Assembly (NCBI GenBank): GCA_020852755.1 | Contig: JADZAF010000229.1 | Location: 1-64,000, forward strand | DNA length: 64,000 nucleotides | DNA from: Bryobacterales bacterium | Lineage (GTDB): Bacteria > Acidobacteriota > Terriglobia > Bryobacterales > Bryobacteraceae | Reading direction: 5' to 3' | Part shown: positions 1-64,000 of the stretch, in pieces | Layout of the letters: each line of letters starts with the position of its first letter | How positions within the stretch are numbered: position 1 is the stretch's first letter | Position numbers and translations under genes: made by a program | The notes under the pieces: generated by a model | Databases searched by the model: none | What the model was told of the DNA's origin: nothing | The model's input: the letters and a program-made list of their open reading frames with translations, nothing else

Positions 1-18
1 CGTCCCACAACAAGTTAC

Positions 19-55
19 GGGAGTTTAGGGGTTATGTAGCCTGTCACCGAAACTC
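19..55. repeat. Short repeat with complementary ends, copy 1
   Basis: This is the first of three copies of a 37-39 nt element; the others are at 9060-9098 and 12779-12815. The shared centre is GGTTATGTAGCCTGTCACC. It is flanked by arms GAGTTT (21-26) and AAACTC (50-55) that can pair over 6 bp. The last base of the element is also the first base of the ABC transporter's stop codon on the minus strand, so the element begins exactly where that gene ends. It could act as a 3'-end hairpin or be a dispersed mini-repeat. No T-run follows it, so it is not a standard terminator. Confidence 0.75.
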
Positions 56-1794
56 TAGATCGCTTCCAGTTCCTCTTCCAGGAGCTGTTTCTGATACAGG
101 TCGGCGTAGTAGCCGCCCGCGGCCGCCAGTTCGGCGTGCGTTCCCTGCTCGACGATGGCCCCCTTTTCGAGCACCACGATGCGATCGGCCAGCCGCACGG
201 TGGAGACGCGGTGGGAGATCAGAATCACGGTGCGGCCGCGCATCACTTCCGCCAGGCCGCTGAGGATCCGGTCCTCGGTCAGGGTGTCCACGCTGGACAG
301 GGCGTCGTCCAGGATCAGGATGCGCGGATCCCGCAGGATGGCCCGGGCGATGGCGGTGCGCTGCTTCTGCCCGCCCGACAAGGTCACGCCGCGCTCGCCT
401 ACCAGGGTCTTGTAGCCATCCGGGAAGGACTCGATGTCGGGGGCCAGCCCGGCCAGTTCGGCCGCCCGCCGGATCTCTTCAGGCGTGGCGTTCTCCACGC
501 CGAAAGCAATGTTCTCAGCGACGGAGGCGCTGAACAGGAACGTCTCCTGGGGCACGAACCCGATGTGCCGGCGCAGGGCCTGGGGCGACAGTTCGCGCAG
601 GTCGATGCCGTCCAGGAGCACGGTCCCCTCGGTGGGATCGATCAGCCGGGGAATCAGGTTGACGAGCGTAGTCTTGCCGGAACCGGTGTGTCCGACTACA
701 GCCAGGGTGGTTCCGGCCTCTATCACCAGGTCGATGTTCCGCAGAGCGGCTCCGGCCGGGTAGAGGACCGAAACGCTCCGGAGTTCGATCCGGCCGCGGA
801 CGGCGGATAGTTCTGCGGGCTCGGGAGGCGGGGCGATGGAGGGCCGCTCGCGCAGGATCTCGTTGATCCGCCCCAGCGAGGCGCTGCCGCGCTGCATCAG
901 GTTGACCACCCAGCCCATGGCGATCATCGGCCAGACCAGCATTCCCATGTAGGTATTGAAGGCCACGAAGCTGCCCAGGGAGATGCGGCCCTGGAGCACC
1001 TGGTAGCCGCCCGCCCACAGCACGATCAGGAAGGTGACGCCGATCAGCGCTTCCAGCAGGGGCTGGAACAGGCCGGAAATGCGGGCCAGCCGGATATTCT
1101 GCCGGATGTAGCTGCGGTTCAGTTCCTCGAAACGTTCCAGCTCGGGCTGCTCCTGGACGTACGCACGGATCATGCGCACTCCGGAGAGGTTCTCCTGCAC
1201 CCGGCTGCTGATATCGGAGAACATGGACTGGATGCGCTCGAAGCGCTCGTGAATCCGCCGCCCGAACAGGATGACGGCCAGGCTGACCAGGGGGGCGGGG
1301 AGGATGGAGAGCACGGTCAGGCGCCAGTCCATCCCAAGCATGATGGCGATGGCCAGGACGAAGGTGAGGCTGGTTTCGGTCCAGTACATCACCCCGGGCC
1401 CCAGCATCATACGGACCGCATTCAGATCGTTGGTGGCCCGGGCCATGAGGTCGCCGGTGCGCCGCTTTCCATAGAAGTCGGCCGAGAGAATCACCAGGTG
1501 GCGGAAAAGGTCGTTGCGCAGATCGTACTCCACATCGCGGGAGATGCCGATCAGGATCACGCGCATCCAGTACTGGAACACGCTCTTGACCAGGGAGATG
1601 CCCACCAGGGCGGCGGCGAATACCAGCACGGTTCGCAGGCGGAGGCCGGACGTCATGGCGTCGACGGCCTGGCGGATGACCAGAGGCAGCGCCGCGGCGG
1701 CGATGTCCTTGAGGATCAGAGCGCCGATGCCCAGTCCCAGGCCCCGGCGGTAGCGCCACATGTACGGCCAAAGGGTGCGGAAGACGATACGCAT
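55..1794 (-). CDS. ABC exporter, fused permease and ATPase (MsbA/MdlB type)
   Basis: Inner-membrane half-transporter that should work as a dimer, coupling ATP hydrolysis to export of a lipid, drug or peptide; the substrate cannot be read from sequence. With the ATG at 1794 it is 579 residues. Residues about 15-300 hold six membrane segments. The ATPase domain has Walker A GHTGSGKTT (368-376), signature LSGGQ (472-476), Walker B ILILDD (492-497) and the H-loop histidine (528). A longer reading frame to 1872 exists, but the 1794 start fits the family better and sits just after the stop of the upstream ydcF-like gene (1797-1799), which suggests translational coupling. The whole catalytic set is present. 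Confidence 0.9.
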   Translation of the reverse strand: MRIVFRTLWPYMWRYRRGLGLGIGALILKDIAAAALPLVIRQAVDAMTSGLRLRTVLVFAAALVGISLVKSVFQYWMRVILIGISRDVEYDLRNDLFRHLVILSADFYGKRRTGDLMARATNDLNAVRMMLGPGVMYWTETSLTFVLAIAIMLGMDWRLTVLSILPAPLVSLAVILFGRRIHERFERIQSMFSDISSRVQENLSGVRMIRAYVQEQPELERFEELNRSYIRQNIRLARISGLFQPLLEALIGVTFLIVLWAGGYQVLQGRISLGSFVAFNTYMGMLVWPMIAMGWVVNLMQRGSASLGRINEILRERPSIAPPPEPAELSAVRGRIELRSVSVLYPAGAALRNIDLVIEAGTTLAVVGHTGSGKTTLVNLIPRLIDPTEGTVLLDGIDLRELSPQALRRHIGFVPQETFLFSASVAENIAFGVENATPEEIRRAAELAGLAPDIESFPDGYKTLVGERGVTLSGGQKQRTAIARAILRDPRILILDDALSSVDTLTEDRILSGLAEVMRGRTVILISHRVSTVRLADRIVVLEKGAIVEQGTHAELAAAGGYYADLYQKQLLEEELEAI

Positions 1795-1796
1795 GG

Positions 1797-2396
1797 TCAG
1801 ATTCCCAGCCAGCCGGCCACCGTTTTGGCCCACTCGTAGAAGGCCTGTTTCCTCCCCTGACGGGTGCGCCACCAGGATTGCGCCTGGAAATCCTCATCCG
1901 GCGCGGCGATCACCCGGAACCTCAGGCCGGGAGCCCGGGACCGGAAGATGCGCGCCGCCCGCCGGGTGTGATAGTCGCTGGTGACGAGCAGAATATTCCT
2001 CACGCCCATCCGCTCCAGTTCCCTGGCGATGGCATTCGCTTCCTCTTCGGTGGACCGGGCCTTGTTGAGAAATGGGATGAACCAGTCCCGGGGATAGCCG
2101 TGCCGCACGGCGAAGGGAATCGCGAGATCGCTCTCATGGATGCCGTAGAAGCCGTCCGGGCCGCTGACCAGAACCCGCGGCACGAAGCCCTGCTTGACCA
2201 GTTCCGCCCCTTTCACGACGCGGTTGCCGCGGTAATCCCCCGCCAGCACCACCGCCATTTCAGCCCTGGCGGGCGCCTCCGCAACCACGAGGTAAGCGCC
2301 CAGCCATCCCAGCCACACGGGGTGAAGAGCAACCCCCGCGACCAGCGCAGCGGCTCCCGCCCACAACAGGGACCGGCGGAAAACGCGCGCCACCAA
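1797..2396 (-). CDS. YdcF/SanA-like DUF218 domain protein
   Basis: 199-residue protein with one N-terminal membrane segment (about 8-35) followed by a DUF218 domain: AEMAVVLAGDYRGNR, then the STEEEANAIA helix and LVTSDYHTRRA, the usual conserved blocks. DUF218 proteins are linked to envelope integrity (SanA, ElyC), but their biochemistry is poorly defined. The start is a TTG at 2396 directly abutting the TAG stop of the upstream gene; a GTG is the next codon and is an equally plausible start. It lies between a PH-like membrane protein and an ABC exporter in one minus-strand unit, which fits an envelope role. Confidence 0.8.
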   Translation of the reverse strand: MVARVFRRSLLWAGAAALVAGVALHPVWLGWLGAYLVVAEAPARAEMAVVLAGDYRGNRVVKGAELVKQGFVPRVLVSGPDGFYGIHESDLAIPFAVRHGYPRDWFIPFLNKARSTEEEANAIARELERMGVRNILLVTSDYHTRRAARIFRSRAPGLRFRVIAAPDEDFQAQSWWRTRQGRKQAFYEWAKTVAGWLGI

Positions 2397-2957
2397 CTAT
2401 TTCTCGTCCGTGGATTTCTGGTCCAGATTGCCCACTGATTTCAACCGCTGATAAAGCCGTTCGACCTCGGCCTCGTCTTCGGGACGCAAGACGCGGTAGC
2501 GGGGTCCGGACGACTGCTTCCGCTCGGCGCCCGGCCCCAGTACTTCGCCCCAGAACTGCCGGTAGGGGACGCCGTCGATCAGAGCGTCGCGGGACAGGCG
2601 CCGCACGCTGCGCAGCAGGCTGTTGCAGGAGTCCAGGTCGCCCGGATAGAGCAGCACGATCCTGCGGTCCTCGAACAGGGTCAGCCGCAGCGCCAGGGGG
2701 CAAACCCATCCGGTCCGGTCCACCCGGCGAATCTCGCTCCAGGCAATCCTGCGTTTGCCGATCCGCAGGCAGCTGTCATCCAGCTGAATCACGGGGCGGA
2801 GGGCCAGGGCGATCAGCAGCAAGGCACTCAAAGCGAAGAGAATAGCGGGGATCAGGGCCGGCGGCCAGCGCAAACCCAGCCAGGCGGAGAAGCCGGCCAG
2901 GACTACCGCCGCAATCCCAAACGGCAAATAATGGCTTGCTGGCGCGTAGCGAGTCAT
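2397..2957 (-). CDS. PH-like (YcxB/DUF304-type) small membrane protein
   Basis: 186-residue protein starting at the ATG at 2957 (MTRYAPASHY). Two hydrophobic segments near residues 12-30 and 33-53 precede a beta-rich region (VIQLDDSCLRIGKRRIAWSE and following) that resembles bacterial PH-like domains hanging from a pair of membrane helices. The C-terminus is charged and helical (EDEAEVERLYQRLKSV). A longer frame extends to 3425, but its N-terminal part is antisense to the next gene and proline-rich noise. It is the first gene of a three-gene minus-strand unit with ydcF-like and the ABC exporter. The family call is moderate; no specific function is claimed. Confidence 0.6.
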   Translation of the reverse strand: MTRYAPASHYLPFGIAAVVLAGFSAWLGLRWPPALIPAILFALSALLLIALALRPVIQLDDSCLRIGKRRIAWSEIRRVDRTGWVCPLALRLTLFEDRRIVLLYPGDLDSCNSLLRSVRRLSRDALIDGVPYRQFWGEVLGPGAERKQSSGPRYRVLRPEDEAEVERLYQRLKSVGNLDQKSTDEK

Positions 2958-3081
2958 TGCGAACCCTGACACTTTAAGCCTACTCCGCGACGCCGCCGAA
3001 ATCAATCCGGACGGTCTGTCCGAAGCCTTGTGCCGGGCCATGGCGGAGGAGTATGCTGCAACAGCGGAAGGCGTCAATCCG

Positions 3082-3798
3082 ATGAAACGGCCGGTTCTTC
3101 TGATTGCCTGCTGGTTGTTGGGTTCGGTGGCTTTGCCGGGCGAGGACTTCTGGACGCGCAGCAAGTTTCCGGAGTGGAGCCGGAAGGACACCGACAGGAT
3201 GTTGACCGGGTCGCCCTGGGCCCAGGCGGTGCAGATGGCTCCCTCGGGCGGCGGGGGCGCCATCCCCTCGGGCGGGGGCGGCGGCGGGCGCCGTGGGCGG
3301 GGCGGAGGCGGCGGGTTGGCCGGTGAGAGCGGCGGAGCGGTAGGCGGCGATCTTTCCAGTACTCCGCCGGTGATTGTGACGGTGCGCTGGCATAGCGCCC
3401 TGCCCATCAAACAGGCCGTGGCCATGGTGCGGTATCAGAATGAGGCCGGAACATCGCCCGAGGCGGCCCGCATGCTTGCCCGGAAAGAAACCTACTACAT
3501 CGTCGGCATTATCGGACTGCCGCCGCATCTGGCGGCTGCGAAGCCCGACCAGTTGAAACAGGGCGCCACCCTGCACGTGAAAGGGAAAGAGGACCTGCGA
3601 GCCGCCGACCTGATGGGCGAGACCGACCAGAAGGGCCGGACGAACCTTTACTTCTTCTTCCCCCGCGACCGGGGCGGAGCTCCGGGGATCGCGCTCGAGG
3701 ACAAGGACGTGGAAGTGGTTCTCAAGGCGGGGCGCATGGACCTGAAGAAGAAGTTCCGGCTCAAGGACATGGTGTACCAGGGTCAGTTGGAGATCTAG
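3082..3798 (+). CDS. Secreted hypothetical protein with Gly-rich stretch
   Basis: 238 residues from the ATG at 3082 (MKRPVLLIACWLLGSVALPGEDF), preceded by a purine-rich GCGGAAGG about 10 nt upstream. Residues 1-20 look like a signal peptide. Residues roughly 52-90 are a low-complexity Gly/Ser/Arg segment with G runs of 4-6, likely a flexible linker. The C-terminal ~120 residues (VTVRWHSALPIKQAVA to the end) look folded, with alternating beta and charged stretches. I do not recognise the family. It is transcribed divergently from the PH-like/YdcF/ABC unit, so the two may share the 2958-3081 control region. Confidence 0.65.
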   Translation: MKRPVLLIACWLLGSVALPGEDFWTRSKFPEWSRKDTDRMLTGSPWAQAVQMAPSGGGGAIPSGGGGGGRRGRGGGGGLAGESGGAVGGDLSSTPPVIVTVRWHSALPIKQAVAMVRYQNEAGTSPEAARMLARKETYYIVGIIGLPPHLAAAKPDQLKQGATLHVKGKEDLRAADLMGETDQKGRTNLYFFFPRDRGGAPGIALEDKDVEVVLKAGRMDLKKKFRLKDMVYQGQLEI

Positions 3799-3831
3799 GC
3801 ACCCGCCCCGGCCGTCCGGATCCGCCGCCGG

Positions 3832-4149
3832 TCAGGATGCGGCCGCAGCCACCCGGGGGTGAATCCGCTCGATCATGGCCCGCACCCGGACCGCCTGCGG
3901 TTCGAAGCCCGCGCGAGCCAGCGCGGCGCGCACCTCGTCCAAATCCCCGGCATAGGCCGGGAACTCCACGATGGTGTCGGGCTGGCCCGAGTGGTCGATC
4001 TCCGGGTTGACGGGGAAAGTCAGTACAGCCAGGGTTTCCAGCAAATTCTCCAGGCGCGACGGCGCGATCGGGATGGACACGGAAACCAGGTCCGCTCCGT
4101 TACCGCTCACGTTCAGGTGGGGCGAGACAACTGCCTGCCAGACGCTCAT
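3832..4149 (-). CDS. Small hypothetical protein
   Basis: 105 residues from the ATG at 4149 (MSVWQAVVSPHLNV), with a strong GGAGGAG ribosome-binding site immediately upstream. It contains two alpha/beta stretches (LENLLETLAVLTFPVNPEI and DTIVEFPAYAGDLDEVRAAL) that resemble a small ferredoxin-like or ACT-like fold; this is only an impression of pattern. No signal peptide or membrane segment. Convergent with the Gly-rich protein gene. A factor-independent terminator lies just upstream at 4183-4216, isolating it from transcription of the DUF4185 gene. Confidence 0.6.
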   Translation of the reverse strand: MSVWQAVVSPHLNVSGNGADLVSVSIPIAPSRLENLLETLAVLTFPVNPEIDHSGQPDTIVEFPAYAGDLDEVRAALARAGFEPQAVRVRAMIERIHPRVAAAAS

Positions 4150-4182
4150 CACTCCTCCAGCATCCGGCGTCATCGGTCCCCG

Positions 4183-4216
4183 AAAACAAAAAACCCTGCG
4201 CCAAAGGCCGCAGGGT
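4183..4216 (-). terminator. Rho-independent terminator
   Basis: Arms ACCCTGCG (4193-4200) and CGCAGGGT (4209-4216) form an 8-bp stem with an 8-nt loop. Read on the minus strand it is followed by TTTTTTGTTTT. It would stop transcripts arriving from the DUF4185 gene (4516-5604). Confidence 0.8.
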
Positions 4217-4515
4217 CGAGTTCGAAAACCGATCCGCCTTTAGCACTTTTTTTTACGTGGTTGCAATTAGCCGGAGCCGGTCGGCCCCTAAATCAATCCA
4301 CGTCGACTTCAACTCTACCACCGCCGGGGAGAAAAGGCAATGGGTCGCCTGAGGTGTATCGAGGCGAAGTTGGAAGGTCCCCTTCAGCCCCGGCCGCGTG
4401 GGCTCCGGATCCGAAGCAAACTCCTTCGGCAGCGGCCCAATACAGAGGCTGCGGAGCACGACGTATGGCACCCGCCGGTGGAACTTAGGGTCTAGGAGCC
4501 GCCGGCCATCCGCCG
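4217..4515. other. Gene-poor stretch with a possible degraded reading frame
   Basis: About 300 nt between the terminator and the DUF4185 gene. On the minus strand an open frame runs to a stop at 4253 and reads like protein near its end (VVELKSTWIDLGADRLRLIATT), but its upstream part is a shadow of the DUF4185 gene and no start is evident. An A-run/T-run (4246-4253) and inverted ACGTGG/CCACGT also lie here. It may be a gene remnant or simple intergenic DNA. Confidence 0.25.
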
Positions 4516-5604
4516 TCAGTGGAAGCGGCCGCGCAGAAGGTTGAAGCTGTCGTAGTTTTGGCCGCGGCCGGAGCCGGTGAAGACGAGGGTGAAGTCCCGG
4601 GGGCCGGGGCCCTGCCATTTTGTGGGCATGTTCCAGAAGAAGGTGTTGTCGGGCTCTTCGCGATTCGCGGCGAAGTTGGTTCCCTGAGCTTCATCGAGGT
4701 AGAGGGCCGTGGTCCACGGGCCCCAGGGTTCCGGGGCGTCGAAGATGCCCAGGTTGCCGCGGTTGGACCGCTTGTGATCGGTCATCAGGATGTAGCGCCG
4801 GACTCCGGCGTGCCAGGCGACGCTCAGGACCCAGCCGACGCCGTTGGCACGGTCTTCGAAGACAGGCTGTTTGCGGCTGACGGCGGACGTCCAAAGCGGG
4901 CGCCCGCCGTTCAGGCCGGAGAAGAACTCGTAAGCCCGGCGGTCCATGAGGCGGCTGGAGGGCGAGCGCGCCAGGTAGACGGCGCCGGGGACCTGGATGG
5001 AGTCGCTGGTTTCGTCGCGCGGGTGAATGAAGTAATGGTAGACGTAGCGGTCGCGGGCTCCCGCGTAGTCCCGTCCGAACTGGCAGATGGTGGGGACGGC
5101 GAGGGCGTCGCCGCGGGTGAAAGCCCAGGCGGCGGGCTGCCAGGACAGCGCCTGATCGGTGGACCGGTAGAGGCGCGCTTCGGATTGCAGCCGCTTCAGG
5201 GGGGAACCGGGCACGACCCACATGTAGAGGACGCCGCGGACCGAGATCATTCCCCAGCTCTTGCCATCCACGGTTGCGGGGCGCAGGCCGTTCCTGCCGC
5301 CCCAGACGTTCACCGCGCGATAGTGGTCCCAGTTCCCCTCGATGCGGGCCACGCCCAGGCTCACGCGGCCGTCGGAGTTGGAGCCGCCGAAGCCGCCGCC
5401 GTCGCCCCAGGCGCCGTAGAGGCTGCCGTCGGCGGCCCAGGTGAGCTGCCAGTTGTCGCTGCCGGGGGCGGCGCGGTGGTGCGTTTTCCAGTCGAAGGAG
5501 ACGCCGCGGATTACGGGACTGGGCGGGTACGGCGGCGTCAGAGACTCGGCCGCGAGCCAGGCGGCCAGGCCGGGCAGCAGCGGGATGAGCGTATACGGGC
5601 GCAT
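4516..5604 (-). CDS. DUF4185 family secreted beta-propeller protein
   Basis: 362 residues with a short signal peptide (MRPYTLIPLLPGLAAWLAAES). The motif NWQLTWAADGSLYGAWGDGGGFGG near residues 52-75 and repeated propeller-like blades (WGMISVRGVLYMWV, ARLYRSTDQALSW, WGPWTTALYL) match the DUF4185 family, whose members resemble five-bladed glycosidase or sialidase propellers. A carbohydrate-binding or hydrolytic role in the periplasm or outside the cell is inferred, not shown. It points away from the peptidase-MA gene with about 50 nt between starts, so the two probably share a divergent promoter. A terminator follows 300 nt downstream. Confidence 0.75.
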   Translation of the reverse strand: MRPYTLIPLLPGLAAWLAAESLTPPYPPSPVIRGVSFDWKTHHRAAPGSDNWQLTWAADGSLYGAWGDGGGFGGSNSDGRVSLGVARIEGNWDHYRAVNVWGGRNGLRPATVDGKSWGMISVRGVLYMWVVPGSPLKRLQSEARLYRSTDQALSWQPAAWAFTRGDALAVPTICQFGRDYAGARDRYVYHYFIHPRDETSDSIQVPGAVYLARSPSSRLMDRRAYEFFSGLNGGRPLWTSAVSRKQPVFEDRANGVGWVLSVAWHAGVRRYILMTDHKRSNRGNLGIFDAPEPWGPWTTALYLDEAQGTNFAANREEPDNTFFWNMPTKWQGPGPRDFTLVFTGSGRGQNYDSFNLLRGRFH

Positions 5605-5657
5605 GGGGGCCAGGATGCGATTGTATATCGTGCCGGGGCTGAGTAAACTCGCGGTAG

Positions 5658-7301
5658 GTGATCGCTTTACTGATCTGGCTGCGGCTGTTGTCGCCTCACT
5701 TCGAGGTCCTCACCAACGCGGGTGATAAGCTCGGACGGGAGGCGGTCCAGCGGCTGGAGGAAATCCACGCGGCTTTCGCCCCCGGGGCGAGCGTGCTGCC
5801 GGTGCGGGTGTACCTGTTCCGTTCGGGCTCCGATCTGAAGCCGTACCGCACGGCCGACACGACCTCGGGCTTCTTTCAAAGCGGGCCGGAGCGGAACCTG
5901 ATCGTGATCGGGTACGCCGGCCCGGAGACCTACCGGGTGGTGTTCCACGAATATGTACACCTGGTGATGAACCACACCCGGGCGCGCATGCCGCAGTGGT
6001 TCGAGGAGGGCACGGCGGAGTTCTACTCGACACTCGAGGTGACGGGCGGCAAGCTGCGGGTGGGCCGGGCGATTCCGATGCACGTGGGCCTGCTGCGGGC
6101 GGGGGAATGGCTGGACGCCGGGACGCTTTTCGGGGTGACGAAGGATTCGCCCTATTACAGCGAGCGCGGCAAGGTGGGGGTGTTCTACGCGCAGAGCTGG
6201 GCCCTGGTGCACATGCTGAACCTGGCGCCGGGGTACCGCGAGGGCATGGCGCGCTTCGCGCAGGGCGCATCCTTCGAGGAGGCCTTCGGCAAGACGCCGG
6301 AAGCGGCCCTGCGCGACCTGAAAGAGTACATCGCGGCGGGGCGCTTCCGGTTCGTGGACCTCGAGTACGGGGAGCGGGCCGGACGGGTGGACATCCCGGC
6401 GGAACCGCTGGAGGAGACCGACGCCAGGCTGGCGCTGGCCGCCCTGCTGATGGAGACGGGGAAGCTCAAGGAAGCCGGGCAGGCCTACCGCAAGCTGGCT
6501 CGCGAGAACCCGGATCACGCCGGGATCGAGACGGCGCTGGGAGGGCTGGCACTGCGGCAGCGCGACCACGAGCAGGCGCGGCAGCACCTGCGGCGGGCTA
6601 TCGAACTGGGCAGCCGGCAGGCGGCGACGTATTTCGAATACGCGATGCTGCTGAGGGAATCGGGCGGGGACCAGGGCGAGGTGGCGGCGAATCTGCGGCG
6701 GGCGACGGAGTTGAATCCGAACTTCGCGGAGGCTCATTTCTTGCTGGGCCTGATGTTCACCTATCAGAAGCGCGACGCGGAGGCGATCCCGCACTTCGAG
6801 CGCGCGGCCGCCATCCTGCCGCGGCAGAGCTACTTCTGGCACGCCCTGGCCCTGGCGCGCCAGCGCACCGGCGATGCCGCGGAGGCCCGCCGCGCGGCGG
6901 CGCGGGCGCTGGAGAACGCCGTAAACCGGAATGAGGCCGAGATGGCGCAGGCGGCCCTGCGACTGGCGGAGCAGGCGCCGCCAGCCGCGCCGGCGGCCAG
7001 GCCGGCAGTGACAACGCCTCCGGGCTGGAGCGCGCCCAAAGGAGACGCCCGGGTGGAAGGAACGCTGCGGCGCATCGACTGCTTCGGGGCGACCGCGCGG
7101 CTGTTCATCGAAACGCCCGGCCGCCACGTGGCGCTCATGATCACCAATCCCGGGGAGGTGCTGCTGAGGAGCGCTTCGGCGATCACCTTCCAATTCACCT
7201 GCGGGCCGCAGAAGCCGGTGAAAGTGGAAGTGGAATACGCCACCCGCCCGGACTCGCTCCGGGGGACGGCGGGGGAAGTTACGGCGATCGAGTTCCGCTG
7301 A
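5658..7301 (+). CDS. Peptidase MA-like metallopeptidase with TPR repeats
   Basis: 547 residues from a GTG start. The N-terminal domain carries the zinc site HEYVH (97-101) followed by PQWFEEGTAEFYS (112-124), the usual third-ligand region of gluzincin-type peptidase MA enzymes. From about residue 250 to 430 there are TPR-like helical pairs (ALAALLMETGKLKEAGQAYRKL; FAEAHFLLGLMFTYQKRDAEA). After a Pro/Ala-rich linker (about 440-465) a C-terminal beta-rich domain follows (RRIDCFGATARLFIETPGRHV). A hydrophobic N-terminus could serve as a weak signal. The TPRs suggest recruitment of a protein partner; the substrate is unknown. Confidence 0.8.
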   Translation: MIALLIWLRLLSPHFEVLTNAGDKLGREAVQRLEEIHAAFAPGASVLPVRVYLFRSGSDLKPYRTADTTSGFFQSGPERNLIVIGYAGPETYRVVFHEYVHLVMNHTRARMPQWFEEGTAEFYSTLEVTGGKLRVGRAIPMHVGLLRAGEWLDAGTLFGVTKDSPYYSERGKVGVFYAQSWALVHMLNLAPGYREGMARFAQGASFEEAFGKTPEAALRDLKEYIAAGRFRFVDLEYGERAGRVDIPAEPLEETDARLALAALLMETGKLKEAGQAYRKLARENPDHAGIETALGGLALRQRDHEQARQHLRRAIELGSRQAATYFEYAMLLRESGGDQGEVAANLRRATELNPNFAEAHFLLGLMFTYQKRDAEAIPHFERAAAILPRQSYFWHALALARQRTGDAAEARRAAARALENAVNRNEAEMAQAALRLAEQAPPAAPAARPAVTTPPGWSAPKGDARVEGTLRRIDCFGATARLFIETPGRHVALMITNPGEVLLRSASAITFQFTCGPQKPVKVEVEYATRPDSLRGTAGEVTAIEFR

Positions 7302-7350
7302 GAGGGCCGTTTCGCTTATCATTTGGCTTTTGAACAGGAGGAAACCGCAC

Positions 7351-8514
7351 ATGTCGACTTCACCCGCGCGCCGGGGATTCCTGCGGCGGCTGGCGGCGCT
7401 GGGCAGCGTTCCGGCGGCCGGCGCCATGGCCGCGCAGGCGCAAACTGCCGGACCGGCCTGGCTGCCGCAATACGCGCGCGCGCAGAACTACCGGTCGCTG
7501 AAGCAATCCAGTCACGAACGTAACGGCGGCAACGCCGACCGCTGGCCGATCAAGCCCGGCCAGACGCAGGAAGTGTTCATCGCGCAGGGGCCGGGCGTCA
7601 TCACCCACATCTGGTTCACGATCGCGGCGCAAAGCCTGAATCATTTGAAGGAAGTGGTAATCCGCATGTACTGGGACGGGAACGCGCGGCCCAGCGTGGA
7701 AGCGCCGGCCGGCGATTTCTTCGGGCTGAACCTGGGGCAGTACAACGTCTACCAGTCGGCATTTCTGAACTGTTCGCCGATCCGGGCGCTGAACTGCTAT
7801 TTCGCCATGCCGTTCCGCAAGTCGGCGCGGATCACGGCCACCAACGAAGGGCCCCAGGACGTGGGGGCGTTTTACTCGAACATCGACTACAAGCTGGTCC
7901 CGTCGCTGCCGGACGATGTGGTGTATTTCCACGCGCAGTACCGCCAGGCGGCGCCCAACCGCGCCAGCACGGACGACTGGAAGAGCAACCCGGACGCCAA
8001 CCGGCTGCTGAACCCGGACGGGAAGCAGAACTACGTGTACGCCGAGACGCGGGGGCGCGGCCATCTGATGGGCGTGACCCTGGGCGTGCTGCAGAACCAG
8101 GAGTTCTGGATGGGCGAAGGCGACGACATGATTTTCGTCGACGACGATTCCAGGCCGGTCATCGTGGGCACCGGATCGGAGGACTATTTCTGTGGAGCGT
8201 GGAACTTCGGCGGCCGCGATACGGCCATCCCCTTCGCGCACCTGTACAACGGCGCGCATTACATCTCGCTGCCGGAACACACGGGGGGGCGCTACTGCCT
8301 GTACCGCTGGCACGCCGACAACCCGGTGACGTTCACCCGGTCGATGCGGCACACCATGGAGCACGGGCACGCCAATCACCGGGCGGACAACTTCTACTCG
8401 GTGTGTTACTGGTACCAGACCGAGCCGTTCACGGACTTTCCGCCGCTGCCGCCGGCGCAGGAGCGGATTGCGGGGTTGAAGGCAGTGTCGGGCCCGGGAG
8501 GAGCGGGGCGGTAG
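7351..8514 (+). CDS. GH172 (DUF2961) family glycoside hydrolase, Tat-exported
   Basis: 387 residues from the ATG at 7351, with AGGAGGA at 7336-7342. The N-terminus (SPARRGFLRRLAALG) is a twin-arginine signal, so the protein is probably folded before export. The body has the DUF2961 hallmark blocks: GPGVITHIWFTI, MYWDGNARPSVEAPAGDFFG and IVGTGSEDYFCGAWNFGG. Characterised GH172 members act on alpha-fructofuranosides or alpha-arabinofuranosides and are built as trimeric double jelly-rolls; the actual substrate here is not known. It is followed by a secreted cupin gene 78 nt downstream, likely the same transcript. Confidence 0.85.
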   Translation: MSTSPARRGFLRRLAALGSVPAAGAMAAQAQTAGPAWLPQYARAQNYRSLKQSSHERNGGNADRWPIKPGQTQEVFIAQGPGVITHIWFTIAAQSLNHLKEVVIRMYWDGNARPSVEAPAGDFFGLNLGQYNVYQSAFLNCSPIRALNCYFAMPFRKSARITATNEGPQDVGAFYSNIDYKLVPSLPDDVVYFHAQYRQAAPNRASTDDWKSNPDANRLLNPDGKQNYVYAETRGRGHLMGVTLGVLQNQEFWMGEGDDMIFVDDDSRPVIVGTGSEDYFCGAWNFGGRDTAIPFAHLYNGAHYISLPEHTGGRYCLYRWHADNPVTFTRSMRHTMEHGHANHRADNFYSVCYWYQTEPFTDFPPLPPAQERIAGLKAVSGPGGAGR

Positions 8515-8592
8515 TTATGAGCCGCCAGACGGCAGCCGCCAGTCAGCAAGTGAGGAGTGGCGGTTAAGAGCTGGCATTGAAGAGAAAGACCT

Positions 8593-9057
8593 ATGAGATA
8601 TGCGATTGCGGGCGTGATCGTCGTGTTTGGTTCGCTGGGAGTGGCGCAGGCGCCGCCGGGCTTCGACTTCTGGAGCAGCGGGCAGCTGCGCGGGTATGAG
8701 AAGAAGCTGGGGCCGAAGATCAACGCGCAGAAGGTGGCGACGGAGAATCTGGCCAGGTACGGCAATCACCTGGTGATGGTGGCCCACCGGCAGGGGGACG
8801 GGGAGGCCGAACTGCACGAGAAGCAGGCGGACATCTTCATCGTGGAGACGGGCGGGGGGACCCTGGTAGTGGGCGGCAAGGTAGTGGGCGGGAAGACGAC
8901 CGCGCCGGGAGAAATCCGGGGCGCTTCCATCGAGGGGGGGGAGAAGCGGAAGCTGGGCCCCGGCGACGTCGTTCATATTCCCGCCCGCACGGCTCACCAG
9001 GTGCTGCTGGAGGGAGCCCGGCAGATCACCTATGTGATCGTGAAGATCGACGAGTGA
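8593..9057 (+). CDS. Secreted cupin-domain protein
   Basis: 154 residues with a signal peptide (MRYAIAGVIVVFGSLGVAQA). A single cupin barrel covers about residues 40-150: NHLVMVAHRQGDGEAELHEKQADIFIVETGG is motif 1, in reduced form with H and E, and LGPGDVVHIPARTAHQV is motif 2. A metal site with two histidines and a glutamate is plausible. Its position after the GH172 gene suggests a joint role in sugar handling, but no reaction can be assigned. It ends 3 nt before a copy of the short repeat and converges on the first TonB-dependent receptor gene. Confidence 0.8.
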   Translation: MRYAIAGVIVVFGSLGVAQAPPGFDFWSSGQLRGYEKKLGPKINAQKVATENLARYGNHLVMVAHRQGDGEAELHEKQADIFIVETGGGTLVVGGKVVGGKTTAPGEIRGASIEGGEKRKLGPGDVVHIPARTAHQVLLEGARQITYVIVKIDE

Positions 9058-9059
9058 GC

Positions 9060-9098
9060 GGGAGTTTGGGGGTTATGTAGCCTGTCACCGAAACTCCC
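9060..9098. repeat. Short repeat with complementary ends, copy 2
   Basis: The best-paired copy: GGGAGTTT (9060-9067) against AAACTCCC (9091-9098), 8 perfect base pairs closing a 23-nt centre identical to that of copy 3. It fills the entire gap between the convergent cupin stop (9057) and receptor stop (9098-9100) and could serve both genes as a shared 3'-end hairpin. Confidence 0.8.
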
Positions 9099-12000
9099 TA
9101 AAAGTGGATGCGGCCGGTGTACTGAACCTCGCGGCCGTAGTTGCCGCCCGCGATCCAGGTGCTCTTGCCGAAGTTGGCGCTGGTCACGCCCATGGTCGGC
9201 TGGCTGGGCATGAACGCGTTGGGGAAGTTGTAGAACTCCATGCGGAGTTCGAACCTCACCCGCTCGGTGATGGGGAAGTACTTCACGGCGGTGGCATCCC
9301 ACTGCCAGAAGCCCGGACCGCGCAGGCCGTCGTAGTACCAGGGGTTGGTGCGCGGCGTGTAGGGCTCCATCTGCCTGAACCTGGAGGTGTCGAACCAGCG
9401 GTCGAGAGTGGGATTGCCGATCTTGGGATTGCCCTCCGCGATCATTCCGCCGAAGGTAAGCAGCGGGCCGCCGTTCCACATGAAGATGTGGCTGGGGGCC
9501 CACCCGCCGATGAGCGCGTCCACCACGCGGCTGACGTTCGAGCCGAACCTGCGGCCACGGCCGAAGGGCAGCTCATAGGTGCCGGCCAGGCGGACGTAGT
9601 GGCGTGCGTCGCGAGTGTCGATCAGGGTGAATTTCCTGGCGTAGGTGTCGGGGTCGTTGAAGAACTCGTCCCGGCTCTCACGGCTGTAGTTGTATCCGAA
9701 GCTGAAGGTCAAGCCATTCGTCATGGGCCGCTCGGCCTTGAACTGGAGCGAATAGTAGCGGCTGTCCTTGCCCCTCAGGAAGCGCTCGGTGAGGGTTCCG
9801 TAGTGAGGGTAGGGCTTCAGCAGGCTGCCCACGCTGACTGTCTTCTGGTTGCGCAAAGGTCCGGGCATCTTGTCCGCGGGCAGGAGCAGGTAGAACGGAT
9901 TCGCGACCGAGGCGGTAGTAGCGCCCTTGTAGGTGTAGCCGTAGTTCGGGTCCACCATGTTGAGGTTGTAGGTGTAGTCGCCGCCCCACATGCTGGCATC
10001 CTGGACATCGCGGCCCAGGTTGAGGAAGAAGGTCGTGTCCGTCAGGATATTGAAGGGCATCTGGCGCTGCAGGGAGACGTTGATGCGGTCATTGACGGGA
10101 TGGACCATGTCCTGCGGGAAGAAAGTGGCGCTATCGCCCAGGTTGGTGTAGCGGCCAAGACTTTTGCCCACGGGGAGCAGCAGCGGGTTGGTGCTGGGGA
10201 AGGGGTCGCTGATGAGGGTGCGGGGCACGCCTTCGATGGGACCCAGCGCGGTGGTGGTGCGGGCGAAACCGTCCTTCGGCCAGCGGGTGGTTTCGGGGAA
10301 GATGGTCACCCAGGGCACCGAGTAGCGCGCAAAGCCGGCGCGCAGAGCGGTCAGGTCGTTGATGCGAATGGCGGCGCCGACGCGCGGCAGGAACAGGTTC
10401 TTCTGGGAGTTGAAGACCCCGGGATGATCGTCGTCGGTAAATACCCAGGCGCCGGTCCACTTGTACTGGCCCTTGTAGATGGAGGTCACCTCCGGGGGCA
10501 TGGCCGGCGGGGTGGCGAATTCGGGGATTGGATTCCCGAGGTCGAGGTAGCGGGAGTACATACGGCTGTACTCGGAGGGGGCCGTTTCCATCTCCCAGCG
10601 CAGACCGAGATTCAGGGTGAGGCGGCGGGTCAGCTTGATGTCATCCTGGACGAAGAAGCTCCACATCTGCTGGTGGGAGTCGACCATGGGAGTGAAGTTG
10701 GCGTTGCCGCTGTTCACGACACCCAGCAACGCGGAGGCGTACATGTTGCCGCTCAGCCGGGCGTCGTGCTTCAGGAAGCTGTCGCCGGTATCGACGGAGT
10801 TGAACGAGAAGCCGCCAGGGCCGGGAGAGCCATTCTGATCGTACTGGTAGCGCAACTGCCAGCCGGCCTTCCAATGGTGGATGCCGCGGTCGTGGGTGAT
10901 GTTGAGGTTGGAGTTGTGGGACCGGGCGCGCACCAGCCACCAGCCGCTCTTGCCGGTGCTCACCGAGCCGTTGCCCGAGAAACTGAAGCTCGGATAGTAG
11001 ACGCCCGGCAGGAACTCGATCACCGGTTTGTACCAGCCGTTCGGCCAGAGGCTGGCCCAAACGGAGGTGGGCACCTTGGCCCAGTCGGAATCGTAATCGT
11101 CTTCGGCGTAGACGGCGCCATAGCGCATATTGACGGTGGTGGTGGGGCTCACCATGTAGAGCACGTCCACGGCGGCGTTCAGGGCATCCATCAAACCGCC
11201 GTTATCCGAAGGCACGGCGATGGTGCCGCCGTGGTTGGGGTTGTCGAGGCGGGTCTCGTAGCGGGAATAGCGCGTGTACATGCGCCACTTGTCGCTGATG
11301 TTGAAATCCACGCGGTTGGAGAGGTTCCAGTACTTCAGCCACCAGGGGTAGGAGTTACGGTAGTTGTCTATCCCGGTAATGCCGAGTCCCGGGTTATTGG
11401 GTTTCCAGAGATCGTTCAGGATCTTCTGCCCGGTGGGATCGATGCGGTCCGTGGGAATGATGTTGCCCGGAAAGGGCGTGCGGGTCACCGTGGCGGTAAC
11501 GGGATCGAACCTGGTAGTGAAGGGATCGTAGATGGGGCGTATCCCGCCGTCTGGGGTGAAGGAGCGCGAGAAATTGCCGACGCGCTCGAGGTCGGTCGGT
11601 TGCGTGGAGACCCATTCGCGCGGCTGGGTGTTCTTCCAGCGCTCGTAGGTCTGATAGAAGAAGAGGCGGTTCTTGAGGATGGGGCCGCCCACGGTGCCAC
11701 CCCCGATGTGGTTCTTCACCAGGCTGATGCCGCCGGGGACCAGGCGGTTGGTGACGGCGTTCAGCTTGGGGTTACGGCCGAAGTAGTAGGCGGTTCCATG
11801 GAAATCGTTGGTGCCCGATTTCATGGAGACGTTCAAGGTGCCGCCGGCCGAGAATCCGAACTCGGCGTCGAGGGCGTTCTGCTGCACGGCCACCTCCTGC
11901 ACGCCATCCATGGAGGGCATGTAGGAACCGCGGGCCGAGACGCCCAGGGCCACGCCGTCCAGCAGCATGTCGTTCTTGCCGCCGGTGCGCCCGCCGACGT

Positions 12001-12565
12001 CCAATCCGTTGGAGGACCACATGTAGAACGGGTTGCGGTGAGAGACGTCCCAGTAGCGGTTGATGACCGCCGGGTTGAGCAGGGCAAGCGTGAAGGGGTT
12101 TCGCGCCAGAATAGGAATGTCCTTCAGCATCTGGCCCTGCACGGTAGTGGTCATGGTGGATGTGTTGAACTGCACCTGGGCGACCTGTTCGGTGACCGTA
12201 ACGGTCTCCGCTACGGCGCCCACGGTAAGTTGAGCGTTCACCGTGACGTCGCCACGGGTGAGCACGCCGATGTTCTCCTGGAGGAAACGCTGGAAACCAG
12301 CGGCCTCGACGGAGACCGTGTAACTGCCGGGTTGTACGAAATCGAACAAATAGTGGCCGGTGGCGTCGGTCTCGCGAGTGGTTTCCGTTCCAGTGTTGAT
12401 ATTTCTCAGGGTTACCTTGGCGCCCACGATGGCCGCCTGGCTGGGGTCGGTGACCAGACCCTGCACCCTGGCTCGGTACTCTTGCCCGGTCGCAGTTCCT
12501 GACAGGAGGAACAGAGAGGCCAGGCAAGGCAATAGCGCGATCCTGCGCGCAGATGTTGTACGCAT
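9098..12565 (-). CDS. TonB-dependent receptor, Oar-like, copy 1
   Basis: 1155-residue outer-membrane transporter. Residues 1-28 are a signal peptide (MRTTSARRIALLPCLASLFLLSGTATG). Residues about 30-115 form a CarboxypepD_reg beta-sandwich (GLVTDPSQAAIVGAKV; DATGHYLFDFVQPGSYTV). A plug domain follows (about 130-240, with LDGVALGVSARGSYMPSMDG), then a long beta-barrel ending in aromatic-terminal YTGRIHF, the usual BamA recognition end. Receptors of this size are common in Acidobacteriota, usually without a SusD partner, as here. Residue motifs (TSTMTTTVQG, KDIPILARNPF, MWSSNGLD) make copy 2 the nearest relative. The substrate is unknown; neighbouring GH172/cupin genes hint at glycans. Confidence 0.92.
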   Translation of the reverse strand: MRTTSARRIALLPCLASLFLLSGTATGQEYRARVQGLVTDPSQAAIVGAKVTLRNINTGTETTRETDATGHYLFDFVQPGSYTVSVEAAGFQRFLQENIGVLTRGDVTVNAQLTVGAVAETVTVTEQVAQVQFNTSTMTTTVQGQMLKDIPILARNPFTLALLNPAVINRYWDVSHRNPFYMWSSNGLDVGGRTGGKNDMLLDGVALGVSARGSYMPSMDGVQEVAVQQNALDAEFGFSAGGTLNVSMKSGTNDFHGTAYYFGRNPKLNAVTNRLVPGGISLVKNHIGGGTVGGPILKNRLFFYQTYERWKNTQPREWVSTQPTDLERVGNFSRSFTPDGGIRPIYDPFTTRFDPVTATVTRTPFPGNIIPTDRIDPTGQKILNDLWKPNNPGLGITGIDNYRNSYPWWLKYWNLSNRVDFNISDKWRMYTRYSRYETRLDNPNHGGTIAVPSDNGGLMDALNAAVDVLYMVSPTTTVNMRYGAVYAEDDYDSDWAKVPTSVWASLWPNGWYKPVIEFLPGVYYPSFSFSGNGSVSTGKSGWWLVRARSHNSNLNITHDRGIHHWKAGWQLRYQYDQNGSPGPGGFSFNSVDTGDSFLKHDARLSGNMYASALLGVVNSGNANFTPMVDSHQQMWSFFVQDDIKLTRRLTLNLGLRWEMETAPSEYSRMYSRYLDLGNPIPEFATPPAMPPEVTSIYKGQYKWTGAWVFTDDDHPGVFNSQKNLFLPRVGAAIRINDLTALRAGFARYSVPWVTIFPETTRWPKDGFARTTTALGPIEGVPRTLISDPFPSTNPLLLPVGKSLGRYTNLGDSATFFPQDMVHPVNDRINVSLQRQMPFNILTDTTFFLNLGRDVQDASMWGGDYTYNLNMVDPNYGYTYKGATTASVANPFYLLLPADKMPGPLRNQKTVSVGSLLKPYPHYGTLTERFLRGKDSRYYSLQFKAERPMTNGLTFSFGYNYSRESRDEFFNDPDTYARKFTLIDTRDARHYVRLAGTYELPFGRGRRFGSNVSRVVDALIGGWAPSHIFMWNGGPLLTFGGMIAEGNPKIGNPTLDRWFDTSRFRQMEPYTPRTNPWYYDGLRGPGFWQWDATAVKYFPITERVRFELRMEFYNFPNAFMPSQPTMGVTSANFGKSTWIAGGNYGREVQYTGRIHF

Positions 12566-12634
12566 TCGTCTTGACTCCCTAAGCCTATTTGTTGTGTCCG
12601 CGCCGAGCGGACCCCCTGCAATCTGACTCGGACC

Positions 12635-12662
12635 GGAATAACAGTCTTCCGGACCGGATCAA
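12635..12662 (-). promoter_or_regulatory. Putative promoter of receptor copy 1
   Basis: On the minus strand TTGATC (12657-12662) and TATTCC (12635-12640) are 16 nt apart, about 70 nt upstream of the receptor start. The -35 resembles the other three receptor promoters; the -10 is weak. The leader near the start (GGGAGTCAAGAC before the ATG) is nearly identical to that of receptor copy 4. Confidence 0.45.
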
Positions 12663-12713
12663 CTGATTTCGATTTCGCACAGGCAGAAGACAGCGTCACG
12701 GGGTGCGGAGGAC

Positions 12714-12746
12714 GGGGGGAGGGCGGGGACCAAAGGGTTTGGGGGG
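12714..12746 (+). other. G-quadruplex-forming tract
   Basis: Plus-strand runs of 6, 3, 4, 3 and 6 guanines separated by loops of 1-6 nt fit the G3+N1-7 rule. The tract lies between the promoter of receptor 1 and the terminator of receptor 2, in DNA without genes. Confidence 0.5.
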
Positions 12747-12778
12747 TGCTGCCGTACGGGAGGTTAAGGGAAACGAAC

Positions 12779-12815
12779 GGGGAGTTCGGGGGTTATGTAG
12801 CCTGTCACCGGAACT
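12779..12815. repeat. Short repeat with complementary ends, copy 3
   Basis: Arms AGTTC (12783-12787) and GAACT (12811-12815). Compared with copies 1 and 2 (AGTTT/AAACT), the innermost T-A pair is changed to C-G on both sides, a compensatory change. The 23-nt centre is identical to copy 2. The element abuts the T-run of the terminator that follows receptor copy 2. Confidence 0.8.
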
Positions 12816-12847
12816 AAAAAGCCGGCCCGGCGGAGGGCCGGGCCGGC
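12816..12847 (-). terminator. Rho-independent terminator of receptor copy 2
   Basis: An 11-bp perfect stem, GCCGGCCCGGC (12821-12831) with GCCGGGCCGGC (12837-12847), and a 5-nt loop. On the minus strand it is followed by TTTTT. It lies 26 nt after the stop codon of receptor copy 2. Confidence 0.9.
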
Positions 12848-12873
12848 TGTCAGGTGCTGCAGGTGACTGTAGT

Positions 12874-15800
12874 TTAGAAGTGGATGCGGCCGGTGTACTG
12901 CACTTCGCGGCCGTAGTTGCCTCCGGCCACGCCGGTGCTGCGGCCGAAGGTCGAGCTGGTCACACCCAGGCTGGGCTGGCTGGGCATGAAGGAGTTCGGG
13001 AAGTTGTAGAACTCCATGCGGAGCTCGAACTTCACGCGCTCGGTCACCTGGAAGTACTTCACCGCGGTGGCATCCCACTGCCAGAAGCCGAAACCGCGCA
13101 GCCCGTCGTAGTACCAGGGGTTGGTGCGCGGCGTGTAAGGCGCCAGCTGCGAGAAGACCGAGGTGTCGAAGTACTTGTCCTTGGTCGGGTTGTCGATCTT
13201 CGGGTCGCCGGTGGCGTTCATGGCGCCGAAGGTCAGCAGCGGGCCGCTGTTCCACATGAAGATGTGGCTGGTGGCCCAGCCGCCGATGATCGCATCCACC
13301 ACGCGATTGACATTGCCTCCGAACTGGCGGCCGCGTCCGAACGGAAGTTCGTAGGTGCCGGCCAGGCGGACGTAGTGCCGCGGGTCGCGGGTGTCGATCA
13401 TGGTGAATTCCTTGGCGTAGGTCGCGGGGTCGTTGAAGAACTCACCCCTGGACTCCTTGCTGTAGTTGTAGCCGAAGCTGAAGGCCAGGCCCTTGGCCAT
13501 GGGCTTCTCGGCTTTGAACTGGAGCGAGTAGTAACGGCTGTCCTTGCCTTGGAGGAAGCGCTCGGTCAGGTTGCCGTACTGCGGATACTGCCGGAGCAGG
13601 CTGTTGACCGTTACCTTCTGCTGGGTGCGGAGCGCGCCGGGCATCTTGTCGGCGCCCAGCAGCATGTAGAACGGATTGTTCACCTGGACGTCCACCGCGC
13701 CCTTATAGGTGTAGGCGTAGTTGGGGTCCACCATGTTGAGGTTGTAGTTGTAATCGCCGCCCCACATGCTGGAGTCCTGAACGTTGCGGCCCAGGTTCAT
13801 GAAGAAGGTGGTATCGGTCAGGATCTGGAGAGGCAACTGGCGCTGCAGGGAGACGTTGAAGCGGTCGTTGATCGGATGGATCATGTCCTGCGGGAAGAAG
13901 GTGGCGGCCTGTCCGAGGTTCAGGTAGCGGCCGAGGCTCTTGCCCACCGGGACTTGCAGCGGGTTGTCCGAGGGGAACGGGTTGTCGATGGTCGCGCGCG
14001 GCACGCCGTTGAGCGGCCCCAGGATGCTGGTCGAGCGCGCAAATCCGTCCTTGGGCCAGGAATTGGTTTCCGGGTAGATGGTCACCCAGGGCACCGAGTA
14101 GCGGGCGAAGCCGACGCGCAGCGAGGTGATATCGTTGATGCGGAAGGCGGCTCCGGCGCGGGGCAGGAAGACGTTCTTCTGGGAATTGAAGACTCCCGGG
14201 TGATCGTCGTCGGTATAGATCCAGGCGCCGTTGTAAAGGAACTGGCCCTTGTAGAGCGAGGTCACTTCGTTGGGCATCTTCACCACGCCGCCCTGCAACT
14301 CGGGGATCGGGTTGGTCAGGTCGAGGGTGCGGGAGTACATGCGGCTGTACTCGGAGGGCGCGGTCTCGAGTTCATAGCGCAGGCCGAGATTGAGGGTCAG
14401 CCAGCGGTTGACGCGGATATCGTCCTGGAAGAAGAAACCCCACATCTGCTGGTGGGAGTCCACCATGGGGGTGTACTGGGCATTGCCGCCGTTGAGCACG
14501 CCCAGCAGCGTCGAGGCGTACATGTTGCCGCTCTGGGAGGCGTTGAACTTCAGGTAGTTGTCGCCGGTGTCGACGGCGTTGAAGTTGAACGAGCCCGGTC
14601 CGGGGTTGCCATTCTGATCGTACTGGTAGCGGAGCTGCCAGCCGGCCTTCATGTGGTGGATACCGCGGTCGTGGGTCACGTTGAGGTTGCTGTTGTGGGA
14701 GCGCCCGCGGACCAGCCACCAGCTTCCGAAGCCGGTGTAGGAGCTGCCGTTGCCGCTGAAGTTGAAGCGCGGATAGTAGATGCCCGGCAGACCCTTCAGG
14801 ATGGGCTCGTACCACTTGTTGGGGAACAGGTTGGCCCAGGTGCTCTCGGGGACCTGCGACCAGGTGGAGTTGTAGTCGTCTTCCAGGTAGACGGCGCTAT
14901 AGCGCATGTTGACCGTGGTGGTCGGGCTGGCCATGTACAGGAAGTCGATGGCGGGCTGGAGGGCGTCCATCAAGCCGCCGTTGTCCGAGGGGACCGCGAT
15001 GGTGCCGCCCCAGTTGGGGTTGTCCAGCCGGGTCTCGTACTTGGAGAAGCGGGCATACATGCGCCACTTGTCGTTGATGTTGTAGTCGACGCGGTTGGAG
15101 AAGTTCCAATACTTCAACCACCAGGCGTAGGCGATGCGATAGTTATTGATGCCGGTCAGGTCGTCGCCGGCATTGTTCGGCTTCCAGAGATCGTTCATGA
15201 TCTTGGCGCCGGTGGGGTTGATACGGTTCTGGGGGATGATATTCCCGGGGAACGGGGTGCGGCTGGAGGTTCCGGTGGCCGAATCGAACTTGGTTGTCCA
15301 TGGGTCGTAGATGGCCCGCAGGCTGCCGTCCTTGGCGAAGGAGCGGGAGAAGTCGCCGACCCGTTCCAGGTCGGTGGCCACGGTCTGGTCCTTGCCGGAG
15401 GGCTGGGTGTTCTTCCAGCGCTCGTAGGCTGCGTAGAAGAAGAGCTTGTTCTTCACGATGGGCCCGCCGATGGTGCCGCCGTAGATGTGGTTCTTGATAA
15501 CGCTGGCCTGGCGGCCGGCGCCGGTGAGCAGCCGGTTGGTGACGGCGTTGAGCTTGGGGTTGCGGCCGAAGTAGTAACCGGTGCCATGAAAATCATTGGT
15601 GCCCGATTTCATGGAGACGTTGAGGGTGCCGCCGGCCGAGAAGCCGAACTCGCTGTCCAGCGCGTTCTGCTGCACGGCCACTTCCTGCACGGCGTCCATG
15701 GAAGGCATGTAGGAACCGCGGGCCGAGAGACCCAGCGCGGCGCCGTCCAGCAGCATGTCGTTCTTGCCGCCGGTGCGTCCGCCGATGTCCAGACCGTTGG

Positions 15801-16353
15801 AGGACCACATATAGAACGGGTTGCGGTGCGAGACGTCCCAGTACTTGTTGATCACGGCCGGGTTCAGCAGGGCCAGGGAGAAGGGATTCCGCGCGAGGAT
15901 GGGAATGTCCTTCAGCAGGTTGCCCTGCACGGTCGTAGTCATCGTGGAAGTGTTGAACTGGACCTGGGCCACTTCCTCCGATACCGTGATGGTCTCCGCC
16001 ACGGCGCCGACGGTGAGACTGGCGTTGACGGTTACGTCGCCGCGGGTGAGCACGCTGATGTTCTCTTGCAGGAACCGCTGGAAACCGGCGGCCTCGATGG
16101 CGACCGAGTAGGTGCCCGGCTGAACGAAGTCGAACAGGTAGCGGCCGGTGGCATCGGTACTGCGGCTGGTTTCGGTTCCGGTGTTAACGTTCCTCAGGGT
16201 TACCTTGGCGCCCACGATGGCCGCCTGGCTGGGGTCTGTGACCAGACCCGATACCCTGGCTCGATACTCTTGCCCGCTCGCAATCCCCGTTAACAGGAAG
16301 ACGAGGGCGAGGCAAGTAAGGCTTACAAGCCAAAGCGAAGTTTTTCTTTGCAT
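12874..16353 (-). CDS. TonB-dependent receptor, Oar-like, copy 2
   Basis: 1159 residues, with the same plan as copy 1: signal peptide (MQRKTSLWLVSLTCLALVFLLTGIASG), CarboxypepD_reg sandwich, plug (LDGAALGLSARGSYMPSMDA), barrel and YTGRIHF end. Nearly all blocks align with copy 1 without large gaps, so the two are recent tandem duplicates relative to copies 3 and 4. Differences cluster in loop-like stretches (for example RLLTGAGRQASVIKNHIYG against RLVPGGISLVKNHIGG), as expected when external loops diverge to bind different ligands. It has its own promoter and strong terminator, so it is probably an independent transcription unit. Confidence 0.92.
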   Translation of the reverse strand: MQRKTSLWLVSLTCLALVFLLTGIASGQEYRARVSGLVTDPSQAAIVGAKVTLRNVNTGTETSRSTDATGRYLFDFVQPGTYSVAIEAAGFQRFLQENISVLTRGDVTVNASLTVGAVAETITVSEEVAQVQFNTSTMTTTVQGNLLKDIPILARNPFSLALLNPAVINKYWDVSHRNPFYMWSSNGLDIGGRTGGKNDMLLDGAALGLSARGSYMPSMDAVQEVAVQQNALDSEFGFSAGGTLNVSMKSGTNDFHGTGYYFGRNPKLNAVTNRLLTGAGRQASVIKNHIYGGTIGGPIVKNKLFFYAAYERWKNTQPSGKDQTVATDLERVGDFSRSFAKDGSLRAIYDPWTTKFDSATGTSSRTPFPGNIIPQNRINPTGAKIMNDLWKPNNAGDDLTGINNYRIAYAWWLKYWNFSNRVDYNINDKWRMYARFSKYETRLDNPNWGGTIAVPSDNGGLMDALQPAIDFLYMASPTTTVNMRYSAVYLEDDYNSTWSQVPESTWANLFPNKWYEPILKGLPGIYYPRFNFSGNGSSYTGFGSWWLVRGRSHNSNLNVTHDRGIHHMKAGWQLRYQYDQNGNPGPGSFNFNAVDTGDNYLKFNASQSGNMYASTLLGVLNGGNAQYTPMVDSHQQMWGFFFQDDIRVNRWLTLNLGLRYELETAPSEYSRMYSRTLDLTNPIPELQGGVVKMPNEVTSLYKGQFLYNGAWIYTDDDHPGVFNSQKNVFLPRAGAAFRINDITSLRVGFARYSVPWVTIYPETNSWPKDGFARSTSILGPLNGVPRATIDNPFPSDNPLQVPVGKSLGRYLNLGQAATFFPQDMIHPINDRFNVSLQRQLPLQILTDTTFFMNLGRNVQDSSMWGGDYNYNLNMVDPNYAYTYKGAVDVQVNNPFYMLLGADKMPGALRTQQKVTVNSLLRQYPQYGNLTERFLQGKDSRYYSLQFKAEKPMAKGLAFSFGYNYSKESRGEFFNDPATYAKEFTMIDTRDPRHYVRLAGTYELPFGRGRQFGGNVNRVVDAIIGGWATSHIFMWNSGPLLTFGAMNATGDPKIDNPTKDKYFDTSVFSQLAPYTPRTNPWYYDGLRGFGFWQWDATAVKYFQVTERVKFELRMEFYNFPNSFMPSQPSLGVTSSTFGRSTGVAGGNYGREVQYTGRIHF

Positions 16354-16440
16354 GTATCTGAACTCCCGGAGGACACAGGTAATGTCCTCAGGTATTTGGA
16401 CCCCTTATGCTGCTTATGGACAGAAAACGAGTGTTTCAGA

Positions 16441-16491
16441 CCCTTTCCCACCATTGGATGAACAATAGCACGGTGATCCGGACGGGGTCAA
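16441..16491 (-). promoter_or_regulatory. Putative promoter of receptor copy 2 with shared downstream box
   Basis: On the minus strand TTGACC (16486-16491) and TATTGT (16462-16467) are 18 nt apart. AATGGTGGGAAAGGG (16441-16455) follows and occurs identically at the same relative position in the promoter of receptor copy 3. Just upstream, GGTCTCTCCTGC is also shared with copy 3. The leader to the start codon is about 90-105 nt. Confidence 0.6.
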
Positions 16492-16625
16492 GCCGGAATC
16501 ACGCAGGAGAGACCCAGCCGGTCCGACAGGCCGGCTGACCACCGGCCGGCAGGTCAGTGACCATCCCCAACCCGCTTCGCCGGTGAAGAGACTATGGCTT
16601 TGTACGGCCGACGGAAATAAGCCCC

Positions 16626-16809
16626 CGATGGGTTTGCCGTTTCCGGACTTTGGCTGGGCGAGGCAGGCGTTTCGGTTCCTCGGCGGGTCTCCGGAGAGCC
16701 GCCTTTCGCGGGGGCTGGACAGCCAGGGAGTCCGAACATGCGGACACCTTTGCGCAGGGAAGTCCTGAGCGGCGGAAGGAACTCCGACGGCAGGAGACCG
16801 CGCAAGCGG
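16626..16809. repeat. Duplicated intergenic module, copy A
   Basis: About 180 bp downstream of receptor copy 3 that aligns by eye with 20772-20941 downstream of receptor copy 4, ending at each gene's terminator. Long identical words include CCGGACTTTGGCTGG, CGGCGGGTCTCCG and GGACAGCCAGGGAGTCCG. On the plus strand both copies can be read as a peptide containing FPDFGW, then FRF and GGSP, but the frames diverge afterwards. It marks a duplication that included the 3' flank. The rest of the 16354-16858 gap holds the receptor 2 leader and promoter and nothing else I can name. Confidence 0.7.
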
Positions 16810-16837
16810 AAAAAAAGGCCCGGCCGGGAGCCGGGCC
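16810..16837 (-). terminator. Rho-independent terminator of receptor copy 3
   Basis: Arms GGCCCGGC (16817-16824) and GCCGGGCC (16830-16837), an 8-bp stem with a 5-nt loop, followed on the minus strand by TTTTTTT. It lies 21 nt after the receptor stop codon. Confidence 0.9.
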
Positions 16838-16858
16838 GCGTGTCGAAGCGGGTACTGA

Positions 16859-19800
16859 CTAGAAGTGGATGCGGCCGGTGTACTGGACCTCGCGTCCGTA
16901 GTTGCCGCCCTGCACCCAGGTGCTCCTGCCGAAGTTCGAACTGGTCGGATCCAGCTCAGGCTGGCTGGGCATGAAGGCGTTCGGCATGTTGTAGAACTCC
17001 ATGCGGAGTTCGAACTTCACGCGCTCGGTCACCTGGAAGTACTTGGACAGCGTGCTGTCCAGGCTCCAGAAGCCGAAGCCGCGCAGATCGTCGTAGTACC
17101 AGGGGTTGGTGCGCGGCGTGTAGGCCGGCTGTTGCGTGAATCCCGCCGGGTTGAAGTACTGCTGCCGGGTCGGGTTGTCGATCCTCGGGCTGTCGGCGGG
17201 CGCGACGGCCGCGCCGAAAGTCAGCCGCGGGCCGTTGTTCCACATCAGCAGGTGGCTGGTCGCCCAACCGCCCACGATTGCGTCAACCACGCGGTTCGCG
17301 TTGCCGAGAAACCGGCGGCCCCGGCCGACCGGAACTTCCCAGGTGCCGCCCAGCCGGAGGGTGTGCCGCGGCTCGCGTGTGTCGATCAACTGCAGGTCGT
17401 TGCTGTACGTGGCTATGTCGTTGAACCACTCCGAGCGGGACTCCTGGTTGTAGTTGTAGCCCATGGTCATGCTGAGGCCGTTGGCGAAAGGCCGATCGAC
17501 CTTGATCTGGATCGCCTTATACCGGTTGGAGCGCCCGGTCATGAACTGCTCATTGAGCGAACCCGCATACTGCGGATACGGCCGGAGCAGTGAAGCCACC
17601 GAGACGGTCTCCTGGTTCCGGAGGCTGCCCGGCATCTTTTCGGTCGGCAGCAGCCTGTAGAAGGGGTTCGGCACCGAAGCATCCATGGCGCCTTTGTGGG
17701 TGTAATAGAGGTTCGGATCGATCTGGTTCAAATCGTAGCCGTAGTTGCCGCCCCACATGTTGGGATACAGCTGGTTGGCCCCGAAGTTCATGAAGAAAGT
17801 GGTGTCGCTGGCGAACCGCAACGGCAACTGCCGCTGGTAGGAGATGCTGATGCGGTCGTTGATGGGGCGCTTCAGGTCCTGGTTGAACCAGCTGGCGGCG
17901 TTGCCGAGGTTGGTGTAGCGCCCGCGGCCCGTGCCCACCGGAGGCAGCACCGGGTTGCCGGCGGGGAACGGATCGCTGATCAGGGTTCTCGGCACCCCCT
18001 CGATGGGGCCCAGAGCATCGGTGACCTGGGAGTAGCCGTCGAGCGGGATGGAGCCCAGACCTTCCGTGAAGGCTCCCTTCATCGGCACCGCATACCGGGC
18101 ATAGCCCAGGCGCAAGGCGCTGAGGTCGTTGATGCGGATGGCGATGCCGGCGCGCGGCAGGAAGTTGTGGAGGTCTTTGTACACGCGCGGATTCGAGGCG
18201 TCGGTGAAGATCCAGGCGCCGTTGTACTTGTAGTTAAGCTTGGCGATCGAGGTGACCTGGGAGGGCATGGCCACGCCGCTCTGCAGTTCGGGGATCGGGT
18301 CGGCGAGGTCGAGGTAGCGGGAGAACCGGTAGTGGTCTTCCTTGGGCGCGCTCTCCGTCTCCCAGCGCACGCCCAGGTTCAGGGTGATGTTGCGGCTCAG
18401 CCTGATGTCATCCTGGAAGAACATACCCCATTGCGAGTACTGGTTGTAGAACATGGGATTGATCGTCGCGTTCCCGCTGTTCACAACACCGAGCAGGGCG
18501 GAGGCGAACTGGCTGCCGCTGCTGGCCGCGACGTGGTTGATGAAGGTGTCACCGGTGTCCACGGCGTCGAAAGTGAAACCGCCCACCGCGGGCAGGCCGT
18601 TGTAGTCGTAGCTGTACCGTAACTGCCAGCCGGCCTTCATGTGGTGAATGCCGCGATCGTGAGTCAAGGTGATGCTCGGGGCGTGGACGCGCCCGCGAAC
18701 CTGCCACCAGCTGCCCAGTCCAGCGCCGACAGAGCCGTTGCCGCTGTAGCTGATGCTCGGATAGTAGATTCCAGGCAGGTCTTTCAGCACGGGCTTGTAC
18801 CAGCCGGTCGGGAAGAGGTTGGCCCAGACGCTCTCGGGCTGCTTCGACCAGTCGGAGTCGTACTCGTCTTCGAGGTATGACGCGCCATACCGGAAATCGA
18901 TGGTGGTGGTGGGCGACATCATGTACAGCACGTCCGCGGCGGCGTTCAGGGCATCCATGATGCCGCCGTTATCGGAACGCAGGGCGATGGTGCCGGCGTA
19001 GTTGGGATTGTCGAGGCGGGTCTGGTACTTGGAGAAACGCGCGTACATGCGCCACTTGTCGTTGATGTTGTAATCCACGCGCTCGGAAAAGTTCCAGTAC
19101 TTCAGCCACCAGGCATAGGCTTTCTTGTAGTTGTTGATGCCGGTGATGTTGTCGCCGGGGTTGTTCGGCTTCCACAGGTCATCCACCAGTTTCTGCCCGG
19201 TAGGATCGATGCGCTGTGCGGGGATGATATTGCCGGGGAACGGCGTCCGCGTCACCTTCGCGGCGGCCGGATCGTACTTGGTGGTGAAGGGATCGTAGAT
19301 GGTCCGGATTCCGCCGGCCGCGTTGAAGGTCTGCGAGAAGTTGCCCGCGCGCTCCAGGTCGGTGGGCAGGGTGGAAAGGTTGGCTGACGGCTGCGTGGCT
19401 TTCCACTGCTCATAGCTGAAGTAGCTGAACAGCTTGTTCCTGATGATCGGGTTGCCGATGGTGCCGCCCCAGATGTGGTTCTTCACTACGCTCTTGTCCT
19501 GGGTGAGGCGGTTGCTCACGGCATTCAACCTCGGGTTGCGACCGAAGTAGTAGGCCGTGCCATGGTATTCGTTGGTCCCCGATTTCATGGAGAGGTTCAA
19601 GGTGCCCCCCGCGCCGAATCCGAATTCGGAGTCGACGGCGTTCTGCTGTACGGCCACTTCCTGCACGGCGTCCATGGAGGCGTTGTAGGAGCCGCGCGCC
19701 GCATAGCCCAGCGGCACGCCGTCCAGCAGCTGGTCGTTCTTGCCGCCGGTCGATCCGCCCATGTCCATGCCGGAGTTGGACCACATGTAGAACGGGTTGC

Positions 19801-20326
19801 GGTGCGACACGTCCCAGTACCGGTTGACGACTGCGGGATTCAGCAGCGCCAGGGTGAAGGGGTTGCGCGCCAGCACAGGCACGTCTTTGAGCAACTGGCC
19901 GGTGACCATGGTGGTCATGGTGGCCGAGTTGAACTGCACAGCGGCCACTTCTTCGGAAACCGTGACCGTCTCGGCAACGGCGCCCACGGTCAACTGCGCG
20001 TTGACGGTGACGTCTCCGCGCGTCAGAACGGTGATGTTGCCCTGCACGAACCTCTGGAAGCCCGTGGCCTCGACGGCCACTTCATAGGTTCCAGGCTGAA
20101 CGAAGTCGAACGTGTACAGGCCGGCGGCATCGGTCTGTTTGGAGGTCTCGACCCCGGTGTTGACGTTCTTCAGGGATACCTTGGCTCCGACAATCGCCGC
20201 CTGGCTTGGGTCGGTCACCGCACCCTGAACTTTTCCACGATAGTCCTGGGCGGATCCTATCGCGGCAAATAACATGAGAAGAACCAGGAGGGACAGAACT
20301 CCCCTGGCCCGCGGAACTCTCTTCAT
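16859..20326 (-). CDS. TonB-dependent receptor, Oar-like, copy 3
   Basis: 1155 residues. Signal peptide MKRVPRARGVLSLLVLLMLFAAIGSAQ, then the CarboxypepD_reg domain (GAVTDPSQAAIVGAKVSLKN), a plug with LDGVPLGYAARGSYNASMDA, a barrel and the YTGRIHF end. Blocks such as TMTTMVTGQLLKDVPVL, MWSNSGMD and the FGAAVAPADSPRIDNPT region are shared with copy 4 and differ from copies 1 and 2, so copies 3 and 4 form the second duplicate pair. The start follows GGCATGGAG. The 5' flank carries a promoter related to copies 2 and 4 and, further upstream, an AT-rich half-site array, so this copy may be specifically regulated. Confidence 0.92.
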   Translation of the reverse strand: MKRVPRARGVLSLLVLLMLFAAIGSAQDYRGKVQGAVTDPSQAAIVGAKVSLKNVNTGVETSKQTDAAGLYTFDFVQPGTYEVAVEATGFQRFVQGNITVLTRGDVTVNAQLTVGAVAETVTVSEEVAAVQFNSATMTTMVTGQLLKDVPVLARNPFTLALLNPAVVNRYWDVSHRNPFYMWSNSGMDMGGSTGGKNDQLLDGVPLGYAARGSYNASMDAVQEVAVQQNAVDSEFGFGAGGTLNLSMKSGTNEYHGTAYYFGRNPRLNAVSNRLTQDKSVVKNHIWGGTIGNPIIRNKLFSYFSYEQWKATQPSANLSTLPTDLERAGNFSQTFNAAGGIRTIYDPFTTKYDPAAAKVTRTPFPGNIIPAQRIDPTGQKLVDDLWKPNNPGDNITGINNYKKAYAWWLKYWNFSERVDYNINDKWRMYARFSKYQTRLDNPNYAGTIALRSDNGGIMDALNAAADVLYMMSPTTTIDFRYGASYLEDEYDSDWSKQPESVWANLFPTGWYKPVLKDLPGIYYPSISYSGNGSVGAGLGSWWQVRGRVHAPSITLTHDRGIHHMKAGWQLRYSYDYNGLPAVGGFTFDAVDTGDTFINHVAASSGSQFASALLGVVNSGNATINPMFYNQYSQWGMFFQDDIRLSRNITLNLGVRWETESAPKEDHYRFSRYLDLADPIPELQSGVAMPSQVTSIAKLNYKYNGAWIFTDASNPRVYKDLHNFLPRAGIAIRINDLSALRLGYARYAVPMKGAFTEGLGSIPLDGYSQVTDALGPIEGVPRTLISDPFPAGNPVLPPVGTGRGRYTNLGNAASWFNQDLKRPINDRISISYQRQLPLRFASDTTFFMNFGANQLYPNMWGGNYGYDLNQIDPNLYYTHKGAMDASVPNPFYRLLPTEKMPGSLRNQETVSVASLLRPYPQYAGSLNEQFMTGRSNRYKAIQIKVDRPFANGLSMTMGYNYNQESRSEWFNDIATYSNDLQLIDTREPRHTLRLGGTWEVPVGRGRRFLGNANRVVDAIVGGWATSHLLMWNNGPRLTFGAAVAPADSPRIDNPTRQQYFNPAGFTQQPAYTPRTNPWYYDDLRGFGFWSLDSTLSKYFQVTERVKFELRMEFYNMPNAFMPSQPELDPTSSNFGRSTWVQGGNYGREVQYTGRIHF

Positions 20327-20435
20327 CGGCTACTCCATGCCAACAGATTTGCTGTCACCGTCGTGGTCAGCTTGATGGTAAGCCGGCGCCCATGACGGCT
20401 TCGTGGCCTCCATGGATGGCAAAAGGGTATTGGGG

Positions 20436-20486
20436 CCCTTTCCCACCATTTCGGGGACCGGTAACACGGGGCCTGGAGGGAGTCAA
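20436..20486 (-). promoter_or_regulatory. Putative promoter of receptor copy 3
   Basis: On the minus strand TTGACT (20481-20486), 16 nt, then TTACCG (20459-20464). The same TTGACT-16-TTACCG pair occurs upstream of receptor copy 4. It is followed by AATGGTGGGAAAGGG (20436-20450), shared with receptor copy 2, and preceded by GGTCTCTCCTGC. The poor -10 match to TATAAT suggests an activator or an alternative sigma factor. Confidence 0.6.
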
Positions 20487-20669
20487 GCAGGAGAGACCCG
20501 GCCGGTCCGGCGGCGAGTGGGTGCGGGTCGCCCGGCGGGTCTTCCCGAGAATCAGGAATCTCTGTAAGTTCTATAAGTTGCAGCGCCGGCAACAGCCCAA
20601 AGCGAGACACCGAAAATTTACATCGCGGTTGGGAGCGGGGTGTATGGCCGGCTGACCGCCGGGAAACAG

Positions 20670-20706
20670 GTTAATAACTATTAACATTGCCGGCGATGAT
20701 ATTAAC
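20670..20706. promoter_or_regulatory. AT-rich half-site array, possible operator
   Basis: GTTAATA (20670-20676) and TATTAAC (20679-20685) form an inverted repeat with a 2-nt spacer. A third TATTAAC sits at 20700-20706, exactly 21 bp after the second, two helical turns. The array stands out in an otherwise GC-rich region about 190 bp upstream of the receptor 3 promoter. It looks like a binding site for a dimeric regulator; the factor is unknown. The remaining DNA of the 20327-20995 gap outside this array, the promoter and the repeat module shows no gene. Confidence 0.45.
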
Positions 20707-20771
20707 TTCGCAAGGTTCTGACCTTAAGTGAATAGCCTTTAATCATCTGCTTCAGCCGCAAGCTTTCCTCA

Positions 20772-20941
20772 ATGCGTTTGCTGTTTCCGGACTTTGGCTG
20801 GAGGGGGCCGGCCTTCCGGTTCTTCGGCGGGTCTCCGCATCCGCCTTTTGGCAGGCCAGGACAGCCAGGGAGTCCGGGCGTGAACGCCTGTCCGCCGGGA
20901 AGGGCTGAGCGGTGGGAGGAGTTCCGGGGGAAAAGACCGCG
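20772..20941. repeat. Duplicated intergenic module, copy B
   Basis: Counterpart of 16626-16809, placed identically between the upstream flank of receptor copy 3 and the terminator of receptor copy 4. It diverges mostly by small substitutions and indels, including in the segment just before the terminator A-run. Confidence 0.7.
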
Positions 20942-20974
20942 AAAAAAAAGGGCCCGGCTGGGTGAGCCGGGCCC
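20942..20974 (-). terminator. Rho-independent terminator of receptor copy 4
   Basis: Arms GGGCCCGGCT (20950-20959) and AGCCGGGCCC (20965-20974), a 10-bp stem with a 5-nt loop, followed on the minus strand by TTTTTTTT. It lies 21 nt after the receptor stop. Confidence 0.9.
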
Positions 20975-20995
20975 GGTTGTCGAGGCGGGTGCGGA

Positions 20996-23900
20996 CTAGA
21001 AGTGGATGCGCCCGGTGTACTGGATCTCGCGGCCGTAGTTGCCGCCCGCGATCCAGGTGCTGCGGCCGAAGTTGGAACTGGTGACGTTGCCGACTTCGGG
21101 CTGGCTGGGCATGAACGCATTGGGCATGTTGTAGAACTCCATGCGGAGTTCGAAGCGGACCCGCTCGGTGACCTGGAAGTACTTGGACAGGGTGCTGTCC
21201 AGGTTCCAGAAACCGAACCCGCGCAGGTCGCTGTAGTACCAGGGATTGGTGCGCGGGGTGTAGGCGGGGATCTGGGCGAACTTCGACGTGTCGAAGTACT
21301 TCTCGCGAGTGGGATTGTCGATCCGGGGGCTCTCGGTGGGGGCCACCGCCGCGCCGAAGGTAAGGCGCGGGCCGTTGTTCCACATCAGCAGGTGGCTGGT
21401 TCCCCAGCCGCCGATGATGGCTTCCAGAACGGGATGCACTCCGTTCAGGTACCTGCGGCCGCGGCCGACGGGCACTTCCCAGGTCCCGCCGATGCGCAGG
21501 TTGTGCCTGGGCTCGCGGGTGTCCATCAGGGTGAAGCGCTGGGCGTACTGGTCGATGTCATTGAACCAGACATCGCGCGACTCGCGGTTGTAGTTGTAGC
21601 CCATGGTCATGCTGAGGCCGTTGGCGAAGGGACGGTCGACCTTGATCTGGATGGCGTAGTAGCGGGTAGACCAGCCCTCGTTGAGGCGCTCGTTGAGATC
21701 GCCGTAGTGCGGGTAGGGACGCAGCAGGTCGCGCACGGCGACGGTCTGGCGGTTGCGCAGGTTGCCGGGCATCTTGTCGGTCGGCAAGGCCTGGTAGAAG
21801 GGATTGCGGACGGCGGCGTCCACGGCGCCTTTGTGCTGATAGATCAGGTTGGGATCCACCATGTTGAGGTTGACCTGCTCGCTGCCTCCCCACATGCTGG
21901 TGCCCAGGGCGTTGTGTCCGAAGTTCATGAAGTAGGTGAAGTCGGACAGGAGCTGCCAGGGCAGCTGGCGCTGGTAGGAGAAGTTGATGCGATCGTTGAT
22001 GGACCGCTTCAGGTCCTGATAAAACCACCAGGCGGGGTTGCCCAGGTTGGTGTAGCGCCCGCGTCCCTTGCCCACCGGCGGGATGACCGGGTTCGAAGCG
22101 GGGAAGGGGTCGCTGATCAGGGTCTTGGGCGCGCCCTCGACAGGGCTTTCGACCAGGGTCTGCTGAGAGAAGCCGTCCAGCGGGATGGAACCGAGGCCCT
22201 CGGTCCAGGCGCCCTTGAAGGGGACCGCGTAGCGGGCCCAGCCGACGCGCAGGGCGCTGAGGTCGTTGATGCGGTAGGCGACGCCGACGCGCGGCAGGAA
22301 GTTCCACTTGGCGGGATAGGTGCGGGGGTTGTCCTCATCGGTGAAGATCCATGACCCGTTGTACTTGTAGGCGACGCTGGCGATGCTGGTCACCTCGGAA
22401 GGCATCTGCGGAGCATTGGCGCCCTGGAACTCGGGGATGGGATTGTTCAGGTCGAGGTAGCGGGAGAACATCAGCTGGTCGTCCTTGGGGGCGTTCTCGT
22501 ATTCGTAACGCAGACCCAGGTTGAGGGTGAGGTTGCGGGTGAGCTTGATGTCGTCCTGGAAGAAGAGGCCCCACTGCTGATAGGCGTTGTGGAACATGGG
22601 GCTGATGGACGCGTTGCCGTTATTGACCACGCCGAGCAGGGCGGAGGCGAACTGGCTGCCGCTGTTGCGCGGGTCGAAGTTGATGAAGGTGTTGCCGGTG
22701 TCCACGGCGTTGAAGCCGAAACCGCCTACCGAGGGGAGGCCGTTGAAGTCGTAGCTGTGCCGCAACTGGTAGCCGGCCTTCATGCGGTGCATGCCGCGGT
22801 CGTGGGTGACGGTGAAGTTGCCGCTGTGCACGCGGCCGCGCACCTGCCACCAGCTGCCCAGACCGGCGCTGACCGAGCCGTTGCCGCTGAAGCTGAAGCT
22901 CGGGTAGTAGATGCCGGGCAGGTCCTTGAGCACAGGCTTGTACCAGCCGGAGGGGAAGAGGTTGGCCCAGACGCTCTCGTCCACCTTGGCCCAGTCGGAG
23001 TCGTACTCGTCCTCCATGTAGGTGGCGCCGTAGCGGAAGTTGAGAGTCGTGCGCGGGGACAGCATGTACAGGACGTCGGCGGCCGCGTTGAGAGCGTCCA
23101 TGATGCCGCCGTTGTCGGAACGCACGGCGATGGTGCCGCCGTGGTTGGGGTTATCGAGGCGGGTCTGGTACTTGGAGAAGCGGGCGTACATGCGCCACTT
23201 GTCGTTGATGTTGTAGTCGACGCGCTCGGAGATGTTCCAGTACTTGAGCCACCAGTAATACGACTTCTTGTAGTTGCCGATACCGGTGATGTCGTCGCCG
23301 GGGTGATTGGGCTTCCAGAGGTCTCCGATGACCTTCTGGCCGGTGGGGTCGATGCGCTGCTGCGGAATGACGTTGCCGGGAAAGGGCGTGCGGGTGACGG
23401 TCGCGGTGGCGGGGTCGTAGCGGGTGGTGAAAGGATCGTAGATGGTGCGCAGGGCCCCGGAGGGGGCGAAGGTGCGCGAGAAATCGCCGGCCCGCTCCAG
23501 ATCGGTGGGCAGCGTGGCAGTGGTGTTCTGGGGCTGGGTGGACTTCCACTGCTCGTAGGTGAAGTAACTGAACAGCTTGTTCTTGATGATGGGGTTGCCG
23601 ACGGTGCCGCCCCAGATATGGTTCTTGACCACGCTCTCGGTGCCCGCCAGGCGGTTGCTGACGGCGTTGAGGGCGGGGTTGCGGCCGAAGTAGTAAGCGG
23701 TGCCGTGGTAGTCGTTGGTGCCGGACTTCATGGACAGGTTGAGCACGCCGCCGGCGGAGAAGCCGAACTCGGAATCCACGGCGTTCTGCTGCACGGCCAC
23801 TTCCTGCACGGCGTCCATGGGCGCGTTGTAGGAACCGCGGGCCGCATAGCCGAGGGGCACGCCGTCCAGCAGCTGGTCGTTCTTGCCGCCGGTCTGCCCG

Positions 23901-24466
23901 CCCACGTCCATACCGGAGTTGGACCACATATAGAACGGGTTGCGGTGGGCCACATCCCAGTAGCGGTTGATCACCGCGGGGTTGAGCAGCGCCAGGGTGA
24001 AAGGATTGCGCGCCAGCACGGGCACGTCCTTCAGTAACTGGCCAGTGACCATGGTGGTCATGGTGCTGGTGTTGAACTGGACCTGAGCGATGGCCTCACT
24101 CACGTTGACCGATTCGGTGACGGCGCCGACCGTCAGCTGCGGGTTGATGGTGACGTCGCCGCGGGTCAGCACGGTGATGTTCTCCTGGGTCCACTTAGTG
24201 AATCCGGACATCTCGACGCTGACCGAGTAGGTTCCGGGCTGAACGAACTCGAACAGGTAGCGCCCGGTGGCGTCGGTATCCTTCACGGATTCAATGCCGG
24301 TTCCCAGGTTTTTCAGAGTAACTCTTGCGCCGACGACAGCCGCCTGGCTGGCGTCCGTAACAAGGCCTTGCACCTTGGCACGATAGTCCTGTCCACTCGC
24401 TGTTCCCGTGAGAATCAGCGAGACGAGACAGACCACGGCACGCGAAAACAGCGGTGTTGTTTTCAT
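20996..24466 (-). CDS. TonB-dependent receptor, Oar-like, copy 4
   Basis: 1156 residues. Signal peptide MKTTPLFSRAVVCLVSLILTGTASGQ; CarboxypepD_reg domain in which DPSQAAIVGAK of the other copies is DASQAAVVGAR; plug with LDGVPLGYAARGSYNAPMDA; barrel ending YTGRIHF. It is closest to copy 3 over the whole length, including the GAAVAP..ESPRIDNPTR region near residue 1070. The first gene of the array in transcription order, it starts after a GGGAGTCAAGAC leader box almost identical to that of copy 1, so exchange of 5' flanks between copies is possible. Its own promoter and terminator suggest a monocistronic mRNA. Confidence 0.92.
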   Translation of the reverse strand: MKTTPLFSRAVVCLVSLILTGTASGQDYRAKVQGLVTDASQAAVVGARVTLKNLGTGIESVKDTDATGRYLFEFVQPGTYSVSVEMSGFTKWTQENITVLTRGDVTINPQLTVGAVTESVNVSEAIAQVQFNTSTMTTMVTGQLLKDVPVLARNPFTLALLNPAVINRYWDVAHRNPFYMWSNSGMDVGGQTGGKNDQLLDGVPLGYAARGSYNAPMDAVQEVAVQQNAVDSEFGFSAGGVLNLSMKSGTNDYHGTAYYFGRNPALNAVSNRLAGTESVVKNHIWGGTVGNPIIKNKLFSYFTYEQWKSTQPQNTTATLPTDLERAGDFSRTFAPSGALRTIYDPFTTRYDPATATVTRTPFPGNVIPQQRIDPTGQKVIGDLWKPNHPGDDITGIGNYKKSYYWWLKYWNISERVDYNINDKWRMYARFSKYQTRLDNPNHGGTIAVRSDNGGIMDALNAAADVLYMLSPRTTLNFRYGATYMEDEYDSDWAKVDESVWANLFPSGWYKPVLKDLPGIYYPSFSFSGNGSVSAGLGSWWQVRGRVHSGNFTVTHDRGMHRMKAGYQLRHSYDFNGLPSVGGFGFNAVDTGNTFINFDPRNSGSQFASALLGVVNNGNASISPMFHNAYQQWGLFFQDDIKLTRNLTLNLGLRYEYENAPKDDQLMFSRYLDLNNPIPEFQGANAPQMPSEVTSIASVAYKYNGSWIFTDEDNPRTYPAKWNFLPRVGVAYRINDLSALRVGWARYAVPFKGAWTEGLGSIPLDGFSQQTLVESPVEGAPKTLISDPFPASNPVIPPVGKGRGRYTNLGNPAWWFYQDLKRSINDRINFSYQRQLPWQLLSDFTYFMNFGHNALGTSMWGGSEQVNLNMVDPNLIYQHKGAVDAAVRNPFYQALPTDKMPGNLRNRQTVAVRDLLRPYPHYGDLNERLNEGWSTRYYAIQIKVDRPFANGLSMTMGYNYNRESRDVWFNDIDQYAQRFTLMDTREPRHNLRIGGTWEVPVGRGRRYLNGVHPVLEAIIGGWGTSHLLMWNNGPRLTFGAAVAPTESPRIDNPTREKYFDTSKFAQIPAYTPRTNPWYYSDLRGFGFWNLDSTLSKYFQVTERVRFELRMEFYNMPNAFMPSQPEVGNVTSSNFGRSTWIAGGNYGREIQYTGRIHF

Positions 24467-24574
24467 GTGTCTTGACTCCCGAAGCTTGTTTTGTTTGAAA
24501 CCCCTCCAGGTTTCACGGGATTAACGAGCCGCTAAAGTGGGACCCCGGAGGACCCGCCCTCCCGATTGATCGGA

Positions 24575-24602
24575 CGGTAACACACACTTGCCCGGCAGTC
24601 AA
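24575..24602 (-). promoter_or_regulatory. Putative promoter of receptor copy 4
   Basis: On the minus strand TTGACT (24597-24602), 16 nt, then TTACCG (24575-24580), the same pair as for receptor copy 3. The leader to the ATG is about 105 nt and ends with GGGAGTCAAGAC. Copy 4 lacks the AATGGTGGGAAAGGG box. Confidence 0.6.
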
Positions 24603-24833
24603 GGCTGCCAAGGCTCGGAAACAGGGATTTCACCCATCCGGGGGTTTTGCTCACCCCAACCCTCCAACAGAGCTGTTACCCCGATGCATTGGAGTTTGGG
24701 CACAACGCGCCGCGGCGGTCAAGCCGGGAGCGTGAAGCGCATCACAAAGGCATGAAAGAAAGGCCGTGGCAGGGGACCAGGCCGCCGCGCGGGAGGCGCG
24801 GGGAACGCGAAGGGGGGCTTCAGGAAGAGGGAC

Positions 24834-24863
24834 TTGCCCAAGCCTGCGCAGGGCCGTTATACT
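24834..24863 (+). promoter_or_regulatory. Putative sigma-70 promoter of the 87-residue protein gene
   Basis: TTGCCC (24834-24839), 18 nt, then TATACT (24858-24863), with the ATG 27 nt downstream of the -10. This supports the ATG at 24890 as the start rather than an upstream one. Confidence 0.65.
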
Positions 24864-24889
24864 GCTATTTCGCTGAGAGCTTTTTCAGT

Positions 24890-25153
24890 ATGACAGCGGA
24901 TGAATTAGATCCTTTAGCCCCGCAACGGGAGGCCGCATTTTTCTACGGCCTTTTTCTGCGCGGCCATTCGGTCGAGCGGCTCCGGCAGGACATCGACGTA
25001 CCGCGATCCATGTTCGATAAGTGGATGCGAGCGCAGGATTTCGAGCACCCCTTCCGCGAGTCCCTACAGAAAGTGTACGCCTACCGGAAGCAGGTGCTGG
25101 CCATATTCGACGGCCTGGTCCTCCATGAGCAGAACCGCCCCCGCCTGCAGTAG
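24890..25153 (+). CDS. Small conserved-looking hypothetical protein
   Basis: 87 residues starting at MTADELDPLA. It is predominantly helical and charged; the middle (RLRQDIDVPRSMFDKWMRA) reads like a helix-turn-helix or DNA-contact segment in which VPRSMFDKW would be the recognition helix. No signal peptide or membrane segment. A longer frame to 24647 exists but lies upstream of the promoter. It is separated by 74 nt from the transglutaminase-like gene and may share its mRNA. The DNA-binding idea is a guess from pattern only. Confidence 0.6.
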   Translation: MTADELDPLAPQREAAFFYGLFLRGHSVERLRQDIDVPRSMFDKWMRAQDFEHPFRESLQKVYAYRKQVLAIFDGLVLHEQNRPRLQ

Positions 25154-25227
25154 CTCTTCCCCCCGCCCGCTATGAACGGCGCCGGTTGCGGAAATTCGGA
25201 GCGGCCGGGCGTGCTCCGGCACTAACG

Positions 25228-25845
25228 ATGAACAGGGTGAACGGGTTTGCGGCCGGCGAGCGGGTCGTGCTGCGGCGCCTCTCGACTCCCGAGAAGATCC
25301 AGCACTTTCTGGACTGCGAGCTGGCTTACAACAAGGAGAAAGCCGGCCCCACCTGCCGCTCGCCGCGGAGAGTGCTGCGCGACCGCACGGCGCACTGCCT
25401 GGAAGGCGCGCTGATGGCTGCGGCGGCGCTGCGGGTGCACGGCTTTCCGCCGCTGCTGCTGGATCTGGAAGCGGTGCGCGACGACGACCACGTGCTGGCG
25501 ATCTACCGGCAGCGGGGCCACTGGGGCGCCATCGCCAAATCGAACTACGCCGGCCTGCGTTTCCGCGAGCCGGTCTACCGGACGCTGCGCGAGCTGGCCA
25601 TGTCGTATTTCGAGCACTACTACAACCTCTCGGGTGAGAAGACGCTGCGGGCCTACTCCCGCCCGGTGAACCTGGCGCGCTTCGACCGGCTGCAATGGAT
25701 GACGGCCGAGCAGGACTTGTGGCCGGTAGCGGAACATCTCTGCGTCGTGCGGCATACGCCGCTGCTGACCCTGGCCTCGGTGCGCGGCCTGAACCGCGTG
25801 GACGAGCGGCTCATGGCGGCCGGGCTGGTGGGCTCGGTCCGGTAA
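25228..25845 (+). CDS. Transglutaminase-like cysteine protein
   Basis: 205 residues from the ATG at 25228. TAHCLEGALMAAAALRVHGFPPLLLDL (about residues 57-83) supplies the cysteine of a transglutaminase-like core, and DDDHVLAIYRQRGHWGAIAKSNYAGL supplies the histidine (DDDHV) and later catalytic positions. The family may hydrolyse or cross-link peptides or act on metabolites; no substrate can be assigned. It is cytosolic by appearance. Related single-domain proteins sit alone in many genomes, so context helps little here. Confidence 0.7.
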   Translation: MNRVNGFAAGERVVLRRLSTPEKIQHFLDCELAYNKEKAGPTCRSPRRVLRDRTAHCLEGALMAAAALRVHGFPPLLLDLEAVRDDDHVLAIYRQRGHWGAIAKSNYAGLRFREPVYRTLRELAMSYFEHYYNLSGEKTLRAYSRPVNLARFDRLQWMTAEQDLWPVAEHLCVVRHTPLLTLASVRGLNRVDERLMAAGLVGSVR

Positions 25846-25906
25846 CGCGGGCGGGTCCCGGCTGTAGTATTCTAGAAATGAAGTCGAAAGTTCTGGAGGT
25901 CAGAGT

Positions 25907-27067
25907 ATGTTTTCATTCTCCCGCACGCTGGCGGTAGCAGCGGCTGGCGTCCTCATGTTTGCCGCTTCGGCCACCGCCCAGACTTCCTCGCTGGAAGGAG
26001 AAGTGAAGGGTCCGGACGGGAAGCCCCTGAAGGGCGCATTGGTCAAGATCGAACGCAAGGATATCAGAGGCAACTACAAGGTTAAGACAGACAAGAAGGG
26101 TCACTACTTCCATGCCGGCCTTCCGCTGGGTATGTACAAAGTGACGCTCGAAGTGGATGGGCGGGACGTGGATTCCGTGGACGGCGTGCGCACGCGCCTG
26201 GGCGATCCGACCCCGGTCAACTTCGACATGCAGGCCATCCGGCAGCGCCAGGAGGCATTGCAGAAGGCGGCGGAATCCGGGCAGTTGAGCCAGGAACAGC
26301 AGCGCGGGCTCTCCTCCGAGCAGAAGGCGGCGCTGGAGAAGGCGATGAAGGAGCGCGAGCAGGCGCTGGCTAAGAACAAGGAGTTGAACGACGCCTTCAA
26401 CCAGGGCGTGCAGGCCTTGAACGGGAAGCAGTTCGATGCGGCCATCGCGGCCTTCACCAAGGCGGGAGAACTGGATCCCAAGCAGCACGTGGTGTGGGCG
26501 CAGCTGGCCGAAGCCTACATGCAGTCGGGAGGCACCAAGAGCGGAGCGGAACAGGATGCCCTGTACGCCAAGGGCCTGGAGTCCTACCAGAAAGCGATGG
26601 AGCTGAAGCCGGAGGACGCGGCCTACCATAACAACTTCGCGCTGGCGCTGGCCCGGGCCAGGAAGTTCGACGAGGCCAAGGCGGAACTGACCAAGGCGGC
26701 GCAGCTCGACCCGCCGCAGGCCGGCCGCTACTACTACAACCTGGGCGCCGTTCTGGTGAACACCGGCCAGATGGAACCGGCCGGCGACGCCTTCAAGAAG
26801 GCCATCGAAGCCGACCCGAACTACGCGCCGGCCCAGTATCAATACGGCGTCTACCTGGTTTCGAAGGCCCAGACGACGCCGGATGGAAAAGTCATCCCCG
26901 TGCCTGGAACCCGGGAAGCGTTTGAGGCGTATCTGAAGCTGGAGCCCAACGGCCCGTTCGCGGACAGCGCCAAGGGAATGATCGCGTCGATGGAGAGCGC
27001 GCTTTCCACCGAGTACAAGAATCCCGATGCGCCGGCCGCCAAGAAATCGGGCGCCAAGAAGAAATAA
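25907..27067 (+). CDS. Secreted CarboxypepD_reg plus TPR protein
   Basis: 386 residues with a signal peptide (MFSFSRTLAVAAAGVLMFAASATA) and a good GGAGG ribosome-binding site. Residues about 28-105 form a carboxypeptidase regulatory-like sandwich (LEGEVKGPDGKPLKGALVKI; YKVTLEVDG). Residues about 110-155 are charged, coiled-coil-like. Three to four TPRs follow (about 160-340: FNQGVQALNGKQFDAAIAAFTKAGELDP and others). The tail is Lys-rich (PAAKKSGAKKK). The same sandwich type occurs at the N-termini of the receptors next door, but here it is joined to TPRs, suggesting a periplasmic scaffold. A terminator follows at once. Confidence 0.85.
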   Translation: MFSFSRTLAVAAAGVLMFAASATAQTSSLEGEVKGPDGKPLKGALVKIERKDIRGNYKVKTDKKGHYFHAGLPLGMYKVTLEVDGRDVDSVDGVRTRLGDPTPVNFDMQAIRQRQEALQKAAESGQLSQEQQRGLSSEQKAALEKAMKEREQALAKNKELNDAFNQGVQALNGKQFDAAIAAFTKAGELDPKQHVVWAQLAEAYMQSGGTKSGAEQDALYAKGLESYQKAMELKPEDAAYHNNFALALARARKFDEAKAELTKAAQLDPPQAGRYYYNLGAVLVNTGQMEPAGDAFKKAIEADPNYAPAQYQYGVYLVSKAQTTPDGKVIPVPGTREAFEAYLKLEPNGPFADSAKGMIASMESALSTEYKNPDAPAAKKSGAKKK

Positions 27068-27081
27068 TTGACGGGAAGTGA

Positions 27082-27115
27082 TGGGCGCCTCCCGCGAGGC
27101 GCCCATTGTGTTTTT
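27082..27115 (+). terminator. Rho-independent terminator between the TPR and YHS genes
   Basis: A 10-bp stem, TGGGCGCCTC (27082-27091) with GAGGCGCCCA (27096-27105), and a 4-nt loop, then TTGTGTTTTT. The T-run ends 1 nt before the ATG of the next gene, so that gene depends on read-through or on a promoter I cannot see. Confidence 0.9.
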
Positions 27116-27116
27116 G

Positions 27117-27401
27117 ATGCGTTTTATTCTGATCAATTTCGTCCGGCTGCTGTTCCTCGTGGTTCTGGTCATGGTTCTGCGGGCAGCATTCGGTTATGTC
27201 GCCCGGGCCCTGGGTGGCCGGCCGGCCGGACCGGTCAGCGGCGCCAGCGCCGCCGGCGGCCGGGGCAGCAGCGGCGAATTGAAAAAGGACCCGGTCTGCG
27301 GGGTCTTCGTTTCCGTCCAGTCATCCGTCAAGAAAACCATCGACGGCGAAGTGATGCACTTCTGCTCGGCCGCGTGCCGGGACAAATTCCGGGCCGCGTG
27401 A
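27117..27401 (+). CDS. Small membrane protein with YHS/TRASH-like metal domain (PP0621 type)
   Basis: 94 residues from the ATG at 27117. One membrane helix (about 5-28, FVRLLFLVVLVMVLRAAFGYVA), a Gly/Ala-rich linker, then LKKDPVCGVFVSVQSSV and GEVMHFCSAACRDKF, the cysteine pattern C..C...C of YHS or TRASH domains that bind metal or sense metals in trafficking proteins. Closest in plan to PP0621-family proteins. Function unknown. The start codon directly follows the terminator of the upstream gene. Confidence 0.75.
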   Translation: MRFILINFVRLLFLVVLVMVLRAAFGYVARALGGRPAGPVSGASAAGGRGSSGELKKDPVCGVFVSVQSSVKKTIDGEVMHFCSAACRDKFRAA

Positions 27402-27468
27402 GAAGTCGGGAGGTCCGATTCCCGTTTACCTTGCCGCGGCTGCCGGGGGGGTCATTCAAGGAGAATCG

Positions 27469-28038
27469 ATGCGTCGAGTACTGTTGGTAGTGGGATTGTG
27501 CGCCTTTGCGGCAGGGGCCCGGGCTCAGGTGGGGGAGTTCGGGGTCAGCGTGGGGAAAGCCAGCTACCGGAATAACGATGTGGGCACGGACGGCCAGTTC
27601 CGCTATACGGTGGGAGGGAACTTCCGGCTGGGCCTGCGGCTGACGTTGAACACGTACCGCTTTTTCGGACACGAGATCGGCTACGGATACAACCGGGGAA
27701 ACCTGGAGGTGGCGGGCGAGAAATCGGGCATGTCCATCCACCAGTTCGGCTACAGCTTCCTGGCCTATGCCACCCCGGAAGGCTCCGCCATCCGGCCGTT
27801 CGCGGCGGGCGGCGGCCACTTCAGCACTTTCTATCCGCCCGGCACCTCGGTCTACACGGGCGGCTACACCAAGTTCGGTTTCAACTACGGCGGCGGATTG
27901 AAGGTGCGGATCACACCGGTCTGGGCGCTGCGATTCGACGTTCGCGACTACGCCACCGCGAAGCCGTTCCCTCTCACCGACCGCTCCGGGATGCTGCACC
28001 AACTGGAGACCTCGGCCGGGCTGTCCTTCATCTTCTGA
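27469..28038 (+). CDS. Outer-membrane beta-barrel protein
   Basis: 189 residues, with signal peptide MRRVLLVVGLCAFAAGARA and preceded by AAGGAG. The mature part alternates polar and aromatic residues in eight-strand fashion (GEFGVSVGKASY, FRYTVGGNFRLGLRL, FFGHEIGYGYNRG, HQFGYSFLAYAT, KFGFNYGGGLKVRI, WALRFDVRDY) and ends in LSFIF, a typical C-terminal phenylalanine. This resembles OmpA-like or OmpW-like small barrels. The ligand or role is unknown. Confidence 0.8.
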   Translation: MRRVLLVVGLCAFAAGARAQVGEFGVSVGKASYRNNDVGTDGQFRYTVGGNFRLGLRLTLNTYRFFGHEIGYGYNRGNLEVAGEKSGMSIHQFGYSFLAYATPEGSAIRPFAAGGGHFSTFYPPGTSVYTGGYTKFGFNYGGGLKVRITPVWALRFDVRDYATAKPFPLTDRSGMLHQLETSAGLSFIF

Positions 28039-28050
28039 GCGGCGCGCCGG

Positions 28051-28437
28051 ATGACGGGGGTGGTGGCCGGCATCATTGAACGGGACGGCGCGGTCCTGGT
28101 GTGCCGGCGCCGGGCCGGTCAGACTCATGCGCTCAAGTGGGAATTCCCCGGGGGCAAGGTGGAACCGGGAGAATCGCCCGAGGCGGCGCTGGTCCGGGAA
28201 CTGCGGGAGGAGCTGGGGATCGAGGCGGGGATCAGCGAGCGGATCGGCGGCTACTCCTATCAATACCCGGGACGGGACCCCATCCGGCTGTTCTTTTTCC
28301 GGGTGTGCAGCTTCGAGGGTGAGCCGGCAAACCTGGTCTTCGAAGAGATCCGCTGGGCGCCGAGGGCATCGCTGCCCGGATTCGACTTCGTGGAGGGGGA
28401 CATCGAGTTCGTGCGGCAACTGGCGGGCGGAACCTGA
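28051..28437 (+). CDS. Nudix hydrolase, MutT-like
   Basis: 128 residues with a full Nudix box from G35 to I57 (GGKVEPGESPEAALVRELREEL). The layout resembles MutT 8-oxo-dGTP diphosphatases (N-terminal VVAGIIERDGAVLVCRRR), consistent with a nucleotide-pool sanitising role, though other Nudix substrates are possible. It starts 13 nt after the beta-barrel gene stop and so may be cotranscribed. No signal peptide. Confidence 0.88.
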   Translation: MTGVVAGIIERDGAVLVCRRRAGQTHALKWEFPGGKVEPGESPEAALVRELREELGIEAGISERIGGYSYQYPGRDPIRLFFFRVCSFEGEPANLVFEEIRWAPRASLPGFDFVEGDIEFVRQLAGGT

Positions 28438-28699
28438 GAATGGGTCTCTCAGGCTTGACATTTGCACGAGGGGCAAGCTGTCAGCACTCAGCAATCAGCG
28501 ATGAGCTTCAGGAATCAGCGCCCCGGCGCGGGGTGCGATCCGAGCAGGGATGGCGCAGCGCGGGAGCTTGCTTCGGGCCGGTGATGGAACCACGAGTCGG
28601 CCAGTCCGCTGATCAAAAAGCCGAACGCTGACTTACCGGCTGGTCTTCAACGGAGTCCTACGGGAGAATCCGACGGCCTTCCTTCCCGCCACGGCCATC
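28438..28699. other. Intergenic DNA, no gene seen
   Basis: About 260 nt between convergent genes. It contains a CAGCACTCAGCAATCAGCG-like simple repeat (28481-28500 region) and no plausible reading frame. I see no clear terminator. Confidence 0.5.
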
Positions 28700-29413
28700 C
28701 TAATTACGCGGGAGGAGGACCTGCACCTTGCGTTCGCGGTTCAACTGCTCGGTGAAATCGCGGTCGATCAGGTCGAGCGACGCCTGGTTATGCACTCCCT
28801 GGGGGGTCACGTAGTGCAGCGTCTCCCCGTCCACCCAATAGGCCATGGCGGAGTAGATGGACTGGTCCTTGAACGCCACCAGGTAGCTATGGCCCCGGCT
28901 GCCGGAGTCGGGTTCCCCGGCCGGACGGGAGGGGGCGTCGTAGATGCGGACTCCGGATGATTCCGCCTCGGATTCCTGCGCCGCCGGGTAGTCCTGAGCG
29001 GTGAGCGCGGCGCCGCCCTCGGGGATGAAATTCTGGTTGATCACCACCTGAGGGGCGGGCGGCGGTGTGTTGACAATCGTGATGTTGGGCGCCTGCGGCT
29101 CCTGGTAGGGGTAGCCTCCCAGGAAAACCGGGTAGGCGTAGGGGACCAGCAGGACGTTCCGTTTTCCATGGTTGGGCCGGCGATTGACGTCGGGAGGAAA
29201 GCCGCTGACGGTGGAGCCCAGCCGCCGGGCGAAGCCCGGATCGGTGATGGAGAAGGGATTCCGGGCTACCGGGGGACGCGGGGTCCCGGGGTGAATCACG
29301 CTGCCGAAACCGGGGCTTTGGAAACGGGCGCCCCGGCCTTGTACGGGTGCGCGCTGGGCGAAAAGAGAGCCAGCCAGGAGAAAAGTCAAACCCACCGGTA
29401 CCAGGACTTTCAT
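28700..29413 (-). CDS. Secreted hypothetical protein, Pro-rich
   Basis: 237 residues from the ATG at 29413 with a GGGGGAGAT ribosome-binding site. Signal peptide MKVLVPVGLTFLLAGSLFAQ. The mature N-terminal half is rich in Pro, Gly, Arg and Asn (PRPPVARNPFSI; YPYQEPQAPN; NTPPPAPQVVINQNF), probably disordered. The C-terminal ~60 residues (YLVAFKDQSIYSAMAYWVDGETLHYVTPQGV) look folded. The last gene of a minus-strand run after bamA and skp, which hints at the cell envelope. Confidence 0.6.
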   Translation of the reverse strand: MKVLVPVGLTFLLAGSLFAQRAPVQGRGARFQSPGFGSVIHPGTPRPPVARNPFSITDPGFARRLGSTVSGFPPDVNRRPNHGKRNVLLVPYAYPVFLGGYPYQEPQAPNITIVNTPPPAPQVVINQNFIPEGGAALTAQDYPAAQESEAESSGVRIYDAPSRPAGEPDSGSRGHSYLVAFKDQSIYSAMAYWVDGETLHYVTPQGVHNQASLDLIDRDFTEQLNRERKVQVLLPRN

Positions 29414-29524
29414 ATCTCCCCCGCTTTCAGGGTACCTCCAATCCGGGCATGGAACAACCCGGGCGGCCGTTTGTTTACGACTGTCCACACCCGGATTGTT
29501 TCCGGGCCAACACTGCGGAATCCG

Positions 29525-30154
29525 CTACTTCTTGGGGGCGGGAACAGCCGGCTTGGGAGCAGCAGGTTTGGGCGCGGCCGGCCGGGCGGCGGCGGGCGGC
29601 GGAGCCGCGGTGCCGGAAGCGGCCGGGGCGTTTTCGTCGTACAGCTTCACGATGTCCTGCGTGATGTCGATTCCGTTGGCGGCGTACAGGACCGGAGTCT
29701 GGGGGGAACTGACGTCAAGGATCACGGCGTAGCCGTTGTCCTGGGCGTACTTGGAGATCACAGCCATGATCTTGGCTCCCAGCTCCTGCATGATGCGATT
29801 CTGCTCCTGGTCAAGCTCGGCCTGGGCGTCCTCGGTGTCGCGCTGCAGGATCTTGGTCTTCTGATCGATATCGCGGGCCAGCTTCTGCTTGGCCTCATCG
29901 CTCATGGTGTTGCTGCCCTTGCGCATCTGGTCCTGCAACTGGGCGATCTCGTTCTGCTTCTTCTCGATCTCGGTCTTCTTGGGGGCGAACTTGGCCTGCA
30001 GGTTGTTGAGAGCCTTCTGGCCGTCCTTGGTGCCCAAGATGGCGCCCTGGATCTGGATGATGCCGACCTTGGTCGGCGGAGCGGAGGACTGAGCGCCCGC
30101 CAGGGAAGCGAGCCCCAAGACCAGGGCGGGCAGTAACATCGTCTTGCTGTTCAC
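29525..30154 (-). CDS. skp: Periplasmic chaperone Skp/OmpH family
   Basis: 209 residues from a GTG at 30154 with AAGGAG at 30162-30168. Signal peptide MNSKTMLLPALVLGLASLAGA. The body has the OmpH plan: a beta start (KVGIIQIQGAILGTKDG), a long charged coiled coil (KTEIEKKQNEIAQLQDQMRKG to QNRIMQELGAK) and a beta end (NGYAVILDVSS). Skp trimers hold unfolded outer-membrane proteins for BamA, whose gene lies directly upstream. Unusually, the C-terminal ~30 residues form an Ala/Pro/Lys tail (AAPKPAAPKPAVPAPKK) absent from the model protein. Confidence 0.87.
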   Translation of the reverse strand: MNSKTMLLPALVLGLASLAGAQSSAPPTKVGIIQIQGAILGTKDGQKALNNLQAKFAPKKTEIEKKQNEIAQLQDQMRKGSNTMSDEAKQKLARDIDQKTKILQRDTEDAQAELDQEQNRIMQELGAKIMAVISKYAQDNGYAVILDVSSPQTPVLYAANGIDITQDIVKLYDENAPAASGTAAPPPAAARPAAPKPAAPKPAVPAPKK

Positions 30155-30228
30155 GAAATTCAAACTCCTTCGTTCCATCTTCGCGTATTTGGCCGGCGTA
30201 CTGTTAGATTCTCTATGCTTGCCGGTCT

Positions 30229-33192
30229 TCAAAAGGTCCGGCCGATGGTGAACCGGAATGTTCTGCGCTGTTCAAAAAACGGCGTGGCGTTGCCCCAGGT
30301 CGCGACCGAGTTGATGAAGGTGGCCTGGTTGGGGAACATCGACCGGTCGGCCACGATAGGCGGCTGCAGGAACTGGCGCACCACCAGGGGGTTGTAGGCC
30401 CAGTAGATCCGGAACGGCGCGTTCACCACCGGCAGCAGCACCTGCAGCTCCAGGCCGGTGGACATACGCACCTTCTGAGTGCCGGGAGCGATAATCGCCT
30501 TGCCGGTGAAGTTGGCCTGGGGGAAGATGCCGTTCAACTCACTGACCCGGTCGCTGTTCATGGTGAGCTGGTTGGACCGCAGGATCTTGTTCACGCCGGC
30601 ATCCATGAAGGCGGCCAGGGTAACCGGCCCGACGATGGGGATGCGGTACTCGAAGTTACCGATGAACTGGGTATCGCCGCCCGGGAAGATGAGCTGGTAG
30701 ATGGGGATTCTCATCGTCTGGTTGACGATCTCGCCGTCCGCGTTCTTCTGGGTCCGGGCGCTGCCGTCGGCGTTCAGCACGTTGATGGTCGCCTCGCTGG
30801 GAATGAACGCCATGGGGCTGATTCCCCAGATGTCAAAACCGCGGATATCCTGTTCGCCGCCGATGTAGGTGCGGGCGAAGGGTGGAGCGACCTTGCCTCC
30901 GTAGCCGGTCAACAGCGACGCCATGCCGTGGAAGGCCAGGATGTGCTTGTTGTTAAACGGCGACGGCTTGAACCACTTGGCGTCGACCACCGGGCGGATG
31001 GTATTGACGTTGCCGCCCAGGAAACTGCCGGCAAACTGGGTGGAGATGAACAGGCTCCGGCCGGCGGTGGGATTGATCGGGTGATTGACGGTGTTATAGG
31101 AATAGGACGGAGTGATGGCGCTGGTCTTGATGCCGGTGAGCGAGTTAGGCCCGCCCAGGCCCTGGAAATTGATGAACTCGAAATACTGCCGCGACGCCGT
31201 GCTGTTGACGGTGATATCCGAGTTGTCGTAGCCGTAGGTGATGCCCACCCGGGCGAAACTGCGCTTCAACGGGTAGCTGGCCGAAACGGTGAAGCCGTAG
31301 CCGTTCTGCACGTAGTTCATCAGGTTGTCGCGGCCCACCGCCTCGAACAGAGGGATCAGGTTGCGCCCGGTAAGCAGGGAAACTTCGCGCCCCTGGTCGT
31401 AGTTGAAGCGCCGCGTGTACACGACGAACCCCAGCTGCAGGGGCCGGTCCATGAAGTAAGGCTCGGTGAAGCCGAAACTGACATCCTGCAAGCGGTCGCC
31501 CAGCTGGGATTCGATCGAGAGAGTCTCGCCCAGGCCCAGGAAGTTGTTGGTGGAATAGTTGAAACCGACGAAGCTGCCCGCGATGCCGGAGACGCCTCCG
31601 GTGAGCCCCACCGTGTTCTTCCCGCGCTCCTTCACCTTGAGGGTGATGTCCACGGTGTTGGTGCCGGGGTTGCGCTTGATGTCGGCCGCTTCCTCTTCCT
31701 TGAGGACTTCGAAGTAGCCCAGCTGGTTCAGGCGCAGGATGCTCAGCTCCCACAGCCGGGTGTTGTACATGTCGCCTTCATCCAGCAGGATCTCGCGGCG
31801 GATCACCTTGTCGCGCGTGGTCTGGTTGCCGGCAAAGTCGATGCGGCGGATGAAGAACTGCTTGCCCTCGTCGGCGGTCAGGGTCAGGTCAATCTTATCC
31901 GAGTTGGGAATGATGTTGAAATCCGGCTCGGGGACGAAGTCGATGTAGCCGAACTCGCCGTACAGCTTGCGCAGGTTCTCCAGGCCCTTGCGGAGCTTGG
32001 CGGTGGAGAAGATGTCGCCCTCCTGCATCTGGAACAAGGGCTTCATGAGGGTTTCCGGCGTGCGGAACAGCTTCACGCCCACGAAGTTGATCTTGTTGAG
32101 CTTGTACTGCCGTCCTTCCTCGACGGGAATGGTGAGGTCGGCGCGCTTGCCGGGCTTGTTCCGGTAGAAGAGCGGAATGCGGAACTTGCCGCCTCCCACG
32201 TCCCGGATGACCATCTTATGGTCCAGCACGCGGGCGGTGAAGTAGCCCTCCTGCTGGTAGGCATCGCGCAGCAGGTCCTTGTCCATGTCGAGCTTGGTGG
32301 AGTCGAAGGTCTTGGAGAAGATGTTCTCCAGGAAGATCGAATGGGGGACGCCGATGGGGCGGATGCTCTTCATGGCCCGGATGGCGCGGCGGTCGTTGAA
32401 GACCTGGTTCCCGACTACGTCGATGTCACCGATCTTGACCTTGGGGCCTTCCTTGACGTTGAAGGTGATTTCCAGGGAGGAGGGGGGAATCTGCCGGACA
32501 TCCGGCTCGACTTCGGCGAACTGCCGCCCGCGTTCCGCGAGGTACTCCTTGAGGACCACGGTGGCGCGCTGAACCTTGTTCGGATCGAACTGCGACTCGA
32601 CGGAGAGCCCGACCTTGCGTTCCTTGAAGCGATCCAGAATCTCGGACACCGTGATGGACTTCATGCCTTCGTACTTGATGGAGCGGACCACGCGGCGCTC
32701 GGTGAGCATGAAACGCACCACTACGCCGCCGGGCCCGGGCTCGCTTTCGAGGCGAATGTCGTCGAAGCGGCCGGTGTTCCACAGGGCCATGAAGTCGCGG
32801 CGCAGCACTTCCTCGTTGTAGACGTCGCCCCGGCGGGTGGCGATCATGGCCCGCAGGGTGTCCTGAGGAACGCGGCGGGCGCCGCGGAATTCGACGCGGT
32901 CCACGACGTTCTGTGCCGGGGGAGGGGCCTGGGCCTCCTGGGGAGCTTCCAGAGCCGGCCGGCCGGGACGCTGGGTTTCCGGCTTTTTCGGCTCGGCCGC
33001 AGGCGGCGGCTGCTCGCTGGGAGCCTGGGGGACCGATTCAAACGGGCTTTGTTTCTTGGCAGGCGCGGGCGTTTTCGCCTGATCCGGTCGGGGAGGCTGA
33101 GCGGAGGGTTGTTGCGCTCGAAGGATCAATGGAAGGATCGCGCAGACACAAACGACTACTGCGGACAGGCCCTTTAGCCTGCAGAAAACCAT
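30229..33192 (-). CDS. bamA: Outer-membrane assembly factor BamA
   Basis: 987 residues. Signal peptide (to about 26), then a Pro/Gln/Lys-rich linker (27-80) not found in the model protein. Five POTRA domains cover about 95-480 (NVVDRVEFRGARRVPQDTLRAMI; VRSIKYEGMKSITVSEILDRF; VKIGDIDVVGNQVFNDRRAI; KLNKINFVGVKLFR; FIRRIDFAGNQTTRDKVIRRE). The 16-strand barrel follows (from VGLTGGVSGIAGSFVG) with the loop-6 motif IRGF and a C-terminal FRFTIGRTF. It inserts beta-barrel proteins such as the four receptors here. It is followed by skp 75 nt downstream, the common bamA-skp order. A promoter lies upstream at 33284-33313. Confidence 0.93.
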   Translation of the reverse strand: MVFCRLKGLSAVVVCVCAILPLILRAQQPSAQPPRPDQAKTPAPAKKQSPFESVPQAPSEQPPPAAEPKKPETQRPGRPALEAPQEAQAPPPAQNVVDRVEFRGARRVPQDTLRAMIATRRGDVYNEEVLRRDFMALWNTGRFDDIRLESEPGPGGVVVRFMLTERRVVRSIKYEGMKSITVSEILDRFKERKVGLSVESQFDPNKVQRATVVLKEYLAERGRQFAEVEPDVRQIPPSSLEITFNVKEGPKVKIGDIDVVGNQVFNDRRAIRAMKSIRPIGVPHSIFLENIFSKTFDSTKLDMDKDLLRDAYQQEGYFTARVLDHKMVIRDVGGGKFRIPLFYRNKPGKRADLTIPVEEGRQYKLNKINFVGVKLFRTPETLMKPLFQMQEGDIFSTAKLRKGLENLRKLYGEFGYIDFVPEPDFNIIPNSDKIDLTLTADEGKQFFIRRIDFAGNQTTRDKVIRREILLDEGDMYNTRLWELSILRLNQLGYFEVLKEEEAADIKRNPGTNTVDITLKVKERGKNTVGLTGGVSGIAGSFVGFNYSTNNFLGLGETLSIESQLGDRLQDVSFGFTEPYFMDRPLQLGFVVYTRRFNYDQGREVSLLTGRNLIPLFEAVGRDNLMNYVQNGYGFTVSASYPLKRSFARVGITYGYDNSDITVNSTASRQYFEFINFQGLGGPNSLTGIKTSAITPSYSYNTVNHPINPTAGRSLFISTQFAGSFLGGNVNTIRPVVDAKWFKPSPFNNKHILAFHGMASLLTGYGGKVAPPFARTYIGGEQDIRGFDIWGISPMAFIPSEATINVLNADGSARTQKNADGEIVNQTMRIPIYQLIFPGGDTQFIGNFEYRIPIVGPVTLAAFMDAGVNKILRSNQLTMNSDRVSELNGIFPQANFTGKAIIAPGTQKVRMSTGLELQVLLPVVNAPFRIYWAYNPLVVRQFLQPPIVADRSMFPNQATFINSVATWGNATPFFEQRRTFRFTIGRTF

Positions 33193-33283
33193 GAAACAAA
33201 ATTCCTTTCCACTCTGCGCCTATAGGAGGACGTAGGACTCCGGCAGGCCGTTTCAGCGGTCATTGCACGCCGGTGAATCTCTC

Positions 33284-33313
33284 ATTTTAGCCGAATTGGG
33301 TGGAACTCAACAA
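33284..33313 (-). promoter_or_regulatory. Putative promoter of bamA-skp
   Basis: On the minus strand TTGTTG (33308-33313), 18 nt, then TAAAAT (33284-33289). The -35 overlaps the stop codon of the upstream membrane-protein gene. The leader is about 85 nt. This would let bamA-skp be expressed separately. Confidence 0.5.
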
Positions 33314-33864
33314 TTCGGTTCGGCCGGGGGGGACGGCAGGGCAGCGGTCTCCGGCTCGTCCTCCTCCCCCCAGGCACGGCACAAGCTGCTCAGCCGGGCT
33401 GGAAACGTCCCCAGAACCAAGCCGTAAAGCAAGTGAGCCACCACTACGGCCCGCTCAGGACTGTAAAGCGGCACCAGACTGTTTACCCGTTTCCAAAGAA
33501 AGCCGTGGGACAGATAATACCAGAGGAGGGCGAAGGCCATTCCGAGCAGGACCACGCGCAGCCGCCGGGAATGATCCCGTATGAGGAGTCCGAACACGAT
33601 GCCGAGCACTCCCCAGGTGAACAAGTCCAGCGCCAGACCGGAGAGGGTGGCCGCGCGGAAGCCCGCGTTCAGCACCGACGGGCCATGGAAAGTGGACGCC
33701 AGGAGGTTGGGGTAGGTCCAGGCCGGGAGGCCGCTCCAAAGGGAATGGATCGCCAGCCAGGCAAGGGCGGTGAGGCCGCCTGCGATTCCGGTTTCCACCC
33801 CGGCCAGTGCCAGGCATTGGACGGGAACGCCCGCCGGGCGGTTGGAAGGCATGAAAAGGCCCAT
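33307..33864 (-). CDS. Hypothetical polytopic membrane protein
   Basis: 185 residues if the ATG at 33864 (MGLFMPSNRPAG) is used; an ATG at 33852 is also possible. Four to five membrane helices: VPVQCLALAGVETGIAGGLTALAWLAI, SGLALDLFTWGVLGIVFGLLI, LRVVLLGMAFALLWYYLS and AVVVAHLLYGLVLG. The C-terminus is acidic and Pro-rich. A further extension to 34017 would run across the fabF-like promoter region and looks non-coding. I do not recognise the family. Position upstream of bamA suggests a shared envelope theme. Confidence 0.6.
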   Translation of the reverse strand: MGLFMPSNRPAGVPVQCLALAGVETGIAGGLTALAWLAIHSLWSGLPAWTYPNLLASTFHGPSVLNAGFRAATLSGLALDLFTWGVLGIVFGLLIRDHSRRLRVVLLGMAFALLWYYLSHGFLWKRVNSLVPLYSPERAVVVAHLLYGLVLGTFPARLSSLCRAWGEEDEPETAALPSPPAEPNC

Positions 33865-34016
33865 CCTAGCACAACCGTTGTCCGGCCCCATGCCCGGCAT
33901 GGCGCGGGGTTGAGCCGGAGAGACTGCCTGCATGTCTGCTCTGGGCGCCTTGCGAGGGGCTTCCGCGCCGCCGTCTCTCATTCCGATGTGAATAAGCTCA
34001 CCTTTGGATAGAATCA

Positions 34017-35270
34017 ATGGTTATGGATCGGCGGGTCGTAATCACCGGAATCGGCGCGGTCAGTCCCAACGGCGTCGGGCGCGAGGCCTTTTGGGAAGCC
34101 ACCCGGAAGGGTATCAGCGGGGTGGGCCGGATCACGCGCTTCGATCCCAGCCAGTTCGCCGTGCAGATCGCAGGCGAGGTCCGCGACTTCGATGAGAGCC
34201 GGTACGTGCAGCCCAAGGACCGGCAGCACGTATCCCGGTCGGTGCCTCTGGGCGCCGCCGCCGTGGAGGAAGCTCTCTGCGACGCCGGCATCGAATGGCG
34301 GACCATGAACCGGGCGCAGCTCCGGGAAGTGGGCGTGATCGTCGGTTCCGGGGGAGGCAGCCAGGATTTCACCGAAGAGCAATACCAGCTCTACTACACG
34401 GGGCGGCAGAAGCAGTGCAGCGTTTACACCATCCCGTCAAGCACCATCGGGACACTGGCCAGCGAGTTCTCGATGCGTTTCGGCTTTCGCGGCCTGAGCC
34501 ACATCATCTCGACCGGCTGCACCTCCTCGACCGACGCCTTGGGCTACGCTTTCCGGAACATAAGGACCGGGGTGCTGGACACGGTGGTGTGCGGAGGCGT
34601 GGACGCGCCCATCGCGCCGCTGATTCTCCGCGGCTTCATGGTAATGCGCATCATGACCACCAACTGGAACCGGGAGCCGGAGCGCGGCTCGCGCCCGTTC
34701 TCGCGAGACCGGGACGGCTTCGTGCTCGCGGAGGGCGCCTGGTTCTTCGTTCTGGAAGAGTTGGAGCGGGCGCGGGCGCGGGGGGCGCACATCTATGGAG
34801 AGATCGCGGGCTACGGCTCGACCTGCGAGGCCTACCACCGGGTCCGGCTGGAGGAATGCGGGGAGGAGCCGGCGCGGGCCATCGGCCTGGCGCTGAAAGA
34901 GGCGGGCATTCCGCCGGGCGCCGTGCAGTACGTCAACTATCACGGGACGTCGACCGAGTTGAACGACCGGATCGAGACCCGGGCGGCGAAACTGGCCTTC
35001 GACGGCCATGCCTACAAGGTGCCGGGCTCGTCGCTGAAGAGCCTGATCGGGCACCCGCAAGGGGCCTGCGGCGCGGCCGGGGTAGCCTCGACGCTGCTGG
35101 CCATGCGCGACGGCGTAGCGCCGCCGACCATCAACCTGGACGAGTTCGATCCGGAGTGCGATCTGGATTACATTACCGACGTGGGCCGCAGGATTGAGAT
35201 CGAATACGCGGTGGCCAACTGCATCGCCTTCGGCAGCAAGAACTCGGCGCTGGTGCTGCGCCGGGTGTAA
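34017..35270 (+). CDS. Beta-ketoacyl-ACP synthase, FabF-like, divergent
   Basis: 417 residues (MVMDRR or MDRR starts are both possible; TAGAAT at 34009-34014 would make the second nearly leaderless). Claisen-condensing thiolase fold with the complete Cys-His-His triad: C168 (STGCTSSTDAL), H309 (YVNYHGTSTE) and H346 (LKSLIGHPQGACGAAG), plus the lysine K341. The nucleophile context TGCTSS and the NYHGTST block differ from the usual TACAT and NAHGT of housekeeping FabF, so it may belong to a special lipid or polyketide pathway. No ACP or reductase gene adjoins. Confidence 0.85.
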   Translation: MVMDRRVVITGIGAVSPNGVGREAFWEATRKGISGVGRITRFDPSQFAVQIAGEVRDFDESRYVQPKDRQHVSRSVPLGAAAVEEALCDAGIEWRTMNRAQLREVGVIVGSGGGSQDFTEEQYQLYYTGRQKQCSVYTIPSSTIGTLASEFSMRFGFRGLSHIISTGCTSSTDALGYAFRNIRTGVLDTVVCGGVDAPIAPLILRGFMVMRIMTTNWNREPERGSRPFSRDRDGFVLAEGAWFFVLEELERARARGAHIYGEIAGYGSTCEAYHRVRLEECGEEPARAIGLALKEAGIPPGAVQYVNYHGTSTELNDRIETRAAKLAFDGHAYKVPGSSLKSLIGHPQGACGAAGVASTLLAMRDGVAPPTINLDEFDPECDLDYITDVGRRIEIEYAVANCIAFGSKNSALVLRRV

Positions 35271-35356
35271 CAGAGAATTCCCGCCGTATCTTTTTGCGGC
35301 GATCCGGTAACCATAGGTGAGGCCGCCGGCGAGACCGGCCGTCCAAGAGAAAGCCT

Positions 35357-35857
35357 ATGACCGAGCCGGAGATTCGCGCCGCCTACCACGCTCATAAGGA
35401 TTCCATCTACCGGTTCGCCTGGCGGATGACAGGATCGGCGGACGCGGCCGGGGACATCCTGCAGGATTGCTTTCTGGGGCTGCTGCGGAACCCGAACGGT
35501 TACGATCCGGCGCGGGCGCCCCTGCGGCCGTTTCTGCTGGCCATGGCGCGCAATCTGGCTCTGAAGCGATGGCGGGCGGAGCAGCGCTGGGAGGCCCTGG
35601 ACGAGGAGGAATTCAGCGTTGAGCCGTTGGAGCCCGGGGCGGGGCAGACCGCGGAACTGGTGGGCCGGGCCGTGCAATCGCTGCCGCCGCTGCAACGTGA
35701 AGCCATCATCCTGTTCGAGTATGAGGACCTCTCGCTCGAAGAGATCGCGCGCGTCGCGGGAGCGGCGGTGGGAACGGTGAAGGCGCGGCTGCACCGGGCC
35801 CGCGAGAACCTGGCCCGCATGCTGGCCCCGCTGGGCCCATCCGGCGGCGGGAGATGA
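35357..35857 (+). CDS. ECF-type RNA polymerase sigma factor
   Basis: 166 residues: region 2 (YHAHKDSIYRFAWRMTGSADAAGDILQDCFLGLL), a short linker, then region 4 (LPPLQREAIILFEYEDLSLEEIARVAGAAVGTVKARLHRARENLARML) with a standard recognition helix. It directs RNA polymerase to stress or envelope promoters. Its stop overlaps the start of the next gene (ATGA), and that gene in turn overlaps a secreted-protein gene, so the three form one unit. The lack of a C-terminal extension makes it a plain ECF of the sigma-E type. Confidence 0.9.
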   Translation: MTEPEIRAAYHAHKDSIYRFAWRMTGSADAAGDILQDCFLGLLRNPNGYDPARAPLRPFLLAMARNLALKRWRAEQRWEALDEEEFSVEPLEPGAGQTAELVGRAVQSLPPLQREAIILFEYEDLSLEEIARVAGAAVGTVKARLHRARENLARMLAPLGPSGGGR

Positions 35858-36183
35858 AATCAGACATGGAACCCTTGAACGATAACGACCTGCGAGAACT
35901 GCTGCGCGCTTGGGAAGCGCCCGGGGCGCCCGCGGACCTGGAGCGGCGTATCTTCGACCGGCCGGGAACGCGGCCCTGGTACGCGTGGCTGTGGAGGGGA
36001 TCGATCCGGATTCCCGTTCCCGTTTTCGTGCTGCTGGTAGTGATGCTGGCCGCGCTGGCCTACCTTCCGGGAAAGCGACGTCAGGCCCCGGCCGGGTTCA
36101 CGGGCGAGGTCACCCTTTCCGATTTTCAGCCTGTCGCGGAATTGAAGCCGCGCATTATCCGGAGGGCCTATGAGAGCAATTAG
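35854..36183 (+). CDS. Single-pass membrane protein, candidate anti-sigma partner
   Basis: 109 residues. N-terminal cytosolic part of about 48 residues (NDNDLRELLRAWEAPGAPADLERRIFDR), a membrane helix (about 49-70, IRIPVPVFVLLVVMLAALAYL) and a short periplasmic tail. The topology and 4-nt overlap with the ECF gene fit an anti-sigma factor, but there is no HxxxCxxC zinc motif. Whether it binds the sigma factor is an inference. It overlaps the downstream gene by 14 nt. Confidence 0.7.
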   Translation: MKSDMEPLNDNDLRELLRAWEAPGAPADLERRIFDRPGTRPWYAWLWRGSIRIPVPVFVLLVVMLAALAYLPGKRRQAPAGFTGEVTLSDFQPVAELKPRIIRRAYESN

Positions 36184-37078
36184 CCTGCTTGTGCTGCTGG
36201 CCTGCGCCGGGCAGGGAGCCCAGGTGATCATGTCGGGATCGGGCAGCAAACCGGGAGCGGGCAGCAAACCGGGTGTTCGCTTCCGTTATGAAACGCGCAT
36301 CGAACCGGAACTGCCGGGCCGGAAACCGGCCGGTTTCGGCGGTGGCGGCCTGGTGGCAGGCGCCGGTTTCCACCGCTACCTGACGGATGGGATTGCGAAA
36401 AAGTATTTCGGGTACGACCTGGCTATCGACCCCGAACCCGACAACAGCTTCCGGGTTGTCTTCCAGCCGCTGAGCCTGAGCCCCGAGAGACTGGGACTGG
36501 CTCCGGCGAACGCATGGAGCCAGATCCCCGTGCCGCGGCTGCCGGCGCCGCTGAGCGTGCACAGCCGCGATGTCATCGCACTGGACCTGCTGGTCCACCC
36601 CGGCACCGGCCAGAAGATCGTTGATTACCTGTTCATCGACGACGACCGGGCGGTGGTGCGGCTGCCCTCCGGCCCGGCCCGCGACTATCGTGTGGAGGAC
36701 GTGCCCATCACGCTCGGCAAAGTGCGCCTGAGCGTGAACGGCGGGCAGGCGGTGGATACGGGGTCGGGGAGCATCAGCGGCACGGCCGTCTTCTTTGACC
36801 TGCCGGACCGCGGGCGCTTCATTCTCTCGCTGGCTCCCAATGAAGAACTGGGATTCCGCAAAGCGGGGGAAATCCGGGGCGACACTATGACCATCCGCTG
36901 GGGCAGCGAGACCTACCTGCTGGAGAGCGACGGCCCCATCGCTCCCGGAGGCGGGGTCTTCAACCTGTACGTCTATCACGACCCGGGTTGGCGTCCGGGA
37001 GGCAGTTGGGGCGCCTCAGATCAGGGTCTGTTTTTCGGCGCCAGCGACGCCCGCTCGCTAGTGCGCCGTGGCCGGTAA
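36170..37078 (+). CDS. Secreted hypothetical protein of the ECF unit
   Basis: 302 residues, signal peptide MRAISLLVLLACAGQGAQ, then a small GSGSKPGAGSKPG repeat. The rest is beta-rich: YETRIEPELPGRKPAGFGGGGLVAGAGFHRYLTDGIAKKYFGYDLAI, two YRVEDVPITLGKVRL-like strands, and WGSETYLLESDGPIAPGGGVFNLYVYHDPGW. No enzyme motif recognised. It is the third gene of the sigma/membrane/secreted trio with a 14-nt overlap, so it may be the sensor or an output of the system. It ends 1 nt from the convergent URO-D gene. Confidence 0.7.
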   Translation: MRAISLLVLLACAGQGAQVIMSGSGSKPGAGSKPGVRFRYETRIEPELPGRKPAGFGGGGLVAGAGFHRYLTDGIAKKYFGYDLAIDPEPDNSFRVVFQPLSLSPERLGLAPANAWSQIPVPRLPAPLSVHSRDVIALDLLVHPGTGQKIVDYLFIDDDRAVVRLPSGPARDYRVEDVPITLGKVRLSVNGGQAVDTGSGSISGTAVFFDLPDRGRFILSLAPNEELGFRKAGEIRGDTMTIRWGSETYLLESDGPIAPGGGVFNLYVYHDPGWRPGGSWGASDQGLFFGASDARSLVRRGR

Positions 37079-37079
37079 G

Positions 37080-38114
37080 TCACGCCACGGCAGCGGCGTA
37101 ATCTTCAATTGCCCGGCGGATGGCCAGCACGTTCTCCGATTCGGTGTCGTAGGCCACCACCCCGCACCCCAGGAGGAAGCCGGGGTGGCGGCCGCATTCC
37201 TCCAGAATCTCCATGGCCCGGGCATACACGGTCTCCGGCGGCCCGCTGTGCACCAGCCGGGCATCCACATTGGCGCGGAAGGCGACGCGGCCCAGGCAGC
37301 GCTCCCGAAACAGCGCCAGGCTGCATCCGGCGTCGCAGAGCAGTTGGGCCGGGCGCGCGGCGACGAGGCCGTCCACCACGGAACCGGTGTCTCCTCCGAT
37401 GATGACAGTGACGTAGCGAGCCCCGGCGCGGGTGAGTTCCGGCACGACGACATCGCGGTAGAGCGGCGCCACCATTTCCCGGAAGACGCGAGGCGAGGCC
37501 AGCCGGGGAGTGGCGCGCGAGTCGAAGATGATCGGCTCGGCGCCGCGTTCTATGAAAGCACGGCCGAATTCCACGCACACCCGGGCGGTGAACTCCAGCA
37601 GGCGGCGGGCGAAGGCGGGCTCTTCCACGGTGGCGATCACGAACTGCTCGGCGCCCATCAACTCGGCCGCCAGGGAGTAGGGCCCGGTGAGCGCGCCGCG
37701 CACAATCCGCTCTCCGGCGCACCGGCCGGCCATCGTCCCGGCGGCTTCGAGGTAGAGCGGCATGCGGCCGGCGGATGCGGGATCGGGCAGCCCCAGGCGG
37801 TCCAGGCCGGAGGGCTGCGAGAGGAGCGGCTCGACGATGGCGGGGACGTGGTTGGAATCGTCGAAGTAGCGAACCCGGCATCCCAGGGCCTCGGCCTCGA
37901 CGTTGTAGACGTCGACGCCGGCCACCAGCATGTCGGGGTCGTAGGCTTCGAGCTCGCGCTCCATGCCCGCCACCAGCAGTTCGGCATCCCGGCATAGGGC
38001 GGAGGGCGAAACGCCGATCAGCCTCGCCTTGTGCTCGTAAATGGCCGGCACGAAGGGCACGCGGTCCGCGGGACGCAGCGCGTAGACCGCTTCGACCCGC
38101 TCGCGTCCGGTCAC
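37080..38114 (-). CDS. Uroporphyrinogen decarboxylase-fold protein, likely methyltransferase type
   Basis: 344 residues with the URO-D fold: MTGRERVEAVYALRPADRVPFVPAIYEHKARL at the N-terminus, GALTGPYSLAAELMGAEQFVIATVEEP in the middle and GGDTGSVVDGLVAARPAQLLCDAGCSL near the end. The haem enzyme's fingerprint around the N-terminus is weak, so this is more like the corrinoid or catabolic branch (MtaA/CmuA-like). It is the last gene in a unit with an alcohol dehydrogenase and an exported Gfo/Idh/MocA protein, which points to catabolism of a small molecule. Confidence 0.75.
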   Translation of the reverse strand: MTGRERVEAVYALRPADRVPFVPAIYEHKARLIGVSPSALCRDAELLVAGMERELEAYDPDMLVAGVDVYNVEAEALGCRVRYFDDSNHVPAIVEPLLSQPSGLDRLGLPDPASAGRMPLYLEAAGTMAGRCAGERIVRGALTGPYSLAAELMGAEQFVIATVEEPAFARRLLEFTARVCVEFGRAFIERGAEPIIFDSRATPRLASPRVFREMVAPLYRDVVVPELTRAGARYVTVIIGGDTGSVVDGLVAARPAQLLCDAGCSLALFRERCLGRVAFRANVDARLVHSGPPETVYARAMEILEECGRHPGFLLGCGVVAYDTESENVLAIRRAIEDYAAAVA

Positions 38115-38118
38115 CCGT

Positions 38119-39429
38119 TCAGACCCTTTCCGGAACCAGGAAGGGCGCGCGGTAGTCCCGGGTGAGCATCCGGTCGGCCTCGTCGTCGCCGGCGAAACGC
38201 ATAGCGGCCGGGTCGAAATTCAACCTGCGCGAGAGCCGGTAGGAGATGTTGGCCAGGTGGCACAGACCGGCGGAAAGCACCCCAACTTCGACCCCGGCGT
38301 TGAGGCCGGCGGCGTTACGGCTGCGGACGGCGGCCAGCAGGTTGGCGATGTGGGGGTCGGTGGCCCAGGCGCGGGATTCGGTGAACTTCTCGTCCAGCAC
38401 CTTTTCGTGCTTCTCGCCCTTGTAGACCTGAAAGCCGTTCACGTCCACGCTCATATAGCCGTCGCTGCCGTAGAAGAGGTTGCCGATGCAGTTGCCGCCG
38501 GACATCGGGATGCCGCCTTCGGGCCCGGTCAGCAGCCCGCGCACCTCGAACAGCAGCTGGACGTCGCCATAGTCGAACGTCACCATCTGGGTGTTGGGCG
38601 TTTCCTGATCGTCCTGGTAGACGAACTTGCCGCCGGTGGAGACCACGGACTTGGGAAGGCCGATGTCGCCCAGGCCCCAGCGGGCATAGTCCATCTCGTG
38701 CACGCCCTGGTTGCCGATATCCCCGTTCCCGGTGTCCCAGAACCAGTGCCAGTTGTAGGCGTAGCGGTTCTGGCTGAAGGGGCGCATGGGGGCGGGGCCC
38801 AGGAACAGGTCCCAGTCGATGCCGGGGGGCACCGGGGTGTCGGGGGTGTGGCCGATGGAGCGGCGCCGCTTGAAGCACAGGCCCTTGGCCATATAGAGCT
38901 TCCCGATGAAGCCCTGGCGCAGCAGTTCGATGGCGCGCCGCTTGTGGGCGATGGAGCGGCCCTGCGAGCCGACCTGCACCATGCGGCCGTACTTGCGGGC
39001 CGCTTCGATCATCTTGCGGCCTTCGTAAATGTTGTGGCAGGCGGGCTTCTCCACGTAGACGTCTTTACCGGCCTGGCAGGCCCAGATGGCGGCCAGGGCG
39101 TGCCAGTGGTTGGGCGTGGCGATGGAGACCACGTCCACCTCTTTATCGGCGAACAGGTCGCGCATGTCGGTGTGGGCCCTGGCCTTGTGGCCCTGCAGTT
39201 TCTCGATCTGCGCCACCGCGCGCTCCCGGGCGGCCTGGTTGATGTCGCACACCGCGGCGACTCGCGTGCCGGGCTGGCGCGCGAACTCCTCGACGTGGCC
39301 GCGGCCGCGCCCTCCCACACCGATGACGGCCGCGTTGATGCGGTCGTTGGCGCCGAGAACGGGGCGCGCCCGGGTGGCGATCGCGGCGGCGGCAGCGGCC
39401 TGGAGAAACGTCCTTCTGTCCTGGCTCAT
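38119..39429 (-). CDS. Gfo/Idh/MocA oxidoreductase, Tat-exported
   Basis: 436 residues from the ATG at 39429. N-terminal RRTFLQAAAAAAIATRARPVLG is a twin-arginine signal. Then the Rossmann fold (NAAVIGVGGRGRGHVEEF), the TPNHWHAL segment and YVEKPACHNIYEG with the EKP motif that carries the catalytic lysine region. The C-terminal part is the usual beta-sheet domain. It probably acts on a sugar or inositol with tightly bound nicotinamide cofactor in the periplasm, as suggested for other Tat-exported members. The gene is 4 nt from the URO-D gene; a longer upstream frame is a shadow of the alcohol dehydrogenase. Confidence 0.85.
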   Translation of the reverse strand: MSQDRRTFLQAAAAAAIATRARPVLGANDRINAAVIGVGGRGRGHVEEFARQPGTRVAAVCDINQAARERAVAQIEKLQGHKARAHTDMRDLFADKEVDVVSIATPNHWHALAAIWACQAGKDVYVEKPACHNIYEGRKMIEAARKYGRMVQVGSQGRSIAHKRRAIELLRQGFIGKLYMAKGLCFKRRRSIGHTPDTPVPPGIDWDLFLGPAPMRPFSQNRYAYNWHWFWDTGNGDIGNQGVHEMDYARWGLGDIGLPKSVVSTGGKFVYQDDQETPNTQMVTFDYGDVQLLFEVRGLLTGPEGGIPMSGGNCIGNLFYGSDGYMSVDVNGFQVYKGEKHEKVLDEKFTESRAWATDPHIANLLAAVRSRNAAGLNAGVEVGVLSAGLCHLANISYRLSRRLNFDPAAMRFAGDDEADRMLTRDYRAPFLVPERV

Positions 39430-39461
39430 AGCGGCTTCCTTTTCCAACCCTTCAGCATACT

Positions 39462-40562
39462 TCAGGGCACGATGACCGTCTTCCCTCCACGCCAGCGGTG
39501 CACGTGCTCGAGGGCTTCGTTGGCGCGATCGAGCGGGAAGCGGTGAGTGATCTGGGAGGCGAACCGGTCTTTCCACTGGGAGCCGTCGAGCAGGCGCAGG
39601 GCCTGGTCCACGTGCCGGGGCTCGAAGCCCCAACTGCCTGCCACCTGCAACTGCTTGCGGGTAATGACGTGGGGATTGAGCGGCACTTCGCCGGCATTGG
39701 CGTACTGGCCGAGCACGAGGTACCGGCCGCCATCGCGGCACAATTCCAGGCCCTCGGGGACGGCAGAGGGGTGGCCGGCGCATTCGATCACGACGTCGGC
39801 GCCGAAGGAGCCGGTCTGTTCCAGGACCAGCTTGCGGCGTTCGAGCGGATCCGGGGCGTCCTCGATGGAGATGACGGCATGGGCTCCGAACGCGCGGGCC
39901 AGCTCCAGGCGATGCGGCGGGCCGCCGATGACTATGGTGCGCAGAGCGCCGGCCTGGCGGGCCAGGGCCAGCGCGGCCAGCCCGACCGGGCCGGCGCCCT
40001 GGATGACCACCAGGTCGTTCAACGCCACCGGAGCGTGCTCCAGGCCGTGGAGCGCGGTGGTCAGCGCGCACCCGGCGCCCAGGACGGCCTCGGTGGCCAG
40101 GGTTTCGGGCAGGCGGAAGACGGCGGTTCCGCCGCGCAGCAGGATGCGCTCGGCGTAGCCTCCGCGAAGGTGGGGCGGCTCGTCGGCGCAGTAGGAGATG
40201 CCGTAGGCTTTGCGCGACAGGCAGCGGGTGGGCTGGCGCTTGACGCGGCAGTAGAAGCACTCGCCGCAAACGATCGAGCTGGCCCAGGTGATGCGGTCGC
40301 CGGTAGCCAGCGGCGCACCGCGCCAGTCCCGCTCCAGGCCGCCGCCGAGCTGTTCGATGCGGCCCACGGTTTCGTGGCCCATGATGACCGGGATGGGGAT
40401 GTTCAACTGGCCCAGCCAGAGGTGCACGTCGGTGCCGCAGATGCCGGCCATCTCGACGCGCACGAGGGCCTCGCCCGGCCCCACGCTTTCGGGAACGGGA
40501 TAGCTCCGGGTTTCCAGGGGCTGTTGGTAGCGAACCAGAACGGCAGCGGCGGCGGAGGTCAT
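39462..40562 (-). CDS. Zinc-dependent alcohol dehydrogenase (MDR family)
   Basis: 366 residues with the medium-chain dehydrogenase plan: VEMAGICGTDVHLWLGQ (catalytic Zn cysteine), MGHETVGRI (Zn histidine and glutamate), CGECFYCRVKRQPTRC (four structural Zn cysteines) and the nucleotide-binding VIQGAGPVGLAALALARQAG. It should oxidise a polyol or alcohol with NAD(P). The first gene of the adh-Gfo/Idh-URO-D minus-strand unit, suggesting a common pathway starting with alcohol or sugar oxidation. Confidence 0.88.
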   Translation of the reverse strand: MTSAAAAVLVRYQQPLETRSYPVPESVGPGEALVRVEMAGICGTDVHLWLGQLNIPIPVIMGHETVGRIEQLGGGLERDWRGAPLATGDRITWASSIVCGECFYCRVKRQPTRCLSRKAYGISYCADEPPHLRGGYAERILLRGGTAVFRLPETLATEAVLGAGCALTTALHGLEHAPVALNDLVVIQGAGPVGLAALALARQAGALRTIVIGGPPHRLELARAFGAHAVISIEDAPDPLERRKLVLEQTGSFGADVVIECAGHPSAVPEGLELCRDGGRYLVLGQYANAGEVPLNPHVITRKQLQVAGSWGFEPRHVDQALRLLDGSQWKDRFASQITHRFPLDRANEALEHVHRWRGGKTVIVP

Positions 40563-40592
40563 GATCCTGGGATTATAGCCCCGAACGGAGCA

Positions 40593-40622
40593 TTGCCGGC
40601 TGTCCGCAAGGGCTGCTATAGT
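40593..40622 (+). promoter_or_regulatory. Putative sigma-70 promoter of the SGNH gene
   Basis: TTGCCG (40593-40598), 18 nt, then TATAGT (40617-40622). A GGAGAG ribosome-binding site and GTG start follow within 40 nt. Confidence 0.65.
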
Positions 40623-40658
40623 TCGGACGCAAGCTCATCGCCAGGAGAGCGACGACGC

Positions 40659-41447
40659 GTGAAACGGAAGCTGTTCCTGTTACTCATATCCGCAGGCCTG
40701 CTGCTGTTGGAGACAGCGGCCGCGCAGTTCGAGATGAAGAAGGTCGAAGACGGCACGGTGATGCGCGGCAACCGGCGCACGCTGGAGGAGATCGACGGGA
40801 TCTACGCCGGAATGCTTCCGGTCAAGTACCAGCCGCCGGCGGGCCGGTTGTCACGCCTGCCGCGCACGCGGCGGATTCTGCGCGAGGGTGGAACCTGGAC
40901 GGTGGTGATGCTGGGAGACAGCATCATCAACGACACGTCGCGCTCGGCCTGGGACCTGCTGGTGGCGCGGCGGCATCCCGACGTTCGCATCGAGAAGATC
41001 ACCTCGGTGCGGGGCAGCACGGGCTGCTGGTGGTACAAGGAGCCGGGGCGGGTGAAGGCGTTCGTGCTGGATCACGACCCGGACGTGGTGATAATCGGGG
41101 GGATCAGCCAGAAGGACGACGTGGACTCGATCCGGGAGGTGATCCGGCAGATACGGGAGGCCTCGCGGGCGGACGTAGTTCTGATGACGGGACCGTTCGG
41201 GCGGGTGGACCCGAAGGACGACGCCGGCTGGCGGGAGATCGTGAATCCGAAGAAAGAAAGCTACGCCGCGCGGCTGCGCGCCCTGGCCGCGGAGACGAAG
41301 GCGGAGTTCATCGACCTGCAGCAGGCCTGGGGCCGCTACGTGCGGGCCTCCGGCCAGCCGGTGGGATTGTTCAAGAGGGATGTGGTGCACGCCAACGAGC
41401 GGGGCGAGCAGATCCTGGGCCGGATTCTGGAGCGATATTTCGAATAG
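40659..41447 (+). CDS. SGNH/GDSL-type hydrolase, secreted
   Basis: 262 residues from a GTG at 40659 (VKRKLFLLLISAGLLLLETAAAQ, signal peptide). Block I of the SGNH family is WTVVMLGDSIINDTSRSAW, with the serine nucleophile in GDS. PDVVIIGGISQKDDVDSIREVI is the block III region, with glycine/serine in place of the usual GxND. The C-terminal RDVVHANERGEQILGRIL provides D and H of the D-x-x-H dyad (DVVH). It is probably an esterase for acetyl or acyl groups on sugars. The much longer upstream frame overlaps the divergent adh gene and is not coding. Confidence 0.8.
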   Translation: MKRKLFLLLISAGLLLLETAAAQFEMKKVEDGTVMRGNRRTLEEIDGIYAGMLPVKYQPPAGRLSRLPRTRRILREGGTWTVVMLGDSIINDTSRSAWDLLVARRHPDVRIEKITSVRGSTGCWWYKEPGRVKAFVLDHDPDVVIIGGISQKDDVDSIREVIRQIREASRADVVLMTGPFGRVDPKDDAGWREIVNPKKESYAARLRALAAETKAEFIDLQQAWGRYVRASGQPVGLFKRDVVHANERGEQILGRILERYFE

Positions 41448-41542
41448 GGGACGGAACGTCTCCCGGAAAGCGGGAAACGTCCCGTCTGTCTCCGTATAAT
41501 AGGTGGGTCGAAATCCGGCGCAGTATGACAAGGAAGGTAGCT

Positions 41543-42535
41543 ATGTCCATGAAATCGCTTCCTGCTAACGACCGGCTCACACGCCGCGCGATGTTGGGCG
41601 CGCTGGGGGCGGTTCTGGTCGCTCCGGCCCGGCCGGCAGCTTCCGGCAAGCCCATGCGCGGCGTTTTCCCGATCATGTCCACTCCGTTTACGGAGTCGAA
41701 GGCGGTGGACTGGGAGGACCTGGTCCGCGAGGTGGAATTCCTGGAGCGCTGCGGCACGCATGGCATGGTCTGGCCGCAACTGGCCAGCGAGTACTTCACG
41801 CTGACCAAAGAGGAGCGGATGCAGGGCATGGGGGTGCTGGCCAAAGCCGCCAAAGGCAAGAAAGCGGCGCTCATCCTGGGGGTCCAGGGGCCCAACACGC
41901 AGGCGGCGCTGGAGTACGTGCGGCGGGCCGAAGAGGTGGAACCGGACGGCATCATCGCCATTCCGCCCACCGAGGCCAAGACCCTGGAGGACTTCCGCCA
42001 CTACTACCGCTCCATCGCGGCCGCGACCAAAAGGCCCATCTTCGTGCAGACCTCCGGGGGCGCGCGGGGGATCAACCCGACCATCGACTCCCTGGTCGAG
42101 CTGGCCAAGGAATTCCCGCACTGCGCCTATATCAAGGAGGAGTACAACCCGATCATCGAGCGCATGAAGGAGGAAGTGAAGCGCCGGCCCTACATCAAGG
42201 GCATCTTCAGCGGTGCGCACGGGAAGGGCTGGACGTACGAACTGCGGATCGGCGCGGACGGCACCTGCCCGGGGTCGGCGCTCACCGACGTGTACGTCAG
42301 GATCTGGGATCTGTACCAGGCGGGCGACCATGCCAGGGCGCTGGACGTGTTCAGCAAGCTGCTTCTGGTGGTCAACATCGACTCGCAGATCCCGGGAACC
42401 TTCCAGTACCTGATGAAGCGGCGGGGCGTATTCAAGACCATGGTGTCGCGCCAGAGGGACTACAAGTTGAGCGAGGAGGCGATTGCCGAGATCGAGTTCA
42501 ACTTCGCGACCCTGAAGCCGTACCTGCGGGCCTGA
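41543..42535 (+). CDS. DapA-like (DHDPS family) protein with export signal
   Basis: 330 residues from the ATG at 41543 with AGGAAGG at 41531-41537; TATAAT at 41495-41500 may be the -10. The N-terminus (RLTRRAMLGALGAVLVAPARPA) is a twin-arginine-like signal, unusual for this cytosolic-enzyme family. TIM-barrel body: RGVFPIMSTPFTE, GTHGMVWPQLASEYFTLTKEER and the Schiff-base lysine K198 in CAYIKEEYNP. The family's YNxP block with the catalytic tyrosine is replaced by VQTSGG, so it is unlikely to make dihydrodipicolinate and more likely a sugar-acid aldolase, dehydratase or binding relative. Confidence 0.8.
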   Translation: MSMKSLPANDRLTRRAMLGALGAVLVAPARPAASGKPMRGVFPIMSTPFTESKAVDWEDLVREVEFLERCGTHGMVWPQLASEYFTLTKEERMQGMGVLAKAAKGKKAALILGVQGPNTQAALEYVRRAEEVEPDGIIAIPPTEAKTLEDFRHYYRSIAAATKRPIFVQTSGGARGINPTIDSLVELAKEFPHCAYIKEEYNPIIERMKEEVKRRPYIKGIFSGAHGKGWTYELRIGADGTCPGSALTDVYVRIWDLYQAGDHARALDVFSKLLLVVNIDSQIPGTFQYLMKRRGVFKTMVSRQRDYKLSEEAIAEIEFNFATLKPYLRA

Positions 42536-42550
42536 GCGTTCCGGAGGCGC

Positions 42551-43615
42551 ATGGCCAGCGACCGGCCGGTCAGCAAACAGGACGCCCAGCGGCGCGCCGA
42601 CCGCATCCGCATTGTGCGGGAAGAACTCGAGCGGTTGCGGGAGGAAGGCGTGCTGGAACTGCGGCCCGAACAGCAGGAGCAGCTGGACCTGCACCTGGAC
42701 GCCACGCTGTACGCGCTGAGCGAGCAGTTCGATATCGACACCAGCGAATCGCAGAAGCGCATCTCCTGGGGGATGCGGATCGCCTCCACCATCGCGGGAC
42801 TGGCGCTCTGCGCCGCCCTGGTGCTGTTCTTCAACCGCATCTGGGGAGCGCTGCCGATGTCGGTTCAGGTGGGGGTGCTGGCCGCGGCGCCGCTGGCCGC
42901 CCTGGCGGGCATGGAGTTCAGCGCGCGGCGGGAGCGCACCTTCTACTACACGGCGCTGCTAGGCATCGTGGCGTTCGCCTGCGCGGTGACCAACCTCAGC
43001 GTTCTGGGCGCGATGTTCAATCTTCCGGGATCGCCCTGGGCGTTCCTGGTCTGGGCGGTCTTCGGGCTGGGACTGGCTTACGCCTACCGGCTGCAACTGC
43101 TGCTGGCCGCCGGCCTGGTCTGCCTGATCGTGTTCGTCGCCACGACCCTCACACGGTTGTCGGGCCTGTACTGGGCGGCGGCCGATTCGAGAGTTGAAAC
43201 TTTGCTGGCGTCCGGCGTCCTGGTGCTGCTGGCTCCGAGCGCGCTGGAGCGCCGGACACCGGACGAATTCTCCTGGGTCTACCGCATGCTGGGCCTGCTG
43301 GCCGTGTTCGTGGCGATCCTGGCGCTGTCGCTGAACGGAGCCCTGACGTACCTGCCGTTCGGCCAGCGCGGGGTGGAGATCGGGTACCAGATCGCGGGTC
43401 TGGGAGCGGCGGCCGTGACGATGTGGCGGGGTGTCGTCCGCCGGATGCCGGGGGCGGTGAACCTGGGCGCGGCCTTCTTCGCGCTCTACCTTTACATACG
43501 GCTGTTCGAGTGGTGGTGGGACTGGATGCCCAAGTACCTGTTCTTTTTCATCATCGGACTGATCTCACTGTCGCTGTTGTACTCGTTCCAGCGGTTCCGA
43601 AAGCGAATCCGATGA
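42551..43615 (+). CDS. DUF2157-type polytopic membrane protein
   Basis: 354 residues. N-terminal cytosolic part (1-75) is charged and helical (REELERLREEGVLELRPEQQEQL). Then 8-9 membrane helices from about residue 76 to 345 (MRIASTIAGLALCAALVLFF; FYYTALLGIVAFACAV; LLLAAGLVCLIVFVA; YLFFFIIGLISLSLLYS). It matches the DUF2157 plan. Its stop overlaps the start of the DUF4824-like gene (ATGA), a pairing repeatedly seen for these two families. Function unknown. Confidence 0.75.
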   Translation: MASDRPVSKQDAQRRADRIRIVREELERLREEGVLELRPEQQEQLDLHLDATLYALSEQFDIDTSESQKRISWGMRIASTIAGLALCAALVLFFNRIWGALPMSVQVGVLAAAPLAALAGMEFSARRERTFYYTALLGIVAFACAVTNLSVLGAMFNLPGSPWAFLVWAVFGLGLAYAYRLQLLLAAGLVCLIVFVATTLTRLSGLYWAAADSRVETLLASGVLVLLAPSALERRTPDEFSWVYRMLGLLAVFVAILALSLNGALTYLPFGQRGVEIGYQIAGLGAAAVTMWRGVVRRMPGAVNLGAAFFALYLYIRLFEWWWDWMPKYLFFFIIGLISLSLLYSFQRFRKRIR

Positions 43616-44247
43616 AACGTGCGGCCCTGGCCGGCGCGGCCGGCATCCTGATTCTCGCCGATGCCCTGCTCCTGCTGGGAGTGGCCGGCAACCGCCGGGG
43701 CGAGCCGCAGGCCACCCTGGAATTGTCCGAGAAGGAACTCACCCTGCCGCACCGCAACGAGGAGAACTCCGCGCTGAGCCTGGCTCTGCAATGGCGGGAG
43801 CGCGGGTTTCGGGAACCGGGCTCCACCTGGCTGGGCCCGGAGAAGCTTCAGGAACTGGGTTTCAATCCGCAGGCGGTCCGGCCGGTGTCCAAGTCCGTGC
43901 TGGCGGTGATGGAGCTTGAGGCGGAGGGCGCGGAGGAGGGAAGCCGGCTGAAAGCCGTTGACGCGGGACTCGACCGGGCCGCGCTGCGCAGCCGCTACCC
44001 GGACCGCGGCCGCTACGCGATCATGCACGGCGTCGTCCGCGCGTTTCGGAACGCGCGCCCCGAGCCGGGAATCCGCGGCTGGCTGACCATCACTCCCAGC
44101 CGGGTCTATGTTCCCCCGGAGTACCTGGCAGTCTTCCGGGGCCTGCCCGCCACCAACTACCCGGTCACCCGGCCGCGCTACCAGGTGAGCCTGTGCTTCG
44201 GCAGGCGGAGCGTGGCCTGGATCTGCGGCGCCCGCCGCCTGCACTGA
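43612..44247 (+). CDS. DUF4824-like membrane-anchored protein
   Basis: 211 residues from the ATG at 43612. A membrane anchor (AALAGAAGILILADALLLLGVAG) precedes an extracytoplasmic domain with conserved-looking blocks ATLELSEKELTLPHRNEENSALSLALQWR and YAIMHGVVRAFRN. It is coupled to the DUF2157-like gene by a 4-nt overlap, and the two probably form a membrane complex. It abuts the convergent TIM-barrel gene with no intergenic base. Confidence 0.75.
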   Translation: MKRAALAGAAGILILADALLLLGVAGNRRGEPQATLELSEKELTLPHRNEENSALSLALQWRERGFREPGSTWLGPEKLQELGFNPQAVRPVSKSVLAVMELEAEGAEEGSRLKAVDAGLDRAALRSRYPDRGRYAIMHGVVRAFRNARPEPGIRGWLTITPSRVYVPPEYLAVFRGLPATNYPVTRPRYQVSLCFGRRSVAWICGARRLH

Positions 44248-45291
44248 TCAGGCGTAGAACTTCACGCCCACTTTGGCCGCCACCTTCTGGATGTACGCCC
44301 AGCCCTCGGCCACCTGCTGCTGCGGCACGTGCTCGATCAGCATGGAACGCGGCCACTTCATATGGCTGAGGCGCAGCAGGTAGGCTTCGTAATCGAGGCT
44401 GCCGCGGCCGGGACAGACCTCCTGGAAGTGCACGGTCTGTTCGTGCGGGAGCATGTAGGAATCCTTGGCGTGGCAGCCGTAGATGTCCTCGCCCAGCAGG
44501 TCGAAGCACTCGTTGATCAGTTGCGTGGTGCGGAAATGGTTGGAGAGGTGAACCATGTTGGTCGGGTCGAGGTTCACCTTGCAGCGCGGATCGCCCACGT
44601 CCTCCATCAGGTGCTTGTGGGCTACCGGGCCGTCCAGGTTGGTGGTCACCTGGGCTTCCATCCCGAGTGCGGCTTTCAGGCCGGCGGTGTCCTTCAGGAC
44701 TTGCCGGATCCCGCCGACGGTCAGCTTCCAGGTTTCCAGGGTCCAGTTGTCGGGATGCACGGTATAGTTGTCGCCCCACTTGTTGGTGTCGGGATTGCGG
44801 CTGCCGGTGATGGTGCCGACCATGCGGCAACCCAGGCGCTCGGCCGCTTCCAGGCAGCGGGCCAGGTGCTTCAGGTTCTGCTGGCGTATGGATTCGTCGG
44901 TGTGCAGGATGTTGCGGTAGCCGCCCACCTCGAACATCTCGAAATCGTTCTCTTTGAGCGCCGCGCGGAATTCCGAGGCGGTCTGCTCGCTCATATTGAG
45001 CACGTCCGGGCTGCCGGAGACGATGGTGGCGCGATAGCCCTGCTCGCGCAGCTTGCGCACGGTTTCGCCGATGCCGCCCTGTTTCGGGATTCCCATTCCC
45101 TGGGCGCGGCGAATGGGGGTGGGCCCGGGCGGCGGGAGGCGGCGGACGTAGCTCTTGTCGGGACCGGGCGCCCAGAAGGGCTCCCGGCCGGGGCCGCGCT
45201 TGGCGCGTTCGGCGGCACTGCCCGGGACGGCGCCAAGGGCCAGCCCGGCCGCAACGGAAAAGACCCCGCGGCGCGTAATGAGTTCAGACAT
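44248..45291 (-). CDS. Sugar phosphate isomerase/epimerase-like TIM barrel, exported
   Basis: 347 residues. N-terminal TRRGVFSVAAGLALGAVPGSAA is a twin-arginine signal. The xylose-isomerase-like TIM barrel follows: ENDFEMFEVGGYRNILH, GCRMVGTITGSRNPD, AALGMEAQVTT, CKVNLDPTNMVHLSNHF and YGCHAKDSY, which supply the usual acidic and histidine metal ligands. Probably a metal-dependent isomerase or epimerase of keto sugars. Relatives are abundant in Acidobacteriota and Planctomycetes with Gfo/Idh/MocA proteins, as in this neighbourhood. Confidence 0.8.
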   Translation of the reverse strand: MSELITRRGVFSVAAGLALGAVPGSAAERAKRGPGREPFWAPGPDKSYVRRLPPPGPTPIRRAQGMGIPKQGGIGETVRKLREQGYRATIVSGSPDVLNMSEQTASEFRAALKENDFEMFEVGGYRNILHTDESIRQQNLKHLARCLEAAERLGCRMVGTITGSRNPDTNKWGDNYTVHPDNWTLETWKLTVGGIRQVLKDTAGLKAALGMEAQVTTNLDGPVAHKHLMEDVGDPRCKVNLDPTNMVHLSNHFRTTQLINECFDLLGEDIYGCHAKDSYMLPHEQTVHFQEVCPGRGSLDYEAYLLRLSHMKWPRSMLIEHVPQQQVAEGWAYIQKVAAKVGVKFYA

Positions 45292-45627
45292 AGGGTTGCG
45301 CTCCTTAAGTATGGCTTCACCCCACTATAGCGGAGAGCCCGGGGCGAGACGAATGGCCCTAAGCCGCTTTACCACCTGTCCTTTTCCCTCCCGCCCGGAC
45401 CGTTCGGTCCCCAGGTTCGCCGATCCGTGTACCGGGACCCATTCCGGGTTTCCCGGTTTTGGCGCGTGGGCTACACTGGAAGTATGAACAGCCGGCCTGC
45501 TGAATCGCGTCCCGGCCTGTTTGGGTCGGACTAACGCCTGTACCTTTCTTTCCTTTTTCGCCCCCGGGCCGGGGCCCGGCGGGAACAGCGAAAACCTCAA
45601 AACCGCAAATCGCAAGGAGGAGTTGAA
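45292..45627 (+). other. Control region upstream of the aminotransferase gene
   Basis: About 335 nt between divergent genes. TACACT at 45472-45477 could be a -10 for the aminotransferase, but the -35 is poor. A palindromic GCCGGGGCCCGGC lies near 45565. A strong AAGGAGGAG ribosome-binding site stands at 45615-45623. No reading frame or structured RNA is convincing. Confidence 0.4.
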
Positions 45628-46986
45628 ATGGAAAGATCTGGTCTGGCTGTCCGTCAGGACCTGCCTCACATTGCCGGGCCCGTGCCGGGGCCCCGCGCCC
45701 GGGCGGTGGTCGAGAGGGACCACCAGGTAGTATCCCCTTCCTACACACGCCCTTACCCGCTGGTTGCCGATCGCGGGGAAGGCGCCATCGTCCAGGACGT
45801 GGATGGCAACCGTTTCCTGGATTTCAGCGCTGGCATCGCCGTGGTGGCCACCGGCCACTGCCATCCCCGTGTGGTACGCGCCATCCAGGAGCAGGCGGAA
45901 CGGCTGATCCACATGTCCGGAACGGACTTCTATTACGAGAACATGGTGGCGCTGGCCGAGCGGCTGGCTGCCCTCGCTCCGGGTTCGGCCGAACGCCGCG
46001 TGTATTTCGGGAACTCCGGCACGGAAGCCATTGAAGCCGCCATGAAAATGGCCCGCTACCATACCGGGCGCGACAAGTTCATCGCTTTCCTGGGCGGGTT
46101 TCACGGCCGCACCATGGGCGCCCTGTCGCTCACCTCCAGCAAGGCGGTACAGCGGCGCGGCTTCGGCCCCCTGGTTCCGGGCGTTTTTCACGTGCCGTAC
46201 GCGTACTGCTATCGCTGTCCCTACGGGCAGAAGCCGGAGACGTGCGCGACCGAGTGCGCCAAGGTCATCGAGGACCGGCTGCTGAAGACCATCGCGCCGG
46301 CCGATGAGGTCGCGGCCATCGTGCTGGAACCGGTGCAAGGGGAGGGCGGCTACATCGTACCTCCGCAAAAGTTCTTCGAAGAACTGAAGCGGATTTCGGA
46401 CAAGTACGGAATCCTGCTGATCCTGGACGAGGTGCAGTCGGGGATGGGGCGCACGGGGAAGATGTGGGCGGCCGGGCACTTCGGCGTCGAGCCCGACATC
46501 TTCGCGGTGGCCAAGGGGATCGCCAGCGGGATGCCGCTGGGGGCCACAGTGGCTCGGGCCGAGGTGATGAACTGGGGCCCGGGCGCCCATGCATCCACTT
46601 TCGGAGGCAACCCGGTGTCGGTGGCCGCGGCCCTGGTCACCCTGGAACTGCTGGAGCAGGAACTGGTGGACAACGCGGCGCGGGTGGGAGGGCGCCTGAT
46701 GGCCCGGCTGAGGGAGTGGCCGGAGCGTTTCCCGCAAGTGGGGGACGTGCGCGGCCTGGGGCTGATGATCGGGGTGGAGCTTGTCCGCGACCGCGAAAGC
46801 AAGGAAAAAGCTCCCCGGCTGCGAGACCGGGTGGTGCAGATGGCCTTCGAGCGGGGTTTGCTGGTGCTGGGGGCCGGGGAAAACTCCCTGCGTTTGAGCC
46901 CGCCCCTGATGATTTCCGAGAGCCAGGCCGACTGTGCTGCGGATATTCTGGAGGAGTGCCTGGCAATCGCGCCTCGGGAAGCCTGA
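45628..46986 (+). CDS. Class III aminotransferase (acetylornithine/GABA aminotransferase type)
   Basis: 452 residues. PLP enzyme with D267 (LILDEVQSGMGRTG) and the PLP-binding lysine K296 (IFAVAKGIASGMPLG); DGNRFLDFSAGIAV and NSGTEAIEAAMKMAR are family blocks. It transfers amino groups from gamma- or omega-amino compounds such as GABA or acetylornithine; the exact substrate cannot be read. It carries a short insert with four cysteines (C194, C197, C206, C210), which could bind zinc or form disulfides. The first gene of a plus-strand run with the methyltransferase gene starting inside its end. Confidence 0.87.
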   Translation: MERSGLAVRQDLPHIAGPVPGPRARAVVERDHQVVSPSYTRPYPLVADRGEGAIVQDVDGNRFLDFSAGIAVVATGHCHPRVVRAIQEQAERLIHMSGTDFYYENMVALAERLAALAPGSAERRVYFGNSGTEAIEAAMKMARYHTGRDKFIAFLGGFHGRTMGALSLTSSKAVQRRGFGPLVPGVFHVPYAYCYRCPYGQKPETCATECAKVIEDRLLKTIAPADEVAAIVLEPVQGEGGYIVPPQKFFEELKRISDKYGILLILDEVQSGMGRTGKMWAAGHFGVEPDIFAVAKGIASGMPLGATVARAEVMNWGPGAHASTFGGNPVSVAAALVTLELLEQELVDNAARVGGRLMARLREWPERFPQVGDVRGLGLMIGVELVRDRESKEKAPRLRDRVVQMAFERGLLVLGAGENSLRLSPPLMISESQADCAADILEECLAIAPREA

Positions 46987-47510
46987 GAACTCTCGACGTC
47001 GGATGCGGGATCAAGAAGAGGCCGGGCGCCATCGGTATCGACTGGAACCCGGCCTCCCGCGCCGACGTGCTATGCAACCTGGAGCATTTTCCGTACCCAT
47101 TCGCCGCGGAGTCGTTCGACCGCATCCTGGCCATCCATGTCATTGAGCACCTCAGCGACGTGATCGGGGCCATGGAGGAATTCCACCGCCTGCTGCGCCC
47201 CGGCGGGCGGCTGCGGATTGAAACGCCGCACTACACCGATTTCAGCTCCTTCTGCGACCCCACTCACCGCCAGCACCTCAACAGCTTTTCGTTCCGCTAC
47301 TTCGGGGAGAAGCACGGAGGGTTCGGCTACTACTCGACGGCCAGGTTCCGTGAGATTTCCGTGCGGGTGAAGCTACTAGCTTTGTGGAAATGGCTGGGGT
47401 TCGAGCTGCTGGTGAACCGCTTTCCGCGGTTCCGCCGCTTTTGGGAGCATTACCTTTGTTACGTGGTGCGGGGGAAGGTTATGGAATTCGAATTCGAGCC
47501 GGTAAGGTGA
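46956..47510 (+). CDS. SAM-dependent methyltransferase (class I)
   Basis: 184 residues from a GTG at 46956 that overlaps the aminotransferase end by 31 nt. Motif I is LRTLDVGCGIKKRPG, the acidic-loop position is GIDWNP, motif II/III is RILAIHVIEHLSDV, and LLRPGGRLRIETPH follows. The C-terminus is basic with two hydrophobic stretches (LLALWKWLGFELLVNR). Small molecules or glycan pieces are likely methylated; the acceptor is unknown. The in-frame upstream extension has no homologue-like content, so the GTG is preferred. Confidence 0.75.
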   Translation: MPGNRASGSLRTLDVGCGIKKRPGAIGIDWNPASRADVLCNLEHFPYPFAAESFDRILAIHVIEHLSDVIGAMEEFHRLLRPGGRLRIETPHYTDFSSFCDPTHRQHLNSFSFRYFGEKHGGFGYYSTARFREISVRVKLLALWKWLGFELLVNRFPRFRRFWEHYLCYVVRGKVMEFEFEPVR

Positions 47511-47511
47511 G

Positions 47512-47946
47512 GTGAAGGGAATTCTGCTGCGGGCGGCGGACGCGCTTCGCGACCGGATCCGGCGCAGGCGGTGGACGCACGACCAGGCGGCCGGCAGGCG
47601 CGGCGAGGACCTGGCCCACCGGCTGCTGCGAAAGAAAGGCTTCACGGTGGTGGCGCGCAACTACCGTCCCCGCTCGGGGCACGGCGAAATCGACCTGGTG
47701 GCCTGGGATGGAGGCACGCTGGTCTTCGTGGAGGTGAAACTGCGCGCCACGCAAGAGTACGGCTCGCCCGAAGAGGCGGTGGACCGCGAAAAGCGCCGGC
47801 GGCTGGAGCGGGCCGGACGCGAGTATGCGCGCCAGGCCGGAGTGCTCTGGGAGAACGTGCGCTTCGATATCGTCGCCATCACCGCCGGCGAGCGGCCGGC
47901 CATCGAGCACTTCAGCAATGCCTTCCGAGCCGGGCCGACGGTATAA
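47512..47946 (+). CDS. yraN: YraN/UPF0102 family protein
   Basis: 144 residues from a GTG at 47512 that follows the methyltransferase stop by 1 nt. It has the UPF0102 core: AAGRRGEDLAHRLLRKKGFTVVARNYRPRSGHGEIDLVAWDGGTLVFVEVKLRA, which contains the E..D..E.K pattern of the restriction-endonuclease-like fold. A nuclease or Holliday-type role is suspected for the family but not established. Confidence 0.85.
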   Translation: MKGILLRAADALRDRIRRRRWTHDQAAGRRGEDLAHRLLRKKGFTVVARNYRPRSGHGEIDLVAWDGGTLVFVEVKLRATQEYGSPEEAVDREKRRRLERAGREYARQAGVLWENVRFDIVAITAGERPAIEHFSNAFRAGPTV

Positions 47947-47952
47947 TGCGGT

Positions 47953-48951
47953 TTGCCCGAGCTACGTAAGGACCCGATCACCGGCCGGTGGGTCATTATC
48001 GCAGGAGACCGGCCCAAGCACCCTGCCGATTTTCTTCGTTCCCCGGTAAGCGCCGGCCCGCTGCGCGTCTGCCCGTTCTGCCCGGGACAGGAGGAAAAGA
48101 CCCCGCCGGAAGTGCTGGCGTTCCGGCAAAGCGGAGAGCCGAATCAGCCCGGCTGGAGCGTGCGGGTGGTGCCGAACAAGTTTCCGGTGCTGCAAGTGGA
48201 AGGCGATCTCGACCGGCAGGGCGACGGCATGTTCGACCGGATGAACGGCATCGGCGCGCATGAGGTGATCGTGGAATCGCCGGACCACAAGCTGACCTGG
48301 GCGGACATGCCGGAGCGGCAACTGGAGGACGTGTTCTGGGCCTACCGGGCGCGCATCCTGGATCTGCGCAAGGATTTCCGGCTGCGCTACATCACCGTGT
48401 TCCGGAATTACGGCGAGGCGGCGGGCAGCCTGATCGGACATCCGCACTCGGAACTGGTGGCCCTGCCGGTGATCCCCAAGCGCGCCCTGGAGGAACTGGA
48501 GGGCTGCCGCGCGTACCACGCCTTCAAGGAACGCTGCGTTTATTGCGACATCGTGCAGCAGGAAGTGCGGGCGGGCGTGCGCCTGGTGACCGAGACCGAC
48601 CGCTTCGTGGTGATCCAGCCCTACGCGCCGCGATTTCCTTTCGAGACCTGGGTGATCCCGCAGCGCCACAATTCGCACTTCGAGAATGCCGATCCGCCCA
48701 CCATGCAGAACCTGGCCTGGGTTCTGCGGGTGACCTTGCGGCAGATCGAGAAGACGCTGGAGAATCCGGCGTACAACCTGGTGCTGCACAGCGCGCCGGT
48801 GCAGGAAGCGCCCATGGCCCACGACCACTGGCACATCGAACTGATGCCCAAGCTGACCCGGGTGGCCGGGTTCGAGTGGGGAACGGGCTTCTATATCAAT
48901 CCGACGCCGCCGGAGGAATCGGCGCGGTTCCTCAAGCAGGCAGCAATCTGA
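47953..48951 (+). CDS. galT: Galactose-1-phosphate uridylyltransferase
   Basis: 332 residues from a TTG at 47953. N-terminal ELRKDPITGRWVIIAGDRP is the family start. Zinc cysteines C40 and C43 (RVCPFCPG) and the active-site HPH with H165 (IGHPHSELVALPVIP) are intact; HDHWHIEL provides a second histidine block near the end. It exchanges UDP between glucose and galactose 1-phosphates in the Leloir pathway. Last in the aminotransferase-methyltransferase-yraN run. It converges on the small minus-strand protein gene with a 20-nt overlap. Confidence 0.9.
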   Translation: MPELRKDPITGRWVIIAGDRPKHPADFLRSPVSAGPLRVCPFCPGQEEKTPPEVLAFRQSGEPNQPGWSVRVVPNKFPVLQVEGDLDRQGDGMFDRMNGIGAHEVIVESPDHKLTWADMPERQLEDVFWAYRARILDLRKDFRLRYITVFRNYGEAAGSLIGHPHSELVALPVIPKRALEELEGCRAYHAFKERCVYCDIVQQEVRAGVRLVTETDRFVVIQPYAPRFPFETWVIPQRHNSHFENADPPTMQNLAWVLRVTLRQIEKTLENPAYNLVLHSAPVQEAPMAHDHWHIELMPKLTRVAGFEWGTGFYINPTPPEESARFLKQAAI

Positions 48952-49267
48952 GCGGCGGGCTGGAGAGGGAATAGCGGGGACGGTCGGGCGGCAGGCGCGG
49001 GGTCCGGGAGGGGCCCTGGCTTTCCAGAACGCACTTCTGCCGGGCGGAGCGGCCTTCCAGCCGCACGCCGGCCCCATCGCGAGTAACCCGGTAGACGGCG
49101 GCGGCGCCCTGCGCGGCCCGGAGGCTGTCGAGCGGCAGGCCGGTTTCGCTCAAAACCTGAATTCCCCCGTCGCAGCCGATCAGGATGGTGAGGCCGGAGG
49201 TTCCGGCTTCGGGCGCGGAGCGGGCGGTTTCGAAGATCCGGGCGGCATTCTCGAGAAACAGGCTCAC
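48932..49267 (-). CDS. Small hypothetical protein overlapping galT end
   Basis: 111 residues from a GTG at 49267 (VSLFLENAARIFETAR), preceded by GAGAGGAAC. Two alpha-beta blocks (TSGLTILIGCDGGIQVLSETGLPLDSL and AAAVYRVTRDGAGVRLEGRSARQKCVL) look foldable, and the C-terminus is Arg/Pro-rich. A longer frame to 49633 is antisense noise. It follows the URO-D gene by 50 nt on the same strand, so it may be the last gene of the lactonase/URO-D unit. Possibly spurious, but codon usage looks normal. Confidence 0.55.
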   Translation of the reverse strand: MSLFLENAARIFETARSAPEAGTSGLTILIGCDGGIQVLSETGLPLDSLRAAQGAAAVYRVTRDGAGVRLEGRSARQKCVLESQGPSRTPRLPPDRPRYSLSSPPLRLLPA

Positions 49268-49317
49268 GTTCCTCTCATCGGACCGGCCGGGCGGCTCTTG
49301 AATGAAACCGGCGCGGT

Positions 49318-50436
49318 CTACGCGCTGTAGCCGCAGCGCTCGATCTCGTCCCACATGGCCAGCGCGTTTTCGGGCCGGATGCCCGGGTGGATCTCGGTGC
49401 TGGAGCCCAGCCACAAGCGGCCCGTGCGCCCGGCCTGGTCGATCGCCTCGCGCACGGCCTGCCGGACTTCCTCGGGAGTTCCGAAGGCCAGCAGGCGGCT
49501 GGCGTCGATGCCGCCCATCAGGATCCAGTGCGGGAAGGCCCGGTGCACTCTCCCGACGTGCATTCCGGAGAGCGGCTCCAGGGGGTTGATGCCGTCGATT
49601 CCGGCCCGGGCGAGATCCTGCAGGACCGGCCACAGGTTGCCGTCCGAGTGATAGATGACGTGGATGCCGCGGGTGTGCCAGGCCTCGACCAGCCTGGCCA
49701 GGCGTGGGAAGAACTCGGTCCGCAGGAAGCGCGGCGAGAAGAACGGGCCGTTCTTGCCGGCGATGTCGGAGTAGACCAGCGCCACCGGAGAGAGCGCCGC
49801 GTCGGCGGTCTCATGGACTCGCTGAATCTCGGCCCAGTTCAAGGCTTCCAGCCATTCCGAGACAAGCCGCGGCGCTTCGGCATAGGCGCACACAAACAGT
49901 TCCAGGCCGGAACGGATGTAAGCGGTGTCGAGCCCCACCGGGCTTTCGCTGGGGAAGAGCACGACGTTATCGCCGGCCCCGGCCTGCAACTCGAGGAACT
50001 GTTCACGGGCCGGCTTGCCGGACAGGCCCCAGACGTTGCCCCTGCCGGCAAAGGTCCACATGTCGCCCGGCTTGCGGTTCAGGACTTCGCGGATATTGCG
50101 GGCGATGTAAGCGAGCAGGCCCGGAACGTCGTCGAAGGGGCGCTCCACCAGCCAGGTGGTCCACCACTCCTGCTTATAGACAAAGCCGTCGTCGTGCCGC
50201 AGGGTGGCGTCCGGGTTGAAGGCGGCCACGCCCCGGGTGATGTCCAGCCGCTGCCCGATGGTTTCGAGCAGCAGCTCCAGCGAGTTCTCCAGGGTAAGGC
50301 TCTTTCCGGTGACCTGTTCGATCAGCGGGATGTTCTGGATCAGGTCGAAGATGGGGACGCGGTCGGGACGCTCCCCGCGCAAGCTGGCTTCGATGCGCCG
50401 GCGGGCGCTCATCCGGTCGCGAGGCAGGGGACGCAT
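49318..50436 (-). CDS. Uroporphyrinogen decarboxylase-fold protein, second copy
   Basis: 372 residues: SARRRIEASLRGERPDRVPIFDLIQNI at the start, then WEALNWAEIQ, FPRLARLVEAWHTRGIHVIYHSDGNLWPVLQDLARAGIDGINPLEP (a typical URO-D substrate-channel block) and GIDASRLLAFGTPEEVRQAVREAID. It belongs to the catabolic/methyltransferase-like branch, as does the gene at 37080-38114, but with little similarity outside the fold. It is 34 nt after the lactonase gene on the same strand. Confidence 0.75.
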   Translation of the reverse strand: MRPLPRDRMSARRRIEASLRGERPDRVPIFDLIQNIPLIEQVTGKSLTLENSLELLLETIGQRLDITRGVAAFNPDATLRHDDGFVYKQEWWTTWLVERPFDDVPGLLAYIARNIREVLNRKPGDMWTFAGRGNVWGLSGKPAREQFLELQAGAGDNVVLFPSESPVGLDTAYIRSGLELFVCAYAEAPRLVSEWLEALNWAEIQRVHETADAALSPVALVYSDIAGKNGPFFSPRFLRTEFFPRLARLVEAWHTRGIHVIYHSDGNLWPVLQDLARAGIDGINPLEPLSGMHVGRVHRAFPHWILMGGIDASRLLAFGTPEEVRQAVREAIDQAGRTGRLWLGSSTEIHPGIRPENALAMWDEIERCGYSA

Positions 50437-50469
50437 GCTGGTTCCGGCCCTCAGGCCCGTCTTCGTCCG

Positions 50470-51630
50470 CTACCTGGAGGGCACGAACTTGATGCAAACC
50501 GGCGCGCCCAGCTCGAGCATCTGTCCGGTCGGCGTCAGGCGCCCGGTCTTACGGTCGATGCGGTACACGATCATGTTGTCGGTCCGCTGGTTGCCGGCCA
50601 CCATGAAGTTGCCGGTCGGGTCGATGCGGAAATTGCGAGGCATCACGCCCTGGGTGGAGACGCGTTCGACGGCGGTCAGGGTGCCTCTGGCGGGATCGAC
50701 GGCAAAGACCGCGATGGAGTCATGGCCGCGGTTGGAGCCGTAGACGAAGCGGCCCGAGGGGTGAACCTGAACCTCGGCGCAGTTGTTCTCCTTCTTGAAG
50801 TCTTCGGGAATGGTGGAAATGGTCTGCAATTCTTTGAAGGCGCCGCGGGCCTTGTCCCAGGAGAAGGCCGTGATGGAGGAACCCATTTCATTGATCACGT
50901 ACCCGTACTTGCCGCTGGGATGGAAAGCGAAATGGCGCGGGCCGGAACCCGGCTTGACGGAGACCGAAGGAGGGTCGTTGGGTTCGAGCGAGCCTTTCTT
51001 CGCGTCGAACCGGTAGACCAGAACCTTGTCCAGCCCGAGGTCCGCCACGATGGCGAAACGGTTGTCGGGCGAGAGGTTGATGGAGTGCGCGAAGGGCTTG
51101 CGCTGCCTCCGGGGATCTACGCTCGATCCGGTGTGCTGCACGAACGCGGTGGACTCGCCCAGGCTGCCATCGGCATTGATGCGGATGGAGGCGATGTTGC
51201 CGCCGATGTAGTTCGCCACCAGGACGTTCCCGCCGGTCGCATCCACGGAGACGAAGCAGGGCAGGGAGCCGCGCGCGGAGACGCGGTTGAGCAGGGTGAG
51301 CTTACCGCTCTGGCGGTCGATCGCGTAGGCGCTCACCGGCCCGATATTGTTCTGGCCTTCCCAGCGGGTGATCTCGCTGATTGCGTAGAGCCAGCGCTGG
51401 TTGGGATGGATAGTGAAGAAGGAGGGGCTGGGGAGTTCGGCCACCAGGCCGATGGGCGTGATCTGTCCGGTGGAGGACTGGAAGCGGTAGGCATAGATGC
51501 CCTGGCTCTTCCCGGCATTGGTATAGGTTCCCACGTACATGAGGTACTCGCCGCCGGCAGCGAGGACTGCCGGAGCGGCCAGCGCCAGGGCAAGCAGACA
51601 GACGATAAATGAGTCCCGAATCTTTCGCAT
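50470..51630 (-). CDS. Secreted lactonase-like seven-bladed beta-propeller (Pgl type)
   Basis: 386 residues from the ATG at 51630 with signal peptide MRKIRDSFIVCLLALALAAPAVLAAG. Repeats of the lactonase family follow: YLMYVGTYTNAGKSQGIYAYRFQ, FFTIHPNQRWLYAISE, VLVANYIGGNIASIRINADG and RFVYGSNRGHDSIAVFAVDPARG. Relatives hydrolyse 6-phosphogluconolactone, but secretion here argues for another lactone or sugar-acid substrate. It starts the lactonase/URO-D/small-protein unit and is divergent from the ACIII locus. Confidence 0.85.
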   Translation of the reverse strand: MRKIRDSFIVCLLALALAAPAVLAAGGEYLMYVGTYTNAGKSQGIYAYRFQSSTGQITPIGLVAELPSPSFFTIHPNQRWLYAISEITRWEGQNNIGPVSAYAIDRQSGKLTLLNRVSARGSLPCFVSVDATGGNVLVANYIGGNIASIRINADGSLGESTAFVQHTGSSVDPRRQRKPFAHSINLSPDNRFAIVADLGLDKVLVYRFDAKKGSLEPNDPPSVSVKPGSGPRHFAFHPSGKYGYVINEMGSSITAFSWDKARGAFKELQTISTIPEDFKKENNCAEVQVHPSGRFVYGSNRGHDSIAVFAVDPARGTLTAVERVSTQGVMPRNFRIDPTGNFMVAGNQRTDNMIVYRIDRKTGRLTPTGQMLELGAPVCIKFVPSR

Positions 51631-51800
51631 GTATTCATAAGAACCGATCCGGGGTTGCGCACGCAAGCGCCGGAAAGCCAGGAAGTTCCCGGTGCGGAGT
51701 GTGGTTCAGGCGAACGCTTCTTTGGCATGCTGGAAAACAGCGAATCCCGGGTCCGTTTGACGGCATCTGTAGAACGCTGTCCCGGCCGACCGGCGATAAG

Positions 51801-51830
51801 TTGCGGAAAACACGCGCTTGTTAGTAAGAT
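51801..51830 (+). promoter_or_regulatory. Putative promoter of the respiratory operon
   Basis: TTGCGG (51801-51806), 18 nt, then TAAGAT (51825-51830), about 95 nt upstream of actA. The 51631-51925 gap holds nothing else recognisable. Confidence 0.5.
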
Positions 51831-51925
51831 TGGGACATCGCTGGGTTTACATGAGAAAACTGGGAAGAGTAATTTCTATTACTTTTGTTGTCGTGTCCGG
51901 AAAGGGGCCTGCGTAGAGCCGCGGC

Positions 51926-52576
51926 ATGCCCCAGATCTTCCACCGCAGCACGAACACGATCTCCCGGGTGAGCATCTTCGGCGCGGTATTCGCGCTGGCC
52001 GTTGTGGGCTGGGCGCTGTCGTCGCTGGACCGCTCCTCGTACGCGACGCGGGCGAATACGCCGCGCGAGCAGCCGGTGGCCTTCAGCCATGCGCACCACG
52101 TGGGGGATGAAGGCTTCGACTGCCGCTACTGCCACACCTCGGTCGAGACTTCCTCGTTTGCCGGTCTGCCGTCCACCGAGATCTGCATGAACTGCCATTC
52201 GCAGATCTGGGCCGACAGTCCCGAACTGGCTCCGGTGCGCGACAGTTTCCGGACCGGGCAGTCGATTCGCTGGACGCGGGTGCACGATCTTCCCGACTTC
52301 GTCTATTTCAACCACAGCATTCATGTAAAGCAGGGCGTGGGCTGCACCACCTGCCACGGGCCCGTGGACAAGATGCCGCTCACCTGGCAGCACGCCAGTC
52401 TGCACATGGAGTGGTGCCTGGATTGTCACCGGCAGCCGGAGCGCTACGTAAGGCCGCGGGACCAGGTGTTCAGCGTGACCTACCAGCCGCCTCCGGACCA
52501 GTTGGAACTGGGCCGCAAGCTGGTCAAGGAATATAACATTCAGAGCCTCACAAGCTGTTCTACGTGTCATCGATGA
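51926..52576 (+). CDS. actA: Alternative complex III pentahaem cytochrome ActA
   Basis: 216 residues. One N-terminal membrane anchor (about 14-34), then five CxxCH sites at 66-70, 87-91, 140-144, 164-168 and 211-215, matching the five c-type haems of ActA. Additional histidines (HAHH, HSIH, HASLH) can provide axial ligands. It faces the periplasm and passes electrons from the ACIII iron-sulfur subunit to ActE. It is the first gene of the operon and overlaps actB by 13 nt. Confidence 0.92.
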   Translation: MPQIFHRSTNTISRVSIFGAVFALAVVGWALSSLDRSSYATRANTPREQPVAFSHAHHVGDEGFDCRYCHTSVETSSFAGLPSTEICMNCHSQIWADSPELAPVRDSFRTGQSIRWTRVHDLPDFVYFNHSIHVKQGVGCTTCHGPVDKMPLTWQHASLHMEWCLDCHRQPERYVRPRDQVFSVTYQPPPDQLELGRKLVKEYNIQSLTSCSTCHR

Positions 52577-55500
52577 AGAACTACGAGTACCTTGACCTGG
52601 CCGCTGTCCGGGCGCGGCTGGCTTCCGCCCGCGGGCGCGAATACTGGCGCAGCCTGGAGGAACTGGCGGAAACCGAAGGCTTCACGGATTTTCTGGAGCG
52701 GGAGTTTCCGCGGCAGGCCTCGGTGTTGGAGGAGGGGCCGGGGCGGCGGCAGTTCCTGAAGCTGATGGGCGCGTCGCTGGCGCTGGCCGGGCTGACGGCC
52801 TGCACACGCCAGCCGGCCGAAGAGATTCTGCCCTACGTGCGGCAGCCGGAAGAACTGGTGCCGGGCAAGCCGCTGTTCTTCGCCACGGCCATGCCGGTGA
52901 GCGGGGTGGCGACGGGGCTTCTGGTGGAGAGCCACGAGGGGCGGCCCACCAAGGTGGAGGGCAACCCGCAGCACCCCGCCAGCCTGGGGGCGACGGGGGT
53001 GGAGGCGCAGGCCTCGATCCTGACGCTGTACGATCCGGACCGCTCACAGACCCTCTCCTACCTGGGCGAGATCCGTTCCTGGGCCGCTTTCCTGGGCGCC
53101 ATCCGGCAGGCGCTGGACGCGCAGCGTGGCAAGCAGGGCGCGGGGCTGCGCATTCTGACCGAAACGGTCACCTCGCCCACTCTGGCCGACCAGATCCAGT
53201 CGATTTTGAAGCTGTATCCGGCCGCGCGCTGGTATCAGTGGGAGCCGGCGGGCAGCCGGGCGGCGCGGACGGCCTCACTCCAGGCTTTCGGCCAGCCGGT
53301 GAATACGTATTACCGGCTCGATAACGCCGCGGTGATCGTCTCCCTGGACGCCGATTTCCTGACCTGCGGCCCGGCCGCTACCCGCTATGCGCACGACTTC
53401 GCGGCGCGGCGCCGGGTGCGCGGCAACCAGACGGCCATGAACCGGCTGTATGTAGTGGAAAGCGCCATGACGGCCACCGGCGGCAAGGCCGATCACCGCC
53501 TGCCGCTGCGTCCTTCTGAGATCGAGCGGTACGCCGCCGCGCTGGCCCAGGCAGTCGGGACACCGGGGGCCGGCCCGGCGCAGGGAGGCTGGCCGGACCA
53601 GTGGATCGGAGCGGTCGCCCGGGATCTGCAGCGGAACCGGGGCAACTGCGCGGTGATTCCGGGCGAGCACGCCTCGCCCGCGGTGCATGTTCTGGCGCAG
53701 CAGATGAACCAGGCTTTGGGCAACGCGGGGCGCACCGTCATCCACACCGATCCGCTGGAGGCGCGGCCGGCCGACGAGATCGAGGAACTGCGCGGCCTGG
53801 TGAACGATTTGAATTCCGGCGTGGTGGACCTGTTGGTGATGGTGGGAGGCAACCCGGTCTTTACGGCGCCCGCCGACCTGAAATTCAAAGAGGCTTTGGG
53901 CAAGGCCCGCACCCGGGTTCACCTGAGCCTGTACGACGACGAGACCTCGGCGCTGTGCCACTGGCACGTGCCGGAGACGCACTATCTGGAGGCCTGGAGC
54001 GACACGCGCGCCTTCGACGGCACGGTCAGCATCATGCAGCCGCTGATCGCCCCGCTCTACCGCGGGCGCTCGGCCCACGAGCTGCTGACCACGCTTACCG
54101 AGCAGTTCGAGCGCTCCGGCTACGACATCGTGCGCGACTACTGGCGCCGGCGGAGCCCGGCCGCGGATTTCGAGGCGTGGTGGCGCCGGGCCCTGCACGA
54201 CGGCGTGGTCCCCAACACGGCGCTGCCGCCGAAAACCGTGGCGGTGAAGTCCGGTCCGCCCGCCAGCCGGCCCGCGCGGAGCGGAATCGAGATCGCCTTC
54301 CGGCCCGACCCCTACCTCTACGACGGCCGCTTCGCCAACAACGGATGGCTGCAGGAACTGCCCCGGCCGATGAGCAAGCTTTCCTGGGACAACGCTGTTC
54401 ACGTCGCGCCCGCTACGGCGGAAAAGCTCGGCCTGCAGAGCGAGGACCTGGTCGAGCTGCGGTTTCAGGGACGCACGGTGACGGCCCCGGTGTGGATCTC
54501 GCCGGGCCAGGCGCCGGACTCGGTGACGGTGCACTACGGATTCGGGCGCACGCGCGCGGGGAAGGTCGGCAACGGCGCCGGCTTCAACGCCTATGCCCTG
54601 CGGTCCTCCTCCGCCATGTGGAACGGCGCGGGGGTGGAGATCCGCAAGACGGGGCGCAAATACAGGCTGGCGACCACGCAGAACCATCACAGCATGCAGG
54701 GCCGCCACCTGGCCATTTCCGGCGAGGCCGGCGAATACCGGAAGAATCCCCGCTTCGCGCGCGACCTCGCCAAAGAGCCGCCCCCTTCCCTGACGCTCTA
54801 TCCCGAGTGGAAGTACGAGGGTGCGGCCTGGGGCATGGCCATCGATCTGACGGCCTGCGTGAACTGCAATGCCTGCGTGGTGGCCTGCCAGTCGGAAAAC
54901 AACATCCCGGTGGTAGGGAAAGAGCAGGTAGGGCGGGGCCGCGAGATGCACTGGCTGCGGGTGGACACTTACTTCAAGGGCAGCCCCGACGATCCCTCGG
55001 CGGTTTACCAGCCGGTGCCCTGCATGCACTGCGAAACGGCGCCCTGCGAGCTGGTTTGCCCGGTGCAGGCCACGGCCCACTCCAGCGAAGGCCTCAACGA
55101 TATGGTCTACAACCGCTGCGTGGGCACGCGCTACTGCTCCAACAACTGCCCCTACAAGGTCCGCCGGTTCAACTTCTTCCGTTTTGCCGACTGGGACACG
55201 CCCAGCCTGCAGCCCATGTACAACCCGGACGTGACCGTGCGCAGCCGGGGCGTGATGGAGAAGTGCACTTACTGCGTGCAGCGGATCCGCGAGGCGCAGA
55301 TCACAGCCAAACGGGAGGACCGCGGCGTGCGGGACGGAGAGATCCAGACGGCCTGCCAGCAGGCTTGCCCGACGCAAGCCATCGTTTTCGGAGATATCAA
55401 CGACAAGAACAGCCGCGTGGCGCGGCTCAAGGGCGAACCGCTGAATTACTCGATGCTGGCTGAACTGAATACGCGGCCGCGCACCACCTACCTGGCCGAA

Positions 55501-55578
55501 CTGCGCAATCCCAATCCCGAGATGGGCGAGCCCGGCCAGGGTGACATCCCCGCGGGCCTGCGACGGGAGAGAACCTAG
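52564..55578 (+). CDS. actB: Alternative complex III iron-sulfur/molybdopterin-like subunit ActB
   Basis: 1004 residues (GTG at 52564 or ATG at 52573). GPGRRQFLKLMGASLALAGLTAC near residue 58 is a twin-arginine signal that ends in a lipobox-like LTAC. A large molybdopterin-oxidoreductase-like domain follows (about 85-700; such ActB domains normally lack the cofactor). The C-terminal ferredoxin-like domain has cysteine blocks CVNCNACVVAC, CMHCETAPCELVC, CVGTRYCSNNC and CTYCVQRIREAQ with CQQACPTQ for three to four Fe-S clusters. It relays electrons from the quinol site to ActA. The gene is fused as usual for Bacteroidota/Acidobacteriota type ACIII. Confidence 0.92.
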   Translation: MSSMKNYEYLDLAAVRARLASARGREYWRSLEELAETEGFTDFLEREFPRQASVLEEGPGRRQFLKLMGASLALAGLTACTRQPAEEILPYVRQPEELVPGKPLFFATAMPVSGVATGLLVESHEGRPTKVEGNPQHPASLGATGVEAQASILTLYDPDRSQTLSYLGEIRSWAAFLGAIRQALDAQRGKQGAGLRILTETVTSPTLADQIQSILKLYPAARWYQWEPAGSRAARTASLQAFGQPVNTYYRLDNAAVIVSLDADFLTCGPAATRYAHDFAARRRVRGNQTAMNRLYVVESAMTATGGKADHRLPLRPSEIERYAAALAQAVGTPGAGPAQGGWPDQWIGAVARDLQRNRGNCAVIPGEHASPAVHVLAQQMNQALGNAGRTVIHTDPLEARPADEIEELRGLVNDLNSGVVDLLVMVGGNPVFTAPADLKFKEALGKARTRVHLSLYDDETSALCHWHVPETHYLEAWSDTRAFDGTVSIMQPLIAPLYRGRSAHELLTTLTEQFERSGYDIVRDYWRRRSPAADFEAWWRRALHDGVVPNTALPPKTVAVKSGPPASRPARSGIEIAFRPDPYLYDGRFANNGWLQELPRPMSKLSWDNAVHVAPATAEKLGLQSEDLVELRFQGRTVTAPVWISPGQAPDSVTVHYGFGRTRAGKVGNGAGFNAYALRSSSAMWNGAGVEIRKTGRKYRLATTQNHHSMQGRHLAISGEAGEYRKNPRFARDLAKEPPPSLTLYPEWKYEGAAWGMAIDLTACVNCNACVVACQSENNIPVVGKEQVGRGREMHWLRVDTYFKGSPDDPSAVYQPVPCMHCETAPCELVCPVQATAHSSEGLNDMVYNRCVGTRYCSNNCPYKVRRFNFFRFADWDTPSLQPMYNPDVTVRSRGVMEKCTYCVQRIREAQITAKREDRGVRDGEIQTACQQACPTQAIVFGDINDKNSRVARLKGEPLNYSMLAELNTRPRTTYLAELRNPNPEMGEPGQGDIPAGLRRERT

Positions 55579-56964
55579 ATGCCGGAACAACAGTTGCTGG
55601 ACGCGGAAAAAGGCCAGGCGCCGGTCATCGGTCCCGGGCATACCTTCGCCACCGTCACCGACAAGATCAGTTCGGTGGTGCTGACGCAGCGCCAGCCGCT
55701 GATGTGGTTCGCCACGCTCTCCACCGCGTTTCTGCTGACCATGCTGCTGCTGCTGGCGGTCACCGTGCTGTTCGCCAAGGGCACGGGGATCTGGGGCATC
55801 AACATGCCGGTGGCCTGGGGCTTCGCCATTACGAACTTCGTGTGGTGGATCGGAATCGGGCACGCCGGCACGCTGATCTCGGCGATCCTGCTGCTGCTGA
55901 ACCAGCCCTGGCGCAACTCGATCAACCGTTTCGCGGAGGCCATGACCATCTTCGCGGTGGCTTGCGCCGGGCTGTTTCCCATTCTGCACCTGGGCCGTCC
56001 CTGGCTGTTCTACTGGCTGATTCCGTATCCCAACACCATGGGTGTGCAGCCGCAGTTTCGCAGCCCGCTGGTGTGGGACGTCTTCGCGGTGACAACCTAC
56101 GCTACGGTTTCGGTGCTGTTCTGGTTCGTGGGCCTCCTGCCGGACCTGGCCACGCTGCGCGACCGCTCGCAAACCCGCCTGGGTCAGATGTTCTACGGCA
56201 TGCTGGCCATGGGGTGGCGGGGCTCGGCCCGCCACTGGCGGCAGCACGAAGTGGCTTCGCTGCTGCTGGCCGGGCTGGCGACGCCGCTGGTGCTTTCGGT
56301 CCACACGGTGGTGAGCTTCGACTTCACCATCGCGATCCTGCCCGGCTGGCATTCCACCATCTTCCCGCCCTACTTCGTGGCGGGCGCCATCTACTCCGGC
56401 TTCGCCATGGTGCTGGTGCTGGCCATCCCCCTGCGGGCAGCTTACGGCCTGGGGGATCTGATCACCATGCGGCACCTGGACAATTCCGCCAAAGTCATGC
56501 TGGGCACCGGCCTGATCGTCGCCTACTCGTACCTGATGGAGGCCTTCATGGCCTGGTACAGCGGCGTGGGAGTCGAGAAGTTCCTGATGCTCAACCGCAT
56601 GACCGGCCCCTACGCCGAGCAGTTCTGGATGCTGGTGTCCTGCAACATTGTCATCATCCAGCTGCTATGGTTCCGGAAGGTCCGGCAGAATACCCTGGCG
56701 CTGTTCGGCATCTCGATCGTGGTGCTGATCGGCATGTGGCTGGAGCGCTACGTCATCATCGTCACCAGCCTGCATCGCGACTTCCTGCCTTCTTCCTGGG
56801 GCATGTTCCATCCCACCCGCTGGGATTGGGCCACCTATACCGGCACCATCGGGTTGTTCCTGCTGTTGTTCTTCCTCTTCGTCCGGCTGCTGCCGATGAT
56901 CTCGATCTTCGAGGTGCGCACGCTGCTGCCGGAGGCGCGGGTCAAGGAGGAGACCAGGGCGTGA
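55579..56964 (+). CDS. actC: Alternative complex III quinol-oxidising membrane subunit ActC (NrfD family)
   Basis: 461 residues with about ten membrane helices (PLMWFATLSTAFLLTMLLLLAV; FWMLVSCNIVIIQLLWFRKV; LALFGISIVVLIGMWLERYVII). NrfD-type proteins bind quinol near the positive membrane side; ActC is the quinol site of ACIII. GHAGTLISAILLL contributes a conserved histidine. The stop overlaps the GTG start of actD by 4 nt. Confidence 0.92.
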   Translation: MPEQQLLDAEKGQAPVIGPGHTFATVTDKISSVVLTQRQPLMWFATLSTAFLLTMLLLLAVTVLFAKGTGIWGINMPVAWGFAITNFVWWIGIGHAGTLISAILLLLNQPWRNSINRFAEAMTIFAVACAGLFPILHLGRPWLFYWLIPYPNTMGVQPQFRSPLVWDVFAVTTYATVSVLFWFVGLLPDLATLRDRSQTRLGQMFYGMLAMGWRGSARHWRQHEVASLLLAGLATPLVLSVHTVVSFDFTIAILPGWHSTIFPPYFVAGAIYSGFAMVLVLAIPLRAAYGLGDLITMRHLDNSAKVMLGTGLIVAYSYLMEAFMAWYSGVGVEKFLMLNRMTGPYAEQFWMLVSCNIVIIQLLWFRKVRQNTLALFGISIVVLIGMWLERYVIIVTSLHRDFLPSSWGMFHPTRWDWATYTGTIGLFLLLFFLFVRLLPMISIFEVRTLLPEARVKEETRA

Positions 56965-57494
56965 GATCTCCGTTGCACGGCATCCTGGCGGAATTCGAGA
57001 GCCCCTCGGAACTGGTGGCGGCGGCCCGGCGGGCGAAGGAGCGAGGCTACCGCAAGGTGGAAGCGTACTCGCCATTCCCCATCGAAGAGCTGAACGACGT
57101 GCTGCACCTGCACCACTCACGGCTGCCGCTGATCGTGCTGATCGGCGGAATTCTGGGGGGCCTGAGCGGCTACCTGCTGCAGTACTACATCGCCGTCATC
57201 GACTATCCCATCAATATCGGGGGCCGGCCGCTGCACAGCTGGCCGTCGTTCATCGTGGTGACTTTCGAGCTGACCATCCTGTTCGCGGCCCTGGCGGCGG
57301 TGTTCGGCATGCTGGCCCTGAACGGCCTGCCCAAGCCCTACCATCCGGTCTTCAACGTGCCGCGCTTCGCGCTGGCCTCCCGCAACCGGTTCTTCCTCTG
57401 CGTGGAGTCGAGCGACCCGCAATTCGACCGGAAGGACACGGCGGCTTTTCTGGAGTCCCTGGACGCCAAGGAGGTATCGGAAGTTGCGGACTGA
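56961..57494 (+). CDS. actD: Alternative complex III subunit ActD (DUF3341)
   Basis: 177 residues from a GTG at 56961. N-terminal soluble FESPSELVAAARRAKERGYRKVEAYSPFPIEEL, then two membrane helices (about 49-71 and 92-116: LPLIVLIGGILGGLSGYLLQYY; FIVVTFELTILFAALAAVFGML), and a C-terminal soluble tail. DUF3341 is the ActD signature. It overlaps actC by 4 nt and actE by 11 nt. Confidence 0.9.
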   Translation: MRSPLHGILAEFESPSELVAAARRAKERGYRKVEAYSPFPIEELNDVLHLHHSRLPLIVLIGGILGGLSGYLLQYYIAVIDYPINIGGRPLHSWPSFIVVTFELTILFAALAAVFGMLALNGLPKPYHPVFNVPRFALASRNRFFLCVESSDPQFDRKDTAAFLESLDAKEVSEVAD

Positions 57495-58089
57495 TTGGTC
57501 CGGCCGTCCGGCCGCCCGTCTCATTGTGCCCGCGGCCTTGCTGGCCCTGTTCGGCGCCGGCTGCCGGCAGGACATGCACAACCAGCCCAAGTACATTCCG
57601 CTGCGGGGCAGCGAGTTCTTCGACGACGGGCGCTCGGCGCGCCCGCTGGTGAACGGCGCGGTGGCGCGCGGGCGCCTGCGCGAGGACGCGGCCCTTTACA
57701 CGGGCAAGGCGGGCGGCCGGGCGCTGGATGCTTTCCCGTTTCCCATCACACGCGAGGCGCTCAAGCGCGGGCAGGAGCGCTTCAACATCTACTGCACGCC
57801 GTGTCACGATCACCTGGGAACCGGGCTGGGAATGGCGGTGCGCCGCGGTTTCCGCCGCCCACCCTCGTTTCACACCGACCGGCTGCGGCAGCTTCCGCCC
57901 GGCGAGATCTTTGACGTGATCACCAACGGTTTCGGAGCCATGCCCAACTACGCCCTCCAGATCGAGCCGCGGGACCGCTGGGCGGTTGCCGCCTACATCC
58001 GCGTGCTGCAGTACAGCCAGAACGCCAACGTGGCCGATGTGCCGCCCGAGTTTCGCGGCCGGCTGGGCACTCCGGGAGACATGCGATGA
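57484..58089 (+). CDS. actE: Alternative complex III monohaem lipoprotein cytochrome ActE
   Basis: 201 residues from a TTG at 57484 with GGAGGT 9 nt upstream. N-terminal signal ends in a lipobox LFGAGC, lipidated at C27. A single haem site CTPCH (104-108) sits in RFNIYCTPCHDHLGTGLG, with a methionine in NGFGAMPNY as the likely axial ligand. ActE passes electrons toward the oxidase, in this locus probably directly to the cytochrome domain of CtaC. Confidence 0.9.
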   Translation: MRTDWSGRPAARLIVPAALLALFGAGCRQDMHNQPKYIPLRGSEFFDDGRSARPLVNGAVARGRLREDAALYTGKAGGRALDAFPFPITREALKRGQERFNIYCTPCHDHLGTGLGMAVRRGFRRPPSFHTDRLRQLPPGEIFDVITNGFGAMPNYALQIEPRDRWAVAAYIRVLQYSQNANVADVPPEFRGRLGTPGDMR

Positions 58090-59288
58090 GCACTGCCGGG
58101 TTTGCGATTCCGGCCGAACTGGACCGCGATCTGCGGCGCTTCCGGACGCGCTCCCTGATGGTGGGCGGCGCGGCCCTGCTGCTGGTTGCCGCGGGCGCGT
58201 TTCTCAACCCGCCGCAATTCTTCCGGTCCTACCTCTGGGCTTACCTGTTCTACATCGGCGTCACGCTGGGCTCCACCGCCCTGATGATGCTGCACCATCT
58301 GACCGGCGGAGCCTGGGGGCTGGTTATCCGGCGGCTGCTCGAATCGGCTTCGCGCACGCTGCCCGTGCTGGCCCTGCTGTTCGTGCCGGTGCTGTTCGGC
58401 ATTCCGCTGCTGTACGAGTGGTCGCACACCGACGTGGTGGCCCGGGACGAGCTGCTGCGGGCGAAGGCGCCGTACCTGAACGTGCCGTTTTTCATCGCCC
58501 GGACGGTGGTCTATTTTCTGCTCTGGGTAGCGCTGGCCCGGCTTCTGAACCGCTGGTCGCTGGCGCAGGACCGGACCGGGGATCCGGGCCTCGCGCGCAA
58601 GATGTCCGCCCTGAGCGGACCGGGGCTGCTGATCTACGGGCTGACGGTCAGTTTCGCCATGGTGGACTGGGTCATGTCGCTGGAGCCGCACTGGTGGTCC
58701 ACCATCATCGGAATGCTGTTCATGGCGGCCCAGGGCCTCTCGGCGCTGTCGTTCATCGTGGCGCTGGTGGTGCTTCTCTCGAAGCGGGAGCCGCTGCGCA
58801 GCGTGCTCACGCCCCGGCACCTGCACGATCTCGGGAAGCTGATGCTGGCCTTCGTGATGCTGTGGGCCTATCTTTCGTTCTCGCAGTTGCTGATCATCTG
58901 GTCGGGCAATCTGACGGACGAGATTCCCTGGTACCTGAAGCGGCTGCAGGGGGGCTGGGGAATCATCGGCATTCTGCTGGTGCTGTTCCACTTCGCGCTT
59001 CCCTTCGCGCTGCTGCTCTCGCGCGATATCAAGCGCAGCACCCGGACCCTGGCCCCGGTAGCGGGCCTGGTGCTGGCGATGCGCCTGTTCGACCTGTTCT
59101 GGTGGGTGGCCCCGGCGTTCCAGGAGACCGGGCACGTGTCCTTTCACGTCCACTGGCTGGACTTCGCCGCCCCGGTCGCTCTGGGCGGGCTCTGGCTGGC
59201 GGCCTTCCTGTGGCAGTTGCAGAAGAGACCGCTGATGCCGGTGGGGGACCCGAACCTGGAGGAGGCTTTGGCGCATGGCCGGGAATGA
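58086..59288 (+). CDS. actF: Alternative complex III membrane subunit ActF (NrfD-like)
   Basis: 400 residues with about ten membrane helices, a paralogue of ActC. Blocks YLFYIGVTLGSTALMMLHHLTGG, PGLLIYGLTVSFAMVDWVMSLEPHWWST and WGIIGILLVLFHFALPFALLLSRDI are typical. It should supply a second quinone-binding or structural unit. It overlaps actE by 4 nt (ATGA). Confidence 0.9.
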   Translation: MSTAGFAIPAELDRDLRRFRTRSLMVGGAALLLVAAGAFLNPPQFFRSYLWAYLFYIGVTLGSTALMMLHHLTGGAWGLVIRRLLESASRTLPVLALLFVPVLFGIPLLYEWSHTDVVARDELLRAKAPYLNVPFFIARTVVYFLLWVALARLLNRWSLAQDRTGDPGLARKMSALSGPGLLIYGLTVSFAMVDWVMSLEPHWWSTIIGMLFMAAQGLSALSFIVALVVLLSKREPLRSVLTPRHLHDLGKLMLAFVMLWAYLSFSQLLIIWSGNLTDEIPWYLKRLQGGWGIIGILLVLFHFALPFALLLSRDIKRSTRTLAPVAGLVLAMRLFDLFWWVAPAFQETGHVSFHVHWLDFAAPVALGGLWLAAFLWQLQKRPLMPVGDPNLEEALAHGRE

Positions 59289-59712
59289 GAAATTGACGGG
59301 GCGGCATGCGGACGTTCCGAGTGCCGGCCACGAAGAGCGGGATGTCAACACCCGGGCGGTCACGGCCACCGGCCTGGCGATCTTCGGCCTGGTCCTGATC
59401 ACGGTCTTCGGGATGTGGTTTCTGTTTCACTTCCTCAGCGAGCGGGAAGCCAGCCGCAGCGCGCCGCCGCCCGCCATCGTGCGGCAGGAAGGGCCGCGCC
59501 TGCCGCCCGAGCCGCGCCTGCAGGCCGCCCCGGTGGCGGACTTTAAAGCCATCCAGGCCGCGGAACGAAAGCTCATGGACAGCTACGCGTGGATCGACCC
59601 GGACCACGGTATCGTGCGCATTCCGGTCGAGCGGGCCCTGGAGGTGGTGGCCCGGAAAGGTTTGCCGGTAAGCAGCGGGCCGCAGCCGGGCGCCGCGAAG
59701 GAAACCAAATGA
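59275..59712 (+). CDS. Small membrane-anchored protein of the respiratory operon
   Basis: 145 residues. One membrane helix (about 28-54, VTATGLAIFGLVLITVFGMWFLFHF), then a Pro-rich stretch (RSAPPPAIVRQEGPRLPPEPRLQ) and a small domain with AERKLMDSYAWIDPDHGIVRIPVERALEVVARKG. It overlaps actF by 14 nt and the SCO gene by 4 nt, so it is certainly part of the operon. The C-terminal helix pattern (DHGIVRIPVERAL) recurs in operon-linked proteins of this type that I cannot name. It could be an extra ACIII subunit or an assembly factor. Confidence 0.75.
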   Translation: MAGNEKLTGRHADVPSAGHEERDVNTRAVTATGLAIFGLVLITVFGMWFLFHFLSEREASRSAPPPAIVRQEGPRLPPEPRLQAAPVADFKAIQAAERKLMDSYAWIDPDHGIVRIPVERALEVVARKGLPVSSGPQPGAAKETK

Positions 59713-60551
59713 AGGAGAGGATTCGAGTTATCGTTCTGGGACTGGCGGCCGGCGTCCTCTGGGCGCAGGTGCCGCAGCCCATGCCCAATCCCAGCCCGAA
59801 CGTGATTCCGCCCGCCCTGGAAGGCGTCGGAATCGACCAGCGGCTGAACGAGCAGGTGCCGCTGGATGCCGCCTTCAAGGACGAGAGCGGGCGCACCGTC
59901 CCGCTCGGCACGTACTTCCGCGGCAAGCCGGTGGTGCTGGCCCTGGTCTATTACGAGTGCCCCATGCTGTGTACGGAGATCCTGAACGGGATGGTGGGGG
60001 CGATGAAGGCGGTGTCTTTTGACGCGGGGCGCGAGTACGACGTGGTGGCCGTCAGCTTCGATCCCAAGGACACGCCCGAGACGGCGCTGGAGAAGAAGCG
60101 GAACTACGCGCGCCGGTACGGCAGGGAGGGCTCCGAAGAGGGTTTCCATTTCCTGACCGGGGACGAGACCGCGATCCAGGCCCTCACGCGGGCCGCCGGG
60201 TTCCGCTACAAGTACGACGAGAAGAGCGGGCAATTCGCGCACGCCAGCGCGATCTTCGTGCTCACCCCGCAAGGCCGCATCTCGCGGGTGCTGTACGGCG
60301 TGGAGTACGCGCCCCGCGACCTGCGCCTGGCGCTGGTGGAAGCGTCCCGGAACAAGATCGGCAATCCCGTGGACCAGTTCCTGCTGTTCTGCTACCATTA
60401 CGACCCCTCCACGGGCAAGTACAGCGCCCTGGTGCTGAACATCGTCCGCCTGACCGGCGCCGGCTTTCTGGCAGTTGCCAGCGCCGTCCTGTTGCTGTTC
60501 TGGCGGCGCGACGTGCGCCGGACTCGGAAAGGGGCCCTGGCCGCCAGGTAA
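59709..60551 (+). CDS. SCO1/SenC family copper chaperone
   Basis: 280 residues from the ATG at 59709. Signal peptide MKERIRVIVLGLAAGVLWAQ; thioredoxin-like fold with the copper cysteines C84 and C88 (YYECPMLC) and histidine H178 (QFAHASAIFV). A C-terminal membrane helix (about 254-272, LTGAGFLAVASAVLLLFW) anchors it, so it has unusual two-ended topology. It delivers copper to the CuA centre of CtaC, encoded 3 nt downstream. Confidence 0.9.
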   Translation: MKERIRVIVLGLAAGVLWAQVPQPMPNPSPNVIPPALEGVGIDQRLNEQVPLDAAFKDESGRTVPLGTYFRGKPVVLALVYYECPMLCTEILNGMVGAMKAVSFDAGREYDVVAVSFDPKDTPETALEKKRNYARRYGREGSEEGFHFLTGDETAIQALTRAAGFRYKYDEKSGQFAHASAIFVLTPQGRISRVLYGVEYAPRDLRLALVEASRNKIGNPVDQFLLFCYHYDPSTGKYSALVLNIVRLTGAGFLAVASAVLLLFWRRDVRRTRKGALAAR

Positions 60552-60554
60552 GCG

Positions 60555-61589
60555 ATGTCCACCACTTTCCGTCTATTCCCGCAGGCCGCATCCACTACGG
60601 CGAACAGCGTGGATGCCCTGTATTTCTTTCTGGTGGCGGTCGCCGCCTTCTTTTCGATCCTGATCTTCGGCCTGATCTTCTTCTTCGCCATCCGCCATCG
60701 CCGGCGGGTGGCGCGGGAAGTGCCGCAGGAAGTCCGGGGCGGCCTGACGCTGGAGATCATCTGGACGGTCATCCCCTTCGGCCTGGTGATGGTGATGTTC
60801 GCCTGGGGCGCCAGCGTCTACCTGGAAGTCGCCCGGCCGCCGGATAACGCACTGCAGGCGTATGTGGTCGGCAAGCAATGGATGTGGAAGACGCAGCACA
60901 TGGAAGGCCAGCGCGAGATCAACGAGCTGCACGTGCCGGTGGGACGGCCCGTGAAGCTGACCATGACCTCGGAGGACGTGATCCACAGCTTCTATGTGCC
61001 GGACTTCCGGGTGAAGTGGGACGTGCTGCCGGGCAAGTACACCACGGTCTGGTTCCACCCGACCAGGACCGGCAAGTTCCGGCTGTTCTGCGCGGAATAC
61101 TGCGGCACCAAGCATTCGGGGATGATCGGCTGGATCCACGTGATGGAGCCGGCGGCCTATGAAAGCTGGCTGAGCGGAGGCGGCGCTTCGGGTTCTCTGG
61201 CCTCGAGCGGAGAGAAGCTCTTCCAGGACCTGGCCTGCGGCAACTGCCACCGTGTGGACCAGCCAGGCCGCTGCCCGGATCTGACCGGCCTGTTCGGCAA
61301 GCCGGTGCGCCTGGCGGACGGCCGCAGCGTGGTGGCCGACGAGGCCTACATCCGGGAATCGATTGTAAATCCCGGGGCCAAGATCACAGCCGGTTTCCAG
61401 CCGATCATGCCGACCTTCCAGGGCCTGGTCACCGAGGAAGGGATGCTGCAGCTGATCGAGTACATCAAGAGCCTGTCGGGACGGCCGGCCGGGGCCCAGG
61501 CGCCGCCGGGAACGGCGCCGGCTCCCGAGCGGCAGGCGGCCGGAGAAAGAGGACCTTCCCTGCCCGGCTCGGCGCCCGAAAAACGTTGA
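60555..61589 (+). CDS. ctaC: Cytochrome c oxidase subunit II with fused cytochrome c (caa3 type)
   Basis: 344 residues. Two membrane helices (about 22-44 and 66-90). CuA site: H144 (DVIHSFYV), C179, E181, C183 and H187 ([13 protein letters not shown]) with M190. A c-type domain follows with CGNCH (228-232) and a methionine in [10 protein letters not shown], so electrons can enter from ActE without a soluble carrier. The C-terminal Pro/Ala-rich tail (about 315-344) is disordered-looking. Next to SCO, as expected. Confidence 0.92.
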
Positions 61590-61608
61590 GCGGGGAAAGC
61601 GTGTTTCC

Positions 61609-63232
<1,624 letters not shown>

Positions 63233-63240
<8 letters not shown>

Positions 63241-63904
63241 CATGGACACTCACGCGCTGGAGAGCCCGGCCCTGCGGCACCATTTCGACACCGCCGAGCA
63301 GCAGAAAGACGCCTCCACGCTGGGCATGTGGATCTTCCTGGTGACCGAGATCATGTTTTTCGGCGGCCTGTTCGCCGGCTACACGGTCTACCGGCAGCTC
63401 TATCCGAACGTGTTCGCGGCCGCCAGCAACGAGCTGGACATCCTGCTGGGCGGCGTGAACACGGCCGTGCTCATTTTCAGCAGCTTCACCATGGTGCTGG
63501 CGGTATGGAGCGCCCAGACGGGCTCGCGCAAAGGCCTGATGGTCAACCTGGTCCTGACCATGCTGCTGGGGCTGGTCTTTCTGGTCATCAAGGGTTTCGA
63601 GTGGCACCACAAGTGGGTCATGCACGAGATACCCGGAGCGTCCTTCCATTGGGAAGGGCCCAACCCGGGCCAGGCGCAGTTGTTCTTCTCGCTGTATTTC
63701 GCCATGACCGGCCTGCACGCGCTGCACATGGTGGTCGGCATCGGCATCCTGTCCCTGCTGCTGTACATGGCCTGGCGCGGCCGTTTCAGCCGCGACTACT
63801 ATACGCCGGTGGATACAGCCGGTTTGTACTGGCACTTCGTGGACATCATCTGGATCTTCCTGTTCCCCCTGCTTTACCTGATCGGACGGCATCACCATGG
63901 CTGA
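63233..63904 (+). CDS. ctaE: Cytochrome c oxidase subunit III
   Basis: 223 residues if the TTG at 63233 (AAGGAG 7-12 nt upstream) is used; an ATG at 63242 is the other candidate, and either overlaps or abuts the ctaD stop. About five to seven membrane helices with the usual [37 protein letters not shown] and [26 protein letters not shown] blocks including the conserved acidic residue in E..F. It stabilises subunit I. Confidence 0.92.
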
Positions 63905-64000
63905 GCACATCATTTCGCGCAAGACCTACACCTATGTCTTCCTGGCCCTGCTGGTGCTGACGGGCATTACCACCGCGGTAGCCTTCGTCGACCTGGGTGC
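63897..64000 (+). CDS. Cytochrome c oxidase subunit IV, partial at window end
   Basis: The frame from the ATG at 63897 ([30 protein letters not shown]) is open to the window edge, so only about 34 residues are visible. The start overlaps the ctaE stop by 8 nt. The hydrophobic helix after RKTYTYVF is typical of the small CtaF/COX4_pro subunit that follows ctaE. The end is outside the window. Confidence 0.7.
   Translation, partial: MAEHIISRKTYTYVFLALLVLTGITTAVAFVDLG

Follow-up and report, generated by a model that had tools for sequence, protein, structure and literature searches.

Four adjoining receptor genes in a Bryobacteraceae genome (Acidobacteriota; 7.4 Mb in 398 contigs) probably represent four old, functionally separate specificities of a single subfamily of Oar-type TonB-dependent transporters, and not a recent burst of duplication. 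Acidobacteria are abundant in soil. The receptor subtypes would have been born in old duplications and would later have spread among the genera of Bryobacteraceae by horizontal transfer and differential loss, with all four now found together in this genome.

The array lies on contig C229, within the window analysed here (the stretch of 64,000 nucleotides that spans positions 1 to 64,000 of this contig). Numbered in window order, the genes are R1 (9098..12565, 1155 aa), R2 (12874..16353, 1159 aa), R3 (16859..20326, 1155 aa) and R4 (20996..24466, 1156 aa), each called as an Oar-like TonB-dependent transporter from its open reading frame and domain matches. All four are on the same strand, as was claimed in the original prediction made from the sequence; this is the minus strand, and transcription proceeds in the direction from R4 to R1. 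They share one domain plan, which consists of a signal peptide, an N-terminal CarboxypepD_reg domain (PF13620; 4/4 receptors, E-values of 3e-17 to 5e-18) and a barrel of the PF25183 family, matched over its full length, with E-values in the common plan down to 1e-142. A TonB-box-like motif, read by eye from the alignment, precedes the plug region in R1-R4; it has the form E-x-(V/I)-x-V in R1-R3 (AETVTVTE in R1) and reads ESVNV in R4. A PDB sequence search with R1 as the query returned no match, and no NCBIfam model scored above its cut-off. On these sequence features, R1-R4 are predicted TonB-dependent transporters of the Oar architecture.

Within the genome, the four receptors form two pairs, R1/R2 with 78% and R3/R4 with 76% identity, while all cross pairs share 64-66%. 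The pairing proposed originally is borne out by these identities, by the informative sites (113 back the 12|34 split, and 15 and 4 back the alternatives), and by the plug-region motifs TMTTTVQG and TMTTMVTG, whose difference is fixed between the two groups. At four-fold degenerate sites, the array pairs are identical at a fraction of 0.56-0.65 of positions, compared with 0.48-0.55 expected from codon usage alone. Synonymous sites among R1-R4 are near saturation, and dN/dS is therefore unusable for these genes.

Relatives of the four receptors were sought in up to 237 genomes of the family, where their identity ranges from 56 to 86%, and a maximum likelihood tree was built for 41 receptor proteins. 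In this tree, each of the four copies belongs to a different clade, together with receptors from other genera. R1 groups with the receptors of G016, G080 and G010 (82-78% identity; support 100/100), R2 with that of G043 (86%) and then those of G065, G184, G228 and G231 (100/100), and R3 with those of G142 (81%), G193, G097, G187 and G188 (100/100), while the partner of R4 is the receptor of G054 (76%; bootstrap/SH-aLRT 91/89). In AU tests, a clade of R1-R4 was rejected with p 1.25e-87, a clade of R1 and R2 with p 3.1e-93, and a clade of R3 and R4 with p 1.15e-4; the split between R3 and R4 is the weakest one (91/89 for R4 with G054, AU p 1e-4). A phylogeny had been proposed beforehand as the check on a recent tandem expansion, and the separate old clades recovered here are the outcome named at that time as refuting it.

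The history of the subtypes was compared with a species tree based on rpoB and BamA, in which the source genome groups with G075, G093 and G121; no receptor of the R1-R4 type was found in any of these three genomes. Most other genomes have one copy, of varying subtype and at unrelated loci. Reconciliation of the receptor tree with the rpoB and BamA tree under duplication and loss required 22 duplications and 101 losses. Since duplication and loss alone come at this cost, transfer of receptor subtypes between genera is likely, and the simplest account is an old duplication followed by transfer and loss. The main caveat to this account is bin fragmentation: many of the relatives come from fragmented metagenome bins, and several lie on contigs so short that additional copies could go unnoticed (for instance, in G142 and G016).

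A purely vertical history, in which the complete array was already present in the ancestor of the family and was reduced to one or a few copies in nearly all lineages, is the less probable alternative, and we consider it unlikely. It gains from the fit of the receptor tree to the species tree, which is better than with shuffled labels (123 events in total versus a mean of 175 and a minimum of 140), and from the genome G075 of a related genus, in which four Oar-type receptor genes likewise stand in tandem (C59:48000-67900). However, the receptors of the G075 array fall in another subclade, and no flanking genes in common with this window were found beside them. Apart from the many events that it requires, the vertical scenario is also at odds with the gene neighborhoods, as the flanking genes of the window were not found beside the relatives and flanks are hardly shared between the other genera, and with genus g43, where different species hold different receptor subtypes.

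Tandem duplication has left traces in the intergenic regions. From the stop codon onward, the R4/R3 spacer aligns with the R3/R2 spacer over 239 columns with 76% identity; this stretch includes the segment 16625..16757 (minus strand) between R3 and R2 and its copy at 20769..20897 (minus strand) between R4 and R3. Downstream of R2, a 36-nt segment (12780..12815, minus strand) is 94% identical to a segment just after R1 (about 9060-9095). Because the spacers align from the stop codon and the 36-nt segment recurs after R1 and R2, the unit once duplicated in tandem was the gene together with its downstream DNA. The spacers are more alike than the near-saturated synonymous sites, which suggests either constraint or homogenisation.

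A structured RNA in the spacers was considered and rejected, as the folding energies are not clearly below those of shuffled sequences (z from -0.1 to -1.2). The RNAalifold fold of the spacer contains 4 two-sided changes, an Rfam search of the region gave nothing up to an E-value of 0.5, and a covariance model of the spacer found two copies, both in the array, and no other in the same genome or in the 237 family genomes; the segment is therefore classed simply as a duplicated spacer. Gene conversion between the N-terminal parts of R1 and R2 is hinted at by the region tree and is not required by the AU test (p 0.40). A broader and rather doubtful idea is that the locus serves as a bank of receptors, where ancient specificities exchanged by transfer are kept at one place while gene conversion homogenises the intergenic DNA, perhaps along with the N-terminal domains of R1 and R2, so that the copies differ in their substrate loops but remain similar in regulation and TonB coupling.

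The AlphaFold model of R1, the only receptor modelled, has a mean pLDDT of 78, with the barrel mostly at 75-95, and its fold matches in the PDB are TonB-dependent transporters (best E-value 3e-17). Its barrel strands were counted as 22, which gives eleven extracellular loops whose boundaries are all taken from this one model. The plug domain PF07715 had no match in R1-R4; residues 115-242 are conserved, yet have low pLDDT in the R1 model, where the plug region is poorly modelled. The original prediction had called for structure prediction to locate the variable loops; mapped on the R1 model, the subtype differences concentrate in the predicted loops L6-L8. Among the fixed differences between R1-type and R2-type receptors, 19/25 fall in predicted loops (p 0.004, with sites treated as independent), and L6-L8 have an excess of fixed positions in each of the two subtype comparisons (p about 0.001 in either case, under the same treatment of sites). 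At a matched overall identity of 76-78%, the identity of L6-L8 is 74% and 66% between paralogs, and mostly 76-83%, with one case of 71%, between orthologs. Thus, the proposed diversification of external loops holds in its location, concentrated in predicted L6-L8, but the differences are old and fixed by subtype, and do not reflect recent positive selection.

This pattern fits loops that would set specificity and are held within each subtype. A distinct ligand for each copy is plausible, since the subtype differences concentrate in predicted L6-L8. According to the mechanism we propose, each protein would, after export, be inserted as a barrel of 22 strands with a plug closing it, the CarboxypepD_reg domain and the TonB-box-like motif would couple it to a common TonB/ExbBD machine encoded elsewhere, and the choice of substrate would be made by the long extracellular loops, mainly L6-L8. 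The imported substrates are likely to be large organic molecules such as glycan fragments or peptides. The subfamily provides a tractable handle on specificity, with four adjoining subtypes in one genome, single-subtype relatives elsewhere, and a short list of L6-L8 positions that separate them.

A close architectural counterpart is the Oar class with Oar of Myxococcus xanthus, to which R1-R4 correspond in the PF13620 N-terminal domain, a TonB-box-like motif and a large predicted barrel of 22 strands (PMC6434023). In contrast to the Oar class, the barrels of R1-R4 match PF25183 best, and a PF07715 plug was not detected in them. M. xanthus Oar has an unusual role, shown for this protein only, in that it is needed for the export of the protease PopC (PMC6434023), and by analogy protein export by R1-R4 is possible. 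That the four receptors export proteins instead of importing nutrients is nevertheless quite improbable: the shared N-terminal architecture of PF13620 and TonB-box-like motif speaks for it, whereas neither a partner secreted protease nor a conserved neighbor was found. The Oar-class architecture is common to 28% of all TonB-dependent transporters and dominant in Bacteroidetes (PMC6434023); it is thus no indicator of export, and function cannot be read from the Oar plan.

The intergenic regions also carry candidate transcription signals. Intrinsic-terminator-like hairpins followed by a T-run, all on the minus strand, were found after R2 (12820..12848; 12 pairs, 11 of them G-C), R3 (16817..16837; 9 pairs, 8 G-C) and R4 (20950..20974; 10 pairs, 9 G-C), and none after R1, in agreement with the predicted terminators on three of the four genes. 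Because R2, R3 and R4 end in terminators of their own, each gene of the array is probably a separate transcription unit. An individual promoter for each gene, also proposed, is upheld in part. Consensus-like sites, all on the minus strand, lie upstream of all four genes: TTGACC-N18-TATTGT for R2 (16462..16491; 9/12 matches in the consensus scan), and weaker regions of the type TTGATC...TTATT for R1 (12637..12662) and TTGACT...TTACC for R3 (20460..20486) and R4 (24576..24602). By eye, a TTGA(C/T)-like site with a downstream T-rich hexamer is present 97-160 nt upstream in 4/4 genes, a pattern picked post hoc, but the consensus scan detected a single sigma-70-like site, the one upstream of R2, with no excess over shuffled sequences.

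The suggested switching of expression found no support, as neither a long, well-matched inverted repeat nor an invertible promoter structure was found, the longest inverted repeat being 37 nt at 70% identity, and no recombinase was detected among the flanking genes scanned. A recent tandem expansion in this lineage, with loops still diversifying and expression being switched, has the same-strand layout, the two identity pairs, the common spacers and the concentration of differences in loops in its favor, and is nonetheless highly improbable given that the AU tests reject every clade it needs, synonymous sites are near saturation and invertible elements are lacking. The case calls for caution, in that tandem layout and pairwise identity within one genome can pass for recent expansion.

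The array constitutes four genes of a very large set, given the genome-wide match counts for R1 and PF25183 and the other neighboring copies: more than 100 related receptors are encoded in this genome. A search with R1 gave 177 matches, the nearest paralog outside the array being at 54% identity. PF25183 had 138 candidates, and all 65 that were scored exceeded the cut-off; adjoining genes of this family are also present on other contigs of the genome, such as C92 and C118. Candidatus Solibacter usitatus Ellin6076 was previously reported to have many TonB-dependent receptor paralogs with substitution saturation, attributed to ancient duplication or transfer (PMC3174227), and R1-R4 resemble those paralog groups in all these respects. 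They differ in forming one subfamily in tandem whose subtype relatives were traced across genera. Saturated TonB-receptor paralogs are thus already known, and the array is well supported but ordinary.

In agreement with the original prediction that no SusD-like or TonB-like gene adjoins the array, neither domain was found in the flanking open reading frames scanned. The locus resembles the SusC/SusD loci of Bacteroidota in that a TonB-dependent transporter with a CarboxypepD_reg domain is encoded close to a glycoside hydrolase, but the array is without a SusD gene, and its GH172-type neighbor is not conserved beside the relatives. The product of this DUF2961 gene (7330-8514, plus strand) matches the GH172 structures 8ic8 (exo-D-arabinofuranosidase) and 7v1v (difructose dianhydride synthase), and a weak DUF4185/GH183 match was observed nearby (4516-5604, minus strand). 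The GH172 and GH183 families degrade D-arabinan (PMC10115798); D-arabinan as the receptor ligand was considered and not adopted, as the GH172/GH183-like genes do not accompany the relatives. On the other side, the array is adjoined by a gene for a secreted TPR protein (25907-27067, plus strand) that also has a CarboxypepD_reg domain. In several genera, genes for FG-GAP/ASPIC-UnbV and TPR proteins adjoin the receptor relatives (loci L126, L131, L141 and others), and these proteins are possible functional partners of the receptors.
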